DNA of 64,000 nucleotides, from contig JABMOS010000113.1 of NCBI GenBank assembly GCA_013203185.1, forward strand, positions 26,950 through 90,949, read 5' to 3'. The stretch comes from Fidelibacterota bacterium. Its GTDB lineage: Bacteria; Fidelibacterota; UBA8477; JABMPR01. A program made the translations under genes and the position numbers. Positions 1 through 64,000 of this stretch are shown piece after piece. The notes beneath the pieces were generated by a model. That model saw only the letters and a list, made by a program, of their open reading frames with translations, made no database searches and was not told the origin of the DNA. Positions within the stretch are counted from its first letter, which is position 1; each line of letters begins with the position of its first letter.

Positions 1-1
1 T

Positions 2-1174
2 TTAGGGCTTGTAGCCTTTGCATACAGTAAGCGGTCTCCCTATCTATATTCAATCGGGTTAACCCTGTTGCTTCTCGCCGGATTGGTCATAAACATACCT
101 GCGTGGACCTTAAATCTGAATGCCCTGGTTGCTCTGGGTATCATCTTCTATTCCCGTGAATTAGAAGATCCTGCAATATTCGTATATGGTACTATCGCAG
201 TATATGCTGCCCATCTCGTCTGGATGTTAGGTAATCCTGTGATGACTGGTGGGTTTGAGTCCCTGGCACAACCGGTCTGGAACCAAGTATATCTGCTGGT
301 GTACGCACTGATCTTTTCCCTGATCCTCATTGTCACTGATCCCGAAAAGATTGCCAAAAAGTATGTTGTCGTCAATGCCATGGCCAATGGGGTATTGGCC
401 TTCGTACTCTTCAATTTGTCCTGTACGCTTGGTGATGTAACACCAACGATAATGCCTAAAATCCTCTTTTTTGTTGTTTTCTTTGGTCTGGCTCTCGCCT
501 TTTGGAAGCGCCTGGAGATTAATTTTTCAATGGTGCTCTTTACACTACTTGCACATGGCACCATCAGTATAGGATTTGTACAGACCGTAGCCTCACCCGA
601 CATTTATGTCATTCTTATCTGGCAGAGTTTATTGATGTTGGCCAATGCGCTCTGGTTTAGTTCACAGTTCATAACCATATCAAATTTTTTGCTCTATATC
701 GTGCTATTCCTGGCCTATACGGCTGCAAGCGGATTTGCCGGGATCATCAGTGTGAGTTTTGGTTTTGTGGCCCTGTTTAGTGCCAGATTACTTCGTGCCT
801 TTGAAATTCGTTTGGGTTCATCATACAATGTTCTGATCAACTTCTATCTGGCCATTACCTTTGTGTCACTTCCTTTTGCACTTTGGAAAGCTATCCCCCA
901 TGAGTGGGTTGCCTTCCTTTGGTTGGGCGTCACACTTCTATACTATGGCCTAAGTTTGATGCTCAAGAGTCAAAGATATCGATGGATGGGTCATCTGACC
1001 CTGATTGCAACACTTGTCTACACCATTTTGCAGGCAACCATGGGCATGGAGCCAGCACAACGGATTCTCACGTTCCTGGCCCTGGGAGTTGTTCTCATCA
1101 CCGTCTCTGGTGTCTACACACGTATCCGGAAACAAGGTTCTATTAAGATGGAATCAACTCAAGATGGACAGTAA
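2..1174 (+). CDS. polytopic membrane protein, 5'-truncated by window edge
   Basis: The frame of the 68..1174 ORF is open back to base 2 (LGLVAFAYSKRSPYLYSIGLTLL...), so the listed TTG start is probably internal. Many hydrophobic helices; no recognisable family motif. Confidence 0.7.
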   Translation, partial: LGLVAFAYSKRSPYLYSIGLTLLLLAGLVINIPAWTLNLNALVALGIIFYSRELEDPAIFVYGTIAVYAAHLVWMLGNPVMTGGFESLAQPVWNQVYLLVYALIFSLILIVTDPEKIAKKYVVVNAMANGVLAFVLFNLSCTLGDVTPTIMPKILFFVVFFGLALAFWKRLEINFSMVLFTLLAHGTISIGFVQTVASPDIYVILIWQSLLMLANALWFSSQFITISNFLLYIVLFLAYTAASGFAGIISVSFGFVALFSARLLRAFEIRLGSSYNVLINFYLAITFVSLPFALWKAIPHEWVAFLWLGVTLLYYGLSLMLKSQRYRWMGHLTLIATLVYTILQATMGMEPAQRILTFLALGVVLITVSGVYTRIRKQGSIKMESTQDGQ

Positions 1175-1211
1175 TACGAAATTTAAATTTCCGAAATTGA
1201 GGGGAGGTCTG

Positions 1212-1961
1212 ATGAATAATTGGATCAGCAAAATTCCTGAACAGATCAAATTGTTAGCAGTGGTCGTGACGGTCATTATAACTGCATTTCTCATTGTTCG
1301 ACCTATGCTGATACCAGCGGGATTCGGGGAACAGGGACATTTTAGAAGTGGTGCCTTGAATGATGCGGTTGCTGTACAATTTAAGTATGCAGGGAAAGCA
1401 AGTTGTGTTGAATGTCATGATGATATGACAGACATGCTGGCTGGTGGATATCATAAAAAACTAAGCTGTGAGGTCTGTCATGGACCCCTGGCGGGACATA
1501 TTGATGATCCAGATGAAAACACCCCCAGTTTTCCGAGAGAACGTACGCTTTGCCCTGTATGCCACGAATATCTCTCTTCGCGACCAACAGGGTTTCCCCA
1601 AATAGTCAGCCAATCACATAATTCACTGAAGGCCTGTATATCCTGTCATGAACCCCATGACCCTGTACCCCCTGATGTTCCCAGCCAATGCTCTGCATGT
1701 CATGGTGAAATTTCACGGAGTAAAGCTGTATCACACCATGTGGATATTGAGTGTGAATTTTGTCATACCACACCGGAGCTACACAAAACTTCACCTCGTC
1801 AATATCGACCGAGTAAACCCCAGAATCGCGAATTTTGCGGTCAATGTCACACGAAGAATTCAAAGCATAATACCAAAGCTCCCAGGATTGATCTTGCCAC
1901 ACATGAAACACGCTATGATTGCTGGCAATGCCATTATCCACACCTACCGGAGGCAAGATGA
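1212..1961 (+). CDS. octaheme c-type cytochrome, membrane-anchored
   Basis: 8 CxxCH motifs (CVECH, CEVCH, CPVCH, CISCH, CSACH, CEFCH, CGQCH, CWQCH). N-terminal hydrophobic anchor. GGAGG SD just upstream of ATG 1212; the ORF track start at 1005 is too early. Confidence 0.88.
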   Translation: MNNWISKIPEQIKLLAVVVTVIITAFLIVRPMLIPAGFGEQGHFRSGALNDAVAVQFKYAGKASCVECHDDMTDMLAGGYHKKLSCEVCHGPLAGHIDDPDENTPSFPRERTLCPVCHEYLSSRPTGFPQIVSQSHNSLKACISCHEPHDPVPPDVPSQCSACHGEISRSKAVSHHVDIECEFCHTTPELHKTSPRQYRPSKPQNREFCGQCHTKNSKHNTKAPRIDLATHETRYDCWQCHYPHLPEAR

Positions 1962-2740
1962 AAAATAGTATTACATCCAAAAGACGTGACGTCCTGAAAA
2001 CCATGGCCGGCTTTGCTGCCAGTTTATTGGTCCCAAAAGTTGTGCGAGGAGAGAAAGCTTCGGCGAAGCCTTTTGACTGGGCCGATGACTCAATCCATTA
2101 TGACCCACATGATCATAAATGGGGCATGGGAGTAGATATCGACAAGTGTATTGGCTGCGGAAGATGTGCTAATGCCTGTAAAATTGAAAATGATGTTCCC
2201 AAAGAACCATTTTTCTTTCGTACCTGGGTGGAACGTTATGAGGTTCATGAAAATGGTGAGACCACGATAGACTGTCCTAATGGTGCCGTCGATGGTTTCG
2301 AGAAGAAATCTGGGGATGATGATGTTCTCCGTAGTTTCTTCGTACCAAAATTATGTAATCATTGTGAAAACCCACCTTGTGTCCAGGTATGCCCAGTAGG
2401 AGCGACTTATCAGTCAGCAGATGGCGTCGTATTAGTAGATGCTGATTATTGTCTGGGTTGTCGCTATTGTATCCAGGCTTGCCCCTATGGAGCTCGGTTT
2501 TTACACCCAGTAACCAGAACAGCAGAAAAGTGTACTTTCTGTTATCATCGAATTGTTCGAGGTGAAGAACCTGCCTGTGTGGAAGCATGTCCCACAGAAG
2601 CCAGAATATTTGGGGAGCTGGACCAGAAGGCCAGTCCCTTACATCGCTTCAAACGGATGAATCACATTGGTGTACTCAAGCCTGCCCTGAACACAGAACC
2701 CAAAGTTTTCTATGCGAATCTAGATATGGAGGTTAAGTGA
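1958..2740 (+). CDS. Tat-exported 4Fe-4S ferredoxin-type electron transfer subunit (NrfC/PsrB/HybA-like)
   Basis: Twin-arginine leader KRRDVLKTMAG; multiple Cys clusters (CIGCGRCANAC, CNHCENPPCVQVCP, CLGCRYCIQACP, CTFCYH). ATGA overlap with the previous gene. Confidence 0.9.
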   Translation: MKNSITSKRRDVLKTMAGFAASLLVPKVVRGEKASAKPFDWADDSIHYDPHDHKWGMGVDIDKCIGCGRCANACKIENDVPKEPFFFRTWVERYEVHENGETTIDCPNGAVDGFEKKSGDDDVLRSFFVPKLCNHCENPPCVQVCPVGATYQSADGVVLVDADYCLGCRYCIQACPYGARFLHPVTRTAEKCTFCYHRIVRGEEPACVEACPTEARIFGELDQKASPLHRFKRMNHIGVLKPALNTEPKVFYANLDMEVK

Positions 2741-3960
2741 TCATGGAAGAAATAGTTCAACATTTAACGCCGCTTCTAGATCAAGTCACCGGCTACATTT
2801 ATCCTAATGAAATAGAACTTCACTGGGGTTTATTGGTTGTGATATACCCATATCTAACTGGTTTGGTGGCAGGTGCTTTCATCCTGGCATCATTGGTTAA
2901 AGTCTTCAATGTTAAAGAGCTTCAGCCCACCTATCGACTGTCTCTGCTGACAGCTCTGGCTTTTATCGTCATTGCACCACTCCCACTCCTTGCCCACTTG
3001 GGACACCCGGAAAAATCGTTTGAAATTTTCCTCACACCCAATGTGAACTCTGCCATGGCTATGTTTGGATTTGTCTATGCCTGGTATCTCATGGCGGTAT
3101 TGCTCCTGGAACTCTGGTTCGACTTCCGTCAGGATCTGGTTACCATGGCCAATGAGAGTAAGGGTTTTAAAAGATTATTCTATCGGACAATTTCGCTCTT
3201 TTCCAAAGATCTTTCCGAAAAAGCAATCGCATTTGATCACAAGGCAGTTCGCGTGATAACCATAATAGGTATTCCATCTGCCTTTTTACTCCATGGATAT
3301 GTTGGTTTCCTGTTTGGTTCTATCAAGGCCAATCCCTGGTGGTCCAGTGTGCTGATTCCCATTGTATTTTTGTTCTCCGCCATTGTATCTGGAGTGGCTT
3401 TGGTCATTTTGCTCTACATGGTAATTACTCCGCTCCGAAATAAAGTCGTAGACATGTTATGTCTGGACAAGTTGGCGAGCTATTTATTCTATATCATGAT
3501 CGTTGATTTCTCCCTGGAAATATTGGATTTCATTCATCGGGTCTATGAGTCTGAAGAATCCATATCAATTTTGGCGTCATTGGTGCAAAATAAGCTCTTC
3601 TCTAGTCTGGTAATCATGCAGGTGCTGATGGGAATGATTTTACCCCTCTTCACAATTGCCGCAGTCAAAACATTCAAAGTGCCAGCTGATCTAAGAAAAT
3701 TGCTGTATTTCATTTCGGCTATACTGGTTCAAGTGGGAATTTTTTCAACTCGCTGGAATGTGGTCATTGGGGGACAGCTCTTCTCAAAGAGTTTCATGGG
3801 TCTCACCACTTACAAAATGACATTCTTTGGTCTGGAAGGGCTCCTGGTTTCCATTGGACTCTTGATCATGCCCTTCATCATTTTGTGGATACTCATAAAA
3901 ATACTGGATCCATGGCGATCAGAAGATGCAGCCTTATCCACCCCTACCACTGGCCAATGA
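2737..3960 (+). CDS. NrfD/PsrC-family polytopic membrane subunit
   Basis: ~9-10 TM helices; N-terminal HWGLLVVIYPYLTGLVAGAF typical of NrfD-like proteins; coupled to the FeS gene. ATG 2743 is an alternative start. Confidence 0.88.
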   Translation: MIMEEIVQHLTPLLDQVTGYIYPNEIELHWGLLVVIYPYLTGLVAGAFILASLVKVFNVKELQPTYRLSLLTALAFIVIAPLPLLAHLGHPEKSFEIFLTPNVNSAMAMFGFVYAWYLMAVLLLELWFDFRQDLVTMANESKGFKRLFYRTISLFSKDLSEKAIAFDHKAVRVITIIGIPSAFLLHGYVGFLFGSIKANPWWSSVLIPIVFLFSAIVSGVALVILLYMVITPLRNKVVDMLCLDKLASYLFYIMIVDFSLEILDFIHRVYESEESISILASLVQNKLFSSLVIMQVLMGMILPLFTIAAVKTFKVPADLRKLLYFISAILVQVGIFSTRWNVVIGGQLFSKSFMGLTTYKMTFFGLEGLLVSIGLLIMPFIILWILIKILDPWRSEDAALSTPTTGQ

Positions 3961-3992
3961 TCTATGAGCACTAATAAACTAGGAAGAACTAT

Positions 3993-4433
3993 ATGAAATA
4001 CGGTAGAAGAGAATTCATAAACACATTGTTGGGCGCTGGTGGTATTGGTGGATTGGCATCCATTCTTTATCCAGTATTTCAGTTCTTGGTACCACCTGAA
4101 GTGACTGAACCACAGGTAAGTTCCCTAAAAGTGGGCGCTGTGGGAGACTTCCCCGTAAATAGTTCGAAAATTGTGAGATTCGGCAGGGTCCCTGTGATTC
4201 TAATACGTTCTGATAGAGACACATTCAAAGCGTTGGCAGCGACTTGTACACATCTCGATTGTATCGTCCAGTATAATCAGGCCAGGAAACAGATAATTTG
4301 TGCCTGCCATAATGGTGTTTACGATCTTTCTGGAAAAAATATTTCTGGCCCACCCCCCAAGCCGCTAGCTGTCTATTCTGTTTCAATAGTGGATGATCAG
4401 GTAATGATTACTCAGGAAAAGGATTTGGCATGA
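3993..4433 (+). CDS. Rieske 2Fe-2S protein
   Basis: CTHLDC...CACHNGVYD Rieske cluster motif; Tat-like N-terminus GRREFINTLLGAGG; overlaps the cytochrome b start. Confidence 0.93.
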   Translation: MKYGRREFINTLLGAGGIGGLASILYPVFQFLVPPEVTEPQVSSLKVGAVGDFPVNSSKIVRFGRVPVILIRSDRDTFKALAATCTHLDCIVQYNQARKQIICACHNGVYDLSGKNISGPPPKPLAVYSVSIVDDQVMITQEKDLA

Positions 4434-5509
4434 AACCGACTTTGAAACAAAGTATGTTTCGCTGGCTGGATGACCGGCTAGACATACAACCATTGGTTGA
4501 TATGATGGATCATAAGAAGGTACCCATCCACTCCCATACCGTGTGGTATTACATGGGTGGTGTAACCCTCTTCCTCTTTATGGTGCAGGTCTTTACAGGC
4601 ATTTTACTATTGATGTATTATCGACCTGGTGAAGAAAGCGCCTTTGAGAGTATGCAATTTATTCTTACTGAAGTCAAATTTGGGTGGCTCTTTAGAAATG
4701 TCCACGCCTGGTCAGCGAATCTCATGGTGCTGTTTGCCTTCATCCATATGTTCAGTGTGGTATTCACGAGAGCTTTCACAACACCGAGGGAACTCACCTG
4801 GGTCTCAGGGTTTATTTTGTTGTTACTTGCCATGTTTTTTGGTTTCAGTGGATACTTGTTGCCCTGGAATGAATTGGCATTCTTTGCTACCAAGGTTGGG
4901 ACAGATATTGTGGGAGCCGTTCCCCTTGTTGGTGAGCAATTAAAAGTGATTATTCGCGGAGGAGAAGATGTAACTGGAGCCACATTATCGAGATTCTTTG
5001 GTCTCCATGTGGCCATTCTTCCAGCTATAACATTTTTGATACTCAGCTTTCATTTGCTCTTGGTTCAGAGACAGGGGATAAGTGAGCCACGACACTTCAA
5101 AGCCTTGGCAGAAGAAAAAAAGCGCTATATGTCGTTTTTCCCGGATTTTGTCCTTAGAGATGCCCTCCTCTGGTTAATTATCAATATTATCGTTCTATCT
5201 CTGGCTGTTTTCTACCCCTGGGAATTGGGATTGAAAGCCGATGCCCTGGCCTCAGCGCCCATGGGTATAAAACCTGAGTGGTATTTCATGTTCATGTTCC
5301 AGACGCTAAAGGTGATTCCTCCACATGTCTGGTTTATTGAGGGTGAGACCTTTGGAATTTTGCTCTTTGGAGGTGCCGCCCTGTTATGGATGGCTGTCCC
5401 ATTCGCCCGTTTTAGAGGGAAGCAAATCGTTGATTCAAAATGGATTACGATACTTGGTATATTTACTATTACCTACATGGTGGTCTTGACGATCACCGGA
5501 TATTTATAA
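4430..5509 (+). CDS. cytochrome b (bc/b6f type, N- and C-terminal domains fused)
   Basis: Paired His-containing helices (HAWSANLMVLFAFIHMF; HVAILPAITFLILSFHLLLV), PEWYFMFMFQTLK C-terminal cyt b signature. Confidence 0.93.
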   Translation: MKPTLKQSMFRWLDDRLDIQPLVDMMDHKKVPIHSHTVWYYMGGVTLFLFMVQVFTGILLLMYYRPGEESAFESMQFILTEVKFGWLFRNVHAWSANLMVLFAFIHMFSVVFTRAFTTPRELTWVSGFILLLLAMFFGFSGYLLPWNELAFFATKVGTDIVGAVPLVGEQLKVIIRGGEDVTGATLSRFFGLHVAILPAITFLILSFHLLLVQRQGISEPRHFKALAEEKKRYMSFFPDFVLRDALLWLIINIIVLSLAVFYPWELGLKADALASAPMGIKPEWYFMFMFQTLKVIPPHVWFIEGETFGILLFGGAALLWMAVPFARFRGKQIVDSKWITILGIFTITYMVVLTITGYL

Positions 5510-5520
5510 GCGAGCATGAT

Positions 5521-6783
5521 ATGAAGCGAACACGAATAATTAAGCAATATCTTCTGATTTTCGCCGGAATTACCCTGTTGGGTACAGCTAACCTTTTGGC
5601 CGAATCAAAAGTAAATACCTGCCTGGATTGTCATGTGGAGAATGATATCATGCCCGGGGATTTCCTCGAGGAAGATGTCCACCAGCATTCGGAAATTTCA
5701 TGTGCCGGTTGCCATGGCGGTGACCCAGAGGCAGAAGATATGGACGAATCCATGTCAGCAGATGCTGGATACATCGGGATCCCATCGCGACAAGAAATGC
5801 CAGCTTTTTGTGGGAAATGTCATAGCAAAATTGAATATATGCGGGTTTTCCAGCCTCGTATTCCAACGGATCAGGTAGATCAGTATTATACGAGTACCCA
5901 CGGTAAAAAGCTGCTCAGCGGTGATAAAAAGGTCGCCATGTGCAGCAGCTGTCACACCTCTCATGGCATCTTGCCAGCTAAAGACACACGGTCCAGCGTT
6001 CATCCATTCAATATCCCGCAAACATGTAATCAGTGTCACGGAGATGCCGATCTCATGGCGTCCACTTCCCATGGAACCAGTCAGTATGAAGATTATGCTG
6101 GAAGCGTTCATGGTAAGGCCCTTATTGAGCGAAGTGATACTGGGTCACCAGCATGCAATGATTGCCATGGAAATCATGGAGCAGCTCCTCCAGGTGCAGA
6201 ATCCATTAGCCATATCTGTGGATCCTGTCACCTGAATAACATGGAATTTTTTAAAACTTCCGTTATGGGGCAGTTATCAGAATCGGCTGATTATCATAGT
6301 TGTGAGCAATGTCATGGGAATCATTCAATTTCTGAACCGTCTGATGAATTATTGAATGTCAATGAGTCATCCCTCTGTCTGGAGTGTCATAGCGATGGTG
6401 ATGAGGGATATGTAGCCGCTGAAGCCATGTATACTCAAATTAGACAGACAGATAGTCTCTATCAGGCCGCGATTATCCGCTTGAAAGATATTCAGATCAA
6501 AGGGATGAATGATGTGGATATTCAATATGTTCTTAAAGATGCAAAGCAAAACCTGATACAGCTAAGAACCATGGTCCATACCTTCGATCCAGTACAGGTC
6601 AAAGAAAAGGCTGCTGAAGGAAAAGAATTATCAGCTGAGGCAATCTCATTAGCTGGTCTGGAAATCAGTGAATTTAATCAACGTCGTATGGGCTTTGGCA
6701 TATCTACTCTTGCTTTTGTCCTCCTCGCTTTTGCTGTTTTCCTGAAGATTAGGCAGATTGATAGTAACAAAAAGTCAGACTAA
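5521..6783 (+). CDS. nonaheme c-type cytochrome with C-terminal TM helix
   Basis: 9 CxxCH motifs, N-terminal signal, C-terminal hydrophobic helix GISTLAFVLLAFAVFLKI. Start ATG 5521. Confidence 0.88.
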   Translation: MKRTRIIKQYLLIFAGITLLGTANLLAESKVNTCLDCHVENDIMPGDFLEEDVHQHSEISCAGCHGGDPEAEDMDESMSADAGYIGIPSRQEMPAFCGKCHSKIEYMRVFQPRIPTDQVDQYYTSTHGKKLLSGDKKVAMCSSCHTSHGILPAKDTRSSVHPFNIPQTCNQCHGDADLMASTSHGTSQYEDYAGSVHGKALIERSDTGSPACNDCHGNHGAAPPGAESISHICGSCHLNNMEFFKTSVMGQLSESADYHSCEQCHGNHSISEPSDELLNVNESSLCLECHSDGDEGYVAAEAMYTQIRQTDSLYQAAIIRLKDIQIKGMNDVDIQYVLKDAKQNLIQLRTMVHTFDPVQVKEKAAEGKELSAEAISLAGLEISEFNQRRMGFGISTLAFVLLAFAVFLKIRQIDSNKKSD

Positions 6784-6817
6784 ATAGAGACATCAAACAA
6801 GCGTGAAAGGAGATCCA

Positions 6818-7381
6818 ATGCGACTCATTCCAAGCATAGTATTTTTACTGATGGGAAGTCTCATTTTTGCCCAGGATGCCGGACCAGAATTTGTCGGCAA
6901 TAAAAAATGTAAAATGTGTCATAATAAAACCGAGAAGGGTGCCCAATATACCAAATGGGAAACAACAGGACACGCCAACACCTTCGATATATTGCTTACC
7001 GACGAGGCCAAGGCAATAGCAAAAAAGAGGGGATTGAAAACCACACCAGATCTTGCTGGAGAATGTCTGCAGTGTCATGTGACTGGTTGGGGAACGCCTA
7101 CGGGTTATCAACTCGAAGTGGATGAAACGGACAAAAGGGCGGTTTCCCAAAACAATGCTCTGAAGTCGGTGGGCTGTGAGGCCTGTCATGGTGCCGGTAG
7201 TTTATATAAGGGTAAAAAGGATATGCTCGCCATTGAAGCGGGCACACTTGATGGTGCTACTCTTGGGTTGGTGAAACCCACAGAACAAACCTGTCTCGGT
7301 TGTCATAACGATAAATCACCGACATTTAAACCATTTGATTTTAAGGAACGCTCTGCTAAAATTGCGCATAGGTATCCTTAA
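6818..7381 (+). CDS. tetraheme cytochrome c (c554-like)
   Basis: 4 CxxCH motifs (CKMCH, CLQCH, CEACH, CLGCH), signal peptide, AAAGGAG SD before ATG 6818. Confidence 0.86.
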   Translation: MRLIPSIVFLLMGSLIFAQDAGPEFVGNKKCKMCHNKTEKGAQYTKWETTGHANTFDILLTDEAKAIAKKRGLKTTPDLAGECLQCHVTGWGTPTGYQLEVDETDKRAVSQNNALKSVGCEACHGAGSLYKGKKDMLAIEAGTLDGATLGLVKPTEQTCLGCHNDKSPTFKPFDFKERSAKIAHRYP

Positions 7382-7403
7382 TTTTAAAATTGGAAGACTT
7401 GCC

Positions 7404-8411
7404 ATGGTAAAATCACTTATAGTTGCTTGTATTTTGGGAGTTGGCTTGTTTCTTCCTGGAGAGATTCTTTATGGTGCGGATGGGGATACCTTCCCAGAAA
7501 TTCCTGAAAATATTTCTCTAGAATCGCTGAAGAATATCTTTCAGCAGGTGAATTTCCCCCATCGCGATCATGCCCATATGTCAGCCATGGGGGAGGGTTG
7601 TGTTACCTGCCATCATTATGCAGATGATGATATTTATGACCCTTGTGCAGATTGCCATACCAATGACCCCGATGATCTGAACAATGGTATTCCCTCTTTG
7701 AACGCTGCGTTTCATCGCAAGTGTTTGAATTGCCATCGCGGATGGAGTGTATCAAATGTTTGTGGTACCTGCCATGTGAAACAAGGTGAAGAGCAAACGG
7801 TTGGATCACCCATAATTGCCGCAGCAAAGGATCGGATTAAGTATCCAATAATTGTGAATTATGTAACCCCCAAGGCAGATGGCCAGAGGGTAAGTTTCCG
7901 ACATGCTCAGCATGTCGAGATGTTTCGCTTCAAATGCGCAACCTGCCATACCAATGAAAACTGTGCAACCTGCCATGGTGCGCAACAAGTACCAGAGATT
8001 CTGTCAGGGAGCTCTGAAATTCATCATTTCCCGTGCAGTAAATGCCACGATGTGAATGCCATTCCAGGCTGCGAAAAATGTCATCGAGCACAGGCTTCAG
8101 AGGGGTTTACCCACTCACTCACTAGTTTCCCGTTGAAAGCCTTCCATGCTGAACGCAATTGTACGGATTGTCATGATGCAAATACATCAGTAAAAAAACT
8201 CAATAAGACTTGTACAAATTGCCATGAAAATTTTGAACTTGGCAGTTTTGATCATGCAGCAACAGGGTTGATTCTGGAATTAGGGCATGAGGAGTTCGAG
8301 TGTTACGAATGTCACCTGAATGAAGATTTTAGCAAGCCACCATCCTGTTATGATTGCCATGAAGATGACATGAAATTCCCTGAGGATTTACCAGGAACTA
8401 GATTGGACTAG
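7404..8411 (+). CDS. dodecaheme c-type cytochrome (cytochrome c3/c7-like repeats)
   Basis: 12 CxxCH motifs counted in 336 aa; signal peptide MVKSLIVACILGVGLFLPG. Confidence 0.86.
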   Translation: MVKSLIVACILGVGLFLPGEILYGADGDTFPEIPENISLESLKNIFQQVNFPHRDHAHMSAMGEGCVTCHHYADDDIYDPCADCHTNDPDDLNNGIPSLNAAFHRKCLNCHRGWSVSNVCGTCHVKQGEEQTVGSPIIAAAKDRIKYPIIVNYVTPKADGQRVSFRHAQHVEMFRFKCATCHTNENCATCHGAQQVPEILSGSSEIHHFPCSKCHDVNAIPGCEKCHRAQASEGFTHSLTSFPLKAFHAERNCTDCHDANTSVKKLNKTCTNCHENFELGSFDHAATGLILELGHEEFECYECHLNEDFSKPPSCYDCHEDDMKFPEDLPGTRLD

Positions 8412-8445
8412 TAGAAATTAATCATATTCTCACCAGTCATTAATG

Positions 8446-8477
8446 AAGAAGGTCGGTATCACACCGACCTTCTTTTT
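8446..8477. terminator. bidirectional rho-independent terminator
   Basis: Perfect 12-bp stem AAGAAGGTCGGT / ACCGACCTTCTT, 5-nt loop, T-tract; sits between convergent genes. Confidence 0.9.
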
Positions 8478-9263
8478 TTACAAATTATGACAGGCGTAAC
8501 AGAGATTTTCTTTGGGGAGTCTCAAAAAGTGCTGGTTCTCCTCGCTGCCTTCATAGACAACAGCATCAATCCCAAGCGAGCCATGAATGTAGTGGCAGGT
8601 GTGGCATTGAATTTCATTAGACGGGGATAAAGGGAGCTTAATATTGTATTGCTTCTGAGTCTTCTCGTATTGCTTAAATGTTGCCTTTTTTGACGTGGTG
8701 ATATTCTTTCCATAGTGGTTTTGCTCATGGGTATGAAGGGCATGACACTTGTTGCATGTTGATTTCATGTCAGCGTGCATCTCTGCAGCAATCAATGGGT
8801 GATCCGTAGCTGTTGGTTGGCGAGCATGACAGTGGAGACAAACGGTACTGTTTACACTGCCGTCCTCTCTCAGTTGCTGGTGAGGATTTATTTTAATATA
8901 GTTTTCTTTTGAATGACAATTATAGCAAAACTCCAATTCCCTGCGGTAGGGTCCTCCTCTTAAAAAGGCACGATTTGATCGGGTTTGCTTTTTACTGCTG
9001 GCATGGCAGGTAAAACATGTCATCTCTGAATTAATTGAAAGTGGAAAATTCTTAGGCACCGCCATCTGAGGACTCTTGGGATCTAGGTTGAACATGGGGT
9101 GGATTAAGGCATTGATAGCCTCGGTAGAGTGACATTCAACACAGTCCCAATCTTCACTGAGACCAGCAGCATGCGGGTTGGATTTGTCAGGATAAGTGGT
9201 CTTCAATTGCGCAGTAGTAGATGATAAACTGATTAGAAATATTAGCATTAAATGGAAGACCAT
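8478..9263 (-). CDS. heptaheme c-type cytochrome, exported
   Basis: 7 CxxCH motifs (CVECH, CFTCH, CYNCH, CLHCH, CNKCH, CHTCH, CYACH); signal sequence MVFHLMLIFLISLSSTTAQ. A TTG start at 9275 with AGGAGA upstream is also plausible; the ORF track extends to 9296. Confidence 0.83.
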   Translation of the reverse strand: MVFHLMLIFLISLSSTTAQLKTTYPDKSNPHAAGLSEDWDCVECHSTEAINALIHPMFNLDPKSPQMAVPKNFPLSINSEMTCFTCHASSKKQTRSNRAFLRGGPYRRELEFCYNCHSKENYIKINPHQQLREDGSVNSTVCLHCHARQPTATDHPLIAAEMHADMKSTCNKCHALHTHEQNHYGKNITTSKKATFKQYEKTQKQYNIKLPLSPSNEIQCHTCHYIHGSLGIDAVVYEGSEENQHFLRLPKENLCYACHNL

Positions 9264-9419
9264 ATGTATACGCAAAGTCAATCTCCTGTCTGGCACGTTT
9301 TACCACAATTGTTAATGCTGCGAAGGTTCCAACGAGGAAATATACATTGGCACCACAGTTTTACAACGTGGATTATATATCTGAAGCCATTGAGTTTACT
9401 TGTGGGGTCGTAAGCAGCT

Positions 9420-9442
9420 GTGGCTTCGAGGGCCTCAGCCAC
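9420..9442. repeat. palindromic intergenic repeat, copy 1
   Basis: GTGGCT-TCGAGGGCCTC-AGCCAC imperfect palindrome; same core as 9485, 9524 and 22736. Confidence 0.65.
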
Positions 9443-9484
9443 CGATACCGTTTCTGGACATTGATCTTTCATCCATATTCGTCA

Positions 9485-9503
9485 CACTGAGGCTCTCGAA
9501 GTG
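9485..9503. repeat. palindromic intergenic repeat, copy 2
   Basis: CACTGAGGCTCTCGAAGTG, arms CACT/AGTG; core TGAG..TCGAAG. Confidence 0.6.
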
Positions 9504-9523
9504 CTATGACCTACTACACCTTT

Positions 9524-9542
9524 GGCTTCGAGGACCTCAGCC
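9524..9542. repeat. palindromic intergenic repeat, copy 3
   Basis: GGCTTCGAGGACCTCAGCC; near-duplicate of copy 1 with arms GGCT/AGCC. Confidence 0.6.
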
Positions 9543-9687
9543 GCCGGTGTTATCCCGGACATTGAGGCTCCCTGTGGGGGCGTAACTCGCAGAGTGAAGA
9601 CCCATCGAAATGTCTATTCCTTAACCCCTCAACACCCTTGACATCGACCAGCTCAGCCATCGGGGAAGCTGTAAATAACAGGGCAAA

Positions 9688-9719
9688 AAAAAGCAGCTGG
9701 TCGAAACCAGCTGCTTTTT
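9688..9719. terminator. bidirectional rho-independent terminator
   Basis: AAGCAGCTGGT-CGAA-ACCAGCTGCTT stem flanked by A and T runs, just downstream (minus strand) of the DsrE-like gene. Confidence 0.85.
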
Positions 9720-9740
9720 GATAAATCATGTATATTAATT

Positions 9741-10259
9741 CTAGGTGAAAATGATGGATGCTCCTGCCGAGCGTTCATAAAACTCACCCACGGTCAACAC
9801 AGAGGAAACCTGATCACACAGATCATCCTTTGTCAGTTTGAACATATCCATGGCCAGCTTGCAGGCGAAGACTTCACCACCTGCGTCCGTGAACATTTCC
9901 AGGAACTCAGGAATGGTGGGAATATCGAGATTCTCCATCTCATTCTTCATCATCCAGGTGGCAAAGTTGGAGACACCTGGGATAGCTCCAAGAAGTGTAG
10001 GGAAGGGCATGGTGATGGGCATTTTTAGCATAGGCATGGCCATATTCATGGCAGGATTACCCACAGTTGCCACCTTCAATGAATTCTGGGTTTTCTTGAT
10101 TAGAGCACCCAGGCCGAAGAAGGTGAAAAATATGGAGGCTTCCATGCCTTCCATACGGGCACCATTTCCCATAACAAGCGCAGGATAAACGTCTACCAGA
10201 GAACCCTTGGAGACAATTAAGGAAACTTTTTTGATTGGTTCAGGTTGTTCACTCATCAT
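9741..10259 (-). CDS. DsrE/DsrF/DrsH-like (DsrE2-type) sulfur-relay protein
   Basis: 172 aa; KKVSLIVSKGSLVDVYPALVMGNGARMEGMEASIFFTFFGL and methionine-rich NPAMNMAMPML region typical of the DsrE2 family. Confidence 0.83.
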   Translation of the reverse strand: MMSEQPEPIKKVSLIVSKGSLVDVYPALVMGNGARMEGMEASIFFTFFGLGALIKKTQNSLKVATVGNPAMNMAMPMLKMPITMPFPTLLGAIPGVSNFATWMMKNEMENLDIPTIPEFLEMFTDAGGEVFACKLAMDMFKLTKDDLCDQVSSVLTVGEFYERSAGASIIFT

Positions 10260-10268
10260 GATTCTCCT

Positions 10269-10586
10269 TTAGATACAGCCCTGGGGTTTTCCCAAACCTG
10301 CGATTTTTGCAGCCTTTTTCGCTGGACCACCAGGGAAAAGGGCATAGAGTTCCTTGGTAGGAACAATGTTCAGTTTATTCATTTTGCGAATTGAAGGCGC
10401 TGTGCCATTTTCTTCAAATTCTTTACGCATAAAGTTGAGGACTTCCACATGACGATCTGTCAAGGGGTCAATCCCTTCTTCTTTGGCAATAGCTGCAGCC
10501 AGATCAAGGTTCCAGATCTTGTGGTCGGTTAGGAATCCTTCTGCATCGACTTCAACAGATATTCCAGCAAGTTCTTTTGTAGTCAT
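10269..10586 (-). CDS. tusE: TusE/DsrC/DsvC-family protein
   Basis: 105 aa with the family C-terminus FPGGPAKKAAKIAGLGKPQGCI; only the penultimate Cys retained. Confidence 0.9.
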   Translation of the reverse strand: MTTKELAGISVEVDAEGFLTDHKIWNLDLAAAIAKEEGIDPLTDRHVEVLNFMRKEFEENGTAPSIRKMNKLNIVPTKELYALFPGGPAKKAAKIAGLGKPQGCI

Positions 10587-10599
10587 TTTATTATCTCCT

Positions 10600-11277
10600 T
10601 TAAATAGTTTTTGATTCTTGATTAGAAAAAGTTTTCATAAATGCGATGATAAAGCCCAGACCCCGTTTCATTTCAGGCGTGTTGAGCTCCCGCATGGCCT
10701 TCCAGATTGAAACTTCCTGGATATCGTCTACCTTCATTTTATCGAATACAGTAATGGCATTTTTAACAGCTCCCATCATCTGTGGTTGTGTGACCGTCCG
10801 GAGAGTTTCCAGAATTGGGACAATATTATCGGCCAGCAGCCTCACATCCTCAGTTGAAAAATGCTCAACTACATTATCACTTATGTGGACTGCTTCTCTG
10901 GCAAATTCGAAATATTTTGCGCGATCAAGCTTATCCAAGGTATCCAGAGTATCTCCGAATAATTCTTTCCCGATGGGTTTGAAATCTTCAAAGAAATCCA
11001 GGGCACTTTCCAGTTTGGCAATCACTTCGGTTATGTTGTTGGTATTCCGCACGATGAGTTTTACCAAGTGCAGGAAATCTCCTGTTTTAACAAAGGGAGC
11101 GATTTCTTCAAACTCTTCAATGGCACCAGCGAATAGGTCTTTGGCAACTCTTGTGAGATCTTCTTTGAGATCTTCCATTTCCTGGCGCTGCCGTTTCACC
11201 TGTGCTAATTCAGCAGTAATACCATCCAGAGTGGTTTGGATTGCGGCGAGTTGAGCAGAAATGTCACTGCCACTCAT
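10600..11277 (-). CDS. DUF1641 family protein
   Basis: 225 aa, coiled-coil N-terminus, TQPQMMGAVKNAI and PEMKRGLGFIIAFMKTF motifs; in an SQR-TusE-DsrE operon. Confidence 0.75.
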   Translation of the reverse strand: MSGSDISAQLAAIQTTLDGITAELAQVKRQRQEMEDLKEDLTRVAKDLFAGAIEEFEEIAPFVKTGDFLHLVKLIVRNTNNITEVIAKLESALDFFEDFKPIGKELFGDTLDTLDKLDRAKYFEFAREAVHISDNVVEHFSTEDVRLLADNIVPILETLRTVTQPQMMGAVKNAITVFDKMKVDDIQEVSIWKAMRELNTPEMKRGLGFIIAFMKTFSNQESKTI

Positions 11278-11278
11278 G

Positions 11279-12508
11279 TCAGGCTCGCTTTCCAGCCATC
11301 AACATATGTGATTCTATTGGGAGCTCAGCTCCCTTCAGCAGCAGATTCCAGTACATCCAGCGGAACATCATTTTGCCATAGTGGTTCATTCGGGTTTCTT
11401 CAAGCAGGGAAAAGGGACCAACACCCGGTAGAGGAAACTTGCCAGGGAGAGGCTCGGTATCATAGTTGAAATCGATGAGAATTCCCTTCCCAAAGCCAGA
11501 TTCAATGTAGCAATTGGCATGTCCATCAAATTTACCTCTCAATGGTCTGCCATCGATATAACTCAGCAGGTTATCCTGGAGAATATCTGCTTGAAAGTGG
11601 GCTACGGATCCAGCTTTAGAGCTGGGTAGATTTGTGGCATCACCAATCACAAAAATATTGTCATTTGCCAGTGATTGAAGCGTGAATTTATCTGTGGGAA
11701 TGAAGTTCAACTCATCACCCAATCCCGACCTGGCAATAAGATCATCACCCATATTTGTGGGGATGGTTACCAGTAGATCATAGTCAATAGTGGTTTCATC
11801 CCAGGCTACGAGTTTGTTGTTTTCCCAATCCACCCTGCCAGTACTGAATTCTGGTGTGAGACTGATATTCTTCTTGTTGAGAAATTCGCCAAAAACCTTG
11901 GATGCCTTGGGTTTTGTAAAAGCACCAGGCAGAGGTGTCACAAACTCAATATCCACCTTGTCGCGAATACCCTGTTCAGTAAACCACCAGTCCGCCAGAA
12001 AGACGAATTCCAGAGGCGCTACTGGACATTTGATAGGCATCTCAACAATGTTGAGAACCATCTTCCCACCTTCCCAATATTTTAGAAACTGTTGGAGGGC
12101 CACAGCACCTTCTACGGTATAAAAATCGAATACGTTTTTATGCCAGCCACCTTCATGCATACCTTCGGTCTCAGCAGGATTAATCTTGGTGCCAGTTGCT
12201 ACCAGGAGAATATCATACGTTAAGACTTTGCCCCCATCGAGGATAACCTGGTTCTTATCTGCCTGAATCAAATCGATTTTGGAGAAAATGACATTTACAC
12301 CAGGAGGGAAGAAATCTCTCTTGGGCTTGATAACATCTCGTCGATTGTAGATTCCAAATGGAATAAAGAGGAACCCTGGCTGGTAATAATGGGTTTCATA
12401 TTGGTCAACTATGGTGATATCCCATTCTTCTTTATTGAGAACTGCGTCCATTTTATTGAGCATCATTGTGCCGGCAGTACCAGCTCCAAGGATAAGTAGT
12501 TTCTTCAT
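11279..12508 (-). CDS. sulfide:quinone oxidoreductase-like FAD-dependent oxidoreductase
   Basis: N-terminal FAD-binding KKLLILGAGTAGTMML; KCPVAPLE motif; second Cys at GHANCYIE; FVIGDATNLP. Start ATG 12508. Confidence 0.87.
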   Translation of the reverse strand: MKKLLILGAGTAGTMMLNKMDAVLNKEEWDITIVDQYETHYYQPGFLFIPFGIYNRRDVIKPKRDFFPPGVNVIFSKIDLIQADKNQVILDGGKVLTYDILLVATGTKINPAETEGMHEGGWHKNVFDFYTVEGAVALQQFLKYWEGGKMVLNIVEMPIKCPVAPLEFVFLADWWFTEQGIRDKVDIEFVTPLPGAFTKPKASKVFGEFLNKKNISLTPEFSTGRVDWENNKLVAWDETTIDYDLLVTIPTNMGDDLIARSGLGDELNFIPTDKFTLQSLANDNIFVIGDATNLPSSKAGSVAHFQADILQDNLLSYIDGRPLRGKFDGHANCYIESGFGKGILIDFNYDTEPLPGKFPLPGVGPFSLLEETRMNHYGKMMFRWMYWNLLLKGAELPIESHMLMAGKRA

Positions 12509-12624
12509 GCTTTTTGCTCCAGTATTGTTGAAAAGGGCAACAAGATCTGACTTTCTAAGATACAAAGATTATACATTTGCTTTTTCAGTCTTGTGTCATG
12601 GTTGCTATGGTAAATAATCAGCAT

Positions 12625-12653
12625 CATTTGATACTGATTATCAGTAACAAATG
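12625..12653 (-). promoter_or_regulatory. candidate operator (inverted repeat) upstream of the SQR-like operon
   Basis: CATTTGATACTGA-TTA-TCAGTAACAAATG: 13-bp arms with one mismatch, ~117 nt upstream of the start at 12508. Confidence 0.5.
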
Positions 12654-13007
12654 TTATACCAAACTATTGTATGTATCAAAAAGGTTGTTATCGCTAAAGT
12701 AATGAAATCTCTAATTTTGCATCTTCAAGTACATATCTCATGCCCGTGGACGATGAAGGGGTATTTGGGACCGGATTAGGATGATAAGCGTAACTAGTCG
12801 AGAATCTCTAAATGCAATAAAAATAGAGAGTAATAACAGTCTGACACACTGAGAATTAGGTGGGGATTACCCCAGGAATCAATGTTGATTGCTCTTCGCA
12901 ATCGTTGGTTATGGCAGGTGCATCAGTTAAAGAATTTGAGTCATTCTCAGCAAAAATTAAAAGAGTTTCATGTTCTTAGATTTCAGGTACGCCATTCTAA
13001 TATTGAG

Positions 13008-15302
13008 TCAGCCGGGAGAATTGCTTCGTATTAGCAGCCCCGCCGCACCATAAAGAATCAATGCAACTCCTAGTCCTATTGAGTACCCCCAGCTAATCAC
13101 AAGGAGGATGGTGATGGTTGAACCCAGCACTGAAGCTGCCCCGTTCACTGCAAAACTCCAATCCACCAGTGGTCCAACATGTCTCACACCCTTGGGAAAA
13201 GGCATGCCCATAAAGAAACCCAGGGGACTAACAAGAAGAATGGTGGCCACAATTCTTATCCCTTGTCCAAAATTGCCAAATATGAACACGATGTATCTGA
13301 ATAAGACGATATCCAGGAAAATCCACGCGATAATTGCCAGGAAAACCACTTTCGATTCAAATGTTGAGGAGTAGCGACTTCCAATACCTGAACTTATGAG
13401 GAGGGTCATGAGAATTGCTGCCACACTATACACTGAAGGACCAACCAATAGGGTGAATTGCTGCATGAGAATTAACTCTACAGCCATATAGCAAAATCCA
13501 ATAAGAGCAAAATAGCCGTAGTTAGAGAGGGAAAGGCTTGGTCCCTTCTTTAAATAGGGAATAAGAGTGATGGGAAAGATAAACAAAATGACCACCATTA
13601 TGATAATTACAACAATCAATTTTGTCAGGGGGAAGCCCCTGAATTCATAGGGGAGCAATCTAGCTTCCTTATCAAAACTCAGATTCTTCCAAAGTCCCAT
13701 TTGAGCGGCAAAGGGTCGGTTATCACTATTGGGAGAAATATCAATAGCCAGGGAATCGGCCACTTCTTTCCAACCCAGATCTACAATTCTCTGGTAGATA
13801 TTATCCTTCAGGGAATCCACAGCGGGATAAACGAGATGTATATCCTCATAGTTTTCCTCGGTGATATCTCGCAGAGCGACCTGCAAGAAGTCAGTCTCAA
13901 GGGGTCTTTTTGAAAGCAAGAGAACCTTACGACGCATCTGGGGTAAATTGTATACGGCAATGTGCGATTTTGGCTTCTCAACGCCCAGAATATCCAGAGC
14001 TATCAGGGACTCACTCACCAGTCGAGGCATATAGAATTGATGTTCCATCATGAGATATCCTGAATCAGATAAGGCGATCCAGTAATCCTGAAACGCTTCC
14101 GTGGTAAACAGGTAATTTTCAGCCAATGCAAAAGATCCTGATGCAAGAGCAGCAAAGGTATTGGAACTCAATGAGTAGATCACATCAAAATGAGAAGGAT
14201 GCCGGCGAATAAATGCCCGTGCATCTTCCGAAACGACTGTAACTCTTGAATCTTTGTAAAAATGACTCGTGTACTCAGGCAAAGTCACCAGCTCCGATGA
14301 AAGGGTGTCAGTATATGAGCTCAGATATCCATGAGGATCCCCTTCAGTCAGCATTTTGTTAAACCATGGGTTGACCTCCACAGCATGAACTTCAGCAGCA
14401 CCTTCAACCAATGCCTGGATGACATCGGAACCACCTCCAGCTCCCAGAGATAGAAATCTGCAGGCTTCGAACTGACGAATTAAATCACCTGCAGGAATAC
14501 CCCACATGTCTTCTGACCCACTGTCAGGCAAACTGAAGTCTCCATCAAAACCGTACACAGGTGTATTGGCTGCATTGTCAATCACCATTCCTCTTGCTTC
14601 ATCACCTGGATAGGCGAACATCTTAATCTGTGCCATGGCATCCCAGTGCTGGTAGATACTTGGGAGACGTTCAGGTTTGGCTGACTTCAGCAGTGAGTGG
14701 CCATTATAACTGGCACCAATTGCCAGCAGGACCAGTATACCGGGTAGGAGCTTTAATAACCTGTTGCTATTTAGCATAGCAGCCATAAATATTGGAATAC
14801 TGACCAGAAAGGTAGCCACTGGAGTGCTAAAAATATTCATTGATACAATGGCTCCAATCACCCCAAGTCCGGCACCTAGAAGATCAGCCATATATAAATT
14901 GGAGATATTGGTGTGAAAGCGTTTAAACAGAATCGCCAGAGCGATGCCGCAGAAATAAAAGCTGGAGCTGAGAATGAGAATGACCAGTATGAGTTTTCCC
15001 AGCATAGCCAGACTACCGGTAAGAGTTGAGAAACTCATTCCGAGACGGTAGACCAGGGGAGGACCGAGGAGGATCATAACCCCACCTAAGAGCAGGCTAT
15101 TTCGCATACTTCTCATCGTATCCACTTTGGGGATCACGCGCAGTGTCAAGGCCCCCAAACCAAGACCGAGAATGGCCAATGATAGTACCAGAAAAGCGAA
15201 TGTGTAGAAAAACTCTGCTGCCAGGATACGGGTCCAGATTAATTCAAGTGATAGTAGTGAAAATGATAGTAGTGCAACGGTGTAGGTTTGTTTGCGATCC
15301 AT
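13008..15302 (-). CDS. polytopic membrane protein with spermidine-synthase-like methyltransferase-fold domain
   Basis: TM helices at both ends; central FLSLGAGGGSDVIQALVEG...VHAVEVNPWF SAM-type fold. Start ATG 15302. Confidence 0.82.
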   Translation of the reverse strand: MDRKQTYTVALLSFSLLSLELIWTRILAAEFFYTFAFLVLSLAILGLGLGALTLRVIPKVDTMRSMRNSLLLGGVMILLGPPLVYRLGMSFSTLTGSLAMLGKLILVILILSSSFYFCGIALAILFKRFHTNISNLYMADLLGAGLGVIGAIVSMNIFSTPVATFLVSIPIFMAAMLNSNRLLKLLPGILVLLAIGASYNGHSLLKSAKPERLPSIYQHWDAMAQIKMFAYPGDEARGMVIDNAANTPVYGFDGDFSLPDSGSEDMWGIPAGDLIRQFEACRFLSLGAGGGSDVIQALVEGAAEVHAVEVNPWFNKMLTEGDPHGYLSSYTDTLSSELVTLPEYTSHFYKDSRVTVVSEDARAFIRRHPSHFDVIYSLSSNTFAALASGSFALAENYLFTTEAFQDYWIALSDSGYLMMEHQFYMPRLVSESLIALDILGVEKPKSHIAVYNLPQMRRKVLLLSKRPLETDFLQVALRDITEENYEDIHLVYPAVDSLKDNIYQRIVDLGWKEVADSLAIDISPNSDNRPFAAQMGLWKNLSFDKEARLLPYEFRGFPLTKLIVVIIIMVVILFIFPITLIPYLKKGPSLSLSNYGYFALIGFCYMAVELILMQQFTLLVGPSVYSVAAILMTLLISSGIGSRYSSTFESKVVFLAIIAWIFLDIVLFRYIVFIFGNFGQGIRIVATILLVSPLGFFMGMPFPKGVRHVGPLVDWSFAVNGAASVLGSTITILLVISWGYSIGLGVALILYGAAGLLIRSNSPG

Positions 15303-15516
15303 GTTCCCCTCAGAAGTCAAATTGTATCATACAGATGCTGTTGGATGTTTAATGCGACGCTTCTCCACATGCTGAATATGGATTCAATATAAATTGCTTG
15401 ATAACCCATTTTGATAATCTTCGACCAGTGGTATTTTTATTCGGCAGAAGGTTTCGCAATGCGATATGCATTGCATTGTCCATGGGCTTGAGGTACTAGC
15501 TGCAGGGATCGTTGAG

Positions 15517-15966
15517 CTACGGAAATTGAAGACAGTTATTCAACCACTCCTGGATCTCACAGTTTCCCTGAATGAGAGCATCAATGGTGCAGGCGGCTTG
15601 AGCCAGGGCTTGGGTCGTCTCTACATCTTTATAAGTAATATCCATTTCCACCCACAGCATTTCAATGTCACCATGGAGGTTGGCAACTGCAGCAGCAGAG
15701 GTAAATGCATAAACGAGGTCTTGCCCTGATCGGTTTCGACGTCCTGCAATCTTGATTCTTATTGTATGACCCAATTCAGGATGTTCAAAGATATCAATGC
15801 TGATGAGTTCTGGACCACCTCGGTTTAACTGAAAATATTGTTTAATGCAGTGGGGGATTTGCACGTCTTGTAATTGAGCAGAGAGGAGGAGTGGGAACAG
15901 ACATATTAAGAAAAATAAATATACAGATTTAATAATTGTGTACCCCCTGAATAGGTAAAACATCAT
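15517..15966 (-). CDS. uncharacterised secreted protein, paralog A of tandem pair
   Basis: Hydrophobic leader; shares ...GPELIS...LLWVEMDI..ET..LA...CTIDALI.GNCE...CLQFP with the adjacent ORF. Confidence 0.75.
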   Translation of the reverse strand: MMFYLFRGYTIIKSVYLFFLICLFPLLLSAQLQDVQIPHCIKQYFQLNRGGPELISIDIFEHPELGHTIRIKIAGRRNRSGQDLVYAFTSAAAVANLHGDIEMLWVEMDITYKDVETTQALAQAACTIDALIQGNCEIQEWLNNCLQFP

Positions 15967-15990
15967 CTGAAAATTTTTGAAAAGACTAGG

Positions 15991-16410
15991 TTATGGGAAC
16001 TGTAGACAATCCTTCCACCATTTTTCGGTTTCGCAGTTCCCAATTATTAGCGCATCAATGGTACAATTCGCAGGTGCCAGAGCCACGGTTGTCTCGGCCC
16101 CTCTAAAATTAATATCCATCTCCACCCAAAGGAGTTCAAAGGGTCGCTCAGCCATATTGGCCACAGCAGCAGCAGCTGCGAAGGCAAAAGCCAGATCCTT
16201 GGCACTTTTATTTCGGCTTGCGATGATGTTTATTTTGATGGCACGACCTGATTGACGATGATTTAACACTTCGGTTGAAATGAGTTCGGGACCCAGACGA
16301 TTCATCTGAAAATAGGTTTGAATAGACGCAGGAATCTGAGCGTCAGAAATCTTTGCTTCTAAAAGAATTGGAAGCAAAACAAGCGGAATGAGTATTGAGT
16401 AGAATTTCAT
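15991..16410 (-). CDS. uncharacterised secreted protein, paralog B of tandem pair
   Basis: Signal peptide MKFYSILIPLVLLPILLEA; clear similarity to paralog A along its length. Confidence 0.78.
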   Translation of the reverse strand: MKFYSILIPLVLLPILLEAKISDAQIPASIQTYFQMNRLGPELISTEVLNHRQSGRAIKINIIASRNKSAKDLAFAFAAAAAVANMAERPFELLWVEMDINFRGAETTVALAPANCTIDALIIGNCETEKWWKDCLQFP

Positions 16411-16560
16411 AATTAAAGCTCCCCAGTGTGATCAGTACTTTTCCAGATACCAACCGTGCCAAGTTTACATCCGGACTGTTCAATTCTCCAAATTAAATAT
16501 ACTATAGATTAAAGGAGTTGCATTCATGATTTGGAAGACCCACCTCCCAGCTTAAATTTC

Positions 16561-16722
16561 ATGATAACTACTCCAAGGGGAAACTCATTAATGACCGGAT
16601 TAGCTCACATAGACAGTCCCATGTTGCTATTGGAAAAAGTCATCAATCAATATGGTTTCGGTGGAGCTCGCGATATTCTTCAAGAAATATCAATACTATT
16701 ACGTGGTGAGAGGAACAAATGA
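16561..16722 (+). CDS. small protein (~53 aa), possibly co-translated with bacteriohemerythrin
   Basis: Stop codon overlaps the ATG of the hemerythrin gene (ATGATG); no known family recognised. Confidence 0.35.
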   Translation: MITTPRGNSLMTGLAHIDSPMLLLEKVINQYGFGGARDILQEISILLRGERNK

Positions 16723-17129
16723 TGGTATTTATAGAATGGAAAGATGCGTATTCAGTCAACATTGCTGACATTGATAAGCAGCACAAACATTTGATAGATA
16801 TCATCAATAGGCTGCACTCGGCGATACTTTCAGGCAAAGACAGTGAGGCACTAAGCTACATAATGACTGATTTGGTTTATTACACGATTTATCATTTTGA
16901 AACTGAAGAAAAATTCTTCGATGAACATAATTATCCACAATCAGAACAACATAAAAACGAGCATAAAGATTTGGCCCAAAAGGTAGCCGTCTTAAAGCAG
17001 AAGCATGACAGTGGAGAAAAAGTCTTAAGCATCGATGTGATGAGCTTTCTAAGAGAGTGGCTTCAAGATCATATCTTAGGTTCTGATGCAGAGTTTGGTC
17101 CTTACCTGAATAACAAAGGGGTGCATTAG
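16719..17129 (+). CDS. bacteriohemerythrin
   Basis: Diiron motifs: D..DKQHKHL, HFETEE..., HKNEHKDL, LQDHILGSD. Confidence 0.93.
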   Translation: MMVFIEWKDAYSVNIADIDKQHKHLIDIINRLHSAILSGKDSEALSYIMTDLVYYTIYHFETEEKFFDEHNYPQSEQHKNEHKDLAQKVAVLKQKHDSGEKVLSIDVMSFLREWLQDHILGSDAEFGPYLNNKGVH

Positions 17130-17321
17130 CGTTCCAACTCCATCCAAAATGTTGAGCGCTCTAGGTGATTGTTGAATTTTATCAAAATGGCTCAGGCCAG
17201 GATCGAAAAAGCCAGGGTGAATGACATTGATCACGGGATTGAAACCTATTTGGTAAAATAATAGCGATAATCAAATCCTGCGGCTTAGTTTGACTCTCGT
17301 GTTATTTGAAGGAGTGAAAAA

Positions 17322-17726
17322 ATGCAAGTATTAGTCTGGGAAGAGAGATTTAGTGTAGGCATTCGGGAATTCGATCAACACCACAAGATTTTGTTTGAAA
17401 TGATCAATTCACTCATTTTTGCCCAAGAGGATGGTAGAGATCCTGATATTATAAAAAATTCTCTAGAGCAATTGCGCAGCTATACTATTTTCCATTTTGT
17501 AGCAGAAGAAGCCATGATGAAGCACTTTGAATTCGAAGGCCTGGATGAGCATATTGCTGAGCATGAAACACTCCTTCAACAAGTTGTCGAATATCAAGAC
17601 AGAATTGCTGCAAATGATGGCGTCACCATAGACGAGGTCCTTAATTTCCTTGCAGGTTGGTTGCTGGACCATACACTTGGGCTGGATCAGCTTTACGGAC
17701 CCTACCTCACTCGGTTTACAGATTAA
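17322..17726 (+). CDS. bacteriohemerythrin (second copy)
   Basis: REFDQHHKILFEMIN, HFVAEEAMM, HIAEHETLL, LLDHTLGLD. Confidence 0.93.
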   Translation: MQVLVWEERFSVGIREFDQHHKILFEMINSLIFAQEDGRDPDIIKNSLEQLRSYTIFHFVAEEAMMKHFEFEGLDEHIAEHETLLQQVVEYQDRIAANDGVTIDEVLNFLAGWLLDHTLGLDQLYGPYLTRFTD

Positions 17727-17757
17727 ACCCGGATTAATGTCGGCTTACCCTGTTTAT

Positions 17758-17946
17758 TCAATCTTGGAAAATTTCTTCAATTGAGAGTTCAAATACCCGA
17801 GCCACTTTGAAAGCCAGGGGGAGACTGGGATCAAATTTCCCCGTCTCAATGGCATTCACCGTTTGCCTCGAAACTTCAAGAGCCTCAGCTAACTGAGCCT
17901 GCGTCCAATCCCGCTCCGCCCGAAGTATCTTTAGCCGATTTTTCAT
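17758..17946 (-). CDS. XRE-family helix-turn-helix regulator
   Basis: 62 aa; WTQAQLAEALEVSRQTVNAIETGKFDPSLPLAFKVARVF. Confidence 0.93.
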   Translation of the reverse strand: MKNRLKILRAERDWTQAQLAEALEVSRQTVNAIETGKFDPSLPLAFKVARVFELSIEEIFQD

Positions 17947-18365
17947 CTGTAGCGCCTATTCCCGGTGAAGAGACCGAAGGCATATGATAGCGACATGAGT
18001 AAGACGAGATGTGATATTTCTGGCTGGAAGCCAATGAGGTGGGCATCTTCAAGTAATTCATAACTGAGACCAGCTACAACTCCAACACTCAATGATAGTG
18101 CGGTCGCCTCGAGTTGTATCTTTTGCTGCATCTCATCCAAACCCCTTAAATTATGTTTATTGGCTATGATCCAACCAATGCCAAATCCCAGATTCACCAG
18201 GATTGCCAGTAGATTTGGTAACGTATCTGACTGCCAGATAAATGTAGGTCCGAAAGCGGCCAGGGCCATGCTTACCACCCAGGCAGCTGTCCAATAACCC
18301 AGGCGGAGCGTATTTTGTTTTAGTCGGCTGGTCCATTTGCCGGTTTCGTTTGTTGGTGTATTCAT
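17943..18365 (-). CDS. small polytopic membrane protein, partner of XRE regulator
   Basis: ~4 TM helices, 140 aa; 4-nt overlap with the XRE gene. Confidence 0.75.
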   Translation of the reverse strand: MNTPTNETGKWTSRLKQNTLRLGYWTAAWVVSMALAAFGPTFIWQSDTLPNLLAILVNLGFGIGWIIANKHNLRGLDEMQQKIQLEATALSLSVGVVAGLSYELLEDAHLIGFQPEISHLVLLMSLSYAFGLFTGNRRYR

Positions 18366-18398
18366 CTGTATGGTTCCCTTGTCATTATGTTAAGTTTC

Positions 18399-18434
18399 CT
18401 TGACTAAATTAGACCTAATTAGGCATAAGTCAAG
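18399..18434 (-). promoter_or_regulatory. candidate promoter with palindromic operator for the membrane protein-XRE module
   Basis: Minus strand TTGACT-TATGCCTAATTAGGTC-TAATTT; the spacer contains the perfect palindrome CCTAATTAGG (18414-18423). Confidence 0.5.
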
Positions 18435-18544
18435 TACACTTTACAAAAAGATTAGTATGCTTGATATTTATCTTCGCACAAATGCCAGAGCCTAGTGCAC
18501 AAATTGATTAACATCTCCACGCAGAAATCATTAGTTTTCCATCC

Positions 18545-19582
18545 ATGAAGATGCTTAAGCGACTTGTCCTGTTTGTCATTGCCCTTTTTGCCTACCTCAT
18601 TTTGCGAGAGATGCTCAACTTCTATGTCCTGGCCTACACGGCGAATCCCTATCTGGGCTATCTGGTTCTTATCATTCTGGTTTCTGTTTTGGTTTACTTC
18701 GTGGTAATCCCTTTGTACAGAATCAGCAGAATCAGTGGTGATCCGGGTCCCGTTTGGAAAAAACGCAAAGAGGCCGAGCTCATGGAAATGCGTCTCCAGC
18801 GCAGAGCAAACAACAAGTTTCTCACGGAACTTGGATATGTTAATCCAACTTCAGGGACAACCCTTGAACGTTATGAGCTTTCGACAAACGAGCTGTCTCA
18901 GCGTTGTGACAAGATCAGACGAAAATATGTGGTTCATCTGTTTTACAGCAGTGCCGTATCCCAGTACGGTTTTATTGATGCAATTCTCATCTTTTCAGCC
19001 AACGTTAACCTGATCAAAGAGATTTTTACCCTCTATACAGGCCGTGCTTCAGGTAGGGACCTGTGGCATATCATGAAGCAAATCTACTATTCCATTGCCA
19101 TCGGGGGATCCGAGGGAGTGGAATTTGCCGTGGAAGAATTGATCTCCAAGATGGGTTCTGACACCCTGAAAAGTATTCCCTTCTTTGATAAGGTCATGGC
19201 GTCCATTGCCAGCGGCTTTACCAATGCCGTTTTATTGTCACGTATTTCATTGATTACCGAAAACTACTGCAGAATGACTTATATAGAATCGACACGCGAT
19301 CTTTCCCCGGATCCCGGACAAATTCTGTCTTCAACCAAATCCATTGTCCAGGAACCCATTCGCCATATCAAAGCGCAGCTGAATGATATAGCCAAACAAA
19401 AGGCCATAGACTTCTCGCGCTACGCCGTTAATCCAACCAGAACGGTCATCGAAAAAGCCATTGATAGATTCAGGTCGCAATCTGATGAGGAAGAAACCGA
19501 ATCTGTTAAGAGAAGTATTGCCATAGGGCTGAACCCCCTGAAATATTTCAGTCTGCGCAAAGAGCGTAGGTCCAAAAAATAA
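18545..19582 (+). CDS. DUF697-like membrane protein
   Basis: N-terminal TM helices; central AILIFSANVNLIKEIFTLYTGRASGRDLW resembling YcjF/DUF697. Confidence 0.65.
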   Translation: MKMLKRLVLFVIALFAYLILREMLNFYVLAYTANPYLGYLVLIILVSVLVYFVVIPLYRISRISGDPGPVWKKRKEAELMEMRLQRRANNKFLTELGYVNPTSGTTLERYELSTNELSQRCDKIRRKYVVHLFYSSAVSQYGFIDAILIFSANVNLIKEIFTLYTGRASGRDLWHIMKQIYYSIAIGGSEGVEFAVEELISKMGSDTLKSIPFFDKVMASIASGFTNAVLLSRISLITENYCRMTYIESTRDLSPDPGQILSSTKSIVQEPIRHIKAQLNDIAKQKAIDFSRYAVNPTRTVIEKAIDRFRSQSDEEETESVKRSIAIGLNPLKYFSLRKERRSKK

Positions 19583-19590
19583 TCCCATCT

Positions 19591-19695
19591 GTCTTAGCGA
19601 GCACGTCGGCAAGCTTAGCGTAGGCTCTACGAAACAATCTCCTAATCCCTGGCAAACGGATAGCTTAGAGATCGCCGCGCTGCGCTCGCGAAGAC
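19591..19695. repeat. inverted pair of palindromic intergenic repeats
   Basis: GTCTTAGCGAGC...ACAATCTC (19591-19651) and the reverse-oriented GAGATCGCCGCGCTGCGCTCGCGAAGAC (19668-19695) share ends GTCTTnGCGAGC / ATCTC. Confidence 0.6.
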
Positions 19696-19755
19696 GTATA
19701 AGGAACAGCCCAATCTCAAACCTGGTGGACATTACGATAAACTCAATGTCCGGGT

Positions 19756-19772
19756 ATTGAGGCTGTCGAAGG
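19756..19772. repeat. diverged member of TGAG..TCGAAG repeat family
   Basis: TTGAGGCTGTCGAAGG core matches 9485 and 22736 copies; arms not obviously complementary. Confidence 0.4.
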
Positions 19773-19946
19773 GGTAGGCTGGTCCTTTACACGACAAAAT
19801 AGTTTAAATCGGAGATTATCCATTTTGGTTTAGATTGTCCTGGTCTGAAAGGGCTGTAATTATGAGCGCGGGGAGAACTATTATCAAACAAAAACCAGAG
19901 ACAAAATGCATGAAAACATCCGATTGCTATTGCAGCTTGATAATTT

Positions 19947-19963
19947 GTGACTATTATAGTCAC
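19947..19963 (+). promoter_or_regulatory. candidate operator upstream of pyruvate dehydrogenase E1
   Basis: Perfect palindrome GTGACTAT-T-ATAGTCAC, 76 nt before the aceE start. Confidence 0.45.
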
Positions 19964-20038
19964 GTTAGTATGAGTTACTCTGAATTATCCTACCAAATTT
20001 CAATCCCAAAAAAATACAAATATTTATTGAGGTAAACC

Positions 20039-22711
20039 GTGGCCAGTGTAAACATTCATCAAGATACCGATCCCCAGGAAACCAGTGAGTGGCTGGATTC
20101 TCTAGCAGCTGTCTTTGAACAGGAGGGTGTTAATCGAGCCCATTTTCTGGTAAATGAACTTATCGATTATGCCAGTCGGCATGGTGTGCGACTCCCCTAT
20201 AGCCCCAATACATCCTACCTGAATACTATTCCTGTTTCCCAACAGTCTCAATTTCCTGGCGATAGGGATATTGAACGTCGTATCAAATCAATTGTACGCT
20301 GGAATGCCATGGCCATGGTGGTTCGTGCTAACAAAGCCAGTGACGGCATTGGTGGTCACATCTCCACCTATGCATCTTCAGCCACCTTACTTGAAATCGG
20401 TTTTAATCATTTTTTCAGATCAGCCACCGATGAGTTTGGTGGAGATCTTGTGTATTTTCAAGGTCATGGATCACCGGGAATTTATGCCCGTGCCTTTTTA
20501 GAAGGCCGCCTCAGCGAACAGGATTTGGTTAACTTTCGTCGTGAATTAGCAGATGGCGGTGGGCTGTCCTCGTATCCACATCCCTGGCTGATGCCCAATT
20601 TCTGGCAGTTCCCAACGGTATCAATGGGTCTGGGTCCCCTGCAGGCTATTTATCAGGCGCGCTTCATGCGCTATATGGAAAACCGCGAACTGATTCCACG
20701 AAGTGATCGCAAAGTCTGGGCTTTCCTGGGTGATGGTGAGATGGATGAACCAGAATCACTGGGAGCCATTACACTGGCCTCTCGCGAAAAACTGGACAAC
20801 CTGATTTTTGTTGTAAACTGTAACATGCAGCGACTGGACGGTCCTGTCAGAGGTAATGGCAAAGTGGTCCAGGAACTGGAAGGTGCCTTCCGTGGTGCTG
20901 GCTGGAATGTCATTAAAGTGATCTGGGGTTCAGAATGGGATGAACTGCTGGCCAAGGACAAAGATGGTATTCTGGCCAAACGTATGGAAGAAGTCGTGGA
21001 TGGTGACATCCTCAAATATATCGTTGAAGGTGGCTCATATATCCGCGAGCATTTCTTTGGTGCCTATCCTGAACTACTTGAGATGGTAAATCATCTTAGT
21101 GATGAAGACTTGGAAAAATTAAAACGAGGTGGACATGATCCTGCTAAGGTTTATGCCGCTTATGCTGAAGCATTGGCCCATGTAGATCAACCTACTGTAA
21201 TCCTTACCAGTACGGTTAAAGGGTATGGAATGGGTGAGGCCGGGGAAGGTAAGAATATTACCCATGGTCAGAAAAAGCTCAATGAGAATGAACTGAAAGC
21301 TTTCCGCAGCCGTTTTGGAATCCCTATTTCTGATGAAGATGTCACTAAAGCACCCTTTTACCGTCCAGATGAAGATTCTGAAGAGATCAAATATCTAAAG
21401 GCGCGCCGAGAAGCATTGGGTGGACATTTTCCAGCCAGACGGAGCTCTGCAGAGCCCACAATAACACCGGAGTTGTCTGCATTCAAAGCCGCTCTGGAAG
21501 GCACCGGAGATCGTGCACAATCTACAACCATGGCCTTTGTTCGCATACTCTCCATGTTGACCAAGGATAAGACCATGGGCAAGCGGGTCGTACCCATCGT
21601 TCCTGATGAAGCCCGTACTTTTGGTATGGAGTCTCTATTTAGAAGTCTGGGTATCTATTCCAGCGTGGGCCAGCTCTATGATCCTGTGGATTCGGATCAA
21701 TACCTATACTATCGAGAAGATATCAAGGGGCAAATCTTAGAAGAGGGTATTACCGAAGCAGGTTCTGCAAGCTCCTGGGTTTCAGCAGCTACGTCCTACA
21801 GCACCCATGGTGTCAACATGATGCCATTTTATATTTATTACTCCATGTTTGGCTTCCAGAGAGTGGGAGACATGTTCTGGCTGGCTGGTGATATTCGTGC
21901 CAGAGGCTTCCTGTTGGGAGCAACAGCTGGTAGAACCACACTAAACGGAGAAGGTCTCCAGCATCAGGATGGTCACAGTCTGCTTGCCGCTGCAACCATA
22001 CCCAATTGCCGTGCTTATGATCCTGCGTACTCCTACGAAATTGCAGTCATTATTCAGCATGGTATGAAACGAATGATGCAGGACCAGATTGATGAATTTT
22101 ACTATCTCACACTGGAAAATGAACCCTATATCCATCCAGCTATGCCCAAAAATGCCGAAGAAGGCATTATTAAGGGGATGTATCAGCTCTCAAGCACTGG
22201 CAAAGCCAAAGCAGATATGCATGTTCAACTGCTGGGTTCAGGTGCAATTCTGGGTGAGGTGTTGGCTGCTGCAGAAATCCTCAAGAAGGATTGGAAAGTG
22301 ACTTCAGATATCTGGAGTGTCACAAGTTATTCAGAACTGAGATTGGATGCTCAGGATGCCCAACGCTGGAATCGTCTCCATCCCACAAAGGAGAGACGCA
22401 AAGCCTACGCCTGTCAGCTCATGCATGATATGGTGGGGCCTGTGATTGCAGCTTCAGATTACATCAAGCTGGTTGCTGAACAGATATCCATTTTTATCGA
22501 TAAGCCCTTTATTGCTCTGGGAACCGATGGATTTGGACGAAGTGAATCCAGGGAAAATCTCAGGAAATTCTTTGAAGTTGATCGGTATTCCATAGTAGTT
22601 ACAGCACTCTTTCAATTACAAAAAATGGATGTGATAAAAGGTGATATCGTGGCCAAGGCCATCAAAAAATATAAAATCCAAACTGAATCAGATAATCCAG
22701 TCAAGCGTTGA
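20039..22711 (+). CDS. aceE: pyruvate dehydrogenase E1 component, homodimeric type
   Basis: 890 aa; GGHISTYASSATLLEIGFNHFFR, FLGDGEMDEPESLGAI (ThDP motif), TAGRTTLNGEGLQHQDGHS. Confidence 0.96.
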   Translation: MASVNIHQDTDPQETSEWLDSLAAVFEQEGVNRAHFLVNELIDYASRHGVRLPYSPNTSYLNTIPVSQQSQFPGDRDIERRIKSIVRWNAMAMVVRANKASDGIGGHISTYASSATLLEIGFNHFFRSATDEFGGDLVYFQGHGSPGIYARAFLEGRLSEQDLVNFRRELADGGGLSSYPHPWLMPNFWQFPTVSMGLGPLQAIYQARFMRYMENRELIPRSDRKVWAFLGDGEMDEPESLGAITLASREKLDNLIFVVNCNMQRLDGPVRGNGKVVQELEGAFRGAGWNVIKVIWGSEWDELLAKDKDGILAKRMEEVVDGDILKYIVEGGSYIREHFFGAYPELLEMVNHLSDEDLEKLKRGGHDPAKVYAAYAEALAHVDQPTVILTSTVKGYGMGEAGEGKNITHGQKKLNENELKAFRSRFGIPISDEDVTKAPFYRPDEDSEEIKYLKARREALGGHFPARRSSAEPTITPELSAFKAALEGTGDRAQSTTMAFVRILSMLTKDKTMGKRVVPIVPDEARTFGMESLFRSLGIYSSVGQLYDPVDSDQYLYYREDIKGQILEEGITEAGSASSWVSAATSYSTHGVNMMPFYIYYSMFGFQRVGDMFWLAGDIRARGFLLGATAGRTTLNGEGLQHQDGHSLLAAATIPNCRAYDPAYSYEIAVIIQHGMKRMMQDQIDEFYYLTLENEPYIHPAMPKNAEEGIIKGMYQLSSTGKAKADMHVQLLGSGAILGEVLAAAEILKKDWKVTSDIWSVTSYSELRLDAQDAQRWNRLHPTKERRKAYACQLMHDMVGPVIAASDYIKLVAEQISIFIDKPFIALGTDGFGRSESRENLRKFFEVDRYSIVVTALFQLQKMDVIKGDIVAKAIKKYKIQTESDNPVKR

Positions 22712-22735
22712 CAAGGGTGTCATCCTGAGGTGTCA

Positions 22736-22754
22736 CACTGAGCTCGTCGAAGTG
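22736..22754. repeat. palindromic intergenic repeat, copy 4
   Basis: CACTGAGCTCGTCGAAGTG; same length and ends as 9485-9503. Confidence 0.6.
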
Positions 22755-22873
22755 CTCTCGAAGGATAGACACAAAGAGGAACTATATTATGCTTCGTCAG
22801 GCTCAGCAAGACGTAAACAGAGATTTTTTGGAAAAGTATCAGATATTCATAATGATTGAAGAGAGAAATTGAT

Positions 22874-24136
22874 ATGCTAAAAGAAATAATCATACCGGAT
22901 CTTGGGGAAGGCATTGATAGTGTTGAAGTCGGCGAGATTAATGTCAAACCGGGTGATCATGTAGATGTCGGTGATATACTTGTCCTTCTTGAAAGTGACA
23001 AGGCCTCCATGGAAATTGAAGCAGAGATTGCTGGAACCATAAAAGACGTACGAATTACCACTGGTTCTGAAGTCAGCACCAATACTATCCTGGCCACCAT
23101 TGAAGCAGATGAAGCTGAAGAAGAAACAGCTCCTGAGCCAGAAGAAGTTAAGGCTGAGAAAAAACCTGCTAAAAAAGCTCCGGTGGAAACTCCAGTCGAG
23201 GAGGAACTTCCCAAAGCACCTATTGAAGTTCCTGTGACCAAGCGCCGTGTTATCCCTGCCAGCCCTTCTGTGCGCAGGTTCGCCAGAGAATTGGGTGCGG
23301 ACCTCAGTCAAGTTAGTGGAACGGGTCCCAAGGGTCGTGTCCTTAAAGAGGATGTCCAAAATTTTGTCAAGAGTCGTCTAAGTGGCGCACCTGCTATTGG
23401 TCTAAGTAGAGCACCACAACCTGAAATTGATTTCAGTCAGTGGGGTGAAATCGAAACAGTACACCTGAGTAAAATCCGTCGCGCAACTGCAGTGAATCTG
23501 CAAAATGCCTGGCAGACTATTCCCCATGTGACCCAGAACGATGAGACAGATATTACAGAATTGGAAGCTTTCAGGCAGGTGTATAAGCATGCCGTAGCCA
23601 AGGATGGTGGTAAACTGTCTATTTTGCCCTTTATCATGAAAGCGGTGGCCAATGCCCTCAAGGAATTTCCAGACTTTAACAGTTCACTTGATGCACACGG
23701 TGAAAACCTAATTCAGAAAAAATATATCCATTTGGGAATTGCTGTAGATACGCCAAATGGTTTGGTTGTGCCGGTTATCCGTGATGTTGACAAGAAAAGC
23801 TTGAGTGAACTTGCTGTGGAACTGGTGGATGTGAGCACCCGAACCCGGGATCGCAAAATTAAACCTGCTGAACTGGTTGGAGCTACTTTCTCCATCTCAA
23901 GTCTCGGCGGCATCAGTGGAACTGGTTTTTCACCCATTGTCAATCCGCCTCAGGTTGCTATCCTTGGTGTTTCACGATCCAAGATTCAACCAGAGTTTGA
24001 TGGCTCAGAGTTCCAGCCATGTCTCATGCTACCTTTTTCCCTATCCTATGATCACAGGGTAATTGATGGTGCAGCAGCAGCCCGGTTTACAAAATTTATC
24101 GCTGATGAATTGAAGGCGATTAAAAATTTATTTTAG
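22874..24136 (+). CDS. aceF: dihydrolipoamide acetyltransferase (PDH E2)
   Basis: Lipoyl domain [49 protein letters not shown], catalytic [10 protein letters not shown]. Confidence 0.96.
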
Positions 24137-24151
24137 TTTCAGGAGTCATAG

Positions 24152-25567
24152 ATGTCTAAATCCCTTCATGCTGATGTAGTCGTTTTAGGTGCAGGTCCAG
24201 GAGGTTATGCTGCTGCATTTCGCGCAGCTGATCTTGGTAAAACTGTCATTCTCATTGATAAGGACAAGACCCTGGGTGGTGTTTGCTTAAATAGAGGGTG
24301 TATTCCTTCTAAAGCCCTACTCCATCTGGCAAGGGTGAAATCTGAAAGTTCCGAAGTGAAAAGCTTTGGTCTCACATTCGCAGAGCCGGAATGGGATCTT
24401 GAAGCAGTCAAAAAGTGGAAGAACGAGCGAGTCGTTGGGCGCTTAACCAAGGGCATCGCAGCCCTGGCCAAAGCCCGAAAGGTCCAAACTGTAACTGGTT
24501 CAGGTGTATTTACATCTCCAACGAGCATTGAAGTCACTGGCTCTGATGGTGTCGTTAAAATCACATTCGAGGATGCCATTATTGCAGTAGGCTCTCATCC
24601 CACAAAGATTCCTGGTTTTCCTGAAGATCCCCGGATTATGGATTCAACGTCAGCTCTTGATCTAGATGGTGTACCTGAAAACCTGCTCATTATTGGTGGG
24701 GGATATATCGGTCTTGAAATGGGCACGATCTATTCAGCTCTTGGATCAAAGGTCACTGTCGTGGAATTTATGCCCAATTTGCTTCCTGGTGCCGATCCTG
24801 ATGTGGTCAAGCCCCTGGAAAAAAGATTGATGAAAGATTTTGCTTCTATCCAGACCAGTACCAAAGTTTTGAGTATTGAACCCCACAAAGAGTATCTGGC
24901 AGTGAATATCGAAGGCAAATCCGGACCTGAAACTTTGAAGGTTGATAAGGTCCTGGTAGCTGTAGGCCGTCGTCCCAACACTTTTGGAAGTGGCTTTGAA
25001 GACATCGGTATTGATATTGATGAGCGCGGATTCATCAGGGTTGATGAAAAACGTCAAACCAATATTCCTCATATTTACGCCATCGGTGATATCACCGGGG
25101 ATCCCATGCTAGCTCATAAAGCAACCCATGAGGGCAAAGTGGCCGCAGAAGTGATTTGTGGTCAACCAGCTGCCTTCGATGTATCCATTATTCCTGCAGT
25201 TATCTTTACAGATCCAGAGATAGCCTGGGCTGGTTTGACAGAAACTCAAGCCAAAGAGCAAGGGATAGAATATGACAAGGGTGTCTTCCCCTGGTCTGCC
25301 AGTGGTCGTGCACTCGCTCTTGGACGTACAGAAGGATTCTCAAAAGCTCTATTTGACAAAGAGAGTGGTAAATTGATTGGGATGAGTATTGTAGGTACCA
25401 ATGCCGGCGATTTAATCGCTGAAGCGGTTCTGGCTATGGAGATGGGGGCTGATGCAGAAGATATTGCTCTCATTATTCATCCTCACCCAAGTTTATCTGA
25501 ATCTGTTGGGAATGCCGCCGAGATCGTTGCTGGTAGTATTACTGATCTATTTGCACCAAAGAAATAA
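24152..25567 (+). CDS. lpdA: dihydrolipoamide dehydrogenase (E3)
   Basis: GAGPGGYAAAFRAADLG, GGVCLNRGCIPSKALL, IHPHPSLSESV. Confidence 0.97.
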   Translation: MSKSLHADVVVLGAGPGGYAAAFRAADLGKTVILIDKDKTLGGVCLNRGCIPSKALLHLARVKSESSEVKSFGLTFAEPEWDLEAVKKWKNERVVGRLTKGIAALAKARKVQTVTGSGVFTSPTSIEVTGSDGVVKITFEDAIIAVGSHPTKIPGFPEDPRIMDSTSALDLDGVPENLLIIGGGYIGLEMGTIYSALGSKVTVVEFMPNLLPGADPDVVKPLEKRLMKDFASIQTSTKVLSIEPHKEYLAVNIEGKSGPETLKVDKVLVAVGRRPNTFGSGFEDIGIDIDERGFIRVDEKRQTNIPHIYAIGDITGDPMLAHKATHEGKVAAEVICGQPAAFDVSIIPAVIFTDPEIAWAGLTETQAKEQGIEYDKGVFPWSASGRALALGRTEGFSKALFDKESGKLIGMSIVGTNAGDLIAEAVLAMEMGADAEDIALIIHPHPSLSESVGNAAEIVAGSITDLFAPKK

Positions 25568-25582
25568 GCATCTGAGGGGATA

Positions 25583-26236
25583 ATGTCAAACTTCCGAATC
25601 ATTGATATTGAACAATGGGAGCGGAAGGAACAATTCGATTTTTTTAAGGGATACGACAACCCGTTTTTTGGGTTGACTGCAGATATAGACGTGGGCAAAC
25701 TTCTTGAATATACCCGTCTTCGCGGTCACTCATTTTTCGCTGCTTATTTGTATATTTCTCAACTTCAGGTAAATAAAATTAAAGAATTCCGTTACCGGAT
25801 AGTCGAAAACCAGGTAGTGGATTATGCAAAAATTTCAGCTGGCTCCACCGTTCTTAAGTCCAATGAAGTCTTCACTTTTTGCTATTTCGATTATATGGAA
25901 TCTTTTAAGGCATTTGAAGCTCATGTTCTGGAGCAAATTGAAGCCTGTCGCCAGCCGGAAAGCCTTCTAGACGACCAAGATCATAATTTAGCCCAGGTGC
26001 ATTACTCAGTAATTCCATGGGTCCATTTTAGGGGGTTTAGTCACCCTAGAAACTATGGAAATGGGGACAGTATCCCCAAAATTGTATTTGGAAAATATTT
26101 AGATGACCATGGGTCTATAACCATGCCAATTTCAATAGAGGCTCATCATTCCCTCATGGATGGATTTCACATGGGACAGTATTTTGAAGGCTTTCAGTCT
26201 TGTGCTAACTTGCCCGAAAATTTTTTAGAAGGCTAA
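25583..26236 (+). CDS. chloramphenicol acetyltransferase-fold acyltransferase
   Basis: IEAHHSLMDGFHMGQYFEGFQ matches the CAT catalytic HHxxxDG(F/Y)H motif. Confidence 0.85.
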   Translation: MSNFRIIDIEQWERKEQFDFFKGYDNPFFGLTADIDVGKLLEYTRLRGHSFFAAYLYISQLQVNKIKEFRYRIVENQVVDYAKISAGSTVLKSNEVFTFCYFDYMESFKAFEAHVLEQIEACRQPESLLDDQDHNLAQVHYSVIPWVHFRGFSHPRNYGNGDSIPKIVFGKYLDDHGSITMPISIEAHHSLMDGFHMGQYFEGFQSCANLPENFLEG

Positions 26237-26238
26237 AC

Positions 26239-26694
26239 TTGGAATATAATCTAATTCAGCATGGAACCGATGCCTACGAAGCATCCCTGAAATTAAGGCA
26301 TCAAATCCTCAGAAAACCTATTGGGATGGATTTGTTTGACGGCTCATATGATGACTTGAGCCAGGAGTCACGATATTATCACTTCGGTGCATTTGATGAT
26401 AGTGGAGAATTGATTTCCAGTGTCATTGGTATTCCTACAGCGACCCATGAAGTGCGGATCAAGCAGATGGTTGTTGCCGAGAGTCACCAGAACCAGGGTG
26501 TAGGCAAAAGACTTTTCATGGCCTTTGAAGCCTATCTTTTAAATCTTGGATTTCAGGTTTTTATTCTTCACGCACGGATGAGCGCCCATGGGTTTTATTT
26601 GAATATGGGATATGCAATTATGGGCAATGAATTCCAGGAAGTTGGCCTACCACATTATAAGATGAGTAAAACCTTTAGACCTCATCCTGACTAG
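26239..26694 (+). CDS. GNAT-family N-acetyltransferase
   Basis: KQMVVAESHQNQGVGKRLFMAFEAYL acetyl-CoA-binding motif A. Confidence 0.88.
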   Translation: MEYNLIQHGTDAYEASLKLRHQILRKPIGMDLFDGSYDDLSQESRYYHFGAFDDSGELISSVIGIPTATHEVRIKQMVVAESHQNQGVGKRLFMAFEAYLLNLGFQVFILHARMSAHGFYLNMGYAIMGNEFQEVGLPHYKMSKTFRPHPD

Positions 26695-26707
26695 TCTTTT
26701 TCGCATT

Positions 26708-27310
26708 TTACTTCCCCTTACGCAGCGAAAAGAAATTCAGTCCACTCCCACGCTTGGCACTTCGCCGTTTTTGCGAGATTGGGAAGGTCCCTTCAGACAC
26801 TGCTTTAACATCTTCAATTGAGTAAAAAGCCTTGGGGTTAAAACGTTTTACCTCATCAATAGTGGTTTGGAGATCCCTTCGGGCAACAATACTATACAGA
26901 AGTTTAACAGGACCTTGGGCGCCGGTAGCATCCACCACGGTGATCCCCAATCTTTTCTCTCTGAAGAAGCTCACTAGCGCATCAGCGTTTTCGCGTGTGA
27001 TTATTCTCAGAGCAACTTTCCCCACATAGAGATGGCGCTCAATGGCAATCCCAACATAGTTCCCAGCGGCAAAGCCAGCAGCATAGAAGACAAAATAGAA
27101 GGGAGAACTCAGGTTCTTCATTACATTTGAAATAACGACCAGCCAGATGAAGACCTCAAAAAACCCCAGTAGAGATGCAAGCGTTTGAACGCCTCGGGCG
27201 ACAAATAATATTCTGATTGTGCCCAGACTAACATCAACAATTCGAGCCAAAAATATTAGTATAGGTAAAATGATGTACGCAAACCACCAGACTTCAAGCC
27301 AGGCTTCCAT
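26708..27310 (-). CDS. UPF0316/DUF2179-type membrane protein
   Basis: IFLARIVDVSLGTIRILFVARG N-terminal TM motif, C-terminal soluble domain with NADALVSFFREKRLGITVVDATGAQGPVKLLYSIVARRD. Confidence 0.85.
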   Translation of the reverse strand: MEAWLEVWWFAYIILPILIFLARIVDVSLGTIRILFVARGVQTLASLLGFFEVFIWLVVISNVMKNLSSPFYFVFYAAGFAAGNYVGIAIERHLYVGKVALRIITRENADALVSFFREKRLGITVVDATGAQGPVKLLYSIVARRDLQTTIDEVKRFNPKAFYSIEDVKAVSEGTFPISQKRRSAKRGSGLNFFSLRKGK

Positions 27311-27332
27311 GATTAACTCCAGTCCAGGTCGG

Positions 27333-29804
27333 TTATTTTACGAGCAAGCATTTTCCTGAAAGTTCCTGATTGCCCAAGGTTGCTTTAAAAATGTAGACGC
27401 CACTGGGGAGATTGTGTGCTTCCCAATTGAGCACGAGGCCGCCCGGTCTGGCGTCTTGTTTCAACCTATCCACTTCACGACCATCCAGACTATAGAGTCG
27501 TAACTCAAGGACACCAGCTTCCTGAATGCTGAATCTGAAGCTTGTACTGGCGTTAAAGGGGTTAGGGAAATGATCCTCTAAGTGAAAGATGTTAGGATTG
27601 ATTTGTGGGGTATCAATGACATCACTAGAAATAAAGTTCACTCTGAAGTCATCAAAATAGATACTTCCTGCGTCCTTATTGTTGTCATCCGTTTCAGCCA
27701 GATAAATTTTAGTCCAGGTGATGGGAAAACTAAGGATTGCATTTGAGTTGCCCCAGTGAGGCGTTGCTTCAGTGAGCATAACAGCAATTTCTCGCCACTC
27801 ATTATCCCAATTGATACCAGGAGCAGCGTCAGTGAAATTTAGGATGAATTTCTCATCTGAGGCGTTTTTAAACTCACCTCGAATCCAGTGGGCAGAATTG
27901 TCGCCATAAACCTGTATTGAGACTGACTCTGGTGTTCCAGAAATAGGTATATTGCAATCCATGTAAAGCACACTGGTACCACCGGTAACAAGGTTATAAT
28001 TCAATTTTCCAGAAGTAGGTGACGAAACAAATTGTTCTGTATCTGGGACGAAGCTGCATTCTGACAAGTTTATGACTGCGCCACTGAGGGTAAAGTTGTT
28101 GGTATTGTCAAAATTGTCCAGAATGACCGATGTGGAAGTGCCAACCATGAGAGGTACTGACCCGCTCACACCATGATATGATGCTTCAATTGAGCCCGAT
28201 CCAGCATTCAGTGCGTGGACTGCGCCATCAACTGATATGGATGCGATCTCAGGCGTTACCCACCAATCATATGAATCATAGTCAACCTGGATCAGATTTC
28301 CAAAACCATCCCTGGCTATGGCACTCATGAGCTGAATATCATCAACTTCCAGTACAACTGGATCAGGAGTAAGCACGAGACTGGCAATATCCGTCACATG
28401 AACCAGCATGGTATCGCTAATAACACCATGTTGAACATAAAGCAACCCGCTTGCCTCAGTGGAGGAAGCTGAGAAAAGACCTGTTTCTGATATTGAGCCA
28501 ATAAGGGAATCGCATGACCAGAGAACTGAATCGCTATTTATGGTAACCGGGTTATAGTAGGTATCGGTTCCTGTGACTTCAAATTGGATCTGACTTTCCA
28601 CCAGGGAAAACGTTTCTTCCCAGGGCAAATTAATACAAGCCAGTGGCCCCGTGGGTGCCTTTGAAATAGCCATGAGAGCGTTTGCCACAGAACGTTCTCC
28701 ACCAGCATCAGAGGGGCTGCTTACCACTTCGCCGCGTACCACCATGGCCGTTGATCCACCACCATCCAGGTTAATTCCCTGATAGATACCCCACTCCAGC
28801 ATGTAGTCTGCGAGTTCAAAAAGACTCATACCTACACTATAGCCTCCTTGGCGGCCATCAACTGTAAAGAAATAAACCACACTACTATCTGCGCTAAATC
28901 CCACAGCTGTTCTAGGATGGCGGTCATGAGCGAAACTGGAGCCCACAGATTCAGCTTCCCATTCAACACTCCTGACGCCATTCCTGATAATACGTGGAGT
29001 CCCACCGATGAGTTCTTGTAGAATATTATTTTCTGCAGGGTGAAGCAGTAATTGGATAGCCAGGGTATCCCCGACAAAAATGGAGTCATTGAGAAAGTCG
29101 CGTGCAAAGCCATGGCCTGAAAGTACGGCGCCCATATTTGTTGGGATGGGCATATTTCCAGATTCTGCTCCCATGAGGCTGTCTTTAGAAGTTACCACGG
29201 CATATTGTGGGGCATTGATACCTGGAGGGGGGTGAATAAACTGGACACTAATTTCTGTGCCCCACTGATTGGTACCAGTCGAAGCCCCATGATAGTGGTT
29301 ATAGATAGTGAGCTGATTCTCTTGTCTCACTTCATTTACACCGTCGATGGAAATATTAGAGGAATTATTTTTAACAACTTGACCATTGTAATCCAGGATA
29401 TTAATAAATGGTTTTTTAGATGCTGTCAGAGCGAACACAGAACGTGGATACGGTCGCTTGAGCAGGGTGCGGTTCACTATCTGGGCTCCAATGGGTACAC
29501 CTCCGCTGGCATAAAAATCCCCGTTTATGGCCCCAATGACGGTATGACCTGGGGCATTGGTGCGATTTGCCATGGATGAGGTTCGTTCATTGCCTTCTAT
29601 AGCATCAAAAGCCTTTACTGTTTCAAGGGTATTCATTGTATCGGCTAGATCAACCTCAAGGATTTGAATATGCCAGGGACCAACGGGCAGGTATGCATGA
29701 TGGTGAATAATACCGGGACCAACAGGTCGACTGGTAAGCTCCTGAGCAGCCAGGGAGATAAATGAAAGTGCAGTAAGCATTATCAGTAGTGATGATTTTT
29801 GCAT
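27333..29804 (-). CDS. secreted phosphodiester glycosidase (NAGPA)-domain protein with C-terminal sorting domain
   Basis: GAINGDFYASGGVPIGAQ and GGSTAMVVRGEVVSSPSDAGGERSVANALM; C-terminus PNPFNASTSFRFSIQEAG...LPSGVYIFKA typical of T9SS-type A sorting modules. Confidence 0.85.
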   Translation of the reverse strand: MQKSSLLIMLTALSFISLAAQELTSRPVGPGIIHHHAYLPVGPWHIQILEVDLADTMNTLETVKAFDAIEGNERTSSMANRTNAPGHTVIGAINGDFYASGGVPIGAQIVNRTLLKRPYPRSVFALTASKKPFINILDYNGQVVKNNSSNISIDGVNEVRQENQLTIYNHYHGASTGTNQWGTEISVQFIHPPPGINAPQYAVVTSKDSLMGAESGNMPIPTNMGAVLSGHGFARDFLNDSIFVGDTLAIQLLLHPAENNILQELIGGTPRIIRNGVRSVEWEAESVGSSFAHDRHPRTAVGFSADSSVVYFFTVDGRQGGYSVGMSLFELADYMLEWGIYQGINLDGGGSTAMVVRGEVVSSPSDAGGERSVANALMAISKAPTGPLACINLPWEETFSLVESQIQFEVTGTDTYYNPVTINSDSVLWSCDSLIGSISETGLFSASSTEASGLLYVQHGVISDTMLVHVTDIASLVLTPDPVVLEVDDIQLMSAIARDGFGNLIQVDYDSYDWWVTPEIASISVDGAVHALNAGSGSIEASYHGVSGSVPLMVGTSTSVILDNFDNTNNFTLSGAVINLSECSFVPDTEQFVSSPTSGKLNYNLVTGGTSVLYMDCNIPISGTPESVSIQVYGDNSAHWIRGEFKNASDEKFILNFTDAAPGINWDNEWREIAVMLTEATPHWGNSNAILSFPITWTKIYLAETDDNNKDAGSIYFDDFRVNFISSDVIDTPQINPNIFHLEDHFPNPFNASTSFRFSIQEAGVLELRLYSLDGREVDRLKQDARPGGLVLNWEAHNLPSGVYIFKATLGNQELSGKCLLVK

Positions 29805-30035
29805 GAGATTTTCTCCCGTTGGGCTAGGTCTGACATCTGATTTGTATCATGAGTTATCCAACTCCCTTGTCTGCAAAACTGATGAATGAAAAGAATTTAT
29901 ACTTTTATTGAAGGTGGCCGTAGGGTCCTCAAAATTTGATTTAATTTTCATTATATTTTCTCTAATGGTGAGAATATAACCTCGCAGAATTTTGTTTGTA
30001 GGAGTTTGTTAATTTTATTCACAAATTGAGTTTAG

Positions 30036-30064
30036 AAAAAAAGCCACCATTAATGGTGGCTTTT
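30036..30064. terminator. rho-independent terminator
   Basis: AAAAGCCACCATTAATGGTGGCTTTT palindrome with flanking A/T tracts. Confidence 0.85.
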
Positions 30065-30085
30065 AATGTGAGATGTTTGGATTTA

Positions 30086-31324
30086 CTAAAAGGTATAGAC
30101 CAAATCAGCACAAACACCAAGGGTTCCATACAAATCATTGAAGATCATTTGGGGTCCTGTTATCCAAAAGGTATTGTTAACCAGGATATCCAATTGGAGA
30201 TCACCATAATTAAAGCCCATCCCGGCCTTGTAACTGTAGGCACCATTACCACCCAGGGAGAATGTTGAGTAAGTATCCTCATCATCTTGACTGCCAGAGA
30301 CGTAGACATTTTTTGTGCTGGTGAATCCCAGAGTTGTGATTTGTCTCTCCATTCCAAATCTTAGGGTAGTGTATTTTAGCTTGGCTTCCAGCCCAATATT
30401 CAAAATTGGGGCAACAAGACCAAAGCTCATATCAGTATCTGTTGATTCTGATCCACTCAATTTGCCTTCATCTGACATTCGTGAGAAAAACAAAGAACCC
30501 CCAAGGCCATAGACCAGAAAAATTTTGTCGTCGGCCAAGTTCTGATTGTTAAATACTCTATAGGTAGAATTAATGGCGAATTGATTGTCAGATTCGTCTT
30601 CTAATTTCGTATTAGCGCTAGTGTATTCACTGGATCCTCCTTGGTAGGCTAAACCAAATACAGCATAACTATTGTCAAAGAAAAACAGGCCTGAATTTGA
30701 TCGTGCTTTCACTTGTAGGGCAAAACTGAGTTTACTGGATTTCCCCTCTGCGCTGGTGCTTGAACCGCCAGATTCATAATCACCAGTAAAACTACCATGA
30801 GGTGTTGGTGCAAGGCCCAGGAGACTATTAATGTTGCTTGGAGTCAAACCGAAGGAGAGGGAAGTTGAAAGTTCCATCTCCTTTGTATCAACCCCATATT
30901 CGAGGTCAACCATAATATTTGTCTGGCTCAACTTTTCTTCGCTGGTAGTCGGAGTGGTTTCTTTATCATCATCAACTTCAGTTTGGCTGGTAATCCCAAA
31001 GCGGGCACCCATACGCACAGCTGACCGTGGACCAAGACTTCGAATGATGTTGAAGTAATCATCTTGCTGGAGACTTCCACCGTAGAAACCCCAGGATTTG
31101 GCCGAGTCACCAACGACGAGCAGATAATTTGGGTTCGCAAGATGAATATCTTGGAAATAGATAAGATTCATGTCGTTTATCCTCTGTGGAAACAACTGAA
31201 TGGACGCATCATCACCTGGCAGCATATAAGGATTATTCCCCAGTGCCTGGACGCGCTTATCAGTGGCATCAAGAGTTGAAATAGCAACAAGCAGGATGAG
31301 ACTCATGACGAGCTTTTTTTTCAT
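30086..31324 (-). CDS. predicted outer-membrane/periplasmic beta-rich protein
   Basis: Signal peptide MKKKLVMSLILLVAISTLDA, alternating beta pattern, C-terminal aromatic DLVYTF. Confidence 0.65.
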   Translation of the reverse strand: MKKKLVMSLILLVAISTLDATDKRVQALGNNPYMLPGDDASIQLFPQRINDMNLIYFQDIHLANPNYLLVVGDSAKSWGFYGGSLQQDDYFNIIRSLGPRSAVRMGARFGITSQTEVDDDKETTPTTSEEKLSQTNIMVDLEYGVDTKEMELSTSLSFGLTPSNINSLLGLAPTPHGSFTGDYESGGSSTSAEGKSSKLSFALQVKARSNSGLFFFDNSYAVFGLAYQGGSSEYTSANTKLEDESDNQFAINSTYRVFNNQNLADDKIFLVYGLGGSLFFSRMSDEGKLSGSESTDTDMSFGLVAPILNIGLEAKLKYTTLRFGMERQITTLGFTSTKNVYVSGSQDDEDTYSTFSLGGNGAYSYKAGMGFNYGDLQLDILVNNTFWITGPQMIFNDLYGTLGVCADLVYTF

Positions 31325-31601
31325 TTGTTTACCCCCTTATGGTAAGTGTGGTTTAGCTCTAATTCGTCACATGATAATACGAAAATCTTTAATCTCATAT
31401 CCCGAATTTTTTTTTTTGAGCCCTGTGATATGGATCTATTGGTGACAAATAATATCATGATAAGCTACTATTAATAAGCGTTTTATGAAAAAATATTCAT
31501 TCTATAAATACAGTATTTGTAACTACCGACCTTCACACTATATTCCTCACGCAAATACTGAGAAAAATGAATCATTTAAGACAAATTCTATCATGAATTT
31601 C

Positions 31602-31622
31602 CGCTGTGTAATCTACACAGCG
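31602..31622. promoter_or_regulatory. candidate operator in divergent region upstream of hydrogenase operon
   Basis: CGCTGTGTA-ATC-TACACAGCG perfect 9-bp arms. Confidence 0.5.
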
Positions 31623-31646
31623 TTCTCATTTGAATTCTTCTCAATG

Positions 31647-31661
31647 TCAGATTCAATCTGA
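31647..31661. promoter_or_regulatory. second inverted repeat upstream of hydrogenase operon
   Basis: TCAGATT-C-AATCTGA perfect 7-bp arms, ~62 nt upstream of ATG 31724. Confidence 0.4.
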
Positions 31662-31723
31662 TCTTTTGCCATCATTCTGATGAAAAAGCCAAGGCGTTAA
31701 CAATAGCTGGAAAGGGTAAATGA

Positions 31724-32869
31724 ATGGGACAACTATTAACATCCGATGAATCCTTAGACATATCCATCTCAGAGGAGCTGGAAGCACAAGGAGTTAGCCG
31801 ACGAAACTTTCTGAAGTTTTGTACTGCCATCACTGCTGCCATGGGTCTACCTGCAAGCATGGTTGCCAGGGTTGCAGAAACTATTACAAGTCCAACCCGG
31901 ACTCCTGTGATTTGGTTGCACTTCCAGGAATGTACGGGTTGTACAGAATCACTTTTGAGAGCAACACATCCAACTGTTGAAGAATTGGTTTTGGATATGA
32001 TCTCTCTTGACTATTCAGAGACCCTGTGTGCTGCGGCAGGCCATCAGGTTGAAAAATCCCTTAATGATTCAGCGACATTGAATGAAGGTAAATACATCCT
32101 CGTAGTGGAAGGCTCAATTCCAGTAAAAGAAGATGGTATTTATTGCAAGATTGCTGATAGAACTGCGTTGGACATCTTGAAAGATTATGGAAATCGGGCT
32201 GCTGCTGTTGTGGCCATCGGATCCTGTGCCTCCTGGGGTGGTGTTCAATCTTCAAGCCCAAATCCCACTGGAGCAACTGGTGTACACGAAATTATTACAG
32301 ACAAGCCAGTCATCAACCTTCCTGGTTGCCCTGCAAGTCCGTATAATTTGCTCTCAACGATTCTGTATTATCTGACTCTGGGCAAACTTCCCCAATTAGA
32401 CAGCAAAGCTCGTCCAAAATTTGCTTATGGCCGTCTCATTCATGAACATTGTGAACGTCGTCCTCATTTTGATGCAGGTCGTTTTGCTTTGCAATTTGGT
32501 GACGATGGGCATCGTGAAGGCTACTGCCTTTACAAACTGGGATGTAAAGGTCCCGAAACCTTTAACAATTGTTCCTCCATTCTATATGGTGATGTGGGTT
32601 CAGGCGCCTGGCCTGTTGGAACGGGCCATCCTTGTTTTGGTTGTTCAGAAGAGGGTGTGGGATTCACCAAGTACATTCACGAACAATCTGAAGTATTTAC
32701 CGATACACCACCTGCATCATACGCACAAATCTCTGGTGACAAGGCCGGTGGCCTCACTGTGGGTGGCGCTGCTGTCGCAGGAGCCGTGGGAGGTGTCATT
32801 GTTGGTGCCAGTGCTATGGCTGCTAAAAAGATGAAGGCAGAAGAAACTGCTCCGGAATCAGACGCATAA
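31724..32869 (+). CDS. hybO: [NiFe]-hydrogenase small subunit, Tat-exported
   Basis: Twin-arginine SRRNFLKFCTA; ECTGCTES proximal cluster; C-terminal Gly/Ala-rich hydrophobic segment. Confidence 0.95.
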   Translation: MGQLLTSDESLDISISEELEAQGVSRRNFLKFCTAITAAMGLPASMVARVAETITSPTRTPVIWLHFQECTGCTESLLRATHPTVEELVLDMISLDYSETLCAAAGHQVEKSLNDSATLNEGKYILVVEGSIPVKEDGIYCKIADRTALDILKDYGNRAAAVVAIGSCASWGGVQSSSPNPTGATGVHEIITDKPVINLPGCPASPYNLLSTILYYLTLGKLPQLDSKARPKFAYGRLIHEHCERRPHFDAGRFALQFGDDGHREGYCLYKLGCKGPETFNNCSSILYGDVGSGAWPVGTGHPCFGCSEEGVGFTKYIHEQSEVFTDTPPASYAQISGDKAGGLTVGGAAVAGAVGGVIVGASAMAAKKMKAEETAPESDA

Positions 32870-32879
32870 GGAGTTTATG

Positions 32880-33851
32880 ATGAACCTTGAACGACGAGAT
32901 TTTTTAAAGGTTCTTTCGGTCGGCGCGTTGACTGCTGGTAATGTCACAAGCGTATTCGCTGATATTAGAAAGACACTGTCTGCAGATGCTGTTGGTATTC
33001 TGTATGATGGTACGATCTGTATAGGCTGCAAAGCTTGTGAGGCTGCTTGTAAACAGTACAATGATATGCCGCCTGAAAGCGGAAAATTAGAAAAAGCTCA
33101 AGGCGTTGATGGAATCTGGGATGAATCCTATGATCTATCAGAACAAACCTTGAATAAGATAAAGCTCTACGAACATGGTAGTGCCTTAGAACGCAATCGC
33201 GAGGAAAACGGCTTTGCTTTTGTGAAGAAAGCCTGCATGCATTGTGTGGATCCAGATTGCGTATCCGCATGCCCGGTAACAGCGCTGACAAAAAATAGTG
33301 CAACCGGTGTTGTGGAATATGATAAGGATGCTTGCATCGGATGTCGCTATTGTATGGTAGCTTGCCCCTATAATGTGCCGAAATTTGAATACGCCAAAGC
33401 CATTCCTGAAATTCAGAAATGTCAAATGTGTGATCATCGTCAGGCTGAGGGTGGCATCCCTGCCTGTTGTGAATTTTGTCCCACAGGTGCATCGCTTTTT
33501 GGTAAGGTGACTGACCTTCTGGAAGAAGCCCGAAAAAGAGTCAAACTGACAGCTGGTACTTCCTATGAATATCCCATGCGTAGTCTGGCAGAGGGTGATG
33601 TTAGTCCCAAAAAGGTCGCAAAATATATAAATTATATATATGGTGAAAAAGAAGGAGGCGGAACTCAGTATCTACTTCTTTCAGCTATTCCCTTTACAAA
33701 ACTGGGCTTACCAGAAGTTTCTGAGACATCATCTGCATCCAGGTCTGAGGGTATCCAGCATGGAATCTACAAGGGCATGATCGCTCCGGTAGCACTCCTG
33801 GGTGGATTGCTTTATGGTGCCTATCAAACAACTAAGAATGCAGAAGAATAG
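32880..33851 (+). CDS. hybA: hydrogenase FeS subunit (HybA-like)
   Basis: RRDFLKVLSVG Tat leader; CIGCKACEAACKQYND, CMHCVDPDCVSACP, CIGCRYCMVACP. Confidence 0.93.
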   Translation: MNLERRDFLKVLSVGALTAGNVTSVFADIRKTLSADAVGILYDGTICIGCKACEAACKQYNDMPPESGKLEKAQGVDGIWDESYDLSEQTLNKIKLYEHGSALERNREENGFAFVKKACMHCVDPDCVSACPVTALTKNSATGVVEYDKDACIGCRYCMVACPYNVPKFEYAKAIPEIQKCQMCDHRQAEGGIPACCEFCPTGASLFGKVTDLLEEARKRVKLTAGTSYEYPMRSLAEGDVSPKKVAKYINYIYGEKEGGGTQYLLLSAIPFTKLGLPEVSETSSASRSEGIQHGIYKGMIAPVALLGGLLYGAYQTTKNAEE

Positions 33852-33860
33852 GAGCTGACT

Positions 33861-35000
33861 ATGCACGAAAACAAAGCTCTCGGCGGCAGACTGCTCACCA
33901 AGCCATTCTGGGTTCTATTAGGTTTGGCCATGATAGCCGGTTTACTCCTTATCAAACGGTTTCTCTTTGGGATTGGTGCTGTTACCAATCTATCAGACGG
34001 ATATCCATGGGGTATCTGGATTGTTTATGACGTTTTAGTGGGAACGGCCCTGGGTTGCGGTGGATATTCCATCGCCCTCCTGGTGTATATCTTTAACAAG
34101 GGAGAATATCATCCCTTAGTTAGATCCGCTTTAATGACCAGTGCCTTTGGGTATACCCTTGCTGGTGTATCAATTTTTATCGATATCGGTCGCTACTGGC
34201 AGATGTATAACGTATTTCTGCCCTGGCACATCAATCTGAACTCAATCATGTTCGAAGTAGCAGCCTGTATTGGTGCCTATGTGTTTGTCCTTTGGATTGA
34301 GTTCTCACCGACCTTCCTGGAACATCGGCAATCACTTGAAAAGAAAAAGAAACTCAACAAGATACTCTTTTTCTTCATTGCCCTGGGGGTATTACTACCC
34401 ACCATGCATCAGTCCAGCCTGGGTTCATTGATGATCATTGCTGGTGAAAAACTATCACCGATCTGGCAAACTGGCTGGTTACCCTTGTTGTTCTTGATGT
34501 CAGCCATCACCATGGGATATGCTGTTGTCATTTTTGAATCCCTATTTTCAGCTGTCGCGCTCAAACGACCTCTGGATGAAACACCCATACTAGGAAAACT
34601 AAGTGGGATTATGATTCCTCTCTTGGTGCTATTCCTATTGCTACGATTTGGCGATCTCATGTGGCGAGGACAGTTGGGAAATATTTTTAATGATGGAATG
34701 TTAGGAGCGGTCTTCGTTGTTGAAAATCTATTATTCCTGATTCCTATTTTCATGTTGGCCCCAGCGAAAAATCGTATGCATGCCACAACTTTGTTCTGGT
34801 CTTCTGGATCCATGATCCTGGCAGGAGCGCTCTATCGTTTTGACACCTTTCTGGTAGCGTTCAATCCTGGTATTGGATATCACTACTTTCCATCAGCATC
34901 AGAAATCTTGATCACAGTTGGTATCATCTCCATTGAGATCTTGGCTTACCTGATATTCGTCAAAAAGCTCCCGGTATTACCGGCAATCAAACATTCATAA
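33861..35000 (+). CDS. hybB: hydrogenase membrane subunit, NrfD/HybB family
   Basis: ~10 TM; GYPWGIWIVYDVLVGTALGCGGY and TMHQSSLGSLM. Confidence 0.93.
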   Translation: MHENKALGGRLLTKPFWVLLGLAMIAGLLLIKRFLFGIGAVTNLSDGYPWGIWIVYDVLVGTALGCGGYSIALLVYIFNKGEYHPLVRSALMTSAFGYTLAGVSIFIDIGRYWQMYNVFLPWHINLNSIMFEVAACIGAYVFVLWIEFSPTFLEHRQSLEKKKKLNKILFFFIALGVLLPTMHQSSLGSLMIIAGEKLSPIWQTGWLPLLFLMSAITMGYAVVIFESLFSAVALKRPLDETPILGKLSGIMIPLLVLFLLLRFGDLMWRGQLGNIFNDGMLGAVFVVENLLFLIPIFMLAPAKNRMHATTLFWSSGSMILAGALYRFDTFLVAFNPGIGYHYFPSASEILITVGIISIEILAYLIFVKKLPVLPAIKHS

Positions 35001-35024
35001 ACTGAAGATATGAGGATTATATAA

Positions 35025-36731
35025 ATGAGTAAAAGAATCGTAGTTGATCCGGTCACTCGCATAGAGGGACACTTAAGAATTGATTGTGATATTAAGGATG
35101 GCAAGGTTGCTAAAGCCTGGTCATCAGGCCAGATGTGGCGTGGGATTGAAACCATTCTAAAAGGTCGCGATCCACGGGATGCCTGGGTCTTTACCCAAAG
35201 AATCTGTGGTGTATGTACCACTGTGCATGCCATTGCTTCCGTACGAACGGTTGAAAATGCACTGGAAATGGAAATTCCTGTTAACGCACAGTTTATCCGC
35301 AACATGGTCATTGCTGCCCATGGTATTCACGATCATATCGTGCATTTCTATCATCTATCCGCTCTGGATTGGGTAGACGTTGTGTCGGCCCTGTCTGCTG
35401 ATCCAAAAGCTGCCTCAAAACTTGCTCAGAGTCTGTCTGACCATCCCAATAATGGCTGGCAGGAATACAAGGCGGTACAGGATAAGTTGAAGACATTTGT
35501 GGGATCAGGACAATTGGGTATTTTTGCCAATGGTTACTGGGGTCATCCCGCCATGAAATTACCACCAGAGGTCAATCTCATAGCAGCAGCCCATTATCTG
35601 GAAGCCTTCGAGATTCAGAGAAAAGCAAACCAGATCACAACTATCCTGGGATCAAAAACACCTCATATCCAGAACCTGGCTGTAGGTGGCGTTTCCAATC
35701 CTATTAACCCTGACAGCCAAGCTGCTTTAAATATGGAACGACTGCAGATGGTTAAAGGTCTCATGGATCAATTGAAATCCTTTATCTACAATGCCTATAT
35801 CGTGGATGTAGCTGTCGTCGCATCCTTCTATCAAGACTGGCTAGGTTATGGTTCAGGTGTAACGGATTATCTCTCCGTACCCGACTTTCCAACTGATACC
35901 AAGGGAACCCAATTTGGTACTCCAGGTGGATATATCCCTGGTGGAGATATTAGCAAACTCAAACCAATCACTTCCTTCCAGGACAAGTTTTTCCGTGACG
36001 GTGTCAAGGAAAGTGTGAAGCACTCATGGTACAAGGGTGAGGGGAATTTGCATCCGTATAAGGGTGAAACTGAACCCCATTATACTGATTTTGAAGATGA
36101 TGGTAAATATAGTTGGGTGAAAGCGCCAACATTCCTGGGCAAACCAGCCCAGGTCGGACCTCTGGCTAATGTGCTTAACATGTATGCCCAAGGTCATGAG
36201 ACAACGCAGAAAGTTGCCGGTGTTGCCTTTGCCAAGATCAAGGCCATCACAAAATCTAAATCTGATATACCAATCAGTGTTCTCCATTCTACGCTGGGTC
36301 GCCACGCTGCCCGCGCTATTAGAACTGCCGTACTTTTTGAAGAACTTGAGAAAAATTACAATCTCTTGATAAACAATATTGCCGGTGGTGATTTTGAAAC
36401 CTTTAACCCACCTGTCTTTCCAAAGGGCGAGCAACAGGGTTTTGGTTTTCATGAAGCCCCTCGTGGTGTGCTATCACATTGGATTGTTATTAAAAATGGT
36501 AAGATCGAGAATTATCAAGCCGTGGTACCTTCCACCTGGAATGCAGCACCTCGGAATGATGATGATGCAGTAGGCCCCTATGAGGCATCCCTCGTGGGTA
36601 ATCCCATTGCAGATGAAGAAAAACCATTAGAGGTACTACGGACAGTACACTCCTTCGATCCTTGTCTGGCATGTGCAATTCACCTGCATGACAACAAACG
36701 GAAGAATATTTCGAAAGTCCATGTCCTCTAA
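35025..36731 (+). CDS. hybC: [NiFe]-hydrogenase large subunit
   Basis: RIEGHLRID, RICGVCTTVHA, C-terminal DPCLACAIH plus cleavable tail LHDNKRKNISKVHVL. Confidence 0.97.
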   Translation: MSKRIVVDPVTRIEGHLRIDCDIKDGKVAKAWSSGQMWRGIETILKGRDPRDAWVFTQRICGVCTTVHAIASVRTVENALEMEIPVNAQFIRNMVIAAHGIHDHIVHFYHLSALDWVDVVSALSADPKAASKLAQSLSDHPNNGWQEYKAVQDKLKTFVGSGQLGIFANGYWGHPAMKLPPEVNLIAAAHYLEAFEIQRKANQITTILGSKTPHIQNLAVGGVSNPINPDSQAALNMERLQMVKGLMDQLKSFIYNAYIVDVAVVASFYQDWLGYGSGVTDYLSVPDFPTDTKGTQFGTPGGYIPGGDISKLKPITSFQDKFFRDGVKESVKHSWYKGEGNLHPYKGETEPHYTDFEDDGKYSWVKAPTFLGKPAQVGPLANVLNMYAQGHETTQKVAGVAFAKIKAITKSKSDIPISVLHSTLGRHAARAIRTAVLFEELEKNYNLLINNIAGGDFETFNPPVFPKGEQQGFGFHEAPRGVLSHWIVIKNGKIENYQAVVPSTWNAAPRNDDDAVGPYEASLVGNPIADEEKPLEVLRTVHSFDPCLACAIHLHDNKRKNISKVHVL

Positions 36732-37212
36732 CCCCGAGGTGGTCGTCCTCGGCCTGGGTAATATCCTCATGGAAGATGAGGGTGTTGGTGTCCATGCCGC
36801 AAACCACCTCCAAGAGCATTACCACTTTGAGCCAGAAATCGAGATCGTTGATGGGGGAACCAGCGGTCTCGATCTTCTGCCTTTTTTTGGACCAGAAAAA
36901 TCTATATTAATTATTGATGCTGTTAATTTTGATATGGAGCCAGGTACTGTTGGTAAGCTAGAAGACGATGCAATCCTCGCTCAATTAGATCCCAAAATTT
37001 CACTTCATCATTTGGGTCTTTCCGATCTCATCAGTATCGCCGAACTTACTGATAAGAAGGCCAAGCGAATGACATTGCTGGGCATTCAACCCAAGTCCAT
37101 GGAGAATCTGGATCTGGAAATGACACCAACTATCAAGGGGGTGTTTAACAAGGTTATTGAAAATGCTCTGCTGATTTTAAAAGAATGGGGCATAGAGAAC
37201 CGCAGGCAATAA
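36721..37212 (+). CDS. hybD: hydrogenase maturation endopeptidase
   Basis: VVVLGLGNILMEDEGVGVHAANHL; overlaps the large-subunit stop. Confidence 0.95.
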   Translation: MSSNPEVVVLGLGNILMEDEGVGVHAANHLQEHYHFEPEIEIVDGGTSGLDLLPFFGPEKSILIIDAVNFDMEPGTVGKLEDDAILAQLDPKISLHHLGLSDLISIAELTDKKAKRMTLLGIQPKSMENLDLEMTPTIKGVFNKVIENALLILKEWGIENRRQ

Positions 37213-37271
37213 CCTCAACTCTTGAATTTATTGACAAATACCTTGGCGTGATATTTGAACGTTGATGAATC

Positions 37272-37676
37272 ATGAAAATCTTCAAAAACACCTCCATCTT
37301 TCAACTGCTGCTATATCTCATAGCTGTCCATTCTTTCTGTGTGGGAATAGCGCTGATTGTACTTCCTTTCGGTGCGCTCTCCTGGTTTGGTTTCACAGTA
37401 GATCCCTATAGATTTTTCTCCACCCAGGGTGGAGTTTTTCACGTTGTTATGACTATTGCCTATTTATTAGCAGCCAAAAACCCAGTTGGTGAGAAAAATT
37501 TGATTCTATTCATAATTCTTGCAAAATGGGTTGCCTTCTTTTTTCTGGCTTTCTATTTCCTATTCTCAGAAATGGTGCCAGTCATAGCAATTTCTGCAGT
37601 CAGTGATGGATTGATGGGTTTACTAGTCATGATGTTTTTCCTGGAATTATATACGGAGGAGGAAGTAGTTGACTGA
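37272..37676 (+). CDS. small polytopic membrane protein
   Basis: 4 hydrophobic segments; overlaps the next gene by 8 nt. Confidence 0.65.
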   Translation: MKIFKNTSIFQLLLYLIAVHSFCVGIALIVLPFGALSWFGFTVDPYRFFSTQGGVFHVVMTIAYLLAAKNPVGEKNLILFIILAKWVAFFFLAFYFLFSEMVPVIAISAVSDGLMGLLVMMFFLELYTEEEVVD

Positions 37677-39207
37677 CAACATCCTTCCCAGGATAGTTAT
37701 CACGGGTGCTTCAGGATTCATTGGCAGGAACTTCGTAGAAACCTACCAGGACAGTTTTCAGATTTTCGCCATTGCCCGGCGGAGTCAGCAAGAAGTTGGG
37801 ATCCCAAGACATAAAAATATTACCTGGTTACTGGTTGATGTGGCTGATGCCAAAAATGTCCGTGATGCCATGGACGAAATTAAGGCAGGGGGCGGTGCCG
37901 ATTATTTTATACATCTCGCAGCCTTTTTTGATTTTTCCAATGAGCCGAATGCAGAATACGAACGCACCAACGTGCAGGGTTCAAAATTAATATTTGAAGC
38001 AGCAGCTGGCCTGGGTCTTAAAAGATTTATTTTTGCCAGCTCACTGGTTGTCTCAGAATTTCCTCAAAGAGGCGATAGACTCACTGAGGAAAGTTCTCTT
38101 GATGCAGATTTTCCCTATGCAGTTACCAAAATAGCTGGTGAGGCTATGGCCAGGGAATGGTCAACAACCTTCCCATGTACTGTGGTTCGATTTGCGGCGG
38201 TGTATAGTGATTGGTGCGAATATGGACCACTCTATAAATTTATAGATACCTGGTCATCAAGATCATGGAAATCAAGAGTACTTGGGGGGCGGGGAGAATC
38301 ATCTGTTCCTTATATTCACATTGTTTGCCTGGTGAGAATGTTGAAGACCATTCTTGACAAAACCGAACAGTTAAAAACCTTCGATGTGCTTATCGCGAGT
38401 CCCGATGAAAGTACCAGTCACCAGGAACTATTCGACTTCAGTACCAGATTCGTTTTTGGGGACAAGCGCAAGGCAATCCATATGCCCGTTGCGCTGGCCA
38501 GGCTGGGTGTGTCTCTCATGGATTTTGCTGGTCGGCTCATCGGTCATCGTCCCTTTGAACGTCCCTGGATGATGAAGTACATTGACCAGCGCATGGATGT
38601 GGATGCCAGCTACACAAGGGGTGAGCTGGATTGGCAGGTTATTCCACGCTACCGACCCGAGCGTAGGATTCTGCATGTCATCGAGCATATGAAAACTTAT
38701 CCCATAGAGTGGCATCAGAAGAATGCCCTGGCACTATTTAAGAATCCTGAAAGACCGAATCTTGAGATATCTGAGGCACTGGTCCTGCATGAAGAAGAAA
38801 TTCTTACAAGCCTAATCAATCAAATAATGCGAGTTGAAGACCCCACACGATACCACTCCTATAAGAAAATGCCTCCGGAAAAACTGTCCTGGTATCTCGG
38901 TATTGTATACAACTTATTGAAGGTTTCCGTGAGGACTGGAGACCGTCTTTCCCTGGCCAACTACGCACGATTTATCGCTAGTATTCGTATCCATGAGGGT
39001 TTTAAATTAACCGAGGTCGTTGATGTTTATGAGACTCTGGCTGAGTTGGTCATTCGACATCTCCTTGAACATGATTCTGTTAAACATCTCGAGCAACGCA
39101 TCCGCGACGACATTGATCTGACCATACAGATGGCAGTTGATGAAATCGAAGATGCTTACGATATCGGTCAAGCCCCAGCCTCTTACATTCGATTTCACGA
39201 TAGGTAG
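37669..39207 (+). CDS. NAD-dependent epimerase/dehydratase-like extended SDR with extra C-terminal domain
   Basis: ITGASGFIGRNFVETY; YPYAVTKIAGE (YxxxK); ~180-aa helical C-terminal extension shared with the neighbour. Confidence 0.85.
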   Translation: MTDNILPRIVITGASGFIGRNFVETYQDSFQIFAIARRSQQEVGIPRHKNITWLLVDVADAKNVRDAMDEIKAGGGADYFIHLAAFFDFSNEPNAEYERTNVQGSKLIFEAAAGLGLKRFIFASSLVVSEFPQRGDRLTEESSLDADFPYAVTKIAGEAMAREWSTTFPCTVVRFAAVYSDWCEYGPLYKFIDTWSSRSWKSRVLGGRGESSVPYIHIVCLVRMLKTILDKTEQLKTFDVLIASPDESTSHQELFDFSTRFVFGDKRKAIHMPVALARLGVSLMDFAGRLIGHRPFERPWMMKYIDQRMDVDASYTRGELDWQVIPRYRPERRILHVIEHMKTYPIEWHQKNALALFKNPERPNLEISEALVLHEEEILTSLINQIMRVEDPTRYHSYKKMPPEKLSWYLGIVYNLLKVSVRTGDRLSLANYARFIASIRIHEGFKLTEVVDVYETLAELVIRHLLEHDSVKHLEQRIRDDIDLTIQMAVDEIEDAYDIGQAPASYIRFHDR

Positions 39208-39253
39208 CCCCTTAAGACTGTTTGATTCAGAGGATCAATCTTGGAGTGAAGGA

Positions 39254-40771
39254 ATGGATTATCAAAATACCAGTAAAACCGTCCTAATCACTGGTGCCTC
39301 CGGGTTCATCGGTCGCCATCTCGTGAAATATCTGTGTCCTGAATACCGCGTCCTCGCTTTTGCCAGGCGTACCCAGAAGGAAGTTGACCTGGAACCACAT
39401 CCCAACCTTGAGTGGCTCCTGGTGGATATCACGGATCCCGTCAAATTCAGACAGGCATTTATCATCGCAACATCACTAAATCCTCCAGATTACATATTTC
39501 ATCTGGCAGCCTATTACGATTTTGGAGACCAGGTTTACTCTGATGTCTACGAGAAAACCAATATTGGAGCAACCCGCATTCTGTTGGAACTCACGAAAGA
39601 AATCGGGGTCAAACGATTTATTTTTACCAGTTCCCTGGTTGCCAGTAAATTCCCTGAGCCTGGCGAATATGTCAATGAGAACAGACCACCAGACGCAGAA
39701 TATCCCTATGCCAGAACCAAGTGTCAAGGGGAGGAGCTGGTTCGTGAATTCTCAAGATATTTCCCCTGTTCAATAGTTCGTCTGGCTGCCGTCTGCAGTG
39801 ACTGGTGTGAGTACGAACCCCTGTATCATTTCTTGAAGATATGGCTTTCGGATCGCTGGGATGCCCGCATTCTCCCTGGCAAAGGAAACATGGCCATTCC
39901 ATACATTCATGTTTGCTGTGTGATTTCATTATTTGATCAGATTTTGAAAAAAACCGATGAATTGAAGCCCTATGATACCTTTCTGGCTAGTTCAGACGAA
40001 CCAGTATCCCTGGCAAAAATGTTTGGATATGCGACGCGGCACTATTTCGGTCAGACAAGGCAACCTATCTATTTCCCCCTTTTCCTGGCCAGACTGGGCG
40101 TACGATTCAGAAACTTCAAAGGCAAACTCATAGGCAAGCCTCCCTTTGAGAAATTATGGATGCTTGAATACACGGATAAAATATTTTCCACTGATTCATC
40201 ATACACGCGAGAGACTTTAGATTGGCAGCCAAAATCAAGACATCAGATTTCAAGGCGTTTGTTGCATTTGATTGAGAATCTTAAAGCCAGACCAGAGACA
40301 TGGCATCGGAAAAATATTGATCGATTGCACAGATTCTCCACAAGTCGTCCCTCACTGGCTTTGGCAGAAGAAATGGTCAGGATGCATGAGCAGTTTGTGG
40401 ATCAGATTTATACACGCATCATGCTACCTGAAAATGCAAAAATATTAAAATTGTACCAGGCCATGTCTACAGACGACTTAAAATGGTATATTAATGTGGT
40501 TTATAACAACCTCTTGACCTCAGTGCGTCATGGTGACAGGTCCATCATGATTACTTTTGCCCACGATCTCTCACAGCGGAAAATGCAGGAAGACGCAAGT
40601 CTTGAAGCTATATGCCAGGCTTTGTACATCACCCGCGATATTATTACTGAAGGGTTGCACAAAAATCCCAACCTGGCGGAGATGAAGCTGCTTGTACATG
40701 ACTATATCACCCTGGCGATTCAGTTGGCCATCGATGAAATCAAGGATGTATATGAAAATGTGCCCCTTTAG
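39254..40771 (+). CDS. NAD-dependent epimerase/dehydratase-like extended SDR (tandem paralog)
   Basis: LITGASGFIGRHLVKYL; YPYARTKCQGEEL; full-length similarity to 37669..39207. Start ATG 39254, not 39137. Confidence 0.86.
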   Translation: MDYQNTSKTVLITGASGFIGRHLVKYLCPEYRVLAFARRTQKEVDLEPHPNLEWLLVDITDPVKFRQAFIIATSLNPPDYIFHLAAYYDFGDQVYSDVYEKTNIGATRILLELTKEIGVKRFIFTSSLVASKFPEPGEYVNENRPPDAEYPYARTKCQGEELVREFSRYFPCSIVRLAAVCSDWCEYEPLYHFLKIWLSDRWDARILPGKGNMAIPYIHVCCVISLFDQILKKTDELKPYDTFLASSDEPVSLAKMFGYATRHYFGQTRQPIYFPLFLARLGVRFRNFKGKLIGKPPFEKLWMLEYTDKIFSTDSSYTRETLDWQPKSRHQISRRLLHLIENLKARPETWHRKNIDRLHRFSTSRPSLALAEEMVRMHEQFVDQIYTRIMLPENAKILKLYQAMSTDDLKWYINVVYNNLLTSVRHGDRSIMITFAHDLSQRKMQEDASLEAICQALYITRDIITEGLHKNPNLAEMKLLVHDYITLAIQLAIDEIKDVYENVPL

Positions 40772-40778
40772 GTGGTGC

Positions 40779-41309
40779 CTAATCAATGAGTGCTGAAAGT
40801 TCTTCCTGACAGGAGGGACAAAACCTGTCCGATTTCTGATCCATCTCTTCTACATAAGTTGTTGAAACCATAACACATCCAGGTTTGAGACAATGTTTTA
40901 GTCCAAATGCATGTCCAAGCTCGTGCACGATGCACTTAATGATGCGCTCAGAGTACAATTTTGGATCCCCTGCCAGACCATAGCGTCGGTTGTCGAGACG
41001 ATGTCCGGAAACCAGAGCTACGGAGCCTCCCAGGTAGGCTTGTCCAAAGATATAACTCAGTACCGGAATAAATAAATCCAGATCTGTTACACCGACAATC
41101 TTATCATACTCGCCTGTGAGGGGCAGCAACTTATGGATGATTTCATTGGCGTTGTATTGTGATCTGACGGGATTGAAGAAGGGGGTGAGGTCCATGTGAT
41201 AACTACTCAGTCTGGTTTCCATTTTGAAGCGGTTGCTCAGCACATTGAGCATGATTTCCAGGGTTTCAACACTGGAAAATTGCAAGGGGATGATCCTGAT
41301 CAGGGACAT
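40779..41309 (-). CDS. amzA: archaemetzincin family zinc metalloprotease
   Basis: HELGHAFGLKHCLKPGCVMVSTTYVEEMDQKSDRFCPSCQEEL matches HExxHxxGxxHC(x4)CVM...FCxxC. Confidence 0.93.
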   Translation of the reverse strand: MSLIRIIPLQFSSVETLEIMLNVLSNRFKMETRLSSYHMDLTPFFNPVRSQYNANEIIHKLLPLTGEYDKIVGVTDLDLFIPVLSYIFGQAYLGGSVALVSGHRLDNRRYGLAGDPKLYSERIIKCIVHELGHAFGLKHCLKPGCVMVSTTYVEEMDQKSDRFCPSCQEELSALID

Positions 41310-41332
41310 TAATCGAGACCAGAGCTAGCCGA

Positions 41333-42670
41333 TTATACCTTCTCGATCTTGTATTTCTTAATTTTGCTGTACAGGGTTACTCGGTCAACCCCCAGTGCCT
41401 TGGCAGCCCGGGAAATATTCCATTCGTATTTATTCAAAATGGTCTCAATATGATGGTACTCCATATCCTGGATAGATTCCCAGGTGGGTTTACTTAACTG
41501 GTGTTCGAATGGGAGATCCTTCAGTTGTACTGTATCTCCGCTACCAATTACGATTGCTCGCTCGATGAGATTCTCAAGTTCGCGTACATTCCCGGGGAAA
41601 GGATAATTGCTGAGAGCTTTGGCAGCCCTTTTACCGATAAAGCGGGTCCCCTTGTTCATTTGATCAGCATAAAGCTTTACAAAATGCTCTGACAGGAGTT
41701 TGATATCCTCAGGACGTTCACGCAAGGGAGGTATCTCAATGGAGAAAACATTAAGACGATAATACAAGTCTTCTCGGAATTCACCAGACTTGACCATGGC
41801 TTGGAGGTCACGATTGGTGGCACAGATCACTCGAAAATCAGATTGAAACTCACGATTCCCACCAACGCGGGCAAATCGTTTTGTCTCCAAAACACGTAGC
41901 AATTCAATCTGCATTTTCATGGAGATAGTGGAAATTTCATCCAGGAAGAGTGTCGCTCCATCTGCCATTTCAAACTTGCCCTTGCGAGCATATTGGGCAC
42001 CAGTAAAGGCACCTCGCTCATGTCCAAATAATTCGCTTTCCATGAGGTTCTCTGCGATAGCCCCGCAATGCACTGTGACCATGGGAAAAAATCGACGGGG
42101 GGAATTCATGTGAATGGCCTTGGCAATGAGCTCTTTACCTGTCCCACTATCCCCGTGGATGATGACCGTAGAATCCGTTTCAGCAACAATGCGTACATTT
42201 TCCAACACGTTGAGAATCCCTTCACTCTGGCCAATGATAGACTCAACATTAACCAGGCTTTTTATACGGTCCTGCAGGGAGAGGTTTTCACGGCTGAGTT
42301 GGATGGATTTGCTGGCGTTTCGAATGATATGGGTGACTGCATCTGGATCGAAAGGTTTGCAGACATAATCGTATGCGCCATCCTTCAGCGCCTGGACTGC
42401 TGAATCCACAGAGGCAAAGGCGGTCATGATGATAACAATGGTATCCTCATTGATGGCTTTGATGCGGCGATTGAGCTCAAGGCCATCCATGCCGGGAAGC
42501 TTGATATCAATAAGGATGATATGGAAATGGTATGCCTCGATTTTTTTTAAGGCCACTTTGGCATCTTCTGCAGTGTCAACCGTATATCCATCTTCAATGA
42601 ACCAGTTGGATAAGGAATCACGAACTGAGAGTTCATCATCCACTACCAATATGGAAAGATTATTGTCCAT
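41333..42670 (-). CDS. sigma54-dependent NtrC-family response regulator
   Basis: Receiver domain (VVDDE, DIKLPGMDGLE), AAA+ GDSGTGKELIAKAIH, GAFTGA, C-terminal Fis HTH. Confidence 0.96.
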   Translation of the reverse strand: MDNNLSILVVDDELSVRDSLSNWFIEDGYTVDTAEDAKVALKKIEAYHFHIILIDIKLPGMDGLELNRRIKAINEDTIVIIMTAFASVDSAVQALKDGAYDYVCKPFDPDAVTHIIRNASKSIQLSRENLSLQDRIKSLVNVESIIGQSEGILNVLENVRIVAETDSTVIIHGDSGTGKELIAKAIHMNSPRRFFPMVTVHCGAIAENLMESELFGHERGAFTGAQYARKGKFEMADGATLFLDEISTISMKMQIELLRVLETKRFARVGGNREFQSDFRVICATNRDLQAMVKSGEFREDLYYRLNVFSIEIPPLRERPEDIKLLSEHFVKLYADQMNKGTRFIGKRAAKALSNYPFPGNVRELENLIERAIVIGSGDTVQLKDLPFEHQLSKPTWESIQDMEYHHIETILNKYEWNISRAAKALGVDRVTLYSKIKKYKIEKV

Positions 42671-44336
42671 CATCCAGCCTCCCCGAACTAAGTTTAAATT
42701 TAAATTTTAATGATGTACCGACGCCGGGACTAGAATCCACTGCGACTTTGGCCTGGTGTTGCTCCAATATCCCATAGGTGACTGCCAGTCCCAATCCAAT
42801 TCCTGACATCTCCTTTTTGCTGGAAAAGAAAGGCTCAAAAATGTGTTCCTGGTCAGCTTCGGAAATACCAATACCATTGTCCTTGATTTCGATGATAATA
42901 TGCTGCATGTCGGGATTATAGCTTCGGTAGGTAACCAAACTGTCTGCTCCGGGACTGACTGCTTCCAGAGCATTGGTGAGAACGGCTAGACAAGCCTGAA
43001 TGATTTGGTTTCCATTAGCCTGAATCAAATCTCTACTTGCTGAAAAATCAGTAACCAACCTGACATTAGATATTTGAAACCGGTGTTGGATTAGCTGTTC
43101 AGTCTCGCGGAGAACGGTATTCACATGGATGTCATCAAATTTTTGGCTACCATCTCGGGAGAAATTGAGCAGTCCTTTGACAATATTACCACAGCGGGTC
43201 GTTTCTGATTGGATCATATCAAGGTGTTTCAGTACGGCAGTTTTCTTCTCATCTGTAAATTCACTATTCTGAAGAATTCTTGATATCAGTTTGGCATAGG
43301 TCAGTACCCCGGCCAGGGGGTTATTGATTTCATGGGCAACAGATGATGACAATCGCCCCAGGGAAGCCAGACGTTCTATCTGATAAATCTCGTTCTGTGT
43401 TCTGGCTATATCTTCTGATTTACTGCGAACCTTGTTTTCCAATTCATTGGACCACTGATGCAATTCACGATTGCTCTCATTAATAGATTCCAACATGGTA
43501 TTCAAGGCCAGGCCCACTTGATGAATATCAATTAAATCATTGGGTTGCACATTTACTCTCACCGATAGATTCCCTGCAGTAACGGCTCGACTGGCGTCAA
43601 CAATTCGCTTGAGTGGATAATTGATACGACGTTGAACAAAGAAGAGGAGGGTGGCCACCAACAGAATCAGAAATAGAACAACAATACTGAAGTATTCGAA
43701 GAGGACTTTATTTAGAGCAGTGTCAAGCTCAGTGAGGGGTAATTCGATCTCCATAAAACCAAGTATTTCATTTGGTGAAGAGGTCTGGTGGCAGGAAATG
43801 GAACCGCACGAAGGGGCAGACATGATGGGAGACAGGACAATCATGTTCCGGCCTTCTTCCATAACGACATTGTAGACACAGGTGGCCGGCATGCCCCATT
43901 GGGCAGGGTCAACATTGGTATGACAATGTGAGCAGGGAAGCATAGGATCTTGCCCCTTGGCTTTGCTTGATTCATCCTGTGTATGATGTCTGATCTCGCC
44001 GCGGTTATTATATATCCTGATGGCGCTGATCCCTGGAACCTCCAATACTTCATTGATGGCCAGGGTTAGCTCGGCATGATCTTCACTGATCATACTGCTG
44101 CGAATAGATTTGTCAATCACTTTGGCCATGCGCTTACCAAAACGGGTTGTTACATTTTCCAGATAATTATTAGACATTGAAAAGATGAGCCAGGCCAGGA
44201 ATGCAAATAAAACCACAGACATGCTTACCAGCAGGGAGAGGAGATGGCCATATAGTGATTTCGGTTGAAATCTTCTTCTGAGATAAGCGCTGTATCGATT
44301 TGATTGTCGTGGAACCTGATTGGTACGAGAACCCAT
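42660..44336 (-). CDS. sensor histidine kinase with periplasmic CxxCH motif and HAMP domain
   Basis: VAHEINNPLAGVLTYAKL H-box, DNGIGISEADQEHIFEPFFSSK; periplasmic CSHCH and CGSISCH. Confidence 0.93.
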   Translation of the reverse strand: MGSRTNQVPRQSNRYSAYLRRRFQPKSLYGHLLSLLVSMSVVLFAFLAWLIFSMSNNYLENVTTRFGKRMAKVIDKSIRSSMISEDHAELTLAINEVLEVPGISAIRIYNNRGEIRHHTQDESSKAKGQDPMLPCSHCHTNVDPAQWGMPATCVYNVVMEEGRNMIVLSPIMSAPSCGSISCHQTSSPNEILGFMEIELPLTELDTALNKVLFEYFSIVVLFLILLVATLLFFVQRRINYPLKRIVDASRAVTAGNLSVRVNVQPNDLIDIHQVGLALNTMLESINESNRELHQWSNELENKVRSKSEDIARTQNEIYQIERLASLGRLSSSVAHEINNPLAGVLTYAKLISRILQNSEFTDEKKTAVLKHLDMIQSETTRCGNIVKGLLNFSRDGSQKFDDIHVNTVLRETEQLIQHRFQISNVRLVTDFSASRDLIQANGNQIIQACLAVLTNALEAVSPGADSLVTYRSYNPDMQHIIIEIKDNGIGISEADQEHIFEPFFSSKKEMSGIGLGLAVTYGILEQHQAKVAVDSSPGVGTSLKFKFKLSSGRLDDGQ

Positions 44337-44403
44337 GATCCCCCCACTTAATAGCTGACTAAGTAAATAATAGCGAAAGTTGTTAATGCATAATACATGC
44401 CAG

Positions 44404-45111
44404 TTAGCAAGCGTAAGCCAGGCTATCGCTAATGTCCATTAAGTATTTCGAGAAAGATTTTTTGCCGATTTGGGATCTTCGAACAAGATTTTGGGGCGCT
44501 AGGTCAGTCTCATTTTCTATGATCTGCTTAAAACGATTTAAATCTTCCTCAATCAGATCGAGATATTCATCTCTCCTAAGGTATGCAAGTTCCAGAGATG
44601 ATTCATCCACTGCCAGTTCCACCAACCAGAGGTCTTCTTCCGGGCTCATGTATAAATGACTATCCTGAATTTGACTAGCGCCGAACAGAGGATTGGTCTG
44701 GATAATCTGCCCAGCGAGAGGCGAGCGGAGGAAAATAATATCATCTTCTAGCTGTAGCCAGCTGAAGCACTGAGTCTCAAGGAGGGAAGTGTATGTTTTT
44801 GGAGTAATTATTTTCTGAACAGATGAAAAAAATTGCCACAAAAATGCATCAATTCCCAGACGCATTTTACCCTGCCCGGTTCTTTTAATCCAGAAATGCC
44901 GATGGGTAAACTGGAGACCTGGAGTAAACTGAATAACAGAAGATTCTGGTGTTCGCAGATTGAGTGTTTTGGATTCAGCAGTATTCGTGGATCGACGATA
45001 GCCCCGCGTCATTTCCTTGTGAAAGTCACATAAATCGCAGTGTTGCTTAAGGGGGCAAAGTTGATATTCAATTGATCCCGCTTCCATCCAGATACATTTT
45101 TGCGATTCCAT
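44404..45111 (-). CDS. Cys-rich GcvH-like protein
   Basis: N-terminal C-x12-C-x5-C-x2-C (CIWMEAGSIEYQLCPLKQHCDLC) followed by a GcvH-like region FWIKRTGQGKMRLGIDAFLW...FLRSPLAGQI. Confidence 0.65.
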   Translation of the reverse strand: MESQKCIWMEAGSIEYQLCPLKQHCDLCDFHKEMTRGYRRSTNTAESKTLNLRTPESSVIQFTPGLQFTHRHFWIKRTGQGKMRLGIDAFLWQFFSSVQKIITPKTYTSLLETQCFSWLQLEDDIIFLRSPLAGQIIQTNPLFGASQIQDSHLYMSPEEDLWLVELAVDESSLELAYLRRDEYLDLIEEDLNRFKQIIENETDLAPQNLVRRSQIGKKSFSKYLMDISDSLAYAC

Positions 45112-45199
45112 TTTTTTAATCCACCTATATGTCGTTTAGGGGAATGGCACAGGGGGAACAAAGTTGAACCCCATGTAATGCGCCTCTAGCCACATCATC

Positions 45200-45892
45200 T
45201 CATTTAGCTGCATCGATAAATTCAGATTGGAACTCTTCCCAGATTTCTGGGGAAAGTGATTCCAAAACTTGATCTTGAATTTCGCCACCCTCCTGGAGGA
45301 GAACAGGTTGAAGGCTTAGATCATATTTCCTCTCGGCAAAGGCAAGTACATCACGTAATCTGGCTTGTTCCTGTTGCATCCACCCCTGGGCTTTTTCGCC
45401 CAGAATGAGCATGGCTTTTTCCACATCCCAGCGTTTGGGAGCCATATCGAACAACCAATTCTCAGTGAATTCTTTGCTGGTTCGTTTGCTGAATTTGTGG
45501 AGTGCCTGTTTGTTGATGGATTTCAAGGTACCAGTCACGGGAGAATAGACTTTCAAACTTTTACCCTCACTCATGAGTGTGGCAAGATGATCTCCGCGCT
45601 CAATATTTTCACCACTTGATTTGTGAAGTTTCAAGGACACGGGCCCGGTAAGCGCAGTAAGAAAGTCATCGATTCCAACTTGCACTTGTCCTGCACTTTT
45701 GAGATAGGCCCAGGTGTGGGTCTTGTCGAAGAACACACCTCGTGGCAGGCGGACATTGGCCAGTGAAAAAAGAGGCCCTTCTACTTCCTTGAGGTAGTTG
45801 TAAAAGGGGATGAACACCAGAAAGAAACTGATGATGAGTAGATATTCAATTCCTTTTGTTGCAAATATGTCGTTATAGTAAAGGTTTGGCAT
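45200..45892 (-). CDS. GcvH-like (lipoyl-domain-fold) protein with N-terminal TM
   Basis: TM near N-terminus; THTWAYLKSAGQVQVGIDDFLTALTGPVSLKL...KVYSPVTGTLKSIN. Confidence 0.78.
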   Translation of the reverse strand: MPNLYYNDIFATKGIEYLLIISFFLVFIPFYNYLKEVEGPLFSLANVRLPRGVFFDKTHTWAYLKSAGQVQVGIDDFLTALTGPVSLKLHKSSGENIERGDHLATLMSEGKSLKVYSPVTGTLKSINKQALHKFSKRTSKEFTENWLFDMAPKRWDVEKAMLILGEKAQGWMQQEQARLRDVLAFAERKYDLSLQPVLLQEGGEIQDQVLESLSPEIWEEFQSEFIDAAK

Positions 45893-45904
45893 GATAATGT
45901 TACC

Positions 45905-47137
45905 TTATGCGGTTGGTTTGGGGGCTGTCATTGATTCCATGGTTCTTAACACGGGCATGCGATGGAGAACCCAGCGGAAGATCCATATCTGCACGAAGAG
46001 GATGGCCACGGTTACGACGATTTCCATCCAGGTTGGGATATAACGGGGAATCTCATCCCAGCGATAGGCGATTACAGATACGTTCATACGATTGAGGACA
46101 ATCCCAATCAGGGTCATGATGGAGGCCAACTTGATTGTGAAGGGCGTACCCAGTCTAACACCTCTAACAAAGAGCAACATTGGCACAAGGACAAAACCGA
46201 TCATTTCAATCATATACCATACGCCCATGGGGGTCATGAGGTATCCCAGGGTATGATTGTGTACTGAATCAACAATCTTGAGAAAGAAATATACAAACAT
46301 AGTGACCGCACAAACCCGGGAAAGACCGCGAATCATAATATTGTGATTTTCATCGCTATGTTTATCCATCTGATATGCGAACACCCTCTGCAGGATGCTA
46401 CCTTGAAAGATCACCATACTCAGTCCGGCAAAAATGCTGGAGATGAAAAACAGGGTGGGGATGAATTCTGAATACCAGAGCGGGTGAATTTTACCCTTGG
46501 CCATGAGGAACAGTGCACCCAATCCAGACTGGTGAAGGGTGGAAAGTGTAATACCAAAAACAACAGCACCTATGGTGAGACGCTTTAGGTTTCGTCTGGC
46601 ACGCTCCGAACCTAACCATTCAGCTACTGCTGGGGAAAACTCAATGAGTTGGGCAAAGATATAGAGAATAAAATGCCAGGCCACTAAAAAGAGAATACTG
46701 CTGGTGCCAAAGGAGTTGCCTATGATGGGATTGATGATGTTCCATGGTTTCCCCAGGTCAAGTATCAAGGCAATGGCATAGAAAGTATAGGCCAAAAACC
46801 CATTCAAGACGGTGACTCTCACCAAGGGTTTATATTTTTCCATTCCCAGGATATATACCATAAATGTCAATACATAGGCTCCCCCTGCAAAAGCCACGCC
46901 TGTGACCACATTAAAACCTTTCCACAGCCCCCAGGGTACCATTTGGGTCACATTGGAAACTGCTGAGAGTCCATACACAAAGCGAATGACAATAATAACT
47001 GCTGCGACAATTACTGTTGGAACAGAAATCATATTGAAGATGGTCCAGGGATTACCCCTGGGTTTTAGCTCAGAAAGTAAAAACTTCCAGGTACTGGTAG
47101 GACGTCCATAAGGCTTAGTCAACACACTTTCACTCAT
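45905..47137 (-). CDS. HybB/NrfD-family polytopic membrane protein
   Basis: ~10 TM; VPWGLWKGFNVVTGVAFAGGAYVLTF and TLHQSGLGALFLMAKGKIHPLWYSEFIP. Confidence 0.92.
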   Translation of the reverse strand: MSESVLTKPYGRPTSTWKFLLSELKPRGNPWTIFNMISVPTVIVAAVIIVIRFVYGLSAVSNVTQMVPWGLWKGFNVVTGVAFAGGAYVLTFMVYILGMEKYKPLVRVTVLNGFLAYTFYAIALILDLGKPWNIINPIIGNSFGTSSILFLVAWHFILYIFAQLIEFSPAVAEWLGSERARRNLKRLTIGAVVFGITLSTLHQSGLGALFLMAKGKIHPLWYSEFIPTLFFISSIFAGLSMVIFQGSILQRVFAYQMDKHSDENHNIMIRGLSRVCAVTMFVYFFLKIVDSVHNHTLGYLMTPMGVWYMIEMIGFVLVPMLLFVRGVRLGTPFTIKLASIMTLIGIVLNRMNVSVIAYRWDEIPRYIPTWMEIVVTVAILFVQIWIFRWVLHRMPVLRTMESMTAPKPTA

Positions 47138-48002
47138 GGTCTTCTCCTTCCACGTCTTCTTGGTCATCTTTTTTTAGCGCTCCTCTCAAACCCATGAGCA
47201 AGGCTGGCCATAGAACAAAGACAGAGGGCACACTATAGAGGAATCCCTTGGTTAATTCAGGATAGGGCTTTGTTTCCAGGTCTGTTTTAAAACCGAGTTC
47301 CTCAAAAGGGACGGGGGAGATGTTTAACCACGATGTTCCACCAGCTTCATATTCACCATACACATGATCAACATAGCTTGCAGGATCTTCCATGATTCGG
47401 CGGTGTGCCTCATGCAGGATTTCGCTTCGTCTGCCGAAGGTAAGTGCTCCAGCGGGACAGTTTTCCACACAGGCTGGAACTTCACCTTGTTTCAGTCTAT
47501 CAAAACACATCTGGCATTTGCCAATTTTAGGATTGTTATCATCAAACTCGAATTTCGGAATATCGAAGGGGCAGGAGACCATGCAGTATCGGCAGCCCAT
47601 ACATTTGCCTTCAGTCCAGGTTACAGGGCCCTCTTTTTGTTTTTTCATGGCCTGTGTAAGACAGGCAGAAGCACAGGCCGGTTGTGCACAATGCATGCAT
47701 TGTTGCTTCGTATATACTTCGCCGGCACTGGTTTCGACAGCATTGATTACCGAGTATTGATCTGGTTTTAATTGTCGTTTTATTTCACTATCCGGGTAGT
47801 CGGTAGGTTCTGGAAGGCCATTGGCCGTAGCACAGGCAAATTCGCATTCCTGACAACCCTCGCAAAGAGTAACGTCATGGAGGATGGCATAGAATTCTTC
47901 CTGATCCAGTTCAGTTTTAGAATTTCCCAGTGCGGTAGCTCCACTCAGGGTAGCGCTGGCAACTCCCAGAGTCTTCAGAAATTCGCGTCTATCAATAGAC
48001 AT
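47130..48002 (-). CDS. HybA-like Tat-type 4Fe-4S ferredoxin subunit
   Basis: DRREFLKTLGVASATLSG; CEGCQECEFACATANG, CMHCAQPACASACLTQA, CMGCRYCMVSCP. Confidence 0.92.
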   Translation of the reverse strand: MSIDRREFLKTLGVASATLSGATALGNSKTELDQEEFYAILHDVTLCEGCQECEFACATANGLPEPTDYPDSEIKRQLKPDQYSVINAVETSAGEVYTKQQCMHCAQPACASACLTQAMKKQKEGPVTWTEGKCMGCRYCMVSCPFDIPKFEFDDNNPKIGKCQMCFDRLKQGEVPACVENCPAGALTFGRRSEILHEAHRRIMEDPASYVDHVYGEYEAGGTSWLNISPVPFEELGFKTDLETKPYPELTKGFLYSVPSVFVLWPALLMGLRGALKKDDQEDVEGEDHE

Positions 48003-48051
48003 ATTGGATTGTCCTTACATTTCTAGAATGAATTATGTGAGTGAGGGATCA

Positions 48052-48762
48052 TCAAGATTTGTGAGTCAATTCTTGATTCGATGGATCCAGAATGAGCTTT
48101 TGAAATGAACCCCAAAGACCTTTCCCAGCATAGGCGAGAGCGCCATCAGCAATGTCACCACCTTCTTGAAGCAAAGCCAAGCCACGTTCAGCATGTGGTG
48201 GGGCAAAAGAGTGGGCAAAGAAATCACGGATCCTGGCAATCTCCGCTTTTAACCAGGTTAGGGTACGGGCCCCACGATAGAGACGCTGGGTTTCAGTTTC
48301 CCAGTTTGATGGTTCAAGTTTGACCAACCACCCTGCTGCATAGGGGTCGCGGTGTACAATCCCCAGGTTTTGAAGAGCCACCTGATTAATTTTCTTAACA
48401 GTTCCTGATATAGGAGCAGAGATCACCAATGTTTTACCCTCATGGGAAATTTTGAACATAGGATCACCCTGTTTTACCTCTTGGTCCTTTTCAGGAACAG
48501 TTATCTCAGTGAGAATCCCGGTTAATCCATTTAAAAATGCATCAACTCCAACTTTTGCATCACCATTGGATTGCATATGTGCCCAACTGTGTGTTGGACT
48601 AAAGTACACACCGTCCGGTGAGGCAAGTCTATCCGGTTTTAATTGATAGGTTTTCTGAATAACGATTGGTGAATCACTCAAAACCTTGATACGTTTATCT
48701 TCCCTGTACCAGGAAATCGAGATAACGATTGCGACAAATGTTAAAACAAATAAGATGACCAT
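48052..48762 (-). CDS. GcvH-like (lipoyl-domain-fold) protein with N-terminal TM
   Basis: FSPTHSWAHMQSNGDAKVGVDAFLNGLTG...EGKTLVISAPISGTVKKIN...DPYAAGWLVKLEPSNWE aligns along GcvH. Confidence 0.82.
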   Translation of the reverse strand: MVILFVLTFVAIVISISWYREDKRIKVLSDSPIVIQKTYQLKPDRLASPDGVYFSPTHSWAHMQSNGDAKVGVDAFLNGLTGILTEITVPEKDQEVKQGDPMFKISHEGKTLVISAPISGTVKKINQVALQNLGIVHRDPYAAGWLVKLEPSNWETETQRLYRGARTLTWLKAEIARIRDFFAHSFAPPHAERGLALLQEGGDIADGALAYAGKGLWGSFQKLILDPSNQELTHKS

Positions 48763-48795
48763 AATGAACCTCCTTTTTAGTTCGCCTTATCTAAT

Positions 48796-48810
48796 TCAAG
48801 GGGGGTGCCA
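48796..48810 (-). promoter_or_regulatory. sigma54-type (-24/-12) promoter
   Basis: Minus strand TGGCAC-CCCCC-TTGA versus consensus TGGCAC-N5-TTGC; 34 nt upstream of the GcvH-like ATG (48762), with AAGGAGG SD between. Confidence 0.65.
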
Positions 48811-49385
48811 CAAAATTTTAGGACATATAAATATATATATAACAATGAGATAGAAATGGTTAAACTCTGAAAGTTAACAAAGCAAAAGTGTATAGAAATT
48901 CATCAAAGATTTTTTACGACACACCAAAGCGGGTATCACCCCCATTCTCGATTAGTGTTGAATAGTGCAACGGTTGTTTAGAATCCTTACAGTGCCGAAA
49001 GGACGTCGATATCATATGTATCATATTGATAATAAAGAATTAATCTTAGTTATTTAGGAAGTTCATCTCTGAAACATGATGGCAATGGACAAAATATATG
49101 GAGCCCATTTTCTTAATATTGACTTTTTCAACACCATCAATTCAAAAGGAGGGGATGTCGAAGAAAATTTTACAGACTTGACCGTTCAAAAGATAAAGTA
49201 AAATCATAATAAACATTATGATAGTTGAATAGAGTACAGGCTAAAACAAGTGTTGATAATGTAAACAAACCCACTCCTGCAATATTCTCAAGCATCAATC
49301 TTATCAGCCATGGTCGATTTTGTTTGGGTGATTGATTCCATCTCCGCTTAGATTCTTTGAATAAAATTTATTAGGAGATGTAATA

Positions 49386-50135
49386 GTGCGCCAGTTTATC
49401 ATTATTCTTTTCACAGCCACCTTGGTTTTGGGATGGGGGAAGACCGGTCATCGAGTGATCGGAAGAATTGCAGAAGAAAATTTATCACCACAAGCGAAGG
49501 CTGAAATCACAAAACTATTTGGCCACAGCGATCTAGCCAGAATTGCCAATTGGGCAGATGAGATCAAATCCGATCCTGCCTGGAAACATGCCAATGATTG
49601 GCACTATTGCACTGTACTGGAAGGTCAGGAATATATAGGTCCAGATGATGGTGGGAGGGCAGTGCAGAAAGTCTCAGAGTTTACCACCTTGCTAGAGAAG
49701 GGTACGCTTGGCGAAAAAGATCAAAAAGATGTCCTCCGCTTCATCGTGCATATTGTTGGAGATCTCCATCAACCTTTGCATGTTGGGAATGGTACAGATA
49801 AGGGTGGAAATGACGTGAAGGTCACCTGGTTCGGCGATGAATCAAATCTTCATCGGGTGTGGGATTCACAAATGATCGATCACATGCAATACAGCTACAC
49901 CGAATATGCACAGCAGATTCAGCTAGGCTTGATCCCTGATATGAAAGCAGCCCTGCTAGATCCAACGCTCATGACTTTTGTCTACTCCTCAAGAGAAGTT
50001 CATCCCCAAGTGTACGATATAGGCGATGGTAAATTGTCATGGAAATACATATATAAGAATAGAGAACTCATGGAGGATCGCCTCCTTCAAGGTGGATATC
50101 ATCTTGCTGCTCTGCTGAATGATATATTTGATTAA
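49386..50135 (+). CDS. S1/P1 nuclease
   Basis: Mature N-terminus WGKTGHRVIGRIAEENLS; HIVGDLHQPLHVGNGTDKGGNDVKV; NLHRVWDSQMID. Confidence 0.95.
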   Translation: MRQFIIILFTATLVLGWGKTGHRVIGRIAEENLSPQAKAEITKLFGHSDLARIANWADEIKSDPAWKHANDWHYCTVLEGQEYIGPDDGGRAVQKVSEFTTLLEKGTLGEKDQKDVLRFIVHIVGDLHQPLHVGNGTDKGGNDVKVTWFGDESNLHRVWDSQMIDHMQYSYTEYAQQIQLGLIPDMKAALLDPTLMTFVYSSREVHPQVYDIGDGKLSWKYIYKNRELMEDRLLQGGYHLAALLNDIFD

Positions 50136-51140
50136 ATGACATCTTTGCACCGTACTATTTATGCCTGGATAGCTCCACTGCTGATGTGGGGTGTGGTAAG
50201 TGGTGCTACTCCTGAGTCCATTTCACTGGACCACAAGTTTAAACTGGTACTTCAGGGGAAAGCCGAGCAGGATTTTACAGTCGGGCTAGCGCTGGGAGCT
50301 GGCGCTGCAAAGGGGTTCGCCCATATCGGTGTTCTAGATGCTCTTGAGAAGGCCGGCATACGAATTGATATGATCGCCGGCAGCAGCATGGGGGCTATTA
50401 TTGGTGGTGGCTACGCTTCCGGTCTAAGCGTTGACTCTTTGTCCAGTGTGGCACTGACGTATAACTGGTTTGATGTTTTAAATCTCTTAGATCCCGTATT
50501 CCCTGCACGTGGGTTTATTGATGGTCAGAAAATTCATGCCTTTCTCGATGAGTTATATGGTTATCAAAACATTGAAGATTTAGCCATTCCATTTTCGGCA
50601 ACTACAGTTGACATCTTGAGGGGCGACTTATTTGTCCTCAATGAAGGAAACCTGGCTAATGCAGCCCGGGCCAGCTCATCCATTCCTATCATTTTTAACC
50701 CTATGGCCAATAGTGATCAGGTACTGGTTGATGGTGGTATGATTGACCCCGTACCCATAGATGTCGTTCGTTCTATGGGGGCTGACTATATCATTGCTGT
50801 AAACGTGCTGGCTTTCTCTGAAGATCATGCGGATAAGCCAGCCTTCAAGTATATGAATGCCGATGAACTAAAGAATAGTCGCTCCACCTGGCGATTCCCA
50901 AAAGCAAATGAGGCCTGGTACAAGGCAGGAAAGCCAAATATGGTTGAAATTGCCCATGAAACAGTCATTCTATCCATGGCCTTGATAGCAGCCAATCAAG
51001 TGGAGTTGGCCAATCCTAATATGATTATCAATGTAAGTACTGGCTTGGCAGCGTGGAATTTTCTTGAAGCAGAGATTGCTATTCAAAAGGGCTATAAAGA
51101 AACCATCCTGCAATTGGAGATGGCCAAACAAAAACCATAG
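50136..51140 (+). CDS. patatin-like phospholipase, exported
   Basis: GLALGAGAAKGFAHIGVLDALE, GSSMGAIIGG, VDGGMIDPVP. Confidence 0.93.
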   Translation: MTSLHRTIYAWIAPLLMWGVVSGATPESISLDHKFKLVLQGKAEQDFTVGLALGAGAAKGFAHIGVLDALEKAGIRIDMIAGSSMGAIIGGGYASGLSVDSLSSVALTYNWFDVLNLLDPVFPARGFIDGQKIHAFLDELYGYQNIEDLAIPFSATTVDILRGDLFVLNEGNLANAARASSSIPIIFNPMANSDQVLVDGGMIDPVPIDVVRSMGADYIIAVNVLAFSEDHADKPAFKYMNADELKNSRSTWRFPKANEAWYKAGKPNMVEIAHETVILSMALIAANQVELANPNMIINVSTGLAAWNFLEAEIAIQKGYKETILQLEMAKQKP

Positions 51141-51223
51141 AAGTATTTTCTGGCAGCCATGTTATTCACATCAAATATTCAGGTTTTAGTTGACTCCGCC
51201 AATGGTCTGTAGAAATTAATTAC

Positions 51224-52666
51224 ATGCGAATTTCCCCCCTCCTCAATCGTGCACTGAAAACAGGTAGTATCATCCTCATTCTTGGTATGATGTGGTCATG
51301 CAGTTTTTTTGGTGACCGAAAAAAGGGTGAATACACGCCAATTGAATTTGATCTGCAAAAAGAAGTTGGTCCTTTTCAGGGTCTTGGCGCTAATGTTCCT
51401 ATCAGTTTTTACAGTCGCAGGATGAAGGTACTTCAGACCTTTAATGAATTGGGCATAAAATATATCAGGGTCAAGCGTGATGCAGAAAACTGGGATGATA
51501 TCCTGGCTCTACGTGCCTCTACATCTCGCCTTGGCGTCAAATGGATTTATAGTCTGGATGCCATCCCTCCACAATTTCTAAATAATTATGGTAGGCTGGT
51601 CGATTTGAAAGGCTTTGCAATTTGGTGGGCAGAGGAAGTAGATGAATTGCTCTATCAAGATGTCCCAGCCGATTATATTGAGTTACTTGATACCCCAAAT
51701 ATTTTGAGGGGTGATTCCCTATCTCTTTCATCTGATTTGTTTAACGATTTAATTCATGCTACCCGTGCTGAGCTGGATCTTCGTGATTTTCAAAATGTTG
51801 CCATAGTTGGGCCTGGCCTTTCCACACCGTCAATTGCTGGAGATCTTGAGACCTGGTATATGGATCTGGATCAGGCTGGTTTTGATATGCTGCCTTTTTG
51901 GTCGGTTCATTGCAGGGAAAATTCCATTGATGGAGAACAGACTGGTGCTGCATTGGGGACTCTTTTTGAATACCTCGACAAGATCGAATCAAGAAAACCT
52001 GTCATGGTGAGTTCATTTACGACTCTGGAAACAAAATTTAACGATATTCAGTATCCGGATCCCAATCAATATGACCTGTTGGGAAACTTGAATACTTTTG
52101 AAAGCTATTACTATAGTGCAACATTTTCTCTGCCATATGCACTGAGAGTATATTCAAATACTCTGGACCTCTTAAAACACAGGCAGGTTGTCCCTTTTCT
52201 CCATCAACTATATGATGCCCCTGCTGATGTGAAATACAAAAAAAGATCCTGGGGTCTTTTGGATCTAAACGGGGATGAGAAACCAGTTTTCTCTCTGTTA
52301 TCCCAGCTCATGAAACGGGTTCCCAAACAAGCTACGATTGTCGCAACACTTGATCCCACTCATGAGGGACTAAATGCCCTGACCTTTAAGAACCAGGATG
52401 AAGTCATTGTGACCGTTTTAAATGAAAGTCTGGGATCTAAATCAATTCAGATAAGTCTCCACGGAGTTGATCGCAAATTGACAGTTCACAGTGTCGAGCT
52501 GCATTATTCTCCAGTATTATTTCCTCCTGAGCAAGGCAAAAAAGATATGGTTGAAACAGAAGTGCTGGAAATCAAACCACGATATGACGGAGCAAATGAC
52601 ACTTACGTATTTGCTCTCATGCTCAAGCCTCAATCGATATTTGTAGGTGAATTTCACTATAAATAG
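51224..52666 (+). CDS. lipoprotein with glycoside-hydrolase-like architecture
   Basis: Lipobox-like LGMMWSC; FQGLGANVPISFYS and GIKYIRVKRDAENWDDI suggest a TIM-barrel GH; C-terminal beta domain. Confidence 0.55.
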   Translation: MRISPLLNRALKTGSIILILGMMWSCSFFGDRKKGEYTPIEFDLQKEVGPFQGLGANVPISFYSRRMKVLQTFNELGIKYIRVKRDAENWDDILALRASTSRLGVKWIYSLDAIPPQFLNNYGRLVDLKGFAIWWAEEVDELLYQDVPADYIELLDTPNILRGDSLSLSSDLFNDLIHATRAELDLRDFQNVAIVGPGLSTPSIAGDLETWYMDLDQAGFDMLPFWSVHCRENSIDGEQTGAALGTLFEYLDKIESRKPVMVSSFTTLETKFNDIQYPDPNQYDLLGNLNTFESYYYSATFSLPYALRVYSNTLDLLKHRQVVPFLHQLYDAPADVKYKKRSWGLLDLNGDEKPVFSLLSQLMKRVPKQATIVATLDPTHEGLNALTFKNQDEVIVTVLNESLGSKSIQISLHGVDRKLTVHSVELHYSPVLFPPEQGKKDMVETEVLEIKPRYDGANDTYVFALMLKPQSIFVGEFHYK

Positions 52667-52754
52667 TTTTTCAGCCATTTCAGATTGAATATTCATCATA
52701 TGTAATGAAAGTATATTGAACAATCCTACCATGTTGGTCTAGATTGATAGTGAT

Positions 52755-54056
52755 ATGGAGCAATTGACTGCCAGGAAGATTTTCAAGTTTTGGTTACCCC
52801 TAGCCGGAACCTGGCTTATGATGTCCCTTGAGGGACCTTTTATTGCAGCTATAATCGCCCGTCTAGTCGACCCAAAATTCAACCTGGCTGCCTATGGAGT
52901 GGCCTTCTCATTTGCCCTCATCGTGGAGGCGCCGGTTATCATGATGATGACAGCCTCGACATCTTTGGTTAAGGACTATAGCTCTCTACGTAAACTCAGG
53001 CAATACACCTGGATTTTGAATGGTATTATTACCCTTGTTATGCTCGTTCTTATCATACCGAAGGTATTCTTTTTTATCACCGTGGACTTAATTGGACTTC
53101 CTGAGAATGTGGCTCATCTGACCCATGTGGGAACCATCATCTTATTGCCGTGGCCTGGCGCTATTGGCTTTCGACGATTCTATCAAGGCGTATTGATTAG
53201 CAACCATGCGACACGCCGGGTGGCTTATGGAACTGTTATTCGTCTCATGTCCATGGGGTCAACTGCGCTTAGCTTGTTTATGTTTACAGAGCTCCCTGGC
53301 GTTTACATCGGTACAGCAGCACTTTCTGCTGGCGTAACCATGGAAGCTATGAGTACCAGATTTATGGTCAGATCCATTTTAAAAAGGTTCAAATCAGCAC
53401 CGGATCAACATATTGAACAGGTAGGCATTGCATTGCCACTAACCTTCCAGTATATCAATAAATTCTATTACCCACTTGCCCTCACATCCATGTTGACACT
53501 TGGCGTGCATCCATTGATTACCTTTTTTATTGGAAAGAGTCACATGCCTCTTGAGTCCCTGGCGGTTCTACCTGTGGTGAGCTCCTTTGTTTTTTTATTC
53601 AGGGGAGTTGGACTTTCATTTCAGGAAGCTGCCATCACCATGTTGGGCTCAAGTAAAGAAAATGACCAGGTGATTTATAAATTTGCCACGGTACTAGGGC
53701 TAGTACTAGCTTCCATGCTTATAATTACAGCAATCACACCACTGTCAAGGTTGTGGTTTTCAAACGTGAGTGGGCTAAGTGCCGAGCTCACTGGATTGGC
53801 ACTGACCCCCCTCTTGATTATGGGTCTGTTCCCTGCTTCCACGGTGTTGATATCCATGCAACGAGCAATCCTGGTAAAAGCTGGAAAAACTGGGCCTATT
53901 ACCCATGCAACTGTCATTGAAGTCTTAACAATAATAACAGTACTCTATGTAAGTATTATTCGTTTCTCAGCCATTGGTGTGACTGCAGCTGCTGCGGCAT
54001 TTTTGTCAGGAAGGCTGGCTGCTAACACATATTTTTACTTCAAAACAAGACCATAA
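52755..54056 (+). CDS. MATE/MOP-superfamily-like polytopic transporter
   Basis: ~12 TM helices, 433 aa; MATE-like organisation, no decisive motif by eye. Confidence 0.55.
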   Translation: MEQLTARKIFKFWLPLAGTWLMMSLEGPFIAAIIARLVDPKFNLAAYGVAFSFALIVEAPVIMMMTASTSLVKDYSSLRKLRQYTWILNGIITLVMLVLIIPKVFFFITVDLIGLPENVAHLTHVGTIILLPWPGAIGFRRFYQGVLISNHATRRVAYGTVIRLMSMGSTALSLFMFTELPGVYIGTAALSAGVTMEAMSTRFMVRSILKRFKSAPDQHIEQVGIALPLTFQYINKFYYPLALTSMLTLGVHPLITFFIGKSHMPLESLAVLPVVSSFVFLFRGVGLSFQEAAITMLGSSKENDQVIYKFATVLGLVLASMLIITAITPLSRLWFSNVSGLSAELTGLALTPLLIMGLFPASTVLISMQRAILVKAGKTGPITHATVIEVLTIITVLYVSIIRFSAIGVTAAAAAFLSGRLAANTYFYFKTRP

Positions 54057-54181
54057 ATTTAAACAGAAATGTTATCATAGTTTGGGAATTCTGCCCATAT
54101 AAGACCTTGATACGAGTGCATTTGGCACGTATTTTCACCAAGTAAACACCTGAAATTGGGGAAGCCTTTAGAAGGGGACAC

Positions 54182-56107
54182 ATGCTGACAATAAGATTGT
54201 GGCCATTTACTAAATCTGGGATTGTTACGATTCTCCTGGCAGCATTGTTCCTTGGTTGTTCGGGTAATGCTGGTAAAAACCCCGTTGTCGAAGATGGAAT
54301 TATTGATCTAAGGGACCATCCTTTTAGTGGTCACCTTAATCTTGACGGGGAATGGAGATTTGTCTGGCGAGACACTAACTTGACAGCCATTACATCTTCA
54401 GATGACCATATTAACGTTGAGGTTCCAGGTTCATGGAAGGGCCATCGCTTCAACGATGTAAAGCTCCCTGGACATGGTGCTGGAAGTTATTTTCTCACAA
54501 TACTCATACCTGAACAATCTGAATCATATGCCATTAAATTCAGCACGGCTGGCACAGCTTACAATCTGTTTGTGAACGAAGATCTTGTTGGAAGTGTCGG
54601 TATCTATTCTGTTGATCCCACCATGTCCCAGCCCCTGTATGAACCAAAAATTTACAACCTGGGAAGCCGATCCAATCAATTGACGCTTAGAATTGATGTA
54701 TCAAATTATGATCATCGATTGGGTGGGCTTTGGGAATCTATCACCTTTGGAACCACCAAGGAAATTTACGAATACCGTGAGAAACAAATCGCCCTGGCGC
54801 TGTTTATGTTTGGTACCATTTTCGTCATGGGCATTTATCACTTAGGTATTTTCTCACTGAGTACCCGGGGGACAGCTGCTCTCTACTTTGGCATTTTCTG
54901 TCTTATCATCGGTTTGAGAACCCTGACCACAGGTGAGATATTTATCCATCAAATCTGGCCTTCAATTTCATGGGAAATGCTGGTGAAGATTGAATATCTT
55001 ACCTTTTTTACAGGCATTCCCATATTCTATCTTTTTGTTCGACTGCAATTTCCCGATGAGCTAAGTGAGCGCGTTGGACAAATCGTGGTAGGAACATCCC
55101 TTATCTTCGTTCTGTTGGTACTTTTTACTCGAGTTGATACCTTCTCGTTCTCCCTCAGATATTTCCAGCCTTTTAGCCTTTTGGTCATGGTATATGTCAC
55201 ATATGGCCTCGTCCTGGCATTTATCCGTGGGGAAGAAGGGTCTACCATGGTTCTGGTGGGATTTCTTTCCATTGTCATCACATTTATGAATGATATGCTT
55301 TATGTCGCCAATGTATTGCATACTGGGCATCTTATTTCCATAGGACTCTTGATTTTCATATTGACCCAGGCCTTTTTGATATCCATTCGCTTCTCAAAAG
55401 CATATGCCACTATTGACCTCCAACGCACAAAATTGGAACGAACAAATACAGCTTACCAGGCTGAAATCGAAAGTCGTAAATCAGCTGAACAGGAAGTGCT
55501 AAAGCACAAAGATAATCTTGAAGAATTGGTTGAGAACCGGACTGCTGAATTACAGATAGCTAACAAACGTTTAGAAGAATTATCAAGAGTTGATGGTCTA
55601 ACGGGAATCGCTAACCGTCGTCGACTAGATGAAGAATTGGATCGTGAATGGAAACGTATGCTACGCGAAAAACGTCCCCTGAGCGTGGTTCTCTCGGACA
55701 TAGACCACTTTAAGCTCTATAACGACACCTACGGTCATCAAGGTGGTGATGAGTGCCTTATCCAAGTGGCGAAGGCTATTAAAGAATCAGTTAACCGTCC
55801 TGGTGATTTAACAGCTCGATATGGTGGTGAAGAATTTTGTCTGGTTTTGCCTGAAACCAGCGGTTTGGGAGCCATGCAAATTGCAGAACTGGTCAGGAAG
55901 CATGTGTTTGAGCTGAATATGGAGCATAAATCCTCACCAGTAGCTGGGGTGGTAACACTTAGCTTGGGTGTGGCTACACTCATCCCGGATATTGGAAGCC
56001 ATCCATCCGTTTTACTGGAAGCTGCCGATAGAGCACTTTATCAGGCCAAAGGCAATGGGAGAAATAGGGTCGAGCAAAACCTGAGTGAAGAAGTGGACCC
56101 GAACTAG
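54182..56107 (+). CDS. diguanylate cyclase with 7TMR-DISM-like sensory region
   Basis: N-terminal jelly-roll-like lipoprotein segment, seven TM, coiled coil, GGDEF domain with RYGGEEF active site (GGEEF). Confidence 0.93.
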   Translation: MLTIRLWPFTKSGIVTILLAALFLGCSGNAGKNPVVEDGIIDLRDHPFSGHLNLDGEWRFVWRDTNLTAITSSDDHINVEVPGSWKGHRFNDVKLPGHGAGSYFLTILIPEQSESYAIKFSTAGTAYNLFVNEDLVGSVGIYSVDPTMSQPLYEPKIYNLGSRSNQLTLRIDVSNYDHRLGGLWESITFGTTKEIYEYREKQIALALFMFGTIFVMGIYHLGIFSLSTRGTAALYFGIFCLIIGLRTLTTGEIFIHQIWPSISWEMLVKIEYLTFFTGIPIFYLFVRLQFPDELSERVGQIVVGTSLIFVLLVLFTRVDTFSFSLRYFQPFSLLVMVYVTYGLVLAFIRGEEGSTMVLVGFLSIVITFMNDMLYVANVLHTGHLISIGLLIFILTQAFLISIRFSKAYATIDLQRTKLERTNTAYQAEIESRKSAEQEVLKHKDNLEELVENRTAELQIANKRLEELSRVDGLTGIANRRRLDEELDREWKRMLREKRPLSVVLSDIDHFKLYNDTYGHQGGDECLIQVAKAIKESVNRPGDLTARYGGEEFCLVLPETSGLGAMQIAELVRKHVFELNMEHKSSPVAGVVTLSLGVATLIPDIGSHPSVLLEAADRALYQAKGNGRNRVEQNLSEEVDPN

Positions 56108-56136
56108 AAGAATTTATCACGCTTTACGACTACTCT

Positions 56137-57612
56137 CTACTCGAGAATTTTCCACTCAAAATTCCATTTCCATTTATCAAAGTACAGATTGCCACCGGAC
56201 CATTCCACTTCACCCCGTTGACTATCCACAGTTTCTGAACGAAAATGCTGTTTTGGGGGATCAAAGGGCTGGCTGATATCATCATTAAAGATGATGCGAT
56301 AGCTATCCATACCACTGAGATAGAACCAATGTAGTTGAGGGTCATCACTGTTGCGTAAGCCGTAAGTCACATCCATGGGAACCCACCCATAGGGCTCAAA
56401 ATATATCATTCCCCAGTCGTGCATACTGTCATCAGGTGGCTGCAATTCCCAACCAGATTGCCAACGGGCTGGAATGCCGCTAATTCGACAAAGTGTGATG
56501 AAAAATAGGGTCTGAATCCCACAATCTCCGTGGTGGTTCTGGAGGGCGTACTCAGGAATACAAGAAATGCTGGAATATTCTCTTGCCGATGCCCAGGGTG
56601 TGTTGTTGTCTACCCAGGCGAATAGAAGTTGGGCCTTGAGATATGGGTTTTGTTCTTCCCCTACTATCTCCTGTGCCAGTGCTTTCAGATCTTCTGTGAA
56701 CACAATATGGGGAGTTTCTTCACGTAGATATTTACTGAAACTACCCTGGTCTTTAAGCGGGGTGACCACATCGGGGTCAATGGCCTGGAAAACACCATGA
56801 GAGGTAAACTCATATTCCACAGAAAACTTTGTGGTCTCACCTGCAACAGCCAACTTTTCCATATATATGGTACGTTGAAGGGCGTCTGGAGCTGCTAATT
56901 GATGATCCCCTGGGACAGTCTGTATCGAAGTAATTTTCTCCTGGCGACCCTCAATGTGACGGGGGTAGGGTATCCAACATTTCACCATCTCTCCATCGGG
57001 GACTTCATCTGCCAAAACCTCAACACTCTGCTTGATATGTAGTCGTCTGGGCTCAACAAATAATTTTTGCGTTGTAGTTGCTGCGCTGATGACCCTGGCA
57101 TTGTGATCGTCCAAATCCAGTTTTGCACCTGAACCAGATGTCATCTCATCGCCAGGATGGTGTTCCATCCAGACCAAATTCATTTTGGGATCAATGCGGA
57201 ACAGGTTGCGGGCAGCTCTGGCGAAATATAGTTTTTGCCCATCAATGACCATAAATTCCAGTGATTTTGCTGCTTCCCATTGCTCAATATCAGAGGGAGT
57301 GACTTTTGGATAATATTTTTTGATATATGCGAACACTTCAACAGGGGTTGCTGTAAAATCAGCCCGGATGCGCTTCAGCCGTTCTCTTTCAAAGAAATAT
57401 GCCTGTTGATCTTCTTTTGAGAGCCCTCCGGTTTCAAGATATTGGTCAATCAATTGAGTGGCTCTGTCAAACTCACCATTTTTTATTGCATTGTCTATTT
57501 GCTCTGAATAATTCATTGAATCCTCAATTACGTTTTCCATGTGGCATTGGCTTAATATGCCTATTGAGATTGCTGCGAACCCCAATATCATCATTCTTTT
57601 CGGATTATACAT
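56137..57612 (-). CDS. transglutaminase-like domain protein
   Basis: NHHGDCGIQTLFFITLCRISGIPARWQSG ... HDWGMIYFEPYGWVPMDVTYG (Cys-His-Asp triad). Confidence 0.92.
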   Translation of the reverse strand: MYNPKRMMILGFAAISIGILSQCHMENVIEDSMNYSEQIDNAIKNGEFDRATQLIDQYLETGGLSKEDQQAYFFERERLKRIRADFTATPVEVFAYIKKYYPKVTPSDIEQWEAAKSLEFMVIDGQKLYFARAARNLFRIDPKMNLVWMEHHPGDEMTSGSGAKLDLDDHNARVISAATTTQKLFVEPRRLHIKQSVEVLADEVPDGEMVKCWIPYPRHIEGRQEKITSIQTVPGDHQLAAPDALQRTIYMEKLAVAGETTKFSVEYEFTSHGVFQAIDPDVVTPLKDQGSFSKYLREETPHIVFTEDLKALAQEIVGEEQNPYLKAQLLFAWVDNNTPWASAREYSSISCIPEYALQNHHGDCGIQTLFFITLCRISGIPARWQSGWELQPPDDSMHDWGMIYFEPYGWVPMDVTYGLRNSDDPQLHWFYLSGMDSYRIIFNDDISQPFDPPKQHFRSETVDSQRGEVEWSGGNLYFDKWKWNFEWKILE

Positions 57613-57672
57613 TACATGCCCCTGGTCTTAATACCTTAAGTTATATCATCGATAATCAGGTACAGACACCAC

Positions 57673-58404
57673 CTACGAATCGATTAGTTCCCCAGCTTCA
57701 AAGGGCTCCAACCCTTTGTTAATTGCCTGATAAGTTGCTTCCATTATATCTTCCAGTTCCATGGTGGCAATTGCGTCAGCCCCAATGAGTTTTCCAAACC
57801 GAACCGTGATGGGACCAGGGTTTAAGTGAAAGGAATCCTTATTCTTCATTTTAAAGACACCTGAAAAAGATAGCGGGACAATATGAGCTCCGCTGTCTTT
57901 GGCGAAACGAAAAACAAGCCGTTTAAAGGGTGTAAGTTGGCCATTGGGAGATCTTCTGCCTTCTGGCAGAACAACGATCTGAAAGCCCTTCTCAAGGGCT
58001 TCCTTTGCCTTCTTGAAGCTACCTAAAGAGCTGCGAATATTGTCTCGCTTAATGGGGATATTCCCCATCCGTTTAACCATTGATCCATACATGAAGTAGT
58101 TTGTATGGTTCTCCGCCAGGAGACCCACATAGCATTGTGGTACCACTGCCTTTAAGAGAGGGAGATCGATGAGACTGCCGTGATTGGCCATAAAAATCAG
58201 AGGTTCCCCCAGGGGTAGAGGTTCGGCATATTCAATCTGGGGTGCACAATTTAGAAGCTTAAAAAGGGTCAGAGTGCGTCGTCTTATCCACGAATCATAG
58301 GTTTTAGGCATTTGAAAATAGGATCGAACATACAAAATGAGCAGGATAGGTGTATAATATCCCCATCCAACCATCCAATAATAGAGGGAGCGAAGGGTTC
58401 TCAT
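57673..58404 (-). CDS. 1-acyl-sn-glycerol-3-phosphate acyltransferase (PlsC family)
   Basis: NHGSLIDLP (NHx4D), PEGRRSPNGQLTPFKRL. Start ATG 58404 overlapping the upstream stop. Confidence 0.92.
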   Translation of the reverse strand: MRTLRSLYYWMVGWGYYTPILLILYVRSYFQMPKTYDSWIRRRTLTLFKLLNCAPQIEYAEPLPLGEPLIFMANHGSLIDLPLLKAVVPQCYVGLLAENHTNYFMYGSMVKRMGNIPIKRDNIRSSLGSFKKAKEALEKGFQIVVLPEGRRSPNGQLTPFKRLVFRFAKDSGAHIVPLSFSGVFKMKNKDSFHLNPGPITVRFGKLIGADAIATMELEDIMEATYQAINKGLEPFEAGELIDS

Positions 58405-59291
58405 TTCCAGAACACCTCGACAGCTTGTTTCAGACAATCTATCTCCAGGGGAGTGGATCCCATGAGTTCACCATCCGGCGTCAATACTTTGGGAATATTG
58501 GTTTCAATGCGAATATGACTGGCCTGAAAGCATTCAACTTCTTCCATGTGGATGTGCTCACCCGTGATGATTTTTGGGAAACTCCTAATTAGACCTATTC
58601 TGTTTTTTGGGGAAAGGATGGTGATGTCCAGCAGACCATCATTGGTTATGGCAGCTGGAGCCATGAGGTAATTACCTGTATAGCGTGTATTTGAGATTTC
58701 CACAAACACGTTTTCTCTCTCGATTAGTTCACCATCAAGGGTCATTTTGACCTGGAAAGTTTGTAGCTTTAGAATATGATAGAGACTTGCCAGGGTATAA
58801 GAGACTGTCCCCAGTGCTTTCAATTTATTTGCCGTGGCCACAATGTCTGCAACTAACCCCAATCCAAGAATGTTCAAGTAGTACCATGTTTTACCCTCGC
58901 TGGTGAAATGACCTACATCAAATTTGCGTGTTTTTCCAGCCTTAATGGTATCCAGGGCAGGTTTCCAGTCATGGTCATGGAAGTCCATATCTTTAACAAA
59001 AGCGTTACTCGTACCGACAGGAATAATGCCAATTGGTATTCGCACGGCTGAGCTATTTTGGTAATAGCCATTGATCATTTCGAAGAGGGTTCCATCACCA
59101 CCGGCCGCTATGAGGCCACTATATTGGGAGAAATCAGCTGATTTGGTTAATTCAATTCCATCCCCGGGACCATTGGTGAAAAGAAGATCATACTCTACTT
59201 CAAGTTCATGTAGATAGGCTTCGATTTTGGGCAAAAGTTTTCCAGCTCGGCCATGGCCAGCCCATGGATTAAAAATAATGAGTGTTTTCAT
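58401..59291 (-). CDS. diacylglycerol/lipid kinase family protein
   Basis: IFNPWAGHGRAGKLLP; AAGGDGTLFEMINGY; IGIIPVGTSNAFVKDM. Confidence 0.93.
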   Translation of the reverse strand: MKTLIIFNPWAGHGRAGKLLPKIEAYLHELEVEYDLLFTNGPGDGIELTKSADFSQYSGLIAAGGDGTLFEMINGYYQNSSAVRIPIGIIPVGTSNAFVKDMDFHDHDWKPALDTIKAGKTRKFDVGHFTSEGKTWYYLNILGLGLVADIVATANKLKALGTVSYTLASLYHILKLQTFQVKMTLDGELIERENVFVEISNTRYTGNYLMAPAAITNDGLLDITILSPKNRIGLIRSFPKIITGEHIHMEEVECFQASHIRIETNIPKVLTPDGELMGSTPLEIDCLKQAVEVFWK

Positions 59292-59475
59292 TGGGTCCGT
59301 TCGTTCTTTATTTTACTTGATATTCAATTCAATATAGTTGAAAAAACGTTTCGTATTTGTAGATAATTCAATGAGATGATAAGATGCAGGACTTGTTTGT
59401 GAGGGGCTGTTCATTTAGTTTTCATGGCTCAATCAACTCTGATGAAGCAAGTTTGATTTAAACGAAGGAAATATA

Positions 59476-60906
59476 ATGGATCTACATCAAATACTTTCTG
59501 GTATTGACGTAAGAGCCGATTGGATCGGTCTGCGTTATGTAAAGGAAAACACAGGATTTCGACTGGTCAGGGATGGGAAACCAGAAGCCAATACAAGAGA
59601 ATCAAAACAAGGTGTTATGGTTGAAGTATTGGTCAATGGACAATTCGCATACTATGGAACCAGCCGCCTTGATAAAGCAGGGATACAGGCAGCCGCAGAG
59701 AGAGCGGTTCGCTTAGCCACTGCAGCCTCAAATTACAGCCTACACTCCTTTGGCGTGGATGCACGACCGGTTGCAAAGGGAAGTTACTCATCACCTTTTC
59801 AAACCGCCGCTGATGCATTTTCACCCGGCGAGTTGTCAGATTTACTTATTAAAGCCACTGCCGAATTGAAAGTCTCTGACAAGGTGGTTACCACAAATGC
59901 CATGGCCCGAACAGTGGAAACAGAATCTCATTTTGTTTCTTCCAATGGAAGCGATGTAGACCAGAAATATCTCATGGTCTCGGCAGATTATTCTGCCATT
60001 GCACATGATGGTGGTGTGACACAAAAACGCACCGATGGTGGCCTATTGGCCAAGAGTTACCAGGCTGGAATGGAAGTATTCAATGAAGCTGATGTGTTGG
60101 CTCGTTGTCGCAAGATCGGTGGCGAAGCAGTTGAGCTGCTTACTGCTGAAGAATGTCCTACAGGGACCATGGATCTCATTTTAGCACCGGACCAGATGAT
60201 GCTTCAGATTCACGAAAGCGTGGGTCATGCTCTGGAGATTGATCGAATTCTTGGTGATGAGCGCAATTACGCAGGTTGGAGTTTTGTTCGTCTGGAAGAT
60301 TTTGGCAAGCTGCAGTATGGCTCCCCCCTCATGAACATCACTTTTGATCCCTACGTGGAGAATCAATTCGCGTCCTATGCCTACGATGACGGTGGTCTAA
60401 AAGCAGAAAAGGAATTTCTTATTAAAGATGGCCTTCTCATTCGTGGTCTTGGTGGCATGGAGAGCCAAATACGTTCTGGCATTAATGGCGTTGCAAATTT
60501 CAGGGCCAGCTCCTGGAACCGCGCTCCCATTGATAGAATGGCCAACCTTAATCTGGAACCAGGCAATTCAACTGAAGATGAAATGATTGGATCAGTTGAA
60601 AAAGGTGTCTTTATGACCTCAAATCGCTCCTGGTCCATTGATGACTACAGAAACAAATTTCAGTTTGGTTGTGAATATGGTAAGCTCATTGAAAACGGAA
60701 AACTTACCAAAACGGTTAAGAATCCAAATTATAGAGCCATATCCAACCCCTTCTGGCGTAGCCTGAAGATGCTTGGGAATAGAGATACCTTTGAAATATA
60801 TGGTACGCCATTCTGTGGCAAGGGCGAACCCAATCAGATCATTCGTGTTGGCCACGCCAGCCCACTATGTCTGTTTGAAGGTGTGGAGATTTTTGGTGGG
60901 GCCTAA
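59476..60906 (+). CDS. tldD: TldD/PmbA-family metalloprotease, TldD
   Basis: HESVGHALEIDRILG metal-binding motif; 476 aa. Confidence 0.93.
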   Translation: MDLHQILSGIDVRADWIGLRYVKENTGFRLVRDGKPEANTRESKQGVMVEVLVNGQFAYYGTSRLDKAGIQAAAERAVRLATAASNYSLHSFGVDARPVAKGSYSSPFQTAADAFSPGELSDLLIKATAELKVSDKVVTTNAMARTVETESHFVSSNGSDVDQKYLMVSADYSAIAHDGGVTQKRTDGGLLAKSYQAGMEVFNEADVLARCRKIGGEAVELLTAEECPTGTMDLILAPDQMMLQIHESVGHALEIDRILGDERNYAGWSFVRLEDFGKLQYGSPLMNITFDPYVENQFASYAYDDGGLKAEKEFLIKDGLLIRGLGGMESQIRSGINGVANFRASSWNRAPIDRMANLNLEPGNSTEDEMIGSVEKGVFMTSNRSWSIDDYRNKFQFGCEYGKLIENGKLTKTVKNPNYRAISNPFWRSLKMLGNRDTFEIYGTPFCGKGEPNQIIRVGHASPLCLFEGVEIFGGA

Positions 60907-60962
60907 GCGCTCGACTAGAAACCGCACTTTTCTGATAGCTGAAAACATTATTGAGGTACCCA

Positions 60963-62285
60963 ATGGAAAAATTATTTAAACAAATTAATCAGACAATTAT
61001 GGCTGAGCTCAAAGAAGGAGAGTGCCTGGGTCTGAGTTTCTCAGGAGAGAAGTCTAACTTCACTCGCATCAATGCTGCCAAAGTAAGACAGATTGGTAAC
61101 GTTGATGAGGCTGATCTCGGTTTTAATCTCATTCTAAATGGCAAAAGAACCACAGGCAGCATCTCACTCTCCGGTGATTTTGAAGAAGACCTGAACAGGG
61201 CACGTGGTGAATTAGGAAGATTACGAACAGAAGTTGTTCAACTTCCAGAAGATCCATACCTGGTTCTTCCTGAGAGCAAGGAAACCAGTTGGAGTGAAAA
61301 AGAGGGGAATCTTCCAGAAGCAGAAGCGATTCCTGGGGTTTTGTTACCTTCAATGGGTGATGTTGATTTAACCGGTATCTGGGCTTCCGGTCGAGTTTAT
61401 CAGGGCAGCGCTAATTCATCTGGTGGCTATCACTGGTTTGCTTCAGATTCCTTCTCCCTGGACTATTCACTTATTACTCCTTCTGAAAAAATGGTGAAGG
61501 CCACCTTTGCAGGCACAGAATGGGATCAGGCGGCCTACGAGGCCTTTCTAGCTGATTCTATTACCAAGTTAGAGCTCATGTCCCTGCCGCCTAAAAAGAT
61601 TGAACCTGGCGACTACAGGACTTTTATCGCAGCTGCAGGTGTCTCGGACATCCTCTCCATGTTCTCTTGGGGTGGTGTTTCTGAGGCTGCCATTCGTCAA
61701 AGTGAGAGTTGTTTGGGTAAAATGCGCAACGAAAATATCAAGCTGAGTTCTATGTTCTCGTTTTCAGAAGACTTCAGCTCTGGTTTTGCCCCACGTTTTA
61801 ATGGGAATGGAGAAGTGGCTCCAGAGAAGACTGCTTTGATCAACCAGGGTGAACTCACAGGAACGCTGATAAGTACCAGAACTGCCAAGGAATATGGTGT
61901 CGAATCAAATTTTGCATCAGAGGGTGAGAGCATGAGAGCTCCTGCAATGGCAGCCGGCTCGCTAAAGGAATCTGATATTCTGGAGGCCCTGGGAACCGGG
62001 GTCTATCTATCTAATCTCCACTATTTAAACTGGAGCGACATGATCGGTGGACGAATTACTGGTATGACCCGCTATGCATGTTTTTGGGTGGAAGATGGTA
62101 AAATTGTAGCTCCCATTGAGAATATGCGATTTGATGACAGTATTTACAGCTTTCTTGGTGAGAATCTTGAGGCAGTTACTGAGAAACTGCGTATCAATCC
62201 AGACGTGGGCACCTATGATGGTCGCGAGCTTAGTGCGATTATTTGTCCAGGGGTATTGCTAAAATCATTTTCATTAACCTTATAG
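60963..62285 (+). CDS. pmbA: TldD/PmbA-family protein, PmbA/TldE subunit
   Basis: Adjacent to tldD; ESMRAPAMAAGSL...TGVYLSNLHYLNWSDMIGGRITGMTRYACFWVEDGKIVAPIENMRF. Confidence 0.9.
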   Translation: MEKLFKQINQTIMAELKEGECLGLSFSGEKSNFTRINAAKVRQIGNVDEADLGFNLILNGKRTTGSISLSGDFEEDLNRARGELGRLRTEVVQLPEDPYLVLPESKETSWSEKEGNLPEAEAIPGVLLPSMGDVDLTGIWASGRVYQGSANSSGGYHWFASDSFSLDYSLITPSEKMVKATFAGTEWDQAAYEAFLADSITKLELMSLPPKKIEPGDYRTFIAAAGVSDILSMFSWGGVSEAAIRQSESCLGKMRNENIKLSSMFSFSEDFSSGFAPRFNGNGEVAPEKTALINQGELTGTLISTRTAKEYGVESNFASEGESMRAPAMAAGSLKESDILEALGTGVYLSNLHYLNWSDMIGGRITGMTRYACFWVEDGKIVAPIENMRFDDSIYSFLGENLEAVTEKLRINPDVGTYDGRELSAIICPGVLLKSFSLTL

Positions 62286-62291
62286 GTGACT

Positions 62292-63215
62292 ATGCCCGCA
62301 TCTACATCCAAACATCGCTATTTATTGATTGTCAATCCTGAAGCAGGTAGCCGCTCCACCATGAAGGCGCTGCCCGATATCGAACGCCTCATGCGGGCGC
62401 GACAAGCAGAATTTGAGTTCCACTTTACCAAGGAACGTGATCATGCCACAGAGTTGGTAAAAGAAGTGGGTTCTGATTTTGATGTCATCGTTTCTGTGGG
62501 CGGAGATGGAACCATTAACGAAATCGTTAATGGAATGCCAGACCTCCATAAACCCATGGGGATTTTGCCCATAGGTACAGGCAATGATTTTGCCCGGAGC
62601 TGTTCCATAAAAATAGATGATCTGGAAGCTGCCGTGGATGTCCTGCTTGCCCACGATGTAAAGACCATTGATGTAGGAGAAGTAAATGGTCGGAGATTTA
62701 TCAATGTTATGGGACTGGGCTTTGAAGGTCGAGCAAATGACATTGGTAAGATGCTTCCCTTTTTACGCGGAATCCCTAAATACCTTATTGCCATTGGGGC
62801 AACATACTTGACTTACCGTCGGATGCCATTGGAGATCAAATTCGACGATGTGATCATTGATGAGAAGGTCTTTCTCCTGAGTATTGGAAATGGGTGGAAT
62901 GTCGGGGGTGGTTTAAGGCTAACTCCCAAGGCTGTATTGGATGATGGTGAATTTGATGTGGGCTATTTGAAGGACATCACCAGATTCAGGATCCTTCAGG
63001 TGTTCCCAAAACTCTATGATGGCACCATTGATACGGTCCCTGAAGTTGAGATGTTCAAGACCAAGGAATTGACCATTGAGAGTGATCGACCCATACCGGC
63101 CCACATTGATGGCGAATCTTTCGACCCTGTCCAGAAGGCGTTTAAGGTGAAAATAATTCCAAAAGCCATAGAGATTATTGGAAACTGGTCAGCAGATACT
63201 AGATTTGGATCATAA
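62292..63215 (+). CDS. YegS/DAGK-family lipid kinase
   Basis: LIVNPEAGSRSTMKALP; VSVGGDGTINEIVNGM; MGILPIGTGNDFARS. Confidence 0.95.
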   Translation: MPASTSKHRYLLIVNPEAGSRSTMKALPDIERLMRARQAEFEFHFTKERDHATELVKEVGSDFDVIVSVGGDGTINEIVNGMPDLHKPMGILPIGTGNDFARSCSIKIDDLEAAVDVLLAHDVKTIDVGEVNGRRFINVMGLGFEGRANDIGKMLPFLRGIPKYLIAIGATYLTYRRMPLEIKFDDVIIDEKVFLLSIGNGWNVGGGLRLTPKAVLDDGEFDVGYLKDITRFRILQVFPKLYDGTIDTVPEVEMFKTKELTIESDRPIPAHIDGESFDPVQKAFKVKIIPKAIEIIGNWSADTRFGS

Positions 63216-63253
63216 TTGTTTAACAGTAACTATCAAGTTCAGAGGTGAGGTAG

Positions 63254-64000
63254 ATGAGACGTTTTTTTATCGTGGCAATCATTCTTGTGGTTGGAGGAAG
63301 CATTTTATTTGGACAGGATTTGAAGCCCTATACCATGGGTGCTCAAAGTTCTGAATCTCTTGATGTGGTTAAAGAAAAAACAGGTCAAGCTCTGAGTGCT
63401 GCCGGTTTCACCATATTGGGACAATACCAGCCAGCACTGGATGAAATGCGCTGGGTCTTTGTGGTTAATTCCCCTGAAATGATTGAGGCTGTTCAAGAGA
63501 AGGGGGAATTAACAGGTTTTGCTGCTGCCCTCCGTGTAGGCCTCACCGTGGAAAATGACACTGTAAACATTTCATATACAAATCCCATCTATCTTGGGAA
63601 TGCCTATTTTCAGAAGCGTTTTTCCGATGTTGAAGACAAGTTTATCAAGGTTCAGGATAAGCTGAAACAAGCTATGGCTGAACTGGGTACGGTTAAGGAT
63701 GAGGCGTTTGGTGCAAAAGAGGGGATGACACCCAAAGCCATTAGCAAGTACCACTATATGTTTGGTATGGAATACTTCGCAGATGTAGTGGAACTTACAG
63801 AATTCTCCAGTTATGAAGTTGGAAAAAGTATTATAGAATCAAAGCTTTCAAAAGGTGGAGATACCAAGAAAGTCTATGCCTATGAAGTTCCTGGTCAAAA
63901 TCTGAAGCTTTATGGCATTGCCCTAAGTGGCGAAAGTGGTGAAGAGCAGTTCCTGCCCATTATTGACATCAGCACGCCCAAGCATACAGCGTTTTTGCCC
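63254..64000 (+). CDS. exported protein, 3'-truncated by window edge
   Basis: Open frame from ATG 63254 (MRRFFIVAIILVVGGSILFGQDLKPYTMGAQSS...) through base 64000 without stop; absent from the ORF track because it runs off the end. Confidence 0.8.
   Translation, partial: MRRFFIVAIILVVGGSILFGQDLKPYTMGAQSSESLDVVKEKTGQALSAAGFTILGQYQPALDEMRWVFVVNSPEMIEAVQEKGELTGFAAALRVGLTVENDTVNISYTNPIYLGNAYFQKRFSDVEDKFIKVQDKLKQAMAELGTVKDEAFGAKEGMTPKAISKYHYMFGMEYFADVVELTEFSSYEVGKSIIESKLSKGGDTKKVYAYEVPGQNLKLYGIALSGESGEEQFLPIIDISTPKHTAFLP

Follow-up and report, generated by a model that had tools for sequence, protein, structure and literature searches.

The Hmc and Hyb ferredoxin/NrfD pairs link extracytoplasmic electron carriers to quinones. 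Annotation, in turn, routinely labels homologues of the H protein GcvH as lipoylated components of glycine cleavage. A GcvH-like protein has also been recruited into the energy-metabolism cluster of the sulfur-oxidizing sHdr systems, where this carrier, LbpA, strictly conserves the lipoyl-lysine (eLife 2018, PMC6067878). Efflux adaptor proteins use a related lipoyl fold without a cofactor, as a structural element (PMC8277102). The position of the target lysine was probed in the Bacillus stearothermophilus lipoyl domain (target K42) by Wallis and Perham (1994); according to a review of that work (PMC6270654), a variant with an additional lysine at +1 (A43K) is not doubly lipoylated, and a lysine moved to -1 (D41K K42A) is not lipoylated.

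Here we analyzed a 64,000-nucleotide stretch of contig JABMOS010000113.1 (the window), from a marine bacterium that is uncultured, which holds an eight-gene operon on the minus strand (40779–48762). Its genes encode, in order, a GcvH-like protein (H-like A), a ferredoxin, an NrfD-family protein, two further GcvH-like proteins (H-like B and H-like C), a histidine kinase, a response regulator, and an archaemetzincin. We found no description of this operon in the open-access literature. An earlier note on the same DNA spanned four of the eight genes.

Three GcvH-like proteins without the lipoyl-lysine

H-like A (48052–48762, minus strand) and H-like B (45200–45892, minus strand) each combine one N-terminal hydrophobic transmembrane (TM) helix with a GCV_H domain (Pfam E = 6.7e-18 and 2.4e-10, respectively), as the earlier note had proposed for these two reading frames, and carry a C-terminal extension, LLQEGGD in A and LLQEGGE in B. 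Gap-free alignment of their hairpin motifs (SHEGKTLVISAPISG in H-like A, MSEGKSLKVYSPVTG in H-like B) to GcvH places a glycine in the column of the E. coli lipoyl-lysine (K65 counting Met) and the lysine of both copies at +1, one residue nearer to the conserved glycine, in agreement with that note's hand alignment. The residues in question are E108-G109 at the hairpin tip of H-like A, followed by K110 (48433–48441, minus strand), and E109-G110 and K111 in the hairpin of H-like B (45560–45568, minus strand), the glycine of each pair occupying the lipoyl-lysine column. The DPYxxGWL motif, previously ascribed to both copies, is retained by H-like A only; the corresponding segment of H-like B reads EFTENWL.

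Structure prediction of the hairpin, which the earlier note had suggested as a check, was carried out with AlphaFold on single chains. The model of H-like A (mean pLDDT 82.4; 94–97 in the hairpin block) matches the lipoylated E. coli H protein (3ab9) with a TM-score of 0.90 and 1.6 Å (Foldseek, target TM). In this model, the hairpin strands comprise residues 101–107 and 110–115, E108-G109 turn between them, and the second strand begins with K110, off the tip. The fold of H-like B is assigned from Pfam only.

The earlier note spoke of two GcvH-like proteins; both are real, but a third copy, H-like C (44404–45111, minus strand), had been missed. It consists of a four-cysteine N-terminus and a GcvH fold with an aspartate in the lipoyl-lysine column, and has a lysine at neither 0 nor +1. 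Its Pfam GCV_H match is sub-threshold (E = 0.004), and its predicted structure (mean pLDDT 74.5) aligns with most GcvH structures at a TM-score of about 0.7–0.8, and up to 0.81 (Foldseek on the predicted structure). The four-cysteine motif (C6-C19-C25-C28; 45028–45096, minus strand) is invariant in 14 aligned homologues and may form a metal or Fe-S site. Four-cysteine GcvH-like proteins similar to H-like C may also occur in other phyla. A comparison of the H-like C protein of one relative (G028) with plasmids gave no match.

In their fold and in the retained Gly(+11) and Pro(+8), together with DPYxxGWL in H-like A, these proteins resemble GcvH (TIGR00527, PF01597). Unlike GcvH, they lack the lipoyl-lysine and Glu(-3) and score 60.5, 32.1, and 16.8, far under the NCBIfam gcvH equivalog cut-off of 115.85 bits; H-like A and B further differ from it in their TM anchor and C-terminal (E/D)GG extension, and no glycine cleavage genes adjoin the operon. 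A cofactor-free structural use would be shared with unmodified lipoyl-type folds such as those of efflux-pump adaptors and the N-domains of RnfC and NqrA, for which there are weak Pfam RnfC_N/NQRA_N matches. However, those domains are of the short biotinyl/lipoyl type, whereas the H-like proteins are of the GcvH type.

Conservation and phylogeny of the lysine column

The three proteins very probably represent a branch of the GcvH fold that lacks the lysine and is not lipoylated. Of the 22 A, 21 B, and 25 C proteins encoded in such clusters of Candidatus Neomarinimicrobiota (68 homologues), none has a lysine in the lipoyl-lysine column, as against 29/29 GcvH and 5/5 LbpA-like proteins of a lysine-bearing comparison set, which stems from the same phylum except for E. 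coli GcvH. Similarly, Glu(-3) is present in all 34 lysine-bearing proteins versus 3 of the 68 cluster proteins; nearly all retain Gly(+11) and Pro(+8). For the window genes and their congeners, dN/dS amounts to 0.02–0.15 in the pairs for which it is computable, many pairs being saturated; judged by these ratios, the H-like genes are under purifying selection. Combined with the uniform loss of the lysine over the 68 homologues, such values show the pattern to be neither chance nor decay, pseudogene decay being ruled out by the ratios where they could be computed.

In the phylogenetic tree, the lysine-bearing GcvH and LbpA-like proteins group together (support 99/96), as do H-like A and B (97/86), and H-like C falls outside. 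Given these two groupings, a single loss of the lysine suffices; the placing of H-like C is unsure, since the tree has 115 columns and long branches. A narrow-pattern scan of genome contigs gave close relatives only among its matches.

The lysine at position +1

The earlier note left two readings: either the modification site shifted to a new register, or the domain functions without modification. Our data support the second and disfavor the first, according to which the site moved by one residue, K110 and K111 are lipoylated or otherwise acylated, and H-like A and B serve as membrane-tethered lipoyl carriers. Such a move would agree with the presence of a +1 lysine in 17/22 A and 18/21 B proteins across the phylum and in 15/16 A and 14/15 B proteins within the genus, where this position has low entropy while neighboring tip residues vary. 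Outside the genus, however, Arg, Asn, Gln, Met, or Glu can take the place of the lysine. H-like C never has it (0/25). In the shifted register, moreover, every sequence lacks both Glu(-3) and Gly(+11), the AlphaFold model puts Glu-Gly at the tip and the lysine on a strand, and the operon has no ligase gene. The A43K lysine of the B. stearothermophilus domain, which likewise sits at +1, was not lipoylated (Wallis and Perham 1994, reviewed in PMC6270654). We therefore consider a moved site highly improbable: the replaceable lysine, the missing flanking residues, its position on the strand, and the published variants together favor unmodified use over re-registration. The conservation of the +1 lysine above its neighbors within the genus suggests that this residue may nevertheless matter. 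Since the known site is unable to take lipoate in a whole clade, operon-conserved across several Candidatus Neomarinimicrobiota families, automatic annotation of the members of this clade would mislead.

Lipoate supply in the lineage

We also considered whether the lineage might simply be devoid of lipoate. This is ruled out, as LipA (15/19) and LipB/LplA (17/19) are common in the genomes of the genus, and the pyruvate dehydrogenase E2 of the window (22856–24136) has a normal lipoyl hairpin, which keeps ESDKASME, with the usual +11 spacing. In the window's own genome, which is 82% complete, searches for LipA, LipB/LplA, and canonical GcvH gave no match, and its sole PF03099 match (L004) looks like a biotin ligase.

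One congener contains an sHdr-type cluster (L074), in which two lysine-bearing GcvH-like proteins are encoded beside lipoate ligase and LipS2 genes. Its presence in the same genus makes the contrast with LbpA a direct one. Like LbpA, the H-like proteins belong to a putative energy-metabolism cluster, but LbpA retains its lysine along with dedicated ligases and LipS enzymes (PMC6067878), whereas the H-like proteins are lysine-free, and Pfam and NCBIfam annotation and gene order revealed neither Hdr-like nor lipoate ligase genes in their operon. Thus, redox GcvH-like carriers of this lineage keep the lysine and are supplied with the enzymes, and the operon studied here has neither.

Composition and spread of the operon

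The gene following H-like A encodes a predicted Tat-exported protein with four [4Fe-4S] clusters of the HmcB/HybA type (47130–48002, minus strand; NCBIfam HmcB 1.6e-96, HybA 5e-67), which scores below both equivalog cut-offs (323.1 of 420 bits for HmcB). Its counterparts in congeners have at least 16 cysteines and an RR motif; in some relatives (L075 and L124), the ferredoxin lacks a Tat signal, which counts against the electron-transfer model proposed below. The next gene encodes an NrfD-family membrane protein of the HmcC/HybB type (45905–47167, minus strand; NCBIfam HmcC 2.1e-107, Pfam NrfD 1.9e-13), again below the HmcC equivalog cut-off (359.7 of 550 bits).

The pair thus recalls the Hmc complex of sulfate reducers, with its HmcB- and HmcC-like subunits. 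This likeness extends to two complete genomes (G215 and G217), in which the operon includes, between H-like B and C, a gene for an HmcA-like cytochrome with 13 haems, the copy scanned in G217 being related to HmcA; the operon in the window has no multihaem cytochrome gene. It differs from Hmc in that its subunits fall under the HmcB and HmcC cut-offs, HmcD, E, and F were not seen, and three H-like proteins, a two-component system of its own, and an archaemetzincin are present. A ferredoxin/NrfD pair is likewise shared with HybAB of [NiFe] hydrogenase 2, but the H-like operon has no hydrogenase subunits. Elsewhere in the window, at 31724–37212, lies a separate, true hydrogenase-2-type operon without H-like proteins.

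Gene order is identical in those congeners where the operon is present, and altered versions occur in distant families of the phylum. Wherever loci are long enough to tell, H-like A is accompanied by the ferredoxin and NrfD genes, with the exception of two loci, L126 (in G142) and L127 (in G143), which encode the regulator, the archaemetzincin, and H-like C without A, B, or NrfD. L127 has the kinase as well, and its genes adjoin those for a NuoF-type subunit and an [FeFe]-hydrogenase-like protein.

Promoter-like site and putative two-component control

A Shine-Dalgarno sequence, AGGAGG (48769–48774, minus strand), sets the H-like A start at 48762 and is kept before the ATG in congeners. Upstream of it, 48 nt ahead of the start codon, lies a sigma-54 (-24/-12) promoter-like site, TGGCACCCCCCTTGA (48796–48810, minus strand), with one mismatch to TGGCAC-N5-TTGC. 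The strict pattern has a background rate of 0.04 per kb, and the one-mismatch pattern has two matches in the whole window, a number that by itself does not exceed chance. Our assignment rests instead on positional conservation: a sigma-54-like element precedes H-like A in 21/21 loci examined, although in a few distant ones it is off by one or two bases or differently spaced from the start.

The sixth and seventh genes encode a two-component system. The membrane histidine kinase (42660–44336, minus strand; HisKA, HATPase_c, HAMP) has a predicted extracytoplasmic sensor domain with a CXXCH haem-c motif, CSHCH (43920–43934, minus strand), in 16/21 homologues including the window, and a possible CX4CH haem motif, CGSISCH (43788–43808, minus strand), in 21/21 including the window. 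The regulator (41333–42673, minus strand) is of the NtrC type, with Response_reg, Sigma54_activat, and HTH_8 domains. At the sequence level, the -24/-12 site and the NtrC-type activator expected of a sigma-54-regulated operon are thus both present.

Proposed role of the H-like proteins

On balance, we favor by a modest degree the view that the operon specifies an electron-transfer module that is linked to quinones and induces itself, with the H-like domains acting as unmodified scaffolds on the cytoplasmic face. The Tat-exported ferredoxin and the NrfD protein, as an HmcBC/HybAB-type pair, would mediate electron exchange of extracytoplasmic carriers with the quinone pool. Through c-type haems, the sensor kinase may read the redox state outside the cytoplasm and phosphorylate the NtrC-type regulator, which would then act at the sigma-54 promoter ahead of H-like A to induce the operon. 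The domains of H-like A and B, placed on the cytoplasmic face, could form, together with the soluble, four-cysteine H-like C, an unmodified scaffold or docking surface to which the NrfD module or partners in the cytoplasm would bind.

The predicted topology follows from the positive-inside rule. Lys/Arg residues around the TM helix number 0 before and 2–5 after it in H-like A, and 1 before and 3–4 after it in H-like B, which favors the cytoplasmic side for both domains, clearly for A and weakly for B. These charges also speak against a periplasmic arrangement, in which H-like A and B would dock the Tat-exported ferredoxin or cytochromes and would have lost the lysine because cytoplasmic lipoylation cannot reach an exported domain. 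Although the export of the neighboring redox partner fits this arrangement, we regard it as improbable.

The main rival to the scaffold is a signalling role, in which the H-like proteins would be adaptors through which the kinase and regulator are coupled either to the state of the NrfD/ferredoxin pair or to a metal on the four-cysteine motif of H-like C, and the system would mainly be a redox sensor. The composition of L126 and L127, where H-like C travels with regulators, is consistent with this role. In contrast, the association of H-like A with ferredoxin and NrfD genes in the other sufficiently long loci, and the addition of a multihaem cytochrome in two loci, which suggests bulk electron transfer, make it unlikely, if less so than periplasmic docking.

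With the H-like domains very probably unmodified, the GcvH fold has a second, cofactor-free use beside respiratory genes. It is possible, and we put it forward tentatively, that the operon is an undescribed energy-transducing or redox-signalling module that unites three cofactor-free GcvH folds as dedicated structural or signalling subunits of an NrfD-type complex, haem-sensing self-control through sigma-54, and an archaemetzincin partner.

The archaemetzincin is encoded by the last gene of the operon (40779–41309, minus strand) and scores above the NCBIfam archmetzin cut-off. Its zinc motif, HELGHAFGLKHC, is intact in 19/19 sequences checked. The operon thereby provides a fixed gene context for a bacterial member of this enzyme family of poorly known function.

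Variation among the H-like proteins and their neighbours

H-like A (window 48052-48762) and H-like B (window 45200-45892), two of the GcvH-like proteins that lack the lipoyl-lysine, share with some H-like C proteins a C-terminal extension in which a helix comes after an (E/D)GG motif; this extension is absent from GcvH and recurs at the loci L075, L128 and L129. The H-like C proteins of L126 and L127 (genomes G142 and G143) carry two four-cysteine motifs and adjoin the regulator and the archaemetzincin; L127 additionally contains [FeFe]-hydrogenase-like, NuoF-like, DRTGG and PHP genes. The linkage of the archaemetzincin (window 40779-41309) to the H-like operon holds in distant families.

Other gene clusters

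A congener carries an sHdr-like cluster (L074; G009:C252:95000-114000) with HdrA/B/C-like proteins, an LplA-like protein, LipS2 and two lysine-bearing GcvH-like proteins, which suggests a sulfur-oxidation type pathway in the lineage. Within the window, a hydrogenase-2-type operon (31724-37212, + strand) encodes the small subunit, HybA, HybB, the large subunit and a maturation protease. The scores of both HybA and HybB exceed the respective cut-offs, and no H-like protein lies within this operon. Two neighbouring NAD-dependent epimerase/dehydratase genes of similar make-up (window 37669-39207 and 39137-40771, + strand) are possibly a tandem duplication. Five ORFs in window 1005-9299, with 4-12 CXXCH motifs each, represent multihaem c-type cytochromes, three of which are confirmed by Pfam.
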